Both the position numbers and the translations under genes were made by a program. A stretch of 30,038 nucleotides of DNA from a virus, in IMG/VR virus record IMGVR_UViG_3300031873_001025, positions 1-30,038 of that record; one strand, 5' to 3'. Positions within the stretch are counted from its first letter, which is position 1. Every line of letters starts with the position of its first letter. The notes under the pieces are model-generated. The model made no database searches. It saw only the letters and a list, made by a program, of their open reading frames with translations, and was not told the origin of the DNA. Of this stretch, positions 1 to 30,038 are shown piece after piece.

Positions 1-1403
1 CTGGAACCTCTGTTATTACTCTCACTGGAGGAACCATTGGGGTCCGTTTTCCGTTCATGCGAACAAAGCTTCCGATTCCTTCTTACACACAGACATATCC
101 ACCCGGGGGAACGGTTAATTACTACATAGATCACGTACTCGTTCAACTGACCGGGGTAACGGTTGGTGCAACGGATATGTCCGGTTACTATCGTGTAATC
201 GACATTCCCGGAACTGCACAACTACAACTTCAAAATCTAGATGGTACTCTTCCCGATTTCTCAACGTATACCTTCACTGGAGCGGGAATAGCCTTCCTTG
301 GGGTTATTCAAACAGGGAGCAACGCCTACGGGAATAAGATTCGTGCATTCCATGCAGGAAATGGCTCGTTTGCGTCATTTGCACAGATGAATGACCAAGC
401 ACCTTTTCTTGAGAATTGGCACTACGATGTAGGCGAGGGCGATGTTATTCGAAATATGCGAGTGACTCCTGGAAGAATTCTTCTCAGAAAAAACGCTATC
501 GATCGTGACTCAGAACACATTCTTATTGCAGGAGATTTTGCACAACTTAATGGGGTTGAAACAGGGAGCGCCCCCGAGGTAACTACCAACCATAAACACG
601 ATAATCGTTATACACCGATGGAACATTTCTATGACCGTTCTGCCATAGATATGAACCTTCGTGCGTATAGCGCGGCCGATAACTCAGAGCTATCTGGCAC
701 AGTTTATCTTCAAAGGGGTACCTGGCAAACTGGGATTGTATATAACGTAAATGACGTAGTTTACGTATGTGATACGCCCTCAGCTTCGTATGGTTATTTT
801 ACATGTGTGACGGGGCATACGTCAACGACTTTTGCAGCAGACATAACAAAATGGGCACTTGATGAAGCGTTTCCTGTTCAAATAGGTGCTACTTCTTATC
901 TTTCAATTGCCGGTATTGACGCCACAGATAATCATGTTTTCGATAAAACAGCTCTGTTTTATCTTCTTCCCAATGCTACAAACATTGATGGCTTCCAGTT
1001 TACCGATATTCCTCATATGTGGGAAATCGAAGTTGAAATTCAACTAAAATGGAAGTCGGGAGGAAGCGTACTGGACCACACGCCACATACTACGGCTCTG
1101 ATTATTCCAGTTATTCGAAACGCAACTCTTCCTGGAACTTTTACACAACAGCTAATGGCATCAGATACCTATGCCCACAACATCAAAACAATCTCAATGG
1201 AAGCTTTTGATAAAAGCGTCCCCACGAATACTTATTTTCGTGAATACAGGCAAAGGGTAACGGTCCATATGCAACGTCTAATGTCCGTAGCCCCTTCAGA
1301 TCAGTACGGATACATAGGCTATAAAACAATTGATACAGTTACAGACTCCTATCTAAACTGCGTCAGAGTTCGGCTAATCAAAACTAGAGTAACAAGATTC
1401 TAG
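1..1403 (+). CDS. Tail fibre / adhesin-like virion protein (3' part, start off window)
   Basis: The reading frame is open from the left edge (first full codon at base 3, beginning GTSVITLTGG), so the ATG at 57 is internal and the true start lies upstream. About 467 residues are visible, ending in TAG at 1401-1403. The protein has no obvious membrane segment and looks rich in beta strands. Two features suggest a receptor-binding or tail fibre role. An HKHDNRY motif (about 591-611) resembles the HxHDxRYY signature common in tail fibres. A patch at about 717-857 (GTWQTGIVYNVNDVVYV, then YFTCVTGHTS and W) has the Trp/Tyr/His layout of CBM5/12-type chitin-binding modules. Early residues (DMSGYYRVIDIPG) resemble the beta module in the gene at 4057. 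The family is inferred from motifs only; a baseplate or other decoration protein is also possible. Confidence 0.72.
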   Translation, partial: GTSVITLTGGTIGVRFPFMRTKLPIPSYTQTYPPGGTVNYYIDHVLVQLTGVTVGATDMSGYYRVIDIPGTAQLQLQNLDGTLPDFSTYTFTGAGIAFLGVIQTGSNAYGNKIRAFHAGNGSFASFAQMNDQAPFLENWHYDVGEGDVIRNMRVTPGRILLRKNAIDRDSEHILIAGDFAQLNGVETGSAPEVTTNHKHDNRYTPMEHFYDRSAIDMNLRAYSAADNSELSGTVYLQRGTWQTGIVYNVNDVVYVCDTPSASYGYFTCVTGHTSTTFAADITKWALDEAFPVQIGATSYLSIAGIDATDNHVFDKTALFYLLPNATNIDGFQFTDIPHMWEIEVEIQLKWKSGGSVLDHTPHTTALIIPVIRNATLPGTFTQQLMASDTYAHNIKTISMEAFDKSVPTNTYFREYRQRVTVHMQRLMSVAPSDQYGYIGYKTIDTVTDSYLNCVRVRLIKTRVTRF

Positions 1404-1428
1404 AGCAGAGGGGCGATCCCCTCTGCTC
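1403..1428. terminator. Perfect 11-bp hairpin between convergent genes
   Basis: Arms at 1403-1413 (gagcagagggg) and 1418-1428 (cccctctgctc) pair perfectly around a CGAT loop. The stem begins at the last base of the tail-gene stop codon and lies 10 bases from the end of the convergent reductase gene, so it can act on transcripts from both sides. Neither side has a clean U-tract (CAAAACC on +, TAGAATCTTGTT on -). It may be a weak or factor-dependent bidirectional terminator, or a 3'-end stabiliser. Because it is symmetric, no strand is assigned. Confidence 0.65.
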
Positions 1429-1438
1429 CAAAACCAGT

Positions 1439-3490
1439 TCACTTTATTTCACACGCCTCTCCCTCACAGAACTTATCCGGTTCCACTTCATGCTTCGCCC
1501 CAGATAAATCTAAGGGCAGAAGAGAAGCAGAGTACTGTTCATGTTCCTCCTTTGTGCAAGGGATATATGGCGCTTGTTCATAGAGATGTTCTCTATGCGG
1601 AAGAAAAGCAACGGACTTCCATTGATTCGCGTAAAGTTCAAGCACCTTTACGACATCTTTCGCTTCAGCATCATTAAAAACCAACGTATTAGAAACAGCG
1701 TTGTCGGACCAATATCGTTGCAACGCCGTAAGTAAAGCAGCCTGTTCCCAGAGGGAAACGTCTGAGATTGTTCTCATTCCTTGGTTACTTGCGGGAAAAT
1801 AAACTACCGCAGTCATTGGTGTAGTGAGATCTTTTTCAACTCGGTAGTTGGCTTTTCTACAAGCAGAAACGATGTAACTGTTCTCCTCCATACGTATCGT
1901 ACGATAACCAAAGAGGAAGTTCGGTATCCTCATTCCCCCTTCTACACCAATAAGAAGCGGTACGGTTCCACCGGGCTTAACCGTTGTTCTTCGTATGGAT
2001 TCTCCCACACCCAACCAGTGAGAATACGTCCTATCCCACTTATGTATTTCTGCGTATCCCGCTTTCCACCAACGAATACATTCCTGCATCCCACGGTTCT
2101 CGTAGAACTGCCAGATGCCCATTAGGGATGTCCCAATGCGTCGATTTCGAGTCATCACGGAATTAGTTTGAGGACGATGAGTGGGAATAAGAGTAACACC
2201 CTTGGCATACTGGTAAGCCACCTTACATGTGACTAAGAAATCTTCTAAAGATTCGTGTGCGTTGGGATTGATTTCAACCAAACAACAAAGCTCTCCGTCC
2301 TCTAGCGGTTGCTCCCCGCAGGGGTTTAGACCCATAACAAATCGGTCTTTATCATCGTGCGGATCACACCGCCGACCTCTGGATTTTATATTATCTAGAA
2401 AGACGTAGTTCGGTTCCCCGTTCTTCACCGTTTGCGCGGCATACTTGGAGAAATCTCTTATCTCTGATGCTTCAATGGAGAGATTCGCTGCCCAACGGTG
2501 AGAAATAAGGGGATGCTCATTAATTTGTTTCTGTATCGTTTCCTTTTCCTCAGGAGACACTGTTTGAAGAAACTTTTCTTTTAACTCTTCTAATTGCGTT
2601 GGATCCTTCAGCCGAAGGAATTCATCATCGTCTGGAGATCCAAGGATCATTTCACTAGAGCGACGTATGTTTCCTGCGACAACACATTTTCCGATATAGT
2701 TCATTAAATCAACAATATCTGTTGAAGTAATAGGATCACCGATACGATCATCTAAAAGAGTTCTTATGCTACCAATTAACTCAAGAAGAGGCTGTGGTCC
2801 ACTAGCTGTTCCCCCAAAAGTCTTCAGAGGAATTCCCCTTGGACGAACTTGAGAAACATCTATTTCTGATGGCAGAACTCCTTTACGGGCGTACGCATCA
2901 AGCACTCGTCTTACTACCGCACACCATCCCTCACGGGAATCTTTTACGACGTGCGGCCCACCCATACGGGGTTTTCGAATGATGACTTTTCCTGCTCCTC
3001 GTGTATCGGAACCCACTCCAACTCCGAGCATGAGAAAGTCCATCATCGTAACAAACGGCTCTGCGAAATCGCGATCAATTGACTGTGTACTTATGAACCC
3101 GCAGTTCTGCAAAGAGGTTCCCCCGCGAAGTTCTAATGCCCTAGTCCCCATGAACCAGAGTCCTCGTCCTGGGGGAATCCACTTAAAAACCCAGAGCCTC
3201 TGAAACATATCCTGGGCCTTCTCCTGGGCTTCTTCCTCATCCCAGGGGTTGTGGGCACTGGTCACATATTGTTTGAAGATGGCCCATATTCCTTCAACAA
3301 CTCTCTGTGCCGTTTCCCAGAATTCTTCCGTTGTCCCGTCTTCTTTTTCTCGGGCATATGTTCTCTTGTACGTTACCAGTCCTTGAGGCCCAAACTTGGG
3401 TTGTTTCCCCCGAAAAGCAGCAAGAAAGAGAGGATTCAAGTGGAAGCGGTTTTCTTCTTTAATTTCAAAAACAGGTCTATCGTTTTCCAT
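1439..3490 (-). CDS. nrdJ: Adenosylcobalamin-dependent (class II) ribonucleoside-triphosphate reductase
   Basis: This enzyme reduces ribonucleotides to deoxyribonucleotides for phage DNA synthesis, using coenzyme B12 for radical generation. The 683-residue product is close to the monomeric RTPR of Lactobacillus leichmannii (739). Catalytic residues line up: Cys130 (in SLQNCGF), Cys391 and Glu393 in NPCGEQ, and Cys402 exactly 11 residues after Cys391, as in C408/C419 of the reference enzyme. The C-terminal reducing pair is CEGEAC (Cys675, Cys680), with the same spacing as C731/C736. No glycyl-radical motif and no class I small subunit is seen. The ATG at 3490 is preferred over a TTG at 3508 because AGGAGA sits just before it; that site overlaps the TAG of the upstream RuvC-like gene, so the two are probably translationally coupled. 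The single-chain layout lets the phage make dNTPs aerobically or anaerobically if B12 is available. Confidence 0.95.
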   Translation of the reverse strand: MENDRPVFEIKEENRFHLNPLFLAAFRGKQPKFGPQGLVTYKRTYAREKEDGTTEEFWETAQRVVEGIWAIFKQYVTSAHNPWDEEEAQEKAQDMFQRLWVFKWIPPGRGLWFMGTRALELRGGTSLQNCGFISTQSIDRDFAEPFVTMMDFLMLGVGVGSDTRGAGKVIIRKPRMGGPHVVKDSREGWCAVVRRVLDAYARKGVLPSEIDVSQVRPRGIPLKTFGGTASGPQPLLELIGSIRTLLDDRIGDPITSTDIVDLMNYIGKCVVAGNIRRSSEMILGSPDDDEFLRLKDPTQLEELKEKFLQTVSPEEKETIQKQINEHPLISHRWAANLSIEASEIRDFSKYAAQTVKNGEPNYVFLDNIKSRGRRCDPHDDKDRFVMGLNPCGEQPLEDGELCCLVEINPNAHESLEDFLVTCKVAYQYAKGVTLIPTHRPQTNSVMTRNRRIGTSLMGIWQFYENRGMQECIRWWKAGYAEIHKWDRTYSHWLGVGESIRRTTVKPGGTVPLLIGVEGGMRIPNFLFGYRTIRMEENSYIVSACRKANYRVEKDLTTPMTAVVYFPASNQGMRTISDVSLWEQAALLTALQRYWSDNAVSNTLVFNDAEAKDVVKVLELYANQWKSVAFLPHREHLYEQAPYIPCTKEEHEQYSASLLPLDLSGAKHEVEPDKFCEGEACEIK

Positions 3491-3497
3491 ATTTCTC

Positions 3498-4058
3498 CTA
3501 CACGTCAACAGTTTTTCTTCTGGATTTTACTTTCACTTTTGGTTTAAAAAGTTCATACACCGCTTCAGCTTCACAGCGGCGTTGATAGATTCCTTTTGTT
3601 TTTGCCCATGCGAACTTGGCAAGTCCAAATGCATCGGCTGAATTGTCCGCACCCTTGAAATCGATCTCCCATACGTCCTTTACGCTGTAAAGAACCATTT
3701 CTTTGTCGGCATGGCCGTTTCCAGTGATAAACTTCTTCAAACTCATTGGAGGAACAACCATTAAATCCTTTCCCGTTTCGTCAAATACGTAAAGACGAAG
3801 AACACTAAAGATCCCTCCTAGATCAAAAGAACGGTGCGTGCTCTCCACGCTATACCCTTCAATTGCCCCCGCTTGAATGTGCTCTGGATGATCTCCGATG
3901 AAGTCCCTCAGCCCATCTCTGATGAACGCCTCCCGCTGTACCCCCCGCTGGTCTCGGGTTACACTTAGCGTCATCGACTGAACATACTCCCCCGTCTCGT
4001 TTACCAGTGCGAACCCTGAGCTGTTGAGCGACTGATCGATCCCTAGGAAAAGGTCCAT
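3498..4058 (-). CDS. RuvC-like Holliday junction resolvase
   Basis: The 186-residue protein has the RuvC/RNase H-like fold signature. The acidic residues are Asp8 (FLGIDQSL), Glu67 (AIEGYS), and Asp138 and Asp142 (DNSADAFGLAKFA). Between them lies the typical ITGNGHADKEMV segment seen in bacterial RuvC. It would cut four-way junctions formed during replication and recombination, and in phages also helps resolve branched DNA before packaging. The C-terminus is a basic tail (KPKVKVKSRRK). The start is fixed: an in-frame TGA lies two codons upstream, and the GIDQS motif follows at once. There is no clear Shine-Dalgarno. Its ATG overlaps the ATG of the divergent + strand gene within one CATG, so its promoter must lie inside that gene. 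It is the first gene of a two-gene unit with the reductase. Confidence 0.88.
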   Translation of the reverse strand: MDLFLGIDQSLNSSGFALVNETGEYVQSMTLSVTRDQRGVQREAFIRDGLRDFIGDHPEHIQAGAIEGYSVESTHRSFDLGGIFSVLRLYVFDETGKDLMVVPPMSLKKFITGNGHADKEMVLYSVKDVWEIDFKGADNSADAFGLAKFAWAKTKGIYQRRCEAEAVYELFKPKVKVKSRRKTVDV

Positions 4059-4059
4059 G
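4056..4059. promoter_or_regulatory. CATG shared by two divergent start codons
   Basis: Bases 4056-4058 (cat) are the start codon of the RuvC-like gene on the - strand, and bases 4057-4059 (atg) are the start codon of the structural gene on the + strand. The + strand Shine-Dalgarno (AGGAAAAGG, 4045-4053) lies inside the first codons of the resolvase gene. There is no intergenic DNA, so both promoters must be within the opposite gene or further away. Confidence 0.85.
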
Positions 4060-4956
4060 ACTCAGATTATCCGTCTAGGCCAGGAAGGTGTCATTCGTCC
4101 AGAGGGTTTTCAACTCAGTCAGTGGACCTCCAAAAACTACACCACGTCTTCGCTCCAAGAGCTTTTTCTCATTCGGTCCACAGTGGTTGGAGAAAAGTTT
4201 GAACGAATAACAACTTTACCCGACTTTCAAACCTACGAAGGAAACGAACTTCAATATTTTGAGCCGAAAAAAACTGGAGGAGAAGTTCTTTTTGATGCCG
4301 TAACGGGGGATGAAGTTGCCCTAGATCCCATCCCCTCTTATTGGGTACAGACAACTGTTCCCTACAACCCTCCACGATTTTATATCGGGCACATTGTCTA
4401 TGAAACAGGGTCTGCTCCTGAAGCCATCGCCCCTGAACAAATGCGATTTCCAGGAGTGACTTTAACTGACGAGTACATTGGCCGTTGGGTTCAAGTAAAC
4501 GGCTTTGCACACACTTCTTATAACAGCCGATGGGAGATTCTCAGTTACTCTGGAAACATCGCTCAAGTTCGTAGGATGGGATCAACGGGAGGAATCATCA
4601 CCGAAGGAGAAATAAGCACTGGAACGTTCTACTTTGGCCGTTGGCAGATTATCGCCCTGCCAGCAGGAATCTATGAATTCATTTTCTTTCCTACGAAGAT
4701 TTCTGATGCGCCCTGGAAGTTGTACAGCTCCACACATGTCTTAAAGGGCTGGGGAAATTACGGGGAAACACAGAGAAGAGATAAGACACTACAGTTGTTT
4801 CGTTCAATGAGAATGACAACTATCGAACCCACTCTTGACGCAGCACTCAATCGAATGAGCGTTGTTCGTAAAGCTGTTGAAGCGCTAAGTTACGCCGCTA
4901 ATCAAAACAGCACCGATTTTTCCACTGTTCTCATTCAGGATTATCCCCCAACATGA
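4057..4956 (+). CDS. Putative virion structural protein, unrecognised (299 aa)
   Basis: I do not recognise a named family. The soluble protein appears rich in beta strands, with no signal peptide or membrane segment. A segment around residues 135-200 (DEYIGRWVQVNGFAH, SYNSRWEILSYSGN, FYFGRWQIIAL) follows a layout seen in phage tail-associated beta domains, and has a loose counterpart in the gene at the left edge. The C-terminal 60 residues look helical. It opens a + strand unit in which successive genes overlap by ATGA (4953-4956, 5339-5342), ending in the large terminase, which supports a virion or morphogenesis role. The start has a good Shine-Dalgarno, AGGAAAAGG. A tail, neck or baseplate component is the likeliest class, but this is inference from context. 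Confidence 0.75.
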   Translation: MTQIIRLGQEGVIRPEGFQLSQWTSKNYTTSSLQELFLIRSTVVGEKFERITTLPDFQTYEGNELQYFEPKKTGGEVLFDAVTGDEVALDPIPSYWVQTTVPYNPPRFYIGHIVYETGSAPEAIAPEQMRFPGVTLTDEYIGRWVQVNGFAHTSYNSRWEILSYSGNIAQVRRMGSTGGIITEGEISTGTFYFGRWQIIALPAGIYEFIFFPTKISDAPWKLYSSTHVLKGWGNYGETQRRDKTLQLFRSMRMTTIEPTLDAALNRMSVVRKAVEALSYAANQNSTDFSTVLIQDYPPT

Positions 4957-5342
4957 GCTGGTTAGAAGTACGCTTTGATTCACGTACACAGGTACAGCCT
5001 GATGCAGTGGTTCTTTACTGTGTACAAGTAGAGGCATTAAACTCCTCTGGAATTGAAAAAGAGGTCTTCGTCTTTGATACGACGCAAGGGCTTTTTGAAC
5101 ATGTAGCCTCTGTTTATGATATGCTTCATCTTCCTCCCAGCCAAGGACAAGCCACTGCGCAAGATGTTAATTACTATCGTTCCAATACGCTGTCTCGATC
5201 ATTCATTACCTCCAAAGCCGCAGTAGATTTAATTGCAGATATAAAAAGACGTTTGAATATGTTGCGCTACCAATGGGACGAATACAGTCATGCGCCCTTT
5301 GGTGGCGTTGAAACTGTTATCTTTTCTTCGGAGACGCAATGA
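4953..5342 (+). CDS. Small putative virion protein, unrecognised (129 aa)
   Basis: A soluble protein of 129 residues without recognisable domains. The first half looks like beta strands (LEVRFDSRTQVQ, VLYCVQVEAL, EKEVFVFDT); the second half has a helix with several basic residues (AAVDLIADIKRRLNMLRYQWDEY). Its start overlaps the stop of the gene before by ATGA, and its own stop overlaps the next start in the same way, so it is expressed with its neighbours by translational coupling. The position within the structural cassette suggests a head, neck or tail component; nothing in the sequence identifies which. Confidence 0.72.
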   Translation: MSWLEVRFDSRTQVQPDAVVLYCVQVEALNSSGIEKEVFVFDTTQGLFEHVASVYDMLHLPPSQGQATAQDVNYYRSNTLSRSFITSKAAVDLIADIKRRLNMLRYQWDEYSHAPFGGVETVIFSSETQ

Positions 5343-6295
5343 GCAATCCCATTGCTGCACAAGTACGGAGAGCCGTTCAACTTTCGGATGGTTCGATCAA
5401 CTATGAAGTTTCTGTACGAATTACAGACAAAGGGGATCTTCCATTCGCAGAACTCTTCGTTCTTACCATCACTGATCCTTTAAATCCTAAAGCCGACGTT
5501 CTTTCTCGTATCGCTGTTCCCCATGATTTAAGACAAGAAACAGACAGCGTTTACATCAAAGTAGTTTCTACCGACATGCGAACGATCTACGGAGATCCAT
5601 TCGCAAGAGTAACAAATATTGATGAGTTAACCACTGTTTCACGAGATCGTGTGAGGGCGGTCCAACAAGGAAAAACAGAGTATCTCTCCTCATCTGTATC
5701 AATGACTTACACCACTCTTACTGCCGCTTCTTCTGCTTATACAACATTTCTTCAACGCCTTTCGACTCTTGTTCAAGACTATCGAAACTACTACAATACG
5801 TTTCGAACTAATATCGAAAAGTCCTATGAACTTCCCCAAGGAAGCGTAGGAACAGTAGATGCTCTTACTCAGGCATATCGTTCAGCACGTTCTGCACGAA
5901 TCTCAGCAGAAACAGCCAGAGACGCACTCTTATCTCAGCAGACTACGTGTCAGTCCCTTGATGCTGCGGCACAAGAGAAAATAGAAACACTGACTCGTGA
6001 TGTTTCTTTTTTGGAAGTTGCAAGAAGTCTCGTGTATCCAATGGCAACATCGGATGCGAGAACATTCGTTTTAAATGCAACTGATCCTCAATCATACCAA
6101 ACCCTTCTCGTTTCCAAACAAACACAGTTGGAAACAGCTCGTAATGCTCTAACAGTACAACTTTCCGAGTGTGCGGCGATTGCACAACAGCTTGCTAATG
6201 CGGAAGCGGTTGTAATAGTTGCTCAACGAGCTGAAGAAGCCGCGCTTCGCGCTGTATACGCTGTTTGTCCGACCTTTGACCCAACCCAGGTGTAG
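5339..6295 (+). CDS. Putative virion protein with long coiled-coil region (318 aa)
   Basis: No named family is recognised. Residues 1-100 look globular and beta-rich (SINYEVSVRITDKG, LFVLTITDPL). From about 110 onward the protein is mostly Ala/Gln/Thr/Arg-rich helix with heptad character, for example around ARSARISAETARDALLSQ and ECAAIAQQLANAEAVVIVAQ, consistent with an extended coiled coil. Several isolated cysteines occur, with no metal-binding pattern. The start has GGAG five bases upstream and overlaps the preceding stop by ATGA. The architecture (small head domain plus long helices) is common in phage fibres, tail tip or neck proteins, but could also fit a scaffold. Confidence 0.72.
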   Translation: MSNPIAAQVRRAVQLSDGSINYEVSVRITDKGDLPFAELFVLTITDPLNPKADVLSRIAVPHDLRQETDSVYIKVVSTDMRTIYGDPFARVTNIDELTTVSRDRVRAVQQGKTEYLSSSVSMTYTTLTAASSAYTTFLQRLSTLVQDYRNYYNTFRTNIEKSYELPQGSVGTVDALTQAYRSARSARISAETARDALLSQQTTCQSLDAAAQEKIETLTRDVSFLEVARSLVYPMATSDARTFVLNATDPQSYQTLLVSKQTQLETARNALTVQLSECAAIAQQLANAEAVVIVAQRAEEAALRAVYAVCPTFDPTQV

Positions 6296-6297
6296 CA

Positions 6298-7290
6298 ATG
6301 GATATTTTCCACGATCCCGGATATGGTAAACTTCGTCATCTTCTTGCAGAGCATCCCTACGCAAGAGACTACGTCGGAGTAATGAAAATTGCGGAAGATC
6401 AGTCAGAACTTCCGGACACGGCGTTTGCTGATCAGAACAACCGCACATACCCCGTAGACTCTAAAGAAGCCGCAGCTATCTCCTTTCTCTACGCTCGGGA
6501 AGATTCGAAGATTTCTCCTCTCACAATGGGAGAAATCAAGACAGCGCTTCAAGCATACAACGTTCCCGAAAACATCTTTCAAAAGGTGATCGAGAAAGTT
6601 GCTGCTGCTCCGGAAGATTGTGTGTTTCCGGAGAAGAACCTCTGGCCAATTCGAACCGCAGGAGAAGTAAAAGAAGCAGTAGAAGCTCTTATCAGCAACC
6701 GTGACAAGCTTCTTCCCGAGTCGCGAGTACAAGCATTCGGACGAATCTACAAGAAGGCCCAGGCCCTCGGAATGGTTGTTCCTCCGATTGCTTATCGCTA
6801 CGTAGGTGCCACGGAAACCGACTCTTCTCAACTTCGAGACTCTCTTCGGGCAAGGGCTGAAGCCTGTTCGGACGAATTCACAAAAAAGGCGTTTCTTGAA
6901 CTGAGTGAAGTAGTTATGAAAAACAACTACGAACTCTCAAGAAGCAAGAATGCTCGTATCAAACTCGCAAGTGCAGTAGATGAATTAGATCAACGCGCTG
7001 GTCTACGTAAGCTCTACGACAGAGGACTTCCTGATCCCCTGCTCACTGTTTTTAACACAGAAAAGCGTTCAGACCTTGCCTCCATAGATGTCGCAGGGAG
7101 AGCCGTTTCGGTCACTTCTCTCATGAAAATGGGCAAAGAGTTTTTCTCGGATGCCCTAGGGGACGACATCGCTCAAGCCGTGGCTCCCAGCGGGCAAGTG
7201 GAAGCAGAGAAACTCGCAGAGATCCTCCCCACCCTCCCCAGAGACAGCCAGCGGGTGCTCTCTCAAGCGCTGCGTAGCGCAGGGGTGTAG
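6298..7290 (+). CDS. Putative morphogenesis protein with phage 'DSAFA-type' motif (330 aa)
   Basis: The N-terminal region contains LPDTAFADQNNRTYPVDSKE followed by AAAISFLYA (about residues 39-67). It matches a pattern frequent in phage-encoded proteins, roughly LPDSAFA..x.RxYPIHDxxHAxxALAR, although the His-rich part is replaced by DSKEAAAI. The rest is strongly helical and charged, without catalytic signatures I can identify. AGGTG at 6287-6291 serves as the Shine-Dalgarno, and only CA separates the ATG from the preceding stop. It sits between the coiled-coil protein and the gene ahead of terminase. The exact role is unknown; the motif occurs in structural and protease-associated phage proteins, so capsid assembly is a reasonable guess. 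GC content rises near its 3' end (from about 7140). Confidence 0.74.
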   Translation: MDIFHDPGYGKLRHLLAEHPYARDYVGVMKIAEDQSELPDTAFADQNNRTYPVDSKEAAAISFLYAREDSKISPLTMGEIKTALQAYNVPENIFQKVIEKVAAAPEDCVFPEKNLWPIRTAGEVKEAVEALISNRDKLLPESRVQAFGRIYKKAQALGMVVPPIAYRYVGATETDSSQLRDSLRARAEACSDEFTKKAFLELSEVVMKNNYELSRSKNARIKLASAVDELDQRAGLRKLYDRGLPDPLLTVFNTEKRSDLASIDVAGRAVSVTSLMKMGKEFFSDALGDDIAQAVAPSGQVEAEKLAEILPTLPRDSQRVLSQALRSAGV

Positions 7291-7293
7291 CCC

Positions 7294-7968
7294 GTGTCAG
7301 CTCGCGCCCTACTGGCGGACCCCAGCGTGGAACTGTCCATCGCTTGGGACGCCTGCCAGCGTCTCTTCGGGAAAGGGATCTCCGAGTGGGAACCTGACAC
7401 CCTCCGTATCGAACTCGCCCGTTTGAACGTTCCCTGTCACCCTGGACTCCTGGCAAAGATCCTGGGGGCACAGACTCTTCTCACCACTCCCCACTGGCTC
7501 CACGACTACGACATCTTCTGTGCCTTCGCTTTGGCCTGTGACGGAGTTCCTTCAGCAGCGGACGCTTTCCATCACCCCACACCGGAACAACTTTGTTGGG
7601 CCATGCGAGAGGTGCAACATCTTCTAGGAAAAACTCCCAACGAAGACGAGGGGTTTGATCCTGACGACGTAGACGCTGCCTTAGCTGTCATCCTTGCAGA
7701 TGCTGGATTTTTCATCGCCCCCGATGAGATCTCCTTTGTTCAACCGGTCCTTGATCGAATGACATTCGTAAACAACGACACGCGAAAAGAAGTCGTTTCT
7801 CGGTGGAATGACTTACGGAAACTTTCCATTGACGATTTACACAGTAAACTAAAGAACGAAGACACCTCTATCGTGACCATTCAGCTTCATCGTTTAGCTG
7901 ACGTTCGCACTCATCTCAGTGTGCGAGAAGAAACTTGGAACCATCAACATGCCTCCCTCGCCGGATGA
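7294..7968 (+). CDS. Protein of unknown function upstream of terminase (224 aa)
   Basis: The gene starts with GTG at 7294; AGGGGT at 7281-7286 gives a well-placed Shine-Dalgarno, three bases after the previous stop. The product is soluble and mainly helical, with several Trp and His residues in the first 110 positions and an acidic stretch (NEDEGFDPDDVDAA). No DNA-binding helix-turn-helix is evident, so I do not call it a small terminase, although position directly before the large terminase would suit one. Its 3' end overlaps the terminase frame by 20 bases (50 if a GTG start is used). The first 200 bases are clearly more GC-rich than the surroundings. Confidence 0.7.
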   Translation: MSARALLADPSVELSIAWDACQRLFGKGISEWEPDTLRIELARLNVPCHPGLLAKILGAQTLLTTPHWLHDYDIFCAFALACDGVPSAADAFHHPTPEQLCWAMREVQHLLGKTPNEDEGFDPDDVDAALAVILADAGFFIAPDEISFVQPVLDRMTFVNNDTRKEVVSRWNDLRKLSIDDLHSKLKNEDTSIVTIQLHRLADVRTHLSVREETWNHQHASLAG

Positions 7969-9574
7969 AGCGTCACTGATCTCTCTTCCCGGGTCTGAAT
8001 ATGCTACCAGACTATTAAGGGTTGACGGTAAACCCACTGACTTTGATAACTATCCCATGTTCCGTGCCATTTATGATGGCAACTATCCGCATCTTCTTCT
8101 CAAGACAAGTCGGCAGGTAGGCAAATCAACAACGATTGCAAACAACTCAATCGTTGAATCAGTCGTCTATCCCTTCTTTCATACTGTCTTCGTTTCCCCT
8201 TCTTCTGAACAAACAAGAAGATTCTCTTCCCTTAAATTGGGACCAACCATTCAGTACTCTCCATTGGTTAAGCGCTACTTCCTTGGAGGAGAAGCCAACC
8301 GCGTCTTCCTGCGTACTCTTTCCAACGGTTCCGTCATCGCCCTCTCTTATGCAGAAGACGATCCCGACCGAATTCGTGGATTGACCGCCGACCGCTACTG
8401 CTTAGATGAAATTCAAGACATTGTTCTTGAAGACGTTGAACCAGTCGTTGCTGAATGTGCTCGTAACTCAGAGTTTCAATATTCCACTCAGTGCGGTACT
8501 CCGAAAACCAATGAAAATGCGATTGAGTCTCGTTGGCAAGCGTCCACACAAACAGAGTGGACAATAAAATGCGAAAGTTGCAATACCTACAACGCGATTC
8601 GTTCAGAGAAGTCCTTCTCTCCCGCTGGACCCATATGCCTTAAATGCAGCGGGCTAATAAACCCTCGTACGGGCTTCTGGCTCGACTTCAATCCAGGAGC
8701 CAAAGTAAAAGGGTTTCATATTTCGCGGGCGATCATGCCCAAGAACATCCCTGCCTGCTGGAACGAAGGAACACCAGAGTATGAACGGGCAATAAAGCTT
8801 TGGACAGATGTGTTTGATTGTTTAGATGGTCCAAACCCATACCCCCTTCACAAGTTCCGCAATGAGATCATCGGTGTCTCTGACAGCGTAGGAAGAAGAA
8901 TTATTACTATTGAACAACTCCGTGCTCTCTGCACTGGAAGTAAGATATCTGAAGTTCCTAGCAACATCATTAACATGGAAGGCGTTGGGCATATCGGTGC
9001 AGGGATAGACTGGTCGGGTGGAGGAAAGAAAGGTGTGTCAAGAACAGTATTGATAATTGTTGGTTTAGTTGCAGGGCCAAAAGTAAAAATTCTCTATTAT
9101 GAGATCTTTCCAGGAACCAACCCCCTTATTGAATCCGAGAGAATTGCGAAAGTACTGAACCAATACCAGTTAGCTAAAGTCATTGCCTGTGATGCCGGGG
9201 AAGGAAATATGCAGGCAGACGTTCTACGGAGAACCGTGCATCAAGGAGCAGAGAAGATCGTTAAGATGCGCTACGTCACGTCAGATTTTTATGCTAGATG
9301 GAAAAAAGACGAAAGGTGTTATCACATAAACCGCACTCGTTCCATTGATTCTGTGATGACTTCCCTTAATCGAGGCGATTGGATCTTTCCAGCAGACGAT
9401 CCAAACACGGAAATCATTTTTAAGGATATTCTTTCAGAGTATGAAGACGTCACCTCGGAAGGGCGGAAGATTTGGGACCATGCTCCCGCCCAACCGGATG
9501 ACTGCTTACATGCAATGAATTATGCTAGAATGGCTCTTCAGATCGCCAGCGGAGTCTTGGATCTAACGAGCTAA
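7949..9574 (+). CDS. terL: Terminase large subunit (ATPase-nuclease) with zinc ribbon
   Basis: This is the DNA-packaging motor. The ATPase domain shows Walker A SRQVGKST (residues 54-61) and Walker B ending in Asp153-Glu154 (RYCLDEIQDI). A zinc ribbon, CESC...CLKC (Cys208, 211, 230, 233), sits between the ATPase and nuclease domains. The nuclease is RNase H-like, with Asp354 (GIDWSGGG), Asp415 (IACDAGEGN) and an Asp pair near 517-518 (QPDDCLHAMNYA). With 541 residues it is a normal full-length enzyme. ATG 7949 is chosen; a GTG at 7919 in the same frame has no Shine-Dalgarno, but ATG 7949 has only a distant GGAA, so the start is uncertain. The stop overlaps the convergent exonuclease gene by 12 bases. 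The portal-like gene is about 15 kb away, which is unusual. Confidence 0.93.
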   Translation: MPPSPDEASLISLPGSEYATRLLRVDGKPTDFDNYPMFRAIYDGNYPHLLLKTSRQVGKSTTIANNSIVESVVYPFFHTVFVSPSSEQTRRFSSLKLGPTIQYSPLVKRYFLGGEANRVFLRTLSNGSVIALSYAEDDPDRIRGLTADRYCLDEIQDIVLEDVEPVVAECARNSEFQYSTQCGTPKTNENAIESRWQASTQTEWTIKCESCNTYNAIRSEKSFSPAGPICLKCSGLINPRTGFWLDFNPGAKVKGFHISRAIMPKNIPACWNEGTPEYERAIKLWTDVFDCLDGPNPYPLHKFRNEIIGVSDSVGRRIITIEQLRALCTGSKISEVPSNIINMEGVGHIGAGIDWSGGGKKGVSRTVLIIVGLVAGPKVKILYYEIFPGTNPLIESERIAKVLNQYQLAKVIACDAGEGNMQADVLRRTVHQGAEKIVKMRYVTSDFYARWKKDERCYHINRTRSIDSVMTSLNRGDWIFPADDPNTEIIFKDILSEYEDVTSEGRKIWDHAPAQPDDCLHAMNYARMALQIASGVLDLTS

Positions 9575-10192
9575 GATTTCAGCCACCTTCTCCAAAGAAG
9601 AACCATTGGAGAGCTCTTTTCTGATCTCTTCGTACTTCCGCAGTTTCTCCAGGTATACACGGTAAACCCACTGAGCCCGCTTCACGTCGGCCATGGCCCT
9701 GTGCTCTGGGAGATCTGGACCCCCAAGGGCACGGTAGACGTCAGGAAGGCTTGCTGTGGAGTACCCTTGAGGAGTCTTAACGTCCAGTGCCATCATGGTG
9801 TAAATGGAGAAGGTCATTACATCAAACTGGCGTCTGCTCCAAGAAGGCTTGATCTTGTGTCGTAGCATCTCACACGCTACGAAATGAGAGTCAAAAGCAA
9901 TGATGTTCTGCCCAGCAAGGGTTTTCTTGCTGAGTAGTTTTCGTATGTTCTCCCAGAACTTTTCATCTCCTTCCGGTGAGCCTTCCCACTCCTCCTCGGT
10001 ATACCCGTTGATCTCCAATGCTTTCGGCTCCGCAAGAAGCCGATCGCGAAGATCAAGCGCAATCTTGGACTCGTAGGACTCTTTGATATTGAGATCGTGA
10101 TCAGTGACCTCGATCGCAATCTCAATCACCCTGTGTTTCTCTGGGGACAGCCCGGTTGTTTCAACGTCGATCCACGCAAGTTGTTCGTCCAT
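9563..10192 (-). CDS. DEDDh 3'-5' exonuclease (DnaQ/oligoribonuclease-like)
   Basis: The 209-residue protein carries all three exonuclease motifs: Asp9 and Glu11 (WIDVETTGL), Asp101 (IIAFDSHFV), and His164 with Asp169 (EHRAMADVKRA). The His makes it a DEDDh enzyme, the class of the DnaQ proofreading subunit, RNase T and oligoribonuclease. It would remove 3' nucleotides using two metal ions, either for proofreading or for recycling DNA or RNA fragments. ATG 10192 is preferred over a further upstream in-frame start because AAAGGAG lies nine bases before it and motif I follows immediately. A promoter-like TTTACA-N17-TAGATT lies just upstream. The last 12 bases overlap the 3' end of the convergent terminase gene, so no terminator separates them. 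Confidence 0.9.
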   Translation of the reverse strand: MDEQLAWIDVETTGLSPEKHRVIEIAIEVTDHDLNIKESYESKIALDLRDRLLAEPKALEINGYTEEEWEGSPEGDEKFWENIRKLLSKKTLAGQNIIAFDSHFVACEMLRHKIKPSWSRRQFDVMTFSIYTMMALDVKTPQGYSTASLPDVYRALGGPDLPEHRAMADVKRAQWVYRVYLEKLRKYEEIRKELSNGSSLEKVAEILAR

Positions 10193-10220
10193 GTGAGAGG
10201 ACTCCTTTCTAGGAGCCCTT

Positions 10221-10249
10221 AATCTACTTCGCATTTTTCCTCGTGTAAA
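10221..10249 (-). promoter_or_regulatory. Candidate sigma-70-type promoter for the exonuclease gene
   Basis: On the - strand, TTTACA (10249-10244) is followed after 17 bases by TAGATT (10226-10221). Transcription would start near 10214, leaving about 22 bases before the exonuclease ATG, including its AAAGGAG site. The -35 matches 5 of 6 consensus positions and the -10 matches 4 of 6. TTTACA recurs in three other gaps. The site lies within the possible 24-aa ORF. Confidence 0.38.
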
Positions 10250-10298
10250 GAAACGCAAAGAGCGCCCGCTTTACCCCTGCACGTTTTCCCATTTCCAT
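10224..10298 (-). CDS. Possible 24-aa basic microprotein
   Basis: A short frame starts at an ATG that shares bases with the polymerase stop codon (TGATG). It is preceded by GGAGGAG four bases before the ATG, the strongest Shine-Dalgarno match in this block. It encodes MEMGKRAGVKR, then ALFAFLYTRKNAK, a very basic peptide with a short hydrophobic centre, and ends in TAG. Nothing else explains such a strong ribosome site at the 3' end of the polymerase gene. It may be a real microprotein, or translation may simply continue toward the exonuclease gene. There is no homology evidence. Confidence 0.33.
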   Translation of the reverse strand: MEMGKRAGVKRALFAFLYTRKNAK

Positions 10299-13200
10299 CA
10301 ATCTCCTCCAATGAGAACTGCGTTTCGAAGATCTTCGTACATCTCTTCTTCCGTGTACCCAGCAAGATCTCCAAAAGTTACTTCATCTTTTATTCCTTTA
10401 AGGTAGGTGTCAATCGGAAGAAGATCCCCGTAGGACACCCCCATTTCTTTATCCCATCTGTACGGTGCTTGAAGCCAAGGGTGTTTCTCCGCAGTCTTCT
10501 GAGTTCCGTACTTATCGATGAGTTCAGAGAACTGGTTGGTGTATTTCTTCGGAATCATTCCACCAATGCTGTCGTGAACAGTAAGTAAGAGTTTTCCTCC
10601 GAAATCATATCGGATGATAGGATCAATAGCAACCAAGGTATCAAGAACGATATCTGAGTTTTCACCTTGAATCTCGAAATTGACCACCCTTCTTTCCGCC
10701 TGTGCGCGAAGTTTCTTAGGAGCATTTCGAATAAGAAAACGTCGCCGTCGTCCATGGTAGGTTTCAACCAAACCAAACGTGTTCAGTTCCCATTTGATCT
10801 GTTCGATGAAGAATGGAATTGCGGGAAAAAGTTCAAAAAGAAGTTGAATGATTGTCTTCGCAAGGCCCTCATCGATCCCCGCAATCTCCGCAATCTTTCT
10901 ATAGCCTGCTCCGTAGAGAATTCCAAAGACGACCCTCTTCACATTATCGCGAAGTTTCTTTAAACGTTCGCAATACTTCTTGTCTTCTAGAAGATCCTCT
11001 TTCCCAGCAACGAAATCTTCATATGTCCAACCATGCTCGTCGTCAATCCCTGCTTTTTCAAGGGCGTGTCTCCGGGCGTCTCCAGTAAGTTCTCCTGCAA
11101 CTGCTACAGGGTTAAGTACTTTTGATGCAAAGAACGAGTGCATGTCTCGTCCTTCTCGAAGAGCCTGGTTAAGAATATCGTCTTCAGCATACGATCCAAA
11201 GATGGTAACTTCTGCGCCCTTAGCGTCGATATTGAAGAAACAGTTACTGTCATCGTCAGGAATAAAAAGTCTCTTACACTTCACGCCCTTACGCTGTTCA
11301 GGAGTAAGAAGTAACGCTCGCGGATCGTTATCTGGAATCGTTCCCATCTCTCCCTTCGGAACATTCTGCATGTTCATATTCGAAGAAGAAAGACGTCCAG
11401 TACCCGTACCGTTTTGATTGTACGAGGTATGAAGAAAACCATCAAGTAAACTAAGATCCCTTACGTTTGTAAGGAAGGTATCTTTTGCTTTGATAGCTTT
11501 CTTATAGGTAAGAATCAAATTAGAGAATGGGCATTTGTACTTCGATACGTATGCCTTCAGTGTTGCTTCATTTGTTTGTGCTGCGCCAAGTTTCGTATAA
11601 CTAACGGGCTTATACATTAGCCTGCCGTTAGCATACGTAACTTTACTTTTTAAAAGAGGATCACTAAGTATCGTTTCAATAGCTTCTTGATTTGGGTGAA
11701 CAAACCCGATACCCGTATTGAAAAGATATCTTCCAAGTTGTGCTCCACTTCCTATCTTGAAGCGATCACCAGCCAACTTATAGATTTCCTCTTCTGTTTC
11801 AGCAACGACTCGTTCCAATTTAACCATCGAGTCGTTGAGGTATTCTTGATTAACTTTTACTCCGAAATATTCCATTCGGCCTAAAGCAATCAAGCGAGGG
11901 ACATACCCATTTTTAACAAGATTCTGTAAAGGAGAGGTCTCCTTATACCGAATCTTTATTTCTTTTTTATGAATACCGTCTTGATAGGTATTATCTCGGG
12001 AGACCGTATCTCGATCGGTAAATAACCGGAAGTCTTCTTTATGCATCCGAAGAGACTGGTTGATCGTAAGCTGTCGAGTTACATCTGCGTCTACCGCAGC
12101 ATAAAAAAGTAGATCCTTTAAAGGAATTTTCTTAAATCCCTCGTCTACTTCTACTTTCTTTTTCTTACTCTTTTGTGTAAACTCTCCAGCTTTCTTCGCC
12201 GCTAAAAGAAGTTTTGCATCTTTGATCTTTTCTTGACCCTGCTCTTCCCCTTCCCACTCCTTTATTTTCTTTTCTAGAGTTGTCGCCTTGAACTTCGGTT
12301 GAAGCATCAACCGTTCTAGGGCCTCAGCAATGGGTTTCGGAAGAGAAAGTTCTTTGTCCGCTTTTCCAGTCTTAATACTTTTTCTCTGATCTTCTCCTTC
12401 TGTTTTCTCAAGTATTTCGTGAAGTTTATCTTCATATCCTGAATACTCAGGAAGATATTGTCTCACCAAATACTTCAGATTATATTGCCCTTTTTTATCC
12501 TCTTCTAGGGCATGTTCTCCGTGGTAAGTATCCCAACGGATATTGTTTATTTTTCCGCCTTGTTTCCAGACAACCTTACAGTCGTATTTTAAGTTGTGAC
12601 CGACCTTTGGTTTAGACCCCTCAAGGAGTCGCTGGACCTCTTTCCAGGCTTCCGCTGGATCATAGGCAGTGTTCTCCTCGTGCCAAAGAGGGATGGCGCA
12701 CGCCATCCCCGTGCCCCAGGCAAAGGACACGTTCAGAACTTGAAGACCGTCTCGATGGGGGTGAAGGGTGTTAGTTTCTGTATCAAAAGCAATGAGCCAG
12801 TTAGTAGGATCATTTTTCCCTTCAGTATACGCTTCGATCTTATTTATAAGCGCTTTTACTTCATCTAACGTTTTAGGATAGATGTACCCTTTCTCAAGCT
12901 CTTCTCTAGAAAGGATATTGATTTTCGAGGATATGACGAGGGAGAACGCCCGAAGAATATCAGCTTTGACAGAAGAATATTTCCCCACTGCGGCGGCAAT
13001 GGCTTTGAGAGACATTGTTGCAACCACAGTAATTGGAATGTTTCCAAACTGAATTTCAAAGACTCTGCCCGCAGCATCCTCTGCTTTAGCAACAGAAAGC
13101 CCCAGGGCTCGAAGCCCTGTTAGCCCGTGAGCAACGATAACTAATCGTTCAACCTTACCCGCTGCAATCCGGGCTTGGTGTATCACAGAAAGTTCAGAAG

Positions 13201-13603
13201 ATAGAGGAGTCTGACAACACTGGATAATCTTTTTAGTTGGATTGTCTATGGCGCACTTTACACCGTAAACATACCTAGTTTTTATCCATTTGAAGTCGCT
13301 ATTTTCACTAATAGCTTCTTCTACGGCATTCTTAACAACTCTTCCTGCATCATCTGAAAATGTGAAATGTTTAGTGAAATCGCGAAAATCCCCAGAGATA
13401 CGGTGCTTTGATGGCACCTCCGGAACGTCCCCAACAAAGAGGACGTCCGGAGCTACATGTCCTTCACCTCGGGGAAAATAGTGATAGCCCTTCAAAGCAG
13501 GACATTCTTCGCACGCCGGTCCTTCTTTGAAAAAATACTCGGGGCTTTCACAGACTTTACAAGAAAACGGTTCCGGAGGTTCAGGGAGCGAGATTCCAGG
13601 CAT
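10298..13603 (-). CDS. Family A DNA polymerase, SPO1-type, with UDG-like N-terminal domain
   Basis: This is the likely replicative polymerase (1101 residues). Residues 25-215 resemble family 4 uracil-DNA glycosylases, the family historically linked to SPO1 DNA polymerase. Fe-S type cysteines are Cys31/Cys34 and Cys117 with Cys129 or Cys130, plus an extra Cys15/Cys18 pair. The proofreading domain has Asp274/Glu276 (FDTETN), Asp341 (GHNLKYD) and Tyr501/Asp505 (YAAVDAD), with a charged, Lys/Glu-rich insert of roughly 120 residues (about 370-490) between the last two. Polymerase motifs are TGTGRLSS (733-740), motif A Asp793 (NIDAKGAEV), motif B Lys889, Phe893 and Tyr897 (KRVVFGILYG) and motif C His1010-Asp1011 (LTVHDS). 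No 5'-3' exonuclease domain is present. Two bases separate the start from the primase stop; GGAA precedes it at a short distance. Confidence 0.95.
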   Translation of the reverse strand: MPGISLPEPPEPFSCKVCESPEYFFKEGPACEECPALKGYHYFPRGEGHVAPDVLFVGDVPEVPSKHRISGDFRDFTKHFTFSDDAGRVVKNAVEEAISENSDFKWIKTRYVYGVKCAIDNPTKKIIQCCQTPLSSELSVIHQARIAAGKVERLVIVAHGLTGLRALGLSVAKAEDAAGRVFEIQFGNIPITVVATMSLKAIAAAVGKYSSVKADILRAFSLVISSKINILSREELEKGYIYPKTLDEVKALINKIEAYTEGKNDPTNWLIAFDTETNTLHPHRDGLQVLNVSFAWGTGMACAIPLWHEENTAYDPAEAWKEVQRLLEGSKPKVGHNLKYDCKVVWKQGGKINNIRWDTYHGEHALEEDKKGQYNLKYLVRQYLPEYSGYEDKLHEILEKTEGEDQRKSIKTGKADKELSLPKPIAEALERLMLQPKFKATTLEKKIKEWEGEEQGQEKIKDAKLLLAAKKAGEFTQKSKKKKVEVDEGFKKIPLKDLLFYAAVDADVTRQLTINQSLRMHKEDFRLFTDRDTVSRDNTYQDGIHKKEIKIRYKETSPLQNLVKNGYVPRLIALGRMEYFGVKVNQEYLNDSMVKLERVVAETEEEIYKLAGDRFKIGSGAQLGRYLFNTGIGFVHPNQEAIETILSDPLLKSKVTYANGRLMYKPVSYTKLGAAQTNEATLKAYVSKYKCPFSNLILTYKKAIKAKDTFLTNVRDLSLLDGFLHTSYNQNGTGTGRLSSSNMNMQNVPKGEMGTIPDNDPRALLLTPEQRKGVKCKRLFIPDDDSNCFFNIDAKGAEVTIFGSYAEDDILNQALREGRDMHSFFASKVLNPVAVAGELTGDARRHALEKAGIDDEHGWTYEDFVAGKEDLLEDKKYCERLKKLRDNVKRVVFGILYGAGYRKIAEIAGIDEGLAKTIIQLLFELFPAIPFFIEQIKWELNTFGLVETYHGRRRRFLIRNAPKKLRAQAERRVVNFEIQGENSDIVLDTLVAIDPIIRYDFGGKLLLTVHDSIGGMIPKKYTNQFSELIDKYGTQKTAEKHPWLQAPYRWDKEMGVSYGDLLPIDTYLKGIKDEVTFGDLAGYTEEEMYEDLRNAVLIGGD

Positions 13604-13605
13604 CT

Positions 13606-16600
13606 CTATTCCAAATTTCCTGAACCAGTATTCGTGCCTACCCGTCTTGGGAGAGTGATCACGTTGCTTAGATTCATTTCTGGTTTCCTTTCAGTGACCC
13701 TCTTACTGCGGATCTCTTTGATTAAATCATCAAGATTAACCACAGAAATCAGATCAGGTCTGAATTGTTCTCCTCTCTGCTGAAGAAACTCCTTAACTCC
13801 TGCGCTTTCGTATTCTTCAGTTCGGAGAGATCTATTGCTTTGATCAAACGTGTGTTTTAAATTCCTATGGTCCATTGTCTTGTATTCAGGCCAGTAATCC
13901 AAAAGACCTCCTTTGGCTTGTACCCGAATCCAATTTACAACTGCTAAGTTCTTATCAGGAATGAAGAAAATTCCACAACGAGAACTATTAATCTCGGCCG
14001 CTTCTTTGGGATCTGCAAGAAGTTCAATAATAGCAGCAACTGCTCTTCCGATATCTCCCATTCGGATTCCAGGTGTATAAAAAAGACGATCAAAGAGTAC
14101 TGAAGACGCAGTATCGGCCGCAATTGCTTGAATCTTCATTTTCCTTGTTTCACAGACACGAACAATCAAACTCTTCCAATCCTGATCGAGAAAAGACATA
14201 ACAGAACACGCTTGGAGCATGTTATCGATGTATCGAGTAGGAACTTTAAAAGGAATGATGTCCGTAGTGTTGATCGCTTTATCTAGTTTATCGTACTCAG
14301 CACGAAGTTGAGGAATAAACTTATAGAAGCCGATAGACATCAACCGACGAATGTTTCTGAGTTCTTCCAAGGAGATCATTGAAAATACTCCTTGTTCAGG
14401 GGACCGCCGACTCTCATCTTTCCGCATCTCAATATCAAATCGTCGGCTGTCATCCTGTGCTTGCCGAGCTCTAAGAATGGAAGAAATGAATACGTTCATA
14501 TTTAAACGATAAACAATACTTCCATCCCCGGTATTGGTCCCTCGCCCTATCCGAACTCCTTTTTCTCCGACTAACCCTCGCATCATCTCAGAGATGTTGG
14601 TAACTTCTCGTCCTTTTTGTGTAGTAATATCGCCACTATCCTCAAACTCATCCATCGCAGCACTAATTGAAGATCCATCGTGGTGCTGATAAAAAGATGC
14701 CGCCGAATAATTGGTTGTTCCCTCACAAGCTTCAAGTATCTGAAGTTTAGGAACATGCAATCCTGCGGCCCAACTTAAAAGCGTGCTCTTTCCAGAGTGC
14801 TGATCACCGTTAATTGCAAAGATAGCTTTTACGGGAAAAGCGCATGAAACTGTTGAAGCAAATAGATGATACGCATAGACAATAGGATCAGTATCTTGAT
14901 GCGCAAACGTCCAATTCTTATCAATAAGTTCAATGACCTTTGTTATTGCAGCAAAGACATCTTCTTTAGTTATTGAGTTTCCTTGAATAAGGTCATTTAC
15001 ATCATTTATTTCTACAGACCAAGGATCTGCGCGAGTACGAAAAAGATGTGGTCCATCTGCTGGCCCTGGAAGTTCTTCCCAATGAAGCCCCTTTGTTCCT
15101 GGAATAAACCACCCTTTATAAACACGTAGACCATTAACAAGGTAAACAGCCTGTTCGCCTGGTCTTGCTGGATCTTCTAGAAGCATTGCCCCTTGTCCGT
15201 ATTCCATACAATCTTTCCTCTCTCTAAGACCCATGATCATGTCCTGGACGCCCAATTTAAGATAGAAGTAAATATCTTTTATGAGAGTTTTTTCTGGAGT
15301 AAGACACGGAACACCATCAGGAGAAGTCTCTAAAAAAGCAGGAATTCCAATGAAGTTTTTTACGTAGTTGTAAATATTACCGTGTACAGACGCCAATGCA
15401 ACTCCAATGGCTTCACCGTCATGCATCGGGAGAACTATTCGTTGTTTAGTAGTACGATGGTACGTTGTTACCATCTGCCCTTTGGCACTAGTCTCTTTGC
15501 AAATGGGGTACAACTCATACTTGAGTCTTTCCGTTATTCTTAAACGAAAAGCTTCTTCTGTGTCATGAGCTTGGACAATTTGCTGTCGAAGAGGACCAGG
15601 AGAGATGTTGAAAAGTTGAGCAACTCGTTCAATAAAGGCGCTCTGTACAGCAGGATGAGCTACGCACTGTCCATACCGTCCAGCAATCTCTGTGATACTG
15701 CGTACGTCATCGGCGCTGACTCTACGGGAACGAATTTCATCATTGATGCGATCTAGCGACCAATCAATAGCCGTCTGATACTTTGCTCTTATGTCAGACA
15801 TCGCTAGTTGATAAAACTTGTCAAACCCCAATGCGTGAACCGCATCATCTGGGTCTTTTGCCGTAGGAGCCTCACTGCTTATGTCCGTCCAACGAGAGAA
15901 AACAAAAGCATCAACGGCAATAGCTGACGTGAGTCTTGATCTGGTCCATTCGTTGCCTTTTCCTAATTCAGCAGAAGGTTCATCTGAGATCAGATAAATC
16001 TTTTTTATCCCTGCATCAATGAGTTGATCGGTTTCATTGGCAGTTCCACATGAAGCAATAACCAACGCATTCGCTTTTCCTGCTTTTTTCATTCCTTCCA
16101 TGATTGAAAGAGCATCGAACTCGCCCTCAACCATAAATACGGGAAGAGCTTGTGCACTTTTCTCTGAAAACCCAGAAAAACTAGAAGAGTACAAACCAAA
16201 GAAACCGGTAGGATCTCCATCCTCAAAACCGGGAAGAATCTTTAATCCCTCTGCCTTATCGACGTTGTGTTTTCGAAGTCTGATTCGTCCAGGAGCAGTA
16301 AAAGAGTAACCGGTTATAAATACAACGCTATTCATCCAAGAACCGTCTACGTCTTTTAACATCGCGTCGATACGTTCTACTACTTTTTCTCGAAAAGTTT
16401 TCTCCATTAGTGGTTGATTCAGTTGTTGTCTTCTAACAACATCCTGATTAAACCACTCCTCTATCAACTTAGTTTGTATGTGCCCTGGAGGAAGAAGACC
16501 GTAGGGCATTTGGTATGCGAGTTCTTTACTAAGTCTTCGTGTTCCAAAAAGCCAATCGAGGACCGGTTGTGCTGCCTCAATTATTGCTGTAGTTATCCCT

Positions 16601-17058
16601 TCAAACGATCCTTCACCGCTAATCAGATACTGAAGGTATTGATTATCGATCGTACCCATTATCTGCGTAGCAGTTGAGTGGATGTCGCGATCGACTAGCT
16701 CGTTTGTTACAGTATCCGAAAAGAGTTTAACTGTAGGATACTGACGAAGCCGTTCAATCGTTTCTTTAAAAGACCAACCTTGTGCGTCTTTAAAAAACTG
16801 GAGAAAGGATCTAGTGTGGTAGTGACAACCGTAACAATAAATAAACCCCTCAATGAAATCAATATCCATTGAAGGATCGGCGTCCCCGTGTATCGGACAA
16901 GGAAAACGAAGAATATTTTGTGATCGTCTGTTTATCTGTCGTTCAGGCCAGACTCCTTCTAGCAGAGTCTTTCCTGAAACGATCCCGAGTGACCGAATGA
17001 TATCACTCGAAGAGCGAGGGCCAGGAGACCCTGCTAGTGTTTTCTTTTTCTTTGCCAT
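13606..17058 (-). CDS. DNA primase fused to P-loop NTPase (primase-helicase)
   Basis: The very long protein (1150 residues) joins a DnaG-like primase to an ATPase. The zinc-binding domain has Cys54, His57, Cys75 and Cys78 (CPIH...CYGC). The TOPRIM region has Glu311 (MVEGEFDAL) and Asp359 (LISDEP), then KDPDD (401-405). Here the usual DxD reads D-E-P, so the second aspartate is missing from its normal place. After a middle region without recognised motifs comes a Walker A, GDQHSGKST (751-759), and a Walker B-like AAMDEFED around 801, followed by arginine-rich sequence (RRFDIEMRKDESRR) that could hold the arginine finger. The C-terminal part resembles phage or plasmid primase-helicases more than hexameric DnaB. 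ATG 17058 is chosen over TTG 17073, because GGAAGG sits four bases ahead of it. It lies between the nuclease and the polymerase in one unit. Confidence 0.9.
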   Translation of the reverse strand: MAKKKKTLAGSPGPRSSSDIIRSLGIVSGKTLLEGVWPERQINRRSQNILRFPCPIHGDADPSMDIDFIEGFIYCYGCHYHTRSFLQFFKDAQGWSFKETIERLRQYPTVKLFSDTVTNELVDRDIHSTATQIMGTIDNQYLQYLISGEGSFEGITTAIIEAAQPVLDWLFGTRRLSKELAYQMPYGLLPPGHIQTKLIEEWFNQDVVRRQQLNQPLMEKTFREKVVERIDAMLKDVDGSWMNSVVFITGYSFTAPGRIRLRKHNVDKAEGLKILPGFEDGDPTGFFGLYSSSFSGFSEKSAQALPVFMVEGEFDALSIMEGMKKAGKANALVIASCGTANETDQLIDAGIKKIYLISDEPSAELGKGNEWTRSRLTSAIAVDAFVFSRWTDISSEAPTAKDPDDAVHALGFDKFYQLAMSDIRAKYQTAIDWSLDRINDEIRSRRVSADDVRSITEIAGRYGQCVAHPAVQSAFIERVAQLFNISPGPLRQQIVQAHDTEEAFRLRITERLKYELYPICKETSAKGQMVTTYHRTTKQRIVLPMHDGEAIGVALASVHGNIYNYVKNFIGIPAFLETSPDGVPCLTPEKTLIKDIYFYLKLGVQDMIMGLRERKDCMEYGQGAMLLEDPARPGEQAVYLVNGLRVYKGWFIPGTKGLHWEELPGPADGPHLFRTRADPWSVEINDVNDLIQGNSITKEDVFAAITKVIELIDKNWTFAHQDTDPIVYAYHLFASTVSCAFPVKAIFAINGDQHSGKSTLLSWAAGLHVPKLQILEACEGTTNYSAASFYQHHDGSSISAAMDEFEDSGDITTQKGREVTNISEMMRGLVGEKGVRIGRGTNTGDGSIVYRLNMNVFISSILRARQAQDDSRRFDIEMRKDESRRSPEQGVFSMISLEELRNIRRLMSIGFYKFIPQLRAEYDKLDKAINTTDIIPFKVPTRYIDNMLQACSVMSFLDQDWKSLIVRVCETRKMKIQAIAADTASSVLFDRLFYTPGIRMGDIGRAVAAIIELLADPKEAAEINSSRCGIFFIPDKNLAVVNWIRVQAKGGLLDYWPEYKTMDHRNLKHTFDQSNRSLRTEEYESAGVKEFLQQRGEQFRPDLISVVNLDDLIKEIRSKRVTERKPEMNLSNVITLPRRVGTNTGSGNLE

Positions 17059-17075
17059 GCGCCCTTCCGACAAAT

Positions 17076-17921
17076 TCAGATGTTTTCGTCGCCGTCTTTC
17101 TTTTCTCGCCTAGCTTTCTTTTGTCTCCACTCCTCTACTTCAATTTGTCCTTCCGGACAGCCTTCTTGATACCCACAATATCTACACTGCCAACCGGTTT
17201 CGGGAGATGGCGCTCCCTTTTCAAGAAGCTGGAGCTTGAAGTCTTGCTTATTGAGGTAGTTAATCAACCAAGGACGATACTTTTGCTCTATTTGTTCTCT
17301 ATATTCGGCCGTCGCCCAATCCATTCTGCCTGTTTCAACATAGTGGATTGCGCAATGAACTCCTCTAACTGGAAAATGCGCAACTGTAAATAATCGATAG
17401 ATATTCAGTTGTGCTGCGTGTTCCCCTATCTTTTTATGTTTACCAGTTTTATGGTCAATAATGACGCCGTCCCCGCTTTTAGTAAGAATCCCTAAGTCGA
17501 TCACCCCCCGAATCAATACAGAAGGGTCATTATAGTCCACCTTATTGAACGACCTATCGATCGCTAATCTCTGTTCAACAAGTGGCTCCCCTTCAGCATA
17601 CTGTGTTGTAAAATTCTTTAACCAAGTAGCAAACGCATCGATCTTAGCTGTAAAAGATTTTACCGCCGCCTCCTCGTCCTGTGTCAATCCGTGTTTTTCA
17701 CAGGCACGTTTAAATAGCTCAACGGTATAAGGTTCATTGAGCTTCAACATGTGCTCCGTGATGTAGTGAACCACCACACCTACGTTTGAGGCAAAAGATA
17801 CACGCTGCTCCTTGACCTTTTCTATATGCTTGCGATGATATTGAAGAGCACAGAGATCAAGAACCCCAATTTTCGAAAAGGACCACGGCGCGTGTTTCAA
17901 GACCAAAGGTGTAATTTCCAT
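17076..17921 (-). CDS. Cas4/RecB-like PD-(D/E)XK nuclease with Fe-S cysteines (281 aa)
   Basis: The protein matches the RecB/AddB/Cas4 nuclease superfamily. The active site is His52 (GVVVHYITE), Asp142 (RGVIDLG), Asp156 and Lys158 (IIDHKTGK), then Gln171 and Tyr175 (QLNIY). Four cysteines in the Cas4/AddB arrangement, Cys24 near the N-terminus and Cys246, 249 and 255 near the C-terminus (CRYCGYQEGC), probably hold a 4Fe-4S cluster. The family degrades DNA from ends, often 5'-3', so roles in recombination, end processing or host DNA breakdown fit. It lies in the replication unit just ahead of the primase, 17 bases away. The Shine-Dalgarno is weak. No CRISPR repeats or cas1/cas2 are visible, so this is not a CRISPR adaptation gene. 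A second nuclease of this type is at 21512-22327. Confidence 0.88.
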   Translation of the reverse strand: MEITPLVLKHAPWSFSKIGVLDLCALQYHRKHIEKVKEQRVSFASNVGVVVHYITEHMLKLNEPYTVELFKRACEKHGLTQDEEAAVKSFTAKIDAFATWLKNFTTQYAEGEPLVEQRLAIDRSFNKVDYNDPSVLIRGVIDLGILTKSGDGVIIDHKTGKHKKIGEHAAQLNIYRLFTVAHFPVRGVHCAIHYVETGRMDWATAEYREQIEQKYRPWLINYLNKQDFKLQLLEKGAPSPETGWQCRYCGYQEGCPEGQIEVEEWRQKKARREKKDGDENI

Positions 17922-17940
17922 AAGAGATTACCGTGTAAAG

Positions 17941-17955
17941 CCCGGACGCGCCGGG
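17941..17955 (-). other. Short GC-rich hairpin
   Basis: Arms cccgg (17941-17945) and ccggg (17951-17955) flank a five-base loop, 20 bases upstream of the nuclease start. With only five pairs it is weak alone. It lies downstream of the larger hairpin at 17982-18015, on the transcript from the gene at 18027, and could tune readthrough or protect the 5' end. Confidence 0.35.
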
Positions 17956-17981
17956 GTTTCGACCAAATTTCATCGGACCAA

Positions 17982-18015
17982 ACAGGCGCGGTGCCCGTAA
18001 GAGCACCGCGCCTGT
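17982..18015 (-). terminator. Perfect 13-bp hairpin in the gap between two early genes
   Basis: Arms acaggcgcggtgc (17982-17994) and gcaccgcgcctgt (18003-18015) pair fully around an eight-base loop. On the - strand it starts 11 bases after the stop of the gene at 18027. It is followed by TTGGTCC directly after the stem's final T, so the T-tract is only three bases. It is best read as a partial terminator or attenuator, or as an RNA-processing or stability element between the abundant first gene and the downstream replication genes. Promoter activity in the remaining gap is not evident. Confidence 0.6.
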
Positions 18016-18026
18016 GGCCTCACTCC

Positions 18027-19127
18027 CTAGACGTTACCGCTACCGGAATAGTCGATACCGCCCGCTGCGGCGGCAATGATTTCAGGACTGACCGTTGTTT
18101 CCTCAGTCCCGCTCCCTTCCGATTGACGGAGATAAACCCCAGCCAAAGACGGCAGGTACACGTCCGTTTCAATCTGCCTAGCAACGAGATTGAGAAGGCG
18201 TATTACTTCTGGACTGTTCATAACGGGATTGTTGCTCTTATCGACTCTTGGGTCAGCTTTCCAAACCACGAACTCTTGTCCTGGGCGTTTGATAAGTTCG
18301 TTGGAAAGCCAGAACTGCCCCGAAAACAGTTCGGGCCATGTCTTTTGTCGTTTCTCGATAACCCCAGAGCAACCTTTGAAAGAAGACGGCTTCAAACCAA
18401 GAACGTAAATTACAGACATATCTGCATTCATCACATACAGATCAAGCCCGTCCTGGCAAGCCTTTGTAGCAGCTCCGAATTGCGGACGATACGGACAAGA
18501 ATCACACTCCCCGTAACGAACGCCACGGATTCTGTCCCTGGAATAACAAACAGGCTCAGTCCCTTTCAGTTCTACTCCTGGAGGGGGCTTGGGATTTCCC
18601 GAAGCGTCTTTCTGAGCAAAGAAGATTCGAGAATTGTACATCCCAACCACCGACACTGCAATCTTCGAAGGTTTCCCTTCGTATGCCTCCATGTCCTCTT
18701 TGAGAACCATGACAAGATCCCCAGTGCTACTGTACGCTGCGCCTTTGGGGCATCTTTGAGGACGCATAGGATCACTGCCGATGCCTTGGTTCGCTATCAG
18801 AACGAAAGGCGTGAACTTCGTCGGCCCGGCGTGCATCCCTGTCTTCTTGGGATTCATCTGTTCAAGAAGCTTCTGAAAGTTATTTCGAAATTCCTCTGGA
18901 AGCGCAGCCATCGCTTCGGTAAACTCTTCTTTAGTAACTTTTCTCATCGTCGCCAAGTCATCCTTCATGTGAGGAAGGATCTTTACTAGGTGGCTCATGG
19001 TCCCCGATGACGAAGGAGAAGTCACAAGAGTCGTATCAACAGATTGTGTTGTTTCAACGTTATCGGTTTTCTCTGTTGTAGTAGTTGTTACTTCAGAAGA
19101 TTTTGTAGAAGTGTCTTTTTTGCCCAC
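18027..19127 (-). CDS. Cys-rich phage early protein, unrecognised (366 aa)
   Basis: The first gene of the replication unit. It starts at GTG 19127 with AGGAG six bases upstream. Residues 5-42 are low-complexity Thr/Ser. The core has four cysteines, Cys194, Cys208, Cys211 and Cys224 (VCYSRDR, YGECDSCPYRP, KAC), followed by a beta-rich stretch ending in YVLGLKPSSFKG. The pattern YGxCxxCPxxxx...C then L-x-L-K-x-x-S-x-K recurs in uncharacterised proteins of many phage replication and recombination modules, and may bind zinc or another metal. Position suggests DNA binding, for example single-strand binding during replication, but no OB-fold signature can be proven by eye. The C-terminus is Ala/Gly-rich, not the acidic tail of bacterial SSB. 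It is separated from the next gene by a strong hairpin, as expected of a gene expressed at higher level than those downstream. Confidence 0.8.
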   Translation of the reverse strand: MGKKDTSTKSSEVTTTTTEKTDNVETTQSVDTTLVTSPSSSGTMSHLVKILPHMKDDLATMRKVTKEEFTEAMAALPEEFRNNFQKLLEQMNPKKTGMHAGPTKFTPFVLIANQGIGSDPMRPQRCPKGAAYSSTGDLVMVLKEDMEAYEGKPSKIAVSVVGMYNSRIFFAQKDASGNPKPPPGVELKGTEPVCYSRDRIRGVRYGECDSCPYRPQFGAATKACQDGLDLYVMNADMSVIYVLGLKPSSFKGCSGVIEKRQKTWPELFSGQFWLSNELIKRPGQEFVVWKADPRVDKSNNPVMNSPEVIRLLNLVARQIETDVYLPSLAGVYLRQSEGSGTEETTVSPEIIAAAAGGIDYSGSGNV

Positions 19128-19145
19128 GTGGAACTCCTATGGTGA

Positions 19146-19159
19146 ATCGCAATAGCGAT
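19146..19159. promoter_or_regulatory. ATCGC-N4-GCGAT inverted repeat in divergent gap
   Basis: ATCGC (19146-19150) and GCGAT (19155-19159) form a 14-base inverted repeat between the divergent early gene (18027) and sigma gene. It lies just downstream of the candidate - strand promoter and upstream of the sigma ribosome site, a suitable place for an operator. It could also form a short RNA hairpin. Confidence 0.35.
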
Positions 19160-19170
19160 GAGAGATTTTA

Positions 19171-19199
19171 TTAATACCTCAAAACAAAGAGGTTGTAAA
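19171..19199 (-). promoter_or_regulatory. Candidate sigma-70-type promoter for the - strand replication unit
   Basis: On the - strand TTTACA (19199-19194) is followed after 17 bases by TATTAA (19176-19171). Transcription would start near 19165, about 37 bases ahead of the GTG at 19127. The -35 overlaps the first base of the sigma start codon. This is the best host-type promoter I see ahead of the 9.5-kb replication unit. Confidence 0.42.
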
Positions 19200-20017
19200 T
19201 GACTATCAACACACATGACGATCGTGTAGCCTCCGACTACTATCAAGAAGTTGGACTATACCCAATTCCAACTCCCGATGAAGAAAAAAGATTATTCGCT
19301 TTATATAGAGACGCTCCTTGTTCAAAAGAGAAAGCGAAAATAAAACAACGAATAGCCTGTGGGTACCTCAAGTTTGTTATCCGTCACGCCCACCGAAAAA
19401 CAAAAGACCCTGATTTACGACAAGAACTTATCGCAGAAGGTAACATTGGACTGATGGTGGCTATCGATAAATTCGATCTCGCCAGGGGAACACGTTTCTT
19501 AACGTATGGTGCTTCGTGGATTGATGTGTACATGAGAGAGTTCATCAACCGAGCACCAGGAGTGCATATCCCCAATCATCGCAGAAAAGATCTCAGAAAA
19601 CAAAAAACCAACGAAGATAAGTTAATGGCTCTGGGGATAATATCGGAATACACCACTGTTGAACCTATTGTTACTTCTTACGATACGTCTCTTCTCCCAG
19701 CGTCCGATAGTCCTGAGACATCAGCACAAGAGATAGAATTGAACATGCTCTCTTATTTAGCTGCCTCAGGACTATCGTGCCGAGAACGTTTTATTTTGAT
19801 TCACTACTATGGACTTCGCGGAGGAGAGACGCAAAACTTCCGCGCTTTAGCTAGACTCCTCTATCTCATTGACGGTACGCTCCTATCGAGTGAGTGTATC
19901 CGTCAACTGAAAGAGAAGAGTCTCAATCAGATCAAAGACTATCTTTCTTCAGAAGGGGTAGAAGCGAACGGACTTCCTAAGGATTGGGTGATTACAGCAA
20001 CACACCAACTGGTTTAG
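19199..20017 (+). CDS. Sigma-70-family RNA polymerase sigma factor
   Basis: The 272-residue protein has the main regions of a sigma-70 family factor. Region 1.2-like sequence is at 11-33 (ASDYYQEVGLYPIPTPDEEK). Region 2 spans about 47-118, with core-binding 2.2 (DLRQELIAEGNIGLMVAI, then DKFD) and the -10 recognition part GTRFLTYGASWIDVYMREFI. Region 3.0-like sequence is GVHIPNHRRKDLRK. A C-terminal region 4 (about 188-250) starts LSCRERFILIHYYGL and contains a helix-turn-helix. The acidic region 1.1 of primary sigmas is absent. AGAGG, six bases before the ATG, is the ribosome site. It is a lone + strand gene between two - strand units, and overlaps the convergent ParB-like gene by four bases. 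Together with the RNA polymerase subunit at 27212 it suggests phage-directed transcription; it may alternatively steer host polymerase. Confidence 0.9.
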   Translation: MTINTHDDRVASDYYQEVGLYPIPTPDEEKRLFALYRDAPCSKEKAKIKQRIACGYLKFVIRHAHRKTKDPDLRQELIAEGNIGLMVAIDKFDLARGTRFLTYGASWIDVYMREFINRAPGVHIPNHRRKDLRKQKTNEDKLMALGIISEYTTVEPIVTSYDTSLLPASDSPETSAQEIELNMLSYLAASGLSCRERFILIHYYGLRGGETQNFRALARLLYLIDGTLLSSECIRQLKEKSLNQIKDYLSSEGVEANGLPKDWVITATHQLV

Positions 20018-21057
20018 TCTTCACCCTCGTCACCAGCAATGCTCTTGGGCATTTTCTTTTGTCCAATGAGCATCTTCAAAACATCAAACTGCCCTTTCAA
20101 GTAGGCAACCTTTGTCTCATCAGGAGTCTCAGTTGAACGAAGCTTCCCAAGGCGTATCTCAACCAATTCACCGAGAGCGCGAATCTCTGCGACCTTTGCC
20201 ACTACCTTCGCGTCCGCAAAGATGGACGCCTGTTCGCTCTCTTCCTCTTCCTCTTCTTCCTCTTCTTCCCCGTCTTTCTTGGTCCGCTTCACTTTCTCCT
20301 TGTTGTTTTCTCGGGCAATCCGTCGTTCCTCCGCTGCCGCTTCCTTGGCTTTGATACGCTCTACAGCTTCCGTAAGGGCGGTCGTTGTCCAAGGATCATC
20401 TTTGTTGAAACAGTCTCTGCCCACTGCGAACTGAGTATCTGGATCTTTGATGGATTTCAGAATACGCGCCTTGGACAGAATTGCTCCATCTGTAGCGTTC
20501 TTACGAAGAAGCTCCTGAACACGCTTATCAAGGGTGAGCATTCCCAGATGCTGTGAGACAAAGGGCGCTGAACGCCGAGCCAGTTTGGCGATTTCTTCCT
20601 GCGATTTCCCCAACTCGACAAGCTTTGAGTACGAGATGGCACGGTCCCAGGCATTGAGATCCACCCTCTGTTCATTGGCCTCAATGCACATCGAGATTGC
20701 TTCATCGTAAGCTTCCTTCGGTGTCTTTGCCTTGAGATCTTGAAAAGCAACAGGAACATCTTTGAGCTTCGCTGCATGAGCACAATCCAATCGCTTACGC
20801 CCATCAATGAGAAGATTCTTCCCATCGGATAAAGGCGCAATCACCAGCGGAAGCATGATTCCCTTCTCCTTAACGGAAGCTTTCATCTCGTCAGGAGCTT
20901 CTACTACTGTTGAACGAGAATCGAAGTTCAACGCAACAATACTGTCAATCGGGACTCTCGGAGTATTCTGGTCAACCGGACGAAATTTATATTCCATTGG
21001 CTTGAGCGGCGTGTTGTTATCTTTTGTTTTCTTGGTTTCAATTTTCTCTGCTGTCAT
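20014..21057 (-). CDS. ParB/Spo0J-like protein
   Basis: Residues 33-135 match a ParB N-terminal domain: IDSI at the start of the domain, the phosphate-binding box LIDGRKRLDCAHAAKL (GRKR at 86-89, in place of the usual GERR), and EANEQRVDL, where ParB has ENxQRxDL. A helix-turn-helix follows (KSQEEIAKLARRSAPFVSQH, 151-170). The C-terminal half is charged and helical, with nine glutamates in a row (264-272). ParB proteins are CTP-dependent DNA clamps for partitioning, but phages also use them in transcription control and genome organisation. No ParA is present in the window. AGGGAG seven bases upstream supports the start. The start overlaps the previous stop by ATGA, and the stop overlaps the convergent sigma gene (TTAG). 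Confidence 0.87.
   Translation of the reverse strand: MTAEKIETKKTKDNNTPLKPMEYKFRPVDQNTPRVPIDSIVALNFDSRSTVVEAPDEMKASVKEKGIMLPLVIAPLSDGKNLLIDGRKRLDCAHAAKLKDVPVAFQDLKAKTPKEAYDEAISMCIEANEQRVDLNAWDRAISYSKLVELGKSQEEIAKLARRSAPFVSQHLGMLTLDKRVQELLRKNATDGAILSKARILKSIKDPDTQFAVGRDCFNKDDPWTTTALTEAVERIKAKEAAAEERRIARENNKEKVKRTKKDGEEEEEEEEEESEQASIFADAKVVAKVAEIRALGELVEIRLGKLRSTETPDETKVAYLKGQFDVLKMLIGQKKMPKSIAGDEGED
20237..20270. repeat. CTT/CTC tract encoding poly-glutamate
   Basis: A pyrimidine-rich run of CTT and CTC triplets on the + strand encodes the glutamate run of the ParB-like protein. Such tracts are prone to replication slippage, so the number of glutamates may vary between relatives. Confidence 0.7.
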
Positions 21058-21425
21058 GGAAAGTCTCCCTTGTTGAGCTCATCAAACAATGAGCCATGTT
21101 CTAATACGTACTTAAGCTTTTCAAGAAATTCTTCTTTAGAAACGGTCATTAAAGGAATCGTATCTAGTGAATGACCTTCGATAATGTGCCTATAACAACG
21201 CCAAAAATCCAAGGCGATCTCTATTTCCTCTTTGTTAGAAACAAAGAGCGCTAAATAGAGAGCAACGATGGTTTGACGATGAGGGTCATGAGTAGCAGGG
21301 GCGATGGCTAGACCTCGAAAGGCGCGGTCCCGCAATTGGGGCAGGCGTACGTACCGGTCGATATCAGATTGCGATGGACCTGATCGAATACGACGCCGCA
21401 CCGTGGGCACTTTATCACGTCGCAC
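21054..21425 (-). CDS. Small protein of unknown function, start uncertain (up to 123 aa)
   Basis: The reliable part is the C-terminal 85 residues (from about 21310 down), a helical, soluble sequence including TIVALYLALFVSNKEEIEIA and EEFLEKLKYVLEHG. The frame extends to a GTG at 21425, but the first 39 codons lie over the zinc-ribbon gene in another frame and give an Arg-rich sequence typical of a frame shadow. No ATG exists between 21425 and the conserved part; a TTG at 21335 is the only other clear option and has no ribosome site. It may use re-initiation after the zinc-ribbon stop or a -1 shift from that gene. The stop overlaps the ParB start by ATGA, which supports the gene being real. 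Confidence 0.55.
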   Translation of the reverse strand: MRRDKVPTVRRRIRSGPSQSDIDRYVRLPQLRDRAFRGLAIAPATHDPHRQTIVALYLALFVSNKEEIEIALDFWRCYRHIIEGHSLDTIPLMTVSKEEFLEKLKYVLEHGSLFDELNKGDFP

Positions 21426-21502
21426 TCATTCAGATCTACTCCAGCCGATTTACTCTGTAAAGTTTCTACTGGGGGTTTTGTGACGACTCCGCGCTTTTCC
21501 AT
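21308..21502 (-). CDS. Zinc-ribbon microprotein (64 aa)
   Basis: The 64-residue product has two paired cysteines, CPRC (32 and 35) and CPNC (54 and 57), a clear zinc ribbon with an 18-residue loop. The N-terminal 30 residues are polar. It starts at ATG 21502, with AAAGGAG overlapping the stop of the nuclease gene upstream, though at a long distance (12 bases). Zinc ribbons of this type in phages may act as adaptors that bind nucleic acid or host polymerase, but the sequence does not say which. Its 3' 118 bases overlap the next frame. Confidence 0.75.
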   Translation of the reverse strand: MEKRGVVTKPPVETLQSKSAGVDLNECDVIKCPRCGVVFDQVHRNLISTGTYACPNCGTAPFEV

Positions 21503-21511
21503 GACTCAAGT

Positions 21512-22327
21512 CTACTCCTTTCCTCGGCACTGATTCCAGTACCCGCACCACTCGGGAGAGCACTGCCAGGAGTCGATCGAAGCCTTCGGAAAAATTCCCT
21601 TCTTAATTAGCTCCACAGTTTCTTCGTAATCCTCTATAAAAACTTTTTGATCGTGTGGTGTTTTATGCGCCTCTTTTTGTGTGAATTCTGGCCCTTTCAC
21701 TTTATGAACAATGTTATCCACCCTTACGTCTGCAATACCCGTAGCAATTGCATACAGGGTGAACTGCGGATCTTTTTCAAGTTTGTCTTGTGACCAAGTT
21801 TGTTTGGTGTACTTAAGGTCACAAACAACCAATTTTGTCGGTCCTGCTGCATTTCCAATAGGAACTTGATCAATAAGATCGATATACCCTAATGTTGGAA
21901 CACTCCCAATCTTCTTTATGAAACGCTGTTCAATCTCAACCGGATGAACAGAAGAAATCAAAGAAGCATGATATACCGCAAAAGCGAGTAAGATCGCTTG
22001 TTTAGCGGTTTCTTCGGTTTCTTTTTCGTCCCATTGAACATTTTGATCTTTCGCTGCTTTAAAATGATCACTTATAGCAACTTGTCCTACTGATATCAAA
22101 GGAACGTCGTTAGTTTCCTTCTTATATCTAAGCGCCGCTTCCACTCCCGCATGCAGCGCCTGTCCCTTGAACATTGAGGATCCAGGAGGAACTTTTATGT
22201 TCCGGCAATATGAAAGTTCATACTGCCTTCCACACTTCTTATAACCACCGTACTCCGAAGCTGAAAAGTACCCTCTTGGAAGCCCTTTATCCAAAAAGTT
22301 GTCAGGAAAACTAAGTTTTTCTCTCAT
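21512..22327 (-). CDS. Second Cas4/RecB-like PD-(D/E)XK nuclease with Fe-S cysteines (271 aa)
   Basis: This has the same superfamily layout as the protein at 17076 but a clearly different sequence. Active-site residues are His59 (GQALHAGVE), Asp150 (LGYIDLID), Asp170 and Lys172 (VVCDLKYTK), and Gln188 and Tyr192 (QFTLY). Cysteines for a 4Fe-4S cluster are Cys32 (YKKCGRQYELSY) and Cys256, 261 and 267 (CSPEWCGYWNQC). FSASEYGGYKKC near the start matches the S-x-Y/L opening common in RecB-type nucleases. It overlaps the gene upstream by TAATG (one base) and lies downstream of the SNF2 ATPase, so nuclease and motor may act together on DNA, as helicase-nuclease pairs do in recombination. That pairing is inference from position. 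Confidence 0.88.
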   Translation of the reverse strand: MREKLSFPDNFLDKGLPRGYFSASEYGGYKKCGRQYELSYCRNIKVPPGSSMFKGQALHAGVEAALRYKKETNDVPLISVGQVAISDHFKAAKDQNVQWDEKETEETAKQAILLAFAVYHASLISSVHPVEIEQRFIKKIGSVPTLGYIDLIDQVPIGNAAGPTKLVVCDLKYTKQTWSQDKLEKDPQFTLYAIATGIADVRVDNIVHKVKGPEFTQKEAHKTPHDQKVFIEDYEETVELIKKGIFPKASIDSWQCSPEWCGYWNQCRGKE

Positions 22328-22752
22328 TATATCTCATCCGACATGTCTGACGGATCCTTTCCTATTTCGCCAAAGTCTTTAAATATCCTGGTCGGTATTC
22401 TCGCGCTATCTTTTCCTAATTTTGGCCCTTCTTGAGTTAGTCTTTGACTTTCTGAGCTTAACGCGGCCATTTCTTTTGCTGTCTTCTGTGCGTCCTCTTC
22501 TTCATCTAGATTTACAACCCGGCTTCTTGTACTCCTTGTCACTGAAGACAAAGAAACCGTTTTTGCCCCCACCTTTGGTGCTACAGTAACACCGGAGACT
22601 TCTACCAGAAACATTGGGCCATTTTCAGTATCGATCATGGAAAAAACAATACTTTCCTCCAAATCTTCAGGAGGAGTAAGCCCCTGAGCCTTAAGATGAG
22701 TACTTATAATCTCTCGAAGTTCTTCTTCAGTAATTCCCACATTGAGTTTCAT
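22327..22752 (-). CDS. Small acidic protein, unrecognised (141 aa)
   Basis: No family is recognised. Residues 1-60 look folded (ITEEELREIISTHLKAQG, then a beta segment ending MFLVEVSGVTV), and residues 65-141 are polar and probably disordered, rich in Ser, Thr and acidic residues with a DEEED cluster. There are no cysteines. Its ATG overlaps the SNF2 stop by ATGA, and its stop overlaps the nuclease start by TAATG, so it is translated together with both. It could be an accessory subunit linking the ATPase and the nuclease, but nothing in the sequence shows this directly. Confidence 0.72.
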   Translation of the reverse strand: MKLNVGITEEELREIISTHLKAQGLTPPEDLEESIVFSMIDTENGPMFLVEVSGVTVAPKVGAKTVSLSSVTRSTRSRVVNLDEEEDAQKTAKEMAALSSESQRLTQEGPKLGKDSARIPTRIFKDFGEIGKDPSDMSDEI

Positions 22753-24752
22753 AGTTCTTCCGCCTTTGCAATGGGCCGCGAGACCTCGGATTGGTACTTA
22801 CACCCTTTATGAAAGGGGTGTATTTGTTGTTTCGCACATCTTTCTTGATCAGAACAAACCGAACAAGTAATTTTTTCTGAAAGCGTATATGCAATCTTTG
22901 ATTTAAACTGAAGAAGTGCTGCTAAGAAAACAGCGAGAGTTCCTTTAGCAAGAAGGCGATAGACAGTGACGGGTCTATCCTGTCCTGGACGATGATTCCG
23001 GTCCTTTGATTGGTCATATTGAAGACGGTCCCATGGGAGAGAATAGTAAATTACGTAGTTTGCTGCCGTAAGATTTATCCCAATTCCAGAAGCAACCTCT
23101 CCTACACATACCCGAACATCTGGATCTTTTTGAAACTTTTCTTGAAGTTTCTTTATATTTCGCGAACTCTTTCCATCAATCCGTATGTGTTTCCACCCAC
23201 GGCGTTTACAAACTTCTTCCATGTCATCCAGTTCAGGAAGAAAACATCCCCAACAGATGATTTTATTCGTATCATCACTAGTAAGAATGTTTTCAATAAG
23301 TCCTTCAAAGATATCGAGTTTTACGTTTTCCATGTCTCTGATTATTTGATCTGGAGGGGCCTCCTTTGCGCGATCACACCCCGGGGTAAATGGTCTTGTG
23401 TGTGAAGCGACACACTCAGAGATGTAGGCGCACCCGTTACAGATTGAATAGTCTTTTCCTTTAATGACAAATCCCGAAGTGAGTTGAAGAAGTTTAGTTA
23501 CTCGGGCCGCACCATGCGGAAGAAGTGCAAACTTAGGAAGATCATCTTCCGTAAAAGAGATTTGCATCTCACGGACAATTTCATTGTATCGTTCAACTTG
23601 TCTTGATCCTAAATCAAAAAGAATATCAGAAATTGTCACTGGAGGAAGATCAAGACAATCCAATTTTTTCATTCGAGAAGCAATACGATCTACTTTGTCA
23701 TTTATCTTATCCATGTGCCTATAACCAATGACTCTGTGTTTTGATCCTGGAGCCACTGTTACGTGACTTTTCCAAAAGGTCTCATAGTTCATCGGCATCA
23801 GCCCAGGTGCTAGAAAGAACAGTTGAGAAAAGTATTTAAGTGGTTGGTCCCCTGCGGTTCCCGTAAGAGCGTATCGTCTTGCGGCTCCCGCTGAAAGAGT
23901 CACGGTTGCTTGAGTTTGGTCGCTGCGCCAATTGCCAAGATAGTGACTCTCATCAGCAACAATAATATCATAATCAAGTATCTCTAGTGGATTCTTCGCA
24001 AGAGGAATAAGCCGTTTTTCATCGTAATCTGGTACATTAATCTTCTTAAGAAGTACCTTTACTTCTTCACTGGTTAACTTCTTAAAATTGAGAAGGAGTT
24101 TTCGTACTGCGGCGGCTCTTGTATTCGCTAATCCTGCACGGGTATAGCTTACAAACACTACATCCGTCTGGGGAAGTTCTCCCCCACTCCACTGAGAAAA
24201 CGACAATTCTCCTTGAGCATGAAACTGAATCTCTTGCTCCCAAGTAGACGAAACAATCGGAGGAGCAACCACTAAGGCTCTCGTAAACTCCCCTATTTTT
24301 TTAAGAATACGGAAAGTCTCAATCATTACTTTTGTTTTTCCTGTCCCCATTTCCCATAGAAAAAACTCTCTCCAGTTAAGAAATGCGAGAGAAATTCCTA
24401 ACTCTTGATGATGAAAGGGGGGTACATGAAACTGGAAACCAGCAGGAAGCCAACTGAGAGGAGATTTTCCGTTTTTCCAACAATCCAGAATATCAATTAT
24501 TGATGTTGCTTTCCGATAAAGTTTCTCTCGCTGCTCTTGTGCTTTTTCATCATATTCGAGTTGTGAATAGATCACCTTAAGGTCACTTACGCTCCACATT
24601 CCAAACGGAAAATATGCAGGAAAAGCCCAATCACCATTCGGAAGACGCTTTGCTCCCCACACACGCTGCCAAGGCTCATCGTCTTTTACCGAAAGAACAA
24701 AGACAGGAGTACGCTTCAGCCATGTCAAAGTTAATTTCGGAAGCTTTGTCAT
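22749..24752 (-). CDS. SNF2-type superfamily 2 ATPase with two Cys4 modules
   Basis: A double-stranded DNA translocase or remodeller of 667 residues. RecA-like lobe 1 has Walker A MGTGKT (135-140), DESH (267-270) and motif III ALTGTA (295-300). Lobe 2 has motif V-like VASGIGINLTAANYV and motif VI QSKDRNHRPGQ (581-591), which places it with SNF2/RapA-like enzymes. A Cys4 insert at 438, 441, 447 and 459 lies between the lobes, and a second with identical spacing lies near the C-terminus at 630, 633, 639 and 651. AAGGA precedes the ATG. The gene is divergent from the portal-like gene with 31 bases between them and leads the unit of acidic protein, nuclease, zinc ribbon, small protein and ParB. 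Phage relatives are often recombination or replication-fork helicases. Confidence 0.9.
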   Translation of the reverse strand: MTKLPKLTLTWLKRTPVFVLSVKDDEPWQRVWGAKRLPNGDWAFPAYFPFGMWSVSDLKVIYSQLEYDEKAQEQREKLYRKATSIIDILDCWKNGKSPLSWLPAGFQFHVPPFHHQELGISLAFLNWREFFLWEMGTGKTKVMIETFRILKKIGEFTRALVVAPPIVSSTWEQEIQFHAQGELSFSQWSGGELPQTDVVFVSYTRAGLANTRAAAVRKLLLNFKKLTSEEVKVLLKKINVPDYDEKRLIPLAKNPLEILDYDIIVADESHYLGNWRSDQTQATVTLSAGAARRYALTGTAGDQPLKYFSQLFFLAPGLMPMNYETFWKSHVTVAPGSKHRVIGYRHMDKINDKVDRIASRMKKLDCLDLPPVTISDILFDLGSRQVERYNEIVREMQISFTEDDLPKFALLPHGAARVTKLLQLTSGFVIKGKDYSICNGCAYISECVASHTRPFTPGCDRAKEAPPDQIIRDMENVKLDIFEGLIENILTSDDTNKIICWGCFLPELDDMEEVCKRRGWKHIRIDGKSSRNIKKLQEKFQKDPDVRVCVGEVASGIGINLTAANYVIYYSLPWDRLQYDQSKDRNHRPGQDRPVTVYRLLAKGTLAVFLAALLQFKSKIAYTLSEKITCSVCSDQERCAKQQIHPFHKGCKYQSEVSRPIAKAEEL

Positions 24753-24783
24753 TTCATTCCTTTACGTTGTAAACTTAAAGACC
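24753..24783. promoter_or_regulatory. 31-bp divergent gap with TTTAC-GTT-GTAAA inverted repeat
   Basis: This gap holds the SNF2 ribosome site (AAGGA) and an imperfect one for the portal-like gene (AAAG). TTTAC (24761-24765) and GTAAA (24769-24773) form an inverted repeat. The gap is too short for two complete back-to-back promoters, so one or both must extend into coding sequence; the repeat could be a shared operator. Confidence 0.4.
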
Positions 24784-26541
24784 ATGACATCTGAACTTGT
24801 TACTGGTCCCGGTGCTGCCGATGTTTTGCTGGCTCGTGAAGCGGGCCACGCAAATCCGATGTTTGATTATCTCACCGGATTTGTTCCCAGGAAACTCAAG
24901 GATCTATTTCGATGGGCCGAATATCTCGTACACGCTTCAGCGCATCTCTACGCAGTGATCAAGAAATTCGGAGAGTATCCCATCACCCGTTTCGTGTATG
25001 ACACTTCTGCCGAATCTGAGCGAAAACGCTACAAGGATCTCTTTGAAAAGCATCTTCGACTCAAAGGATTTTTAACCGAGGTTTCCTTCGATAAGTACAC
25101 ATATGGAAACTGTTTCATTTCCATGTATGAACCTTTCCGTCGAGAACTTGAGTGTAAATACTGCCCCGTAAAAACGGGAATTCGCTTTATAGACTACAAG
25201 TACAACGCGGATAAAGCCCTATTCACTTTTACTTGTCCCTCGTGTAAACGTGAAAGTTCTGTTTCCCCCACCGATACAAAACTTAATGACCCTTCTAAGT
25301 TACATATCATTCGATGGGATCCAAAACTTATGGATATCTCCCATAATCCCATCACAAATGAAAGTGTGTTCTATTACACAATTCCAGATTGGATGAAAGT
25401 TGCAATCAAACGAGGAGACAGAAATCTTGTCAATACAATGCCTGCGGATATTCTTCAGTGCATTGCAAAAAATAGAACCTTTGAATTTGCACCAGGGCAA
25501 ATTTACCACCTTAAAGTCCCTGGTCTTGCTGGAATAGAATCACACTGGGGGTATCCGCCCATCACAGCAGCAATAAAACTATTCCTCTTTGTTGCCACAC
25601 TTCGTAAAGCAAACGAGGCTATTGCACTAGAGCATATCGCTCCTATGCGAGTCTTTTACCCACAAGCGTCGTCTCCTGCGGGAGATCCTATTTCTACAAT
25701 CAATCTTGCAGAGTGGCGTTCACAGCTTGAAGCCAACTACCGCCGATTCCGTAGGGATCCCCTTCACATAATGTTCTCTCCCACACCCATTGGGCTTCAA
25801 GACATCGGTGGACAAGGAAGAGCTCTTCTCACTTTAGGAGAAGTAGAGGCTGCTGAAAAAAATATCATCCTCTCCATGGGTGTTCCGATGGAGTTTCTTT
25901 CTGGGGGACTTGGCCAGACACGTGGTGAGATCACTCTTCGAATGATCGAAAACCAACTCCAAACCCACATAGAAGACTTAAACGGTGTTATTCAATGGAT
26001 TGCTGATAAGTGTGCCAAGTTCCTAAGCTATACCCCCATTGAAACCCGACTTGCCGATTTCAAAATGATTGATGACGTAGACAATAAACAACTCCTTCTC
26101 CAATTGTTCCAAGCTGGAGAACTTCCTGCTAGTGATGTCTTTGAAGCACTTGGTAAAGATCCTGTGCAAGTGCGTAAACAACTTAAAGAGGAACAAATTG
26201 CTAAGGCACGCTTCCAACAAGACGTGCAAACGGAAGTTCAAAAAGTACAGTCATCCCTTAGCGCACAATCACAAGCGCAAGCTGCAATGCAACAAGGTCA
26301 AGGGATGAATTACGATCAGCAAGCGGTATATGCTGCTGCACAGCAACAAGCAGAACAGCTAGCAAACCTGCCTGATGGTGAGCGAAGATCACAGCTCCAC
26401 TCGCTACAAACTGAAGACTGGGTCTTGTACTCTTGCGTTATTCAACTTCTAGAGCAAATGCGTCTTACACAAGCCGCTCAAGCTAAATCAATGTCACAAC
26501 AACAGGGGCCTGCGCAAGGGCCTGCGGGACCAATGGGATAA
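24784..26541 (+). CDS. Portal-like protein with inserted zinc ribbon
   Basis: The 585-residue protein reads as a phage portal (head-tail connector) protein. It has an N-terminal region with DLFRWAEYLVHASAHLYAVI, a middle segment typical of portals (GIESHWGYPPITAAIKLFLF, then ANEAIALEHIAPMRVFYP), a long helix region around GQTRGEITLRMIENQLQTHI, and a Gln/Ala-rich C-terminus (about 480-560), which is often flexible inside the capsid. A zinc ribbon (CKYC...CPSC; Cys124, 127, 151, 154) is inserted early. The 585-aa length suits a portal. The ATG at 24784 has a weak AAAG ribosome site. It is not beside the terminase, and leads a unit with the gene at 26545 and then the RNA polymerase beta gene. 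The call rests on general layout rather than a decisive motif. Confidence 0.78.
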   Translation: MTSELVTGPGAADVLLAREAGHANPMFDYLTGFVPRKLKDLFRWAEYLVHASAHLYAVIKKFGEYPITRFVYDTSAESERKRYKDLFEKHLRLKGFLTEVSFDKYTYGNCFISMYEPFRRELECKYCPVKTGIRFIDYKYNADKALFTFTCPSCKRESSVSPTDTKLNDPSKLHIIRWDPKLMDISHNPITNESVFYYTIPDWMKVAIKRGDRNLVNTMPADILQCIAKNRTFEFAPGQIYHLKVPGLAGIESHWGYPPITAAIKLFLFVATLRKANEAIALEHIAPMRVFYPQASSPAGDPISTINLAEWRSQLEANYRRFRRDPLHIMFSPTPIGLQDIGGQGRALLTLGEVEAAEKNIILSMGVPMEFLSGGLGQTRGEITLRMIENQLQTHIEDLNGVIQWIADKCAKFLSYTPIETRLADFKMIDDVDNKQLLLQLFQAGELPASDVFEALGKDPVQVRKQLKEEQIAKARFQQDVQTEVQKVQSSLSAQSQAQAAMQQGQGMNYDQQAVYAAAQQQAEQLANLPDGERRSQLHSLQTEDWVLYSCVIQLLEQMRLTQAAQAKSMSQQQGPAQGPAGPMG

Positions 26542-26544
26542 TCC

Positions 26545-27048
26545 ATGGCAAAAAACAACAAAGATGCCTCCTTCGTTGAAGCTCTTCGTGATGAATTAGA
26601 GCCTCAAGAAGAAATAAGGGCTTTTGAAACTCCCTTTTTTCCTCCAACGGAGTTTCCTGAACCGCTGCCAATAAATAGTTTTAAATCCCCTGCGGACAAG
26701 ATCCTTCATCCTCACGCAGCGCTTCCACTGCGTAGAAAATCCACCTTTCACTACGACGTCTTCACAGTTCACCGTGTAAACTGTTCGTCGTGCCGAGCGC
26801 TATTCAAAGCGATGATCCAAAAAGAAGGCAGTGAAGGCCCATACCAGATTCCTCCCTGCTCCCATAACGATCGAGAAGCCTACGTGACCCTGGTCAACCG
26901 GGGACTCCGCGAGGAGGTCACCTTCGCAACCTTCCGAGAAGAAACCCTCAAGGACGGCTCTGTGCAGATCTGTGTGGGCTGGGCTGAGTTCGAAAAAATA
27001 CCGGAACCGCCTCCGACCCCTGATGGATCGGAGGCAGCCCCAGCCTGA
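26545..27048 (+). CDS. Protein of unknown function with CxxC...CxH motif (167 aa)
   Basis: No named family is recognised. The N-terminal 60 residues are acidic and Pro-rich (ETPFFPPTEFPEPLPIN) and probably disordered. The centre has CSSC and, about 20 residues later, CSH (in IPPCSHND), a possible metal site. The C-terminus is Pro/Glu-rich. The gene starts three bases after the portal-like stop, with GGGA eight bases before the ATG, so it is co-expressed and possibly a head component. The last 170 bases are noticeably GC-rich. Confidence 0.7.
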   Translation: MAKNNKDASFVEALRDELEPQEEIRAFETPFFPPTEFPEPLPINSFKSPADKILHPHAALPLRRKSTFHYDVFTVHRVNCSSCRALFKAMIQKEGSEGPYQIPPCSHNDREAYVTLVNRGLREEVTFATFREETLKDGSVQICVGWAEFEKIPEPPPTPDGSEAAPA

Positions 27049-27211
27049 CTCCCTATCTGCTCGCCGCTTTGGCGATGAAAACCAATAGGGAGAGGAGCGA
27101 ACGGATAACCATTCCCCATCTCCTAGTTAGGGGAACTCTTTAGAGCCCTGAGTACAAGGCTCTTATCTAGTGCTTGTACCACGTTCCAAGTGTTATTCTT
27201 GAGGGACTCCA
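27049..27211 (+). other. Structured 163-nt leader ahead of RNA polymerase beta
   Basis: The gap contains several stems. CTCCCTAT (27049-27056) pairs with ATAGGGAG (27085-27092), enclosing TCGCC/GGCGA (27061-27065 with 27071-27075). TTCCCC pairs with GGGGAA (27112-27117 with 27130-27135). AGAGCC pairs with GGCTCT (27142-27147 with 27158-27163). The loop of this last stem holds GTACAA (27152-27157), complementary to TTGTAC (27174-27179), giving either a competing hairpin or an H-type pseudoknot. GAGGG before the ATG at 27212 is the ribosome site. No tRNA cloverleaf or clear sigma-70 promoter was found. It looks like a 5' leader or 3'/5' junction that controls the downstream gene, but the structures are drawn by eye only. 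Confidence 0.5.
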
Positions 27212-30038
27212 ATGGCTGACGCCCCTGTCTTGACCCCCATCCTCATTGATGCTCCCGCTCTACGTGATCGGATACATGCTCGTGTCATAAATGAGATGCA
27301 TTCCATCTTTCCAGTGGACTTAAAAACAAGAACACTGGAAGTAAAGGACGTTGCCGTTCATCAAAAAGACTTCGGTCCAGAGGAACAAAAAAGAGCACTG
27401 ATGACGGGGGCTTCCCTGAATGAAACCATAAAAGGGACGCTTGTTCTTAAAGATAAGGCGACAGGAAATGTAATAGACGAAGCCAAAAACTTCATTTTAA
27501 CTCACATTCCCTACTTTACAGAAAGACACACAGTTATTTCCAATGGGAATGAGTATCAGATCGCTAACATGCTCCGTAGACGTCCTGGAGTTTATACACA
27601 AAGGGCTGGAAATGGTGAACTTCATACCTCATTCAACCTCTCCCGAGGAGCAAACTTCGATCTTTCTCTCCATCCCGAGAAAGGAACTCTTCATATCTCC
27701 TATGACAGCACCAACCTGCCCCTCTACTCCGTGTTACGAGCTCTGGGTACATCCCACGAAGAAATTGCAAATCATATCGGAAGTGATGTCGCCAATCTCA
27801 ACGCTACTCACTTTTCCAAAAAGATAGAACCAACGATTTCAAAGATTTATGCAAAAGTTATCCATCCATCGAAGCAACTTCCTGGCGCTTCACACGAAAC
27901 AAAACTGAGTGCTGTAAAAGAGCATTTTGCCAATACCGCGATGGATCCCCATGTAACAAATCTTACTTTAGGACAGCCTTTTGATAAAGTAACTCCTAAA
28001 GTACTTATGCTCGCTGCAAAGAAACTCCTGGATGTTCACACAGGAAAAAAAGAAGTTGATGACTCCGACAGTCTTGCCTTCAAAACCTTTCATTCGGTAG
28101 ATGACTTTCTCGCAGAACGCCTTCGTCTTACCGCACGAACCTGGGCGCAAAAAGCTCGATACGCTTTGCACGGTAAAGACTCAATCCGAGAATCTCTTCG
28201 TCCCGCTCCGTTTTCGGATTCTATTGAGAGATTTGTTACTACCTCGCCGTTAACTGCAATTCCAATGGGAATAAATCCCATTGATCTTCTTGATCATGCT
28301 GTAAAAGTCACTTCTCTCGGTGAGGGGGGAATCCCTTCAGAGAGAGCCATTCCTGAGGATGCCCGGCTCACACATGCGACTCACTACGGAACGCTAGACG
28401 GTATCCGTACTCCAGAAAGTTTCCATGCTGGGGTGGACGTTCGGGCATCAATTGTTGCCCATAGAGATAACCAAGGAAACCTCTATACGCCACTTCTTAA
28501 CGTAAAAACGGGCAAACGAGAATTTGTTAAGTCAGGAGATCTTACGCAGCATGTGGTTGCTTTTCCCTATCAAGAAATGAAGGGAGAAGTAGACGCATTG
28601 GTGAACGGAAAAATAACTAGAGTCCCGCATACCAGCGTAGCTTATCAAGTTCCTCACGAAGCCTACACCCTCTCGCCTTCCACTTCGCTCGTACCGTTTT
28701 TACGGAATATGCAGGGAAACAGGGCGATCATGGGAGCAAAGATGCAAACGCAAAGCCTTCCCTTGCTTCAACGGGAGGCTCCTTTAGTTCAAGTTGTCTC
28801 ACACATCCCAGGAAAAACGTTCGAAGAACTCTACGGACACATGGTCGTACCCACTTCTCCAATACACGGAACTGTGGAGAAGATTGATGAAAATTTCATC
28901 TACATTAAGCCCCGCACAGAAAAAAAAGCTGAAGAACTTGAGAAAGATGCTGGAGACAAAGACCTTGTCCGAGTCCCATACCAGACCAACTTTCCTTTCC
29001 CTTCTAAAACGGCTCTGCACCATACCCTCAGCGTGCATCCGGGCGATAAGGTCACTGCTGGACAAGCACTAGGAGACTCCAACTACACCCGAGACGGCAT
29101 ACTTTCCTTAGGAAAGAATCTCACGGTCGCATATGTCCCGTATTACGGTTTGAACTCCAATGACGCGGTGGTTATTTCCGAAGGTGCCGCACAAAAACTC
29201 ACCAGTGAGCATATGTATCGTGAGGTTCTTCCCATCACTCCCCTCATCGAACTTTCACAAAATAAACACCACACCTTCTTTGGCGCAAAGTACCAACCCG
29301 CGCAGTATGCTCATCTTGATGAGAACGGAATCGTAAAGAAGGGGGCCAAAGTCAACCCTCACGACCTTCTTGTTTCAGGGGTAACTAAGACTCAACTTTC
29401 TGGAACAGACCTTATCCTTGGAAGAATATCAAAGAGTCTTACTAAACCTTTCCGAGAAATTGTTCTCACTTGGGAACATACGGTACCAGGAGAAATCATT
29501 GAGGTTGTTCGTTCAGATCGACAAGTAGCAATCCTCATAAAGACTCAAGAGTCTATGCAAATTGGCGACAAACTATCCGGCCGACATGGCAACAAGGGTG
29601 TTGTTGCTAGAATTATCCCTGATCATGAAATGCTTCAAGATGCCAAAGGAAAACCAGTTGATGCCCTATTCACCTCTGCTGGCGTCGTAAGCAGAATAAA
29701 CCCTTCTCAGATTATTGAAACGGCTGTTGCAAAAGTTGCCGCAAAAATTGGAAAATCCATCAACTACGATCCTTCTCATACGGGGGACACAGTTGAGTGG
29801 GTAAAGGGACTGATGAAAAAACACGGGGTTGAAGAGAAAGAACATCTTTACGATCCAGTGAAACAACGAACGATCTCAGGGCACGATGGAAAAGGGGTTT
29901 TTGTTGGACCCCAGTATATCTTCAAGCTCTTTAAGAGCACTGATACCAACTTCTCCGGGCACGCTGTAGGCCCCCATGATTTGAACGAACAGCCTGTCCG
30001 CCAAGGTGGAGAGAAAGGGGCAAAGGCTTACGGAAAGA
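27212..30038 (+). CDS. Multisubunit-type DNA-directed RNA polymerase beta subunit (5' part, runs off window)
   Basis: The frame starts at ATG 27212, with GAGGG upstream, and stays open to the right edge (942 codons). It is a homologue of cellular RpoB. NGNEYQIANMLRRRPGVY (about 111-128) matches the N-terminal RpoB lobe. SPLTAIPMGINPIDLLDHAV and KVTSLGEGGI (about 346-374) match the fork/Rif region, followed by HATHYGTLDGIRTPES (388-403). RAIMGAKMQTQSLPLLQ starts at 504. GKNLTVAYVPYYG is at 634, then NDAVVISE. GDKLSGRHGNKGV (785-797) holds the two catalytic-site lysines, Lys787 and Lys795 (K1065/K1073 in E. coli). The window ends in the QPVRQGGEKGAKAYGK segment, just before the expected GEME region. 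It would catalyse transcription with a beta' partner not seen here. It is compact, lacking the large lineage-specific inserts of E. coli beta. Confidence 0.94.
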   Translation, partial: MADAPVLTPILIDAPALRDRIHARVINEMHSIFPVDLKTRTLEVKDVAVHQKDFGPEEQKRALMTGASLNETIKGTLVLKDKATGNVIDEAKNFILTHIPYFTERHTVISNGNEYQIANMLRRRPGVYTQRAGNGELHTSFNLSRGANFDLSLHPEKGTLHISYDSTNLPLYSVLRALGTSHEEIANHIGSDVANLNATHFSKKIEPTISKIYAKVIHPSKQLPGASHETKLSAVKEHFANTAMDPHVTNLTLGQPFDKVTPKVLMLAAKKLLDVHTGKKEVDDSDSLAFKTFHSVDDFLAERLRLTARTWAQKARYALHGKDSIRESLRPAPFSDSIERFVTTSPLTAIPMGINPIDLLDHAVKVTSLGEGGIPSERAIPEDARLTHATHYGTLDGIRTPESFHAGVDVRASIVAHRDNQGNLYTPLLNVKTGKREFVKSGDLTQHVVAFPYQEMKGEVDALVNGKITRVPHTSVAYQVPHEAYTLSPSTSLVPFLRNMQGNRAIMGAKMQTQSLPLLQREAPLVQVVSHIPGKTFEELYGHMVVPTSPIHGTVEKIDENFIYIKPRTEKKAEELEKDAGDKDLVRVPYQTNFPFPSKTALHHTLSVHPGDKVTAGQALGDSNYTRDGILSLGKNLTVAYVPYYGLNSNDAVVISEGAAQKLTSEHMYREVLPITPLIELSQNKHHTFFGAKYQPAQYAHLDENGIVKKGAKVNPHDLLVSGVTKTQLSGTDLILGRISKSLTKPFREIVLTWEHTVPGEIIEVVRSDRQVAILIKTQESMQIGDKLSGRHGNKGVVARIIPDHEMLQDAKGKPVDALFTSAGVVSRINPSQIIETAVAKVAAKIGKSINYDPSHTGDTVEWVKGLMKKHGVEEKEHLYDPVKQRTISGHDGKGVFVGPQYIFKLFKSTDTNFSGHAVGPHDLNEQPVRQGGEKGAKAYGK

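Follow-up and report, generated by a model that had tools for sequence, protein, structure and literature searches.

Does a phage RNA polymerase (RNAP) start transcription with a bacterial-style sigma factor encoded by the same phage? The question is raised by the stretch of DNA analysed here (the window), a complete IMG/VR record of 30,038 bases that ends inside an RNA polymerase beta gene. The gene for a 272-residue, sigma-70-family initiation factor (sigma A; ATG start, 19199..20017, plus strand) is located 7.2 kb upstream of the 5' part of the polymerase gene (27212..30038, plus strand; Pfam Rpb2_6, E 3e-44), which is truncated by the contig end. The pair spans 10.8 kb, in agreement with an earlier note on this DNA that had placed a sigma-70-family protein within 11 kb of RNA polymerase beta. 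The interval between them carries a ParB-like gene, nuclease and SNF2-helicase genes and, by comparison with Salmonella phage Arash, a gene at the portal position. The SNF2-type helicase gene occupies 22749..24752 (minus strand), and in Arash and Vibrio phage D69, too, a helicase gene separates the sigma gene from the RNAP gene. A B12-dependent (class II) ribonucleotide reductase is encoded at 1439-3508 on the minus strand of the window; Arash possesses class Ia genes instead.

Sigma A possesses regions 1.2, 2, 3.0 and 4

Sigma A of the window matched Pfam Sigma70_r2 (E 3e-10) and, over residues 22-262 with region 4 included, PHROG 351 (sigma factor; E 5.7e-27), and its best solved relatives were RpoS proteins (E 3e-15). 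Pfam region 4 was below significance in the window protein alone; among 25 orthologues, region 2 was matched in all, Sigma70_r4 in 17 and region 1.2 in 10. In the AlphaFold2 model of the window protein (pLDDT 84), a sigma1.2/sigma2 domain is followed by the region-3.0 helix at residues 126-144; a disordered linker (145-171) then leads to sigma4, built of four helices (172-251), and there is no separate region-3.1 domain. This model aligned with both sigmaS and sigma70 over the full length, the sigma2 part with an rmsd of 2.0 A over 114 residues. The Pfam matches of the orthologues, together with the PHROG and AlphaFold2 results for the window protein, place a region 4 helix-turn-helix in the sigma A family. 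In region 2, Y430 and W434 are invariant and W433 is tryptophan in 18 of 26 proteins; these proteins have the region 2 of the sigma-70 family, with its predicted core-binding (2.2) and melting (2.3-2.4) segments. Regions 2, 3.0 and 4, which the earlier note had read from the sequence, were all recovered by these searches and the model, and region 1.2 can be added. A zinc-ribbon-like CxxC...CxxC insert lies between regions 1.2 and 2.1 in sigma A of four loci (L056:2-874, L061:211-1251, L075:177-1208 and L077:124-1173), while the phage beta' is without the cellular N-terminal zinc domain.

The polymerase gene encodes a beta-beta' fusion

The label "beta" given to the polymerase gene turned out to be right in part. 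In the relatives the gene encodes a fusion of beta with the N-terminal, active-site part of beta' (beta-beta'N), and the remaining beta' (Rpb1 domain 5) is encoded by a separate ORF of ~605 residues. A plain beta subunit was rejected as a motif search put the beta' DYDGD active site in the same ORF; the coiled coil, RAPxLH and the N(L/A)DYDGD active site are all found in one ORF of the relatives. The catalytic DxDGD aspartates (D460, D462 and D464) are present in all 27 aligned relatives, and the window contig stops before them. Full-length fusions are 1450-1530 aa long in simple architectures and longer where insertions occur. Among cultured phages, Arash (OQ632216) and Vibrio phages D69, D181 and D148 encode a full-length fusion (34% identity) and, like the window lineage, a separate C-terminal part of beta'. 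Compared with the E. coli enzyme, the phage fusion lacks the zinc domain at the N-terminus of beta'. The alpha subunit (RNA_pol_L) was absent from 13 records, the control being positive in 13 of 14 genomes, and other phage multisubunit RNAPs likewise lack alpha (PMC7824862).

Several of the fused genes are interrupted or enlarged. A PF18823 inorganic pyrophosphatase-like domain resides inside beta at L004:11675-12397 and L087:9995-15970 (E 3e-6 and 2e-5), LAGLIDADG-like insertions, possibly inteins, are found in the fused beta of L065:10001-15589 and L077:10004-15418, and the fusion gene of Vibrio phage D181 (OZ196140 143889-149770; L150) is broken by a homing endonuclease gene.

Sigma genes accompany the polymerase across the lineage

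An IMG/VR scan using the window sigma alone gave no match, and relatives were collected through beta, not sigma. In 23 of the 29 loci with 10 kb of upstream sequence, sigma A was found ~8-9.5 kb upstream of beta on the same strand, and this pairing in position, strand and presence holds down to ~30% identity. The sigma A-RNAP distance is similar in Arash (same strand, with the portal gene directly before RNAP) and D69 (opposite strand). As the position is conserved across many relatives, chance proximity of the two genes is ruled out. Many phages without RNAP carry sigma genes, and sigma A could in principle be an unrelated cargo gene that came to lie near RNAP by accident; the conservation of the locus has largely refuted this idea, the lineage-specific promoters described below also oppose it, and we regard it as very improbable. 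Sigma A and beta distances are correlated (r 0.84 over 19 phages; 0 of 2000 permutations), which fits long shared inheritance, as any two vertically inherited genes would.

Among contigs of at least 100 kb, 13 of 15 encode sigma A and all 15 encode a second sigma-like protein, sigma B. The latter belongs to the family of Arash gp10 (Pfam region 3, E 9e-9; region 2 weak), and its gene lies near a cell-wall hydrolase gene wherever checked. Sigma A was undetected in two contigs, G023 (138 kb) and G034 (102 kb), both of which carry the RNAP fusion and sigma B; either the core works without sigma A there, or the contigs are incomplete. Both sigmas were confirmed in Arash, D69 and D181, in D181 along with the broken fusion gene, and neither was found in the more distant RNAP phages Carin-5, YerA41, Va2 and RHph_Y65. 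The sigma/RNAP pairing is real, conserved and unusual: a phage sigma accompanies RNAP lineage-wide, beyond the single pair described in the earlier note, and there are two sigmas per genome.

Sigma B and the core detected in Arash virion preparations

In published mass spectrometry of Arash virions, gp206, the fused beta, was the most detected protein at 128 unique peptides; 40 were assigned to the beta' C-terminal part gp216 and 24 to sigma B gp10, and sigma A (gp196) is absent from the table (PMC10585845). The preparation also contained many proteins unlikely to be structural, and its authors named carry-over as an alternative (PMC10585845), so that packaging of the core and sigma B in Arash virions is likely rather than proven. 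The authors described the core and one sigma in virions; the paired system, sigma A and the promoters are undiscussed (PMC10585845).

That sigma A went undetected in Arash virions counts against the phage core as its partner and suits an alternative, in which sigma A redirects the host core to phage promoters, as T4 gp55 and SPO1 gp28 do, and the phage core works only with the virion sigma B. Most known phage sigmas do act on the host core (PMC7598289), and the two RNAP contigs without sigma A can be read in the same way. Nevertheless, sigma A accompanies RNAP in this lineage, while the four other RNAP phages named above have no sigma, which speaks against the host core as its partner.

Two promoter classes on opposite strands

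We found two distinct promoter motifs, one on each strand. The Arash genome carries GGTATAAG on the strand opposite RNAP: 24 of 31 copies are intergenic (3 expected), and 29 of 30 promoter-placed copies are on that strand. The D69 counterpart is TGtTATAAGtAA. In both phages TATAAG is preceded, at a spacing of 16-17 bp, by the -35 element TCAATA (log-likelihood ratio 57 and 60; shuffles at most 35), and the opposite-strand class is accordingly bipartite (-35/GGTATAAG). When GGTATAAG from Arash was taken as a fixed hypothesis to six IMG/VR relatives, 20 of 33 copies were intergenic (3.1 expected), and the motif ranked second among all 8-mers for intergenic placement in these six genomes. The contig G003, whose beta is nearest to that of the window, has CTGAAA as the -35, 17 bp and TATAAG (n=7; 31 versus at most 21 in shuffles), and G037 carries the variant GGTAAAAG. 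Motif discovery de novo in G016, G021 and G007 yielded weak signals, intermingled with terminator T-runs. On the RNAP strand of Arash and D69 we found a different, A/T-rich -10-like motif, TAAAATA. The earlier note had looked to plus-strand transcription units for a shared promoter motif; such a motif exists in the relatives and is strongest on the strand opposite RNAP, the RNAP strand carrying the second, different -10 motif. Three Arash genes (at 109282, 137660 and 139441) have back-to-back divergent promoters, with CTTATACC on the opposite strand followed directly by TAAAATA on the RNAP strand.

Phage-encoded sigmas of the T4 gp55 and SPO1 types have a private -10 element, TATAAATA in the case of T4 late promoters, and differ from the present system in acting on the host core with no phage RNAP. 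Neither TATAAATA nor TATAAT was accepted as the shared promoter: in Arash and D69 the enrichment of both falls short of that of TATAAG. The same -10 motif recurs across genomes of differing GC and, where known, differing hosts, a further point against the host core as the partner of sigma A, to be read with the reservation that a phage sigma on the host core would predict likewise.

The region upstream of beta carries elements of both strands. CTTnTACC, the opposite-strand element, was found upstream of beta in 30 of 37 non-redundant loci (0.34 expected), and at many of the 37 the start codon is additionally flanked by CTAAAATT, GTATACT or CTATACTT as a second element. We rejected CTTnTACC as the -35 of a beta promoter, as its spacing to the -10 ranges from ~11 to ~31 nt between groups; given this variable spacing and a reverse complement equal to the GGTATAAG-class element, an opposite-strand promoter is the better reading. 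In the window, the conservation among relatives marks GGTACAAG (GGTAnAAG; 27173..27180, minus strand), which appears as CTTGTACC upstream of beta, as a candidate -10 of the opposite-strand class. A candidate -10 of the RNAP-strand class, GTTATTCTT (27192..27200, plus strand), adjoins the beta start; it is weak alone and was placed via three relatives (L057, L087 and L089). GGTATAAG itself is absent from the intergenic regions of the window, where the sole fitting sequence is the GGTACAAG variant upstream of beta, and just downstream of GGTACAAG there is no convincing minus-strand gene, only an unconfirmed 79-aa ORF (26880-27119).

Host-type promoters were also found. TTGACA-N17-TATAAT occurs in 12 regions of Arash (3.5 in shuffles, maximum 6), and such promoters are not enriched in D69. 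About 10 host-type sigma70 promoters are located on the Arash non-RNAP strand, for instance at 100389-100604 and 119716-120402. These promoters suggest that the host RNAP is probably still involved in Arash transcription, and a "self-contained" transcription system, fully independent of the host, is at most a possibility. They weigh against the phage core, and for the host core, as the partner of sigma A.

Docking surfaces of sigma A and the phage core

If sigma A works on the phage core, the surfaces on which it docks should be there. Both major sigma-docking elements, the beta' coiled coil and the beta flap tip, are kept in the phage core, the flap-tip segment being retained in the alignment to E. 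coli. The coiled coil, in modelling run without the Arash and D69 rows, forms two antiparallel helices (149-170 and 173-191) and matched bacterial beta' in Foldseek; the window sequence excludes its own coiled coil. An alignment of 27 fused proteins with E. coli beta' showed no variation at four coiled-coil positions (D264, N266, L268 and Y269); E295 is not conserved, and R275, the best known sigma70-binding residue, is arginine in none. On the sigma side, E407 of region 2.2 is alanine in 23 of 26 proteins and replaced in 24, while N409 is asparagine in 22. Sequence changes on both sides of the interface (R275 and E407) would be expected of a private sigma-core pair, and fit one without proving it.

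The window sigma A retains the bacterial E407, as well as N409, which again counts against the phage core as its partner and would suit redirection of the host core; the replacement of E407 in 24 of 26 sigma A proteins opposes the latter. On balance we judge redirection of the host core by sigma A to be unlikely, though the strongest of the alternatives. A third possibility is that sigma A serves both cores, first the host's and then the phage's, in a hand-over. Arash does have host-type and phage-type promoters side by side, and from end to end the sigma A fold is similar to those of sigma70 and sigmaS. Nevertheless, with R275 of beta' never conserved in the phage, one sigma surface would need to fit two unlike docking sites, and we hold such a hand-over to be improbable.

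Comparison with other phage transcription systems

The earlier note had contrasted this system with phiKZ polymerases working without a sigma, which is half right: the non-virion RNAPs of phiKZ and AR9 use gp68 and gp226, structural relatives of sigma (PMC9209446). As in the present lineage, phiKZ and AR9 have multisubunit RNAPs without alpha, and their non-virion enzyme needs a sigma-like subunit (PMC9209446). Their virion RNAP enters with the DNA; in the present lineage, a virion RNAP is published for Arash only (PMC10585845). The two systems differ in that beta and beta' are each split in phiKZ and AR9 and sequence comparison detects no similarity between their sigma-like subunits and sigma (PMC9209446), whereas the present lineage encodes an ordinary, sequence-recognisable sigma-70 relative.

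The mReC phages (Weinheimer and Aylward 2020, PMC7481178) are tailed and, like the present lineage, have beta and beta' near enough to the cellular subunits for standard profiles; sigma, promoters and a beta-beta' fusion of their own are unmentioned in the main text (PMC7481178). Their capsids match PF07068, whereas the Arash capsid matches PF05065 weakly and phrog_2522, not PF07068; the window contains no capsid gene. The mReC criterion is PF03237 as the best terminase match, and the window terminase matched PF05876 best (5e-14), with PF03237 at 0.001, which speaks against counting this lineage among the mReC phages. According to reviews, jumbo phages encoding RNAP have no recognisable sigma, and those encoding sigma have no RNAP (PMC7824862, PMC13282480). 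Within the open-licence literature searched, the combination of an ordinary, recognisable sigma with a phage core is new; the reviews treat the two as alternatives (PMC7824862, PMC13282480).

A model for transcription in this lineage

These phages probably bring their own polymerase with its own sigma specificity. The best explanation as a whole, to which we assign a probability of about 0.65, is that the window is one piece of the genome of a large tailed phage, whose lineage has a bacterial-style transcription system in which sigma A and sigma B give the phage core its promoter specificity. The core consists of the fused beta-beta'N and the separate beta' C-terminal part, with no alpha, and would owe its promoter specificity to two phage sigma factors. 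Sigma B, encoded among tail/lysis genes and detected alongside the core in Arash virions, would be delivered into the cell along with the phage DNA and initiate early or middle transcription, and sigma A would be made during infection. Docked by region 2.2 to the coiled coil of the phage beta' and by region 4 to the beta flap, sigma A would guide this core to one of the two promoter classes specific to the phage. The numbers of sigmas and promoter classes, as far as the genomes tell, match. We infer the binding of sigma A to the phage core and the assignment of sigmas to motifs; the phage holoenzyme with a bacterial-style sigma envisaged in the earlier note gains from the lineage-wide pairing, the docking elements and the shared promoter motif, and stays inferential at this contact.

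It is attractive to speculate further that the virion packages a complete holoenzyme (beta-beta'N, beta' C-terminal part and sigma B) and injects it, and that sigma A later swaps onto the same core and thereby switches between the two strand-specific promoter classes. We put this forward tentatively, with somewhat less than even odds. If true, it would amount to a bacterial-style sigma cascade carried wholly by a virus.

A lineage with both RNAP and sigma crosses the division of large phages drawn in the reviews (PMC7824862, PMC13282480), and the cultured phage Arash makes the idea of a sigma on the phage core directly testable. The sigma mechanism may persist on a viral core stripped of alpha and of the zinc domain of beta'. 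The system is also relevant to the age of the sigma-core partnership and to the building of an orthogonal bacterial-type polymerase.

What the first reader, a model, noticed from the sequence alone, without database searches (positions are those of the whole stretch)
27212..30038. Phage encodes a cellular-type RNA polymerase beta subunit
The open frame carries the collinear RpoB landmarks, including both catalytic-site lysines in GDKLSGRHGNKGV. It is placed in a virion-gene unit behind a portal-like gene. Multisubunit polymerases are known in some jumbo phages (phiKZ/AR9 type, usually with split and very divergent subunits), and deep-branching phage versions have been described; this one is a single chain and easily aligned to bacterial beta. 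It is compact, and the NFED motif reads NSND, so the residue matching E. coli Glu813 is changed.
Basis: partly seen in the sequence, partly recalled or inferred. Interest (0 to 1): 0.9.

Follow-up and report, generated by a model that had tools for sequence, protein, structure and literature searches.

The report
Phage RNA polymerase beta subunit, truncated
This virus fragment ends inside the gene for a bacterial-like RNA polymerase beta subunit; in every comparable relative that gene runs on into half of the second catalytic subunit, and the window also encodes a sigma factor, so the phage probably brings its own transcription machine into the cell.

Summary
Confirmed: 27212-30038 is an open, intact RNA polymerase beta frame (942 aa) cut off by the contig end. 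It lies in a phage fragment behind a portal gene and groups with phage, not bacterial, beta (SH-aLRT 100). The family is not new: metagenomic phages called mReC (2020) are very probably the same lineage, and phage Arash (2023) carries this polymerase as its most-detected virion protein.

The 'single chain' reading is incomplete. In every window-type relative whose contig runs on, the frame continues into the N-terminal half of beta' (through the DxDGD active site, ending at E. coli beta' ~551-554), and beta'C is a separate gene. Five deeper-branching loci carry the whole beta-beta' core in one ORF.

Also found: a sigma70 gene in the window and in all 33 other genomes of the window's and Arash's clades tested (0 of 13 in the deeper clades); no recognisable alpha or omega; one polymerase per genome; Glu813 to Asn in the window's clade only; His1237 to Lys in 80 of 80 relatives; strand-specific promoter-like motifs in Arash and Vibrio phage D69.

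Best reading: a sigma-using, alpha-less, virion-packaged polymerase. Beta' and virion packaging are inferred for this virus from relatives.

The parts
27212..30038 (+). RNA polymerase beta subunit, 942 aa, 3' end cut by the contig end; expected to continue in frame into beta'N (nearest relatives L008 and L032: whole ORFs of 1506 and 1514 codons)
   Evidence: Pfam Rpb2_6 E 3e-44; PDB phmmer E 5.9e-65; AF2 pLDDT 88; Foldseek E 7e-70; fusion in relatives
29153..29164 (+). NSND = E. coli NFED 811-814; Glu813 position is Asn
   Evidence: alignment of 80 relatives: N 44, E 36; bacteria E 27 of 31
29564..29599 (+). GDKLSGRHGNKG with both catalytic-site lysines (E. coli K1065, K1073)
   Evidence: invariant in 80 of 80 phage relatives and 31 of 31 bacterial sequences
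29933..29935 (+). Lys at the E. coli His1237 position (KLFK), a signature of the lineage
   Evidence: K in 80 of 80 phage relatives, H in 31 of 31 bacterial sequences
26545..27048 (+). small gene between portal and beta, function unknown
   Evidence: ORF; no Pfam or PHROG match
24784..26541 (+). portal protein
   Evidence: 33% identity, E 1e-112 to Arash Gp204, a portal detected in virions; portal directly upstream of beta in 70 of 71 loci
22749..24752 (-). SNF2-family helicase, opposite strand; possible RapA-like recycling factor (inference only)
   Evidence: PF00176 E 5e-12; opposite-strand, upstream of portal/beta in 51 of 56 loci
19199..20017 (+). sigma70-family factor: region 2 clear, region 4 weak
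   Evidence: PF04542 40 bits, phrog_351 E 6e-27, best PDB relatives RpoS, AF2 pLDDT 82; sigma in 34 of 34 genomes of clades A and B, window included
7919..9574 (+). large terminase subunit: tailed phage, same strand as portal and beta
   Evidence: PF05876 E 5e-14, phrog_675 E 9e-46

Best explanation
The window is a fragment of a tailed phage whose genome is probably 150-200 kb, judging by its relatives. The ORF at its end is the beta part of a phage RNA polymerase. In the intact gene the chain most likely continues into the N-terminal half of beta' (clamp, clamp coiled-coil, active-site double-psi barrel), ending after the barrel; the rest of beta' is a second gene of about 600 codons further along the structural-gene strand. 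The enzyme has no recognisable alpha or omega, is the only multisubunit polymerase found in each genome, and is paired with a phage sigma factor (here 19199-20017). Proposed working: it is made late with the virion proteins, packaged, delivered with the DNA, and starts phage transcription from -10-type promoters chosen by a phage sigma, with little or no need of host polymerase; the same core with another sigma serves later genes. Shown here: beta, sigma and portal in the window; fusion, beta'C, single copy, and missing alpha/omega in relatives; promoter-like motifs in two isolates. Shown by others: presence of beta-beta'N, beta'C and a second sigma in Arash particles. Inferred: packaging, delivery, sigma-core binding and promoter use in this virus.
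For: Beta identity and fold. Tree: window in a 5-row group (100) inside the phage clade, bacteria separate (100). In-frame fusion to beta'N in every window-type relative whose contig runs on, ending at E. coli beta' 551-554, with separate beta'C; Pfam Rpb2 then Rpb1 domains in one chain. Sigma in 34 of 34 clade A/B genomes including the window, same strand 5-10.5 kb upstream of beta in 38 of 52 loci. Alpha (PF01000) and omega (PF01192) 0 of 22 with 13 and 14 of 14 controls ringing. One PF00562 hit per genome, 22 of 22. Clamp coiled-coil and flap regions, where sigma docks in bacterial enzymes, are retained in sequence. Virion data for Arash: Gp206 3516 spectra (most of any protein), Gp216 1210, sigma Gp10 467 (PMC10585845). 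Promoter-like motifs: Arash GGTATAAG 31 copies vs 4.1 expected, 30 on one strand; D69 GTTATAAG 18 of 19 on the same strand type and TAAAATAT 17 of 19 on the structural strand.
Against: The window ends inside beta, so its beta' is not seen. Virion presence is from one isolate 35% identical in beta; its authors note the enzymes may be carry-over. The sigma found in Arash particles is Gp10, not Gp196, the syntenic counterpart of the window's sigma; no Gp10-like gene is in the window fragment. The deeper clades (C) have the same polymerase and no recognisable sigma (0 of 13), so sigma is not obligatory for the core. No clear promoter motif was found in the window; in D69 the single-word counts are only 2-3 times expectation. 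Divergent alpha-like proteins would escape Pfam models.
Confidence: 0.75

Rival explanations
1. Phage polymerase of this lineage, but it acts only after infection (a late enzyme that merely co-purifies with particles); early genes are read by host polymerase redirected by the phage sigma.
For: The Arash authors offer carry-over as an alternative. GGTATAAG resembles a bacterial extended -10 element. The gp196-type sigma is not mentioned among virion proteins in the main text and could bind host core. D69 shows TAAAATAT upstream of the beta'C gene on the structural strand, fitting late synthesis.
Against: Gp206 gave more spectra than any other virion protein, above the major capsid protein. The gene sits directly behind the portal in 70 of 71 loci. 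No -35 element is visible at the Arash motif.
Confidence: 0.2
2. A host (bacterial) rpoB, or recently captured host rpoB, on a chimeric or misclassified contig.
For: The chain aligns over its whole length to bacterial beta at about 24% identity.
Against: Terminase, portal, PolA, RuvC, RNR and ParB-like genes around it; the same portal-beta order in 70 of 71 loci; 43-65% identity to window-type viral loci against about 27-28% to the bacterial sequences hit; bacteria a separate group at 100.
Confidence: 0.01
3. A decaying or non-catalytic beta relative kept as a structural protein of the head, as Glu813 is lost.
For: Glu813 is Asn in 44 of 80 phage relatives; very high virion abundance in Arash.
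Against: R678, Q688, N811, D814, K1065, K1073 and R1106 are invariant in 80 of 80; DxDGD is kept in beta' of relatives; Arash and D69, with Glu kept, have the same gene arrangement.
Confidence: 0.04

Closest known systems
Arash-type polymerase (Salmonella phage Arash Gp206 + Gp216; Vibrio phages D69, D148, D181)
   Same: 35% identity over the full beta, portal-small gene-beta order, beta fused to beta'N with separate beta'C (Arash and D69), sigma gene, one polymerase per genome
   Different: window clade has Asn for Glu813; window record is cut inside beta; Arash has a second, virion-found sigma (Gp10) not seen in the window fragment
mReC phages (Weinheimer and Aylward 2020)
   Same: metagenomic tailed phages with beta and beta' close enough to align with cells, forming a deep separate branch next to structural genes
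phiKZ/AR9-type jumbo phage polymerases (Chimalliviridae and relatives)
   Same: no alpha or omega; beta' split after the double-psi barrel, a site shared with cyanobacteria (PMC7598289); one form packaged in virions
   Different: those have two polymerases, beta split in two, very divergent sequence and no sigma70; here one polymerase, unsplit beta, sigma in clades A and B
YerA41 / Carin-5 phages
   Same: about 145-155 kb phages with alignable unsplit beta and phage beta' (a sigma is annotated next to the genes in Carin-5)
   Different: much longer branch, unfused beta, beta' as one (Carin-5) or two (YerA41) genes near DNA polymerase and not portal, Glu813 and His1237 kept
Bacterial RNA polymerase beta (cyanobacterial type closest)
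   Same: fold, active-site residues, flap and compact length
   Different: about 24% identity, His1237 to Lys, changed rifampicin-pocket residues, in-frame fusion to beta' in relatives

Membership tests
Phage multisubunit RNA polymerase, Arash type | full-length homology of beta and same clade | tested here: met
   34-36% identity end to end; 100% supported phage clade holding both
Phage multisubunit RNA polymerase, Arash type | beta ORF continues in frame into beta'N, separate beta'C | not testable with these tools
   window ends inside beta; met in every window-type relative whose contig runs on
Phage multisubunit RNA polymerase, Arash type | portal directly upstream | tested here: met
   window portal 33% identical to Gp204, E 1e-112; 70 of 71 loci
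Phage multisubunit RNA polymerase, Arash type | polymerase in the virion | not testable with these tools
   known for Arash only (PMC10585845)
mReC (PMC7481178) | tailed-phage contig with beta clustering apart from cells | tested here: met
   (bacterial reference set only; no archaea or eukaryotes)
mReC (PMC7481178) | beta' of at least 800 aa with NADxDGD on the contig | not testable with these tools
   window ends inside beta; relatives have NADYDGD, NLDYDGD and other variants in the fused chain
mReC (PMC7481178) | Gp23-type capsid PF07068 (supporting feature, detected in 8 of 97 contigs) | tested here: not met
   0 of 22 and 0 of 16 relatives, T4 positive control E 1.6e-122; the window itself shows no capsid gene, so it was tested on relatives only
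mReC (PMC7481178) | terminase PF03237 | tested here: inconclusive
   window 21.2 bits against a cut-off of 22; 13 of 23 records over it
mReC (PMC7481178) | direct match to the published mReC sequences | not tested
   supplements not available; named contigs not recovered
phiKZ/AR9-type polymerase | beta split into two chains | tested here: not met
   single beta frame over E. coli-equivalent N- to near C-terminus
phiKZ/AR9-type polymerase | two polymerases (virion and non-virion) | tested here: not met
   one PF00562 match in 22 of 22 relatives; a very divergent second copy would be missed
phiKZ/AR9-type polymerase | no sigma70 homologue | tested here: not met
   sigma70 region 2 in the window and 33 of 33 other clade A/B genomes
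phiKZ/AR9-type polymerase | no alpha and omega | tested here: met
   0 of 22 relatives for PF01000 and PF01192
phiKZ/AR9-type polymerase | beta' split after the double-psi barrel | tested here: met
   in relatives: chain ends at E. coli beta' 551-554
sigma70 family (19199-20017) | region 2 (core binding and -10 recognition) | tested here: met
   PF04542 40.2 bits, cut-off 24
sigma70 family (19199-20017) | region 4 | tested here: inconclusive
   second PDB stretch aligns to RpoS 268-332 but scores weakly
Bacterial rpoB (host contig) | placement among bacterial beta | tested here: not met

The most novel reading that the evidence does not exclude
This phage lineage carries a third kind of transcription strategy: one sigma-using, alpha-less core that is packaged in the virion and serves the whole infection with two phage sigma factors and two promoter classes. 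Its ancestor had the entire catalytic core as one beta-beta' polypeptide, later broken after the double-psi barrel at the same place as in cyanobacteria and phiKZ-type phages, so the split would be a convergent or shared weak point and not proof of cyanobacterial origin.
Probability: 0.35. Interest if true: 0.8.

Novelty: new variant of a known kind. Interest (0 to 1): 0.62.

Why it matters
Published surveys of jumbo phages describe either an own polymerase without sigma (phiKZ type) or sigma without a polymerase (PMC7824862, PMC7598289). Clades A and B here have both, in all 34 genomes tested, with no alpha assembly platform. A polymerase that joins bacterial-type sigma recognition with virion packaging and fused catalytic subunits would make questions about minimal core assembly, promoter switching and the age of phage polymerases testable in an isolate that already exists (Arash). 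The fusion and fission series also bears on how beta' came to be split.

Tried and rejected
Host contamination: rejected by tree and synteny; several INPHARED records that looked like phage hits turned out to be, or are probably, bacterial rpoB. Extending the window past its 3' end with an exact 39-base probe in IMG/VR: no match. GTDB genome scan for host linkage: only two partial loci in MAGs; no host assigned. Gp23 capsid as an mReC mark: not found, with T4 as positive control. Locating the named mReC contigs through a sister-sample probe: found 3300017963, 3300017987, 3300017991 and 3300029258 but not 3300017989. Promoter motif in the window: nothing convincing. AR9 nvRNAP beta in the first tree: end branch 3.85, left out of the second. 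An apparent promoter word TATACT in two high-GC relatives is only weakly enriched, not used. A literature search for earlier descriptions of the fusion in this lineage gave none in the open-access library, which lacks most subscription journals.

Full report
OBSERVATION. The frame at 27212 is open to the end of the record (942 codons, no stop). The record is a 30,038-base IMG/VR fragment, so the rest of the gene is missing. Pfam, PHROG, PDB sequence search, AlphaFold2 (pLDDT 88.1, pTM 0.83) and Foldseek (E 7e-70 to cyanobacterial beta, TM 0.78 by query length) all identify an RNA polymerase beta subunit.

WHAT IT IS. Terminase, portal, family A DNA polymerase, RuvC-like, ParB-like, ribonucleotide reductase and nuclease genes surround it. 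IMG/VR scans found well over 200 viral loci with relatives, and four isolates match end to end: Salmonella phage Arash and Vibrio phages D69, D148 and D181. Trees of beta put the window in a group of five with L004, L008, L028 and L032 (100), inside a phage clade separate from the bacteria sampled (100). The trees used only Bacillota, a second small-genome phylum and two gammaproteobacteria, with short searches; they answer 'phage or host' but not the deep root.

ARCHITECTURE. I call the window's group clade A, the Arash group clade B, and the deeper branches clade C (C is not one side of a branch in the tree). In clade A, wherever the contig runs on, the beta ORF continues in frame through the beta C-terminus into beta' and stops at E. 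coli beta' 551-554, just after the double-psi barrel with DxDGD; beta'C is a separate ORF, typically about 600 codons, downstream. The beta' zinc ribbon is deleted; the clamp coiled-coil is retained. Arash Gp206/Gp216 and D69 have the same layout. A sub-clade of B has a further break: beta with the start of beta', then a 380-440 codon piece with the active site, then beta'C. Five clade C loci (L250, L255, L256, L257, L269) carry all Rpb2 and Rpb1 domains in one ORF of 2043-2573 codons (L269 with an extra LAGLIDADG-type insert), and these five form the first branch of the phage clade when rooted on bacteria (support 94). The simplest history is one whole-core fusion followed by one break after the barrel and a later second break; the supports (94, 89) are not strong enough to call this shown. 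The break site is the one that PMC7598289 reports for phiKZ-type phages and cyanobacteria.

ACTIVE SITE. R678, Q688, N811, D814, K1065, K1073 and R1106 (E. coli numbering) are invariant in 80 of 80 phage sequences. E813 is N in all of clade A sampled there (44) and E in clade B (36); clade C also reads N[FY]ED. H1237, near the initiating nucleotide in bacterial enzymes (own knowledge), is K in 80 of 80 phages and H in 31 of 31 bacteria. Several rifampicin-contact positions differ (Q513 to A, F514 to I, D516 to M, N568 to H, I572 to D in the window), so insensitivity is predicted but untested.

PARTNERS. A sigma70 region 2 match occurs in the window and in every clade A or B genome tested: 23 of 23 and 11 of 11 more. 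In 13 clade C genomes there was none, so sigma goes with clades A and B and not with the whole lineage. The window's sigma matches RpoS best and folds as a sigma. It lies on the beta strand 8 kb upstream, a position kept in 38 of 52 loci with enough sequence. Arash, D69 and three clade A genomes also have a second, more divergent sigma-like gene (Gp10 type); none was found in the window fragment. Alpha and omega models found nothing in 22 genomes while ringing in 13 and 14 of 14 controls. Each genome has one PF00562 match.

VIRION. In Arash particles, Gp206 (beta-beta'N) gave the most spectra of any protein (3516), Gp216 (beta'C) 1210 and sigma Gp10 467; Gp196, the counterpart of the window's sigma, is not mentioned in the main text (PMC10585845). 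The authors allow that enzymes may be carry-over.

PROMOTERS. In Arash, GGTATAAG occurs 31 times (4.1 expected under a trinucleotide model, maximum 7 in 20), 30 on one strand and mostly shortly upstream of start codons, with GGTATAAGtAaagTgtA as extended form and no -35 visible. In D69 the matching GTTATAAG occurs 19 times (9.5 expected, maximum 14), 18 on that strand; TAAAATAT occurs 19 times (6.6 expected, maximum 11), 17 on the structural strand. Arash TAAAATA: 15 (4.1 expected, maximum 9), 11 on the structural strand. The words were chosen because they were enriched, so the counts overstate; the strand bias is the stronger point. One clade A genome has TGGTATAGGG 7 times on one strand against 0.25 expected, and GGTATAAG at expectation. 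No such motif stood out in the window. Pairing of two sigmas with two motifs is conjecture.

MECHANISM AND NOVELTY. The best-supported reading is a virion-packaged, sigma-using, alpha-less polymerase (0.75). Membership in mReC is very probable by description but not filed: reference sequences were out of reach, the Gp23 capsid reported there was not found in 38 genome tests with T4 as positive control (two genomes tested twice), and beta' is off the window. It fails phiKZ-type membership on three tested features. I rate the whole as a new variant of a known kind: the family and its virion presence are published; the beta-beta' fusion and fission series, the constant pairing with sigma in two clades, the H1237 and E813 changes and the promoter words are, as far as the open-access library shows, not described.

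Noticed in passing
L004 beta ORF, about residues 597-664: An inorganic-pyrophosphatase-like domain (PF18823, below its cut-off) sits inside the beta chain of a close relative; several other relatives also have enlarged beta frames.
   Followed up: partly
L259 and L269 fused polymerase ORFs; L002 portal ORF: LAGLIDADG endonuclease inserts in the polymerase chains (with an intein splicing domain in L259; in L269 the insert follows the DxDGD motif) and a large intein-looking insert in the L002 portal; inteins might explain where chains broke.
   Followed up: partly
L005, L159-L166 (Arash) and L006, L167-L175 (D69): Two promoter-like motif classes with opposite strand preference: G[GT]TATAAG on the replication-gene strand and TAAAATA(T) on the structural strand.
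   Followed up: partly
window 22749-24752: SNF2-family helicase on the opposite strand upstream of portal and beta, kept in 51 of 56 loci; could be a RapA-like polymerase recycling factor.
   Followed up: partly
window 1439-3508: B12-dependent (class II) ribonucleotide reductase next to a RuvC-like resolvase.
   Followed up: no
window 10298-13603: Family A DNA polymerase with an extra N-terminal part of about 240 residues rich in cysteines at its start; not identified.
   Followed up: no
L146 (YerA41) and L147 (Carin-5): A different, longer-branched phage group with unfused beta, its own beta' and, in Carin-5, an adjacent annotated sigma.
   Followed up: partly
L007 (Acinetobacter phage MD-2021a), L148, L149: Public records labelled phage that hold bacterial-type rpoB; L007 has rplL, rpoB and rpoC in bacterial order, so it is host DNA.
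   Followed up: yes
L119 (second beta in the genome of L084, an uncultured-bacterium MAG): A phage-type beta binned with a bacterial MAG; a possible but weak host hint for clade B.
   Followed up: no
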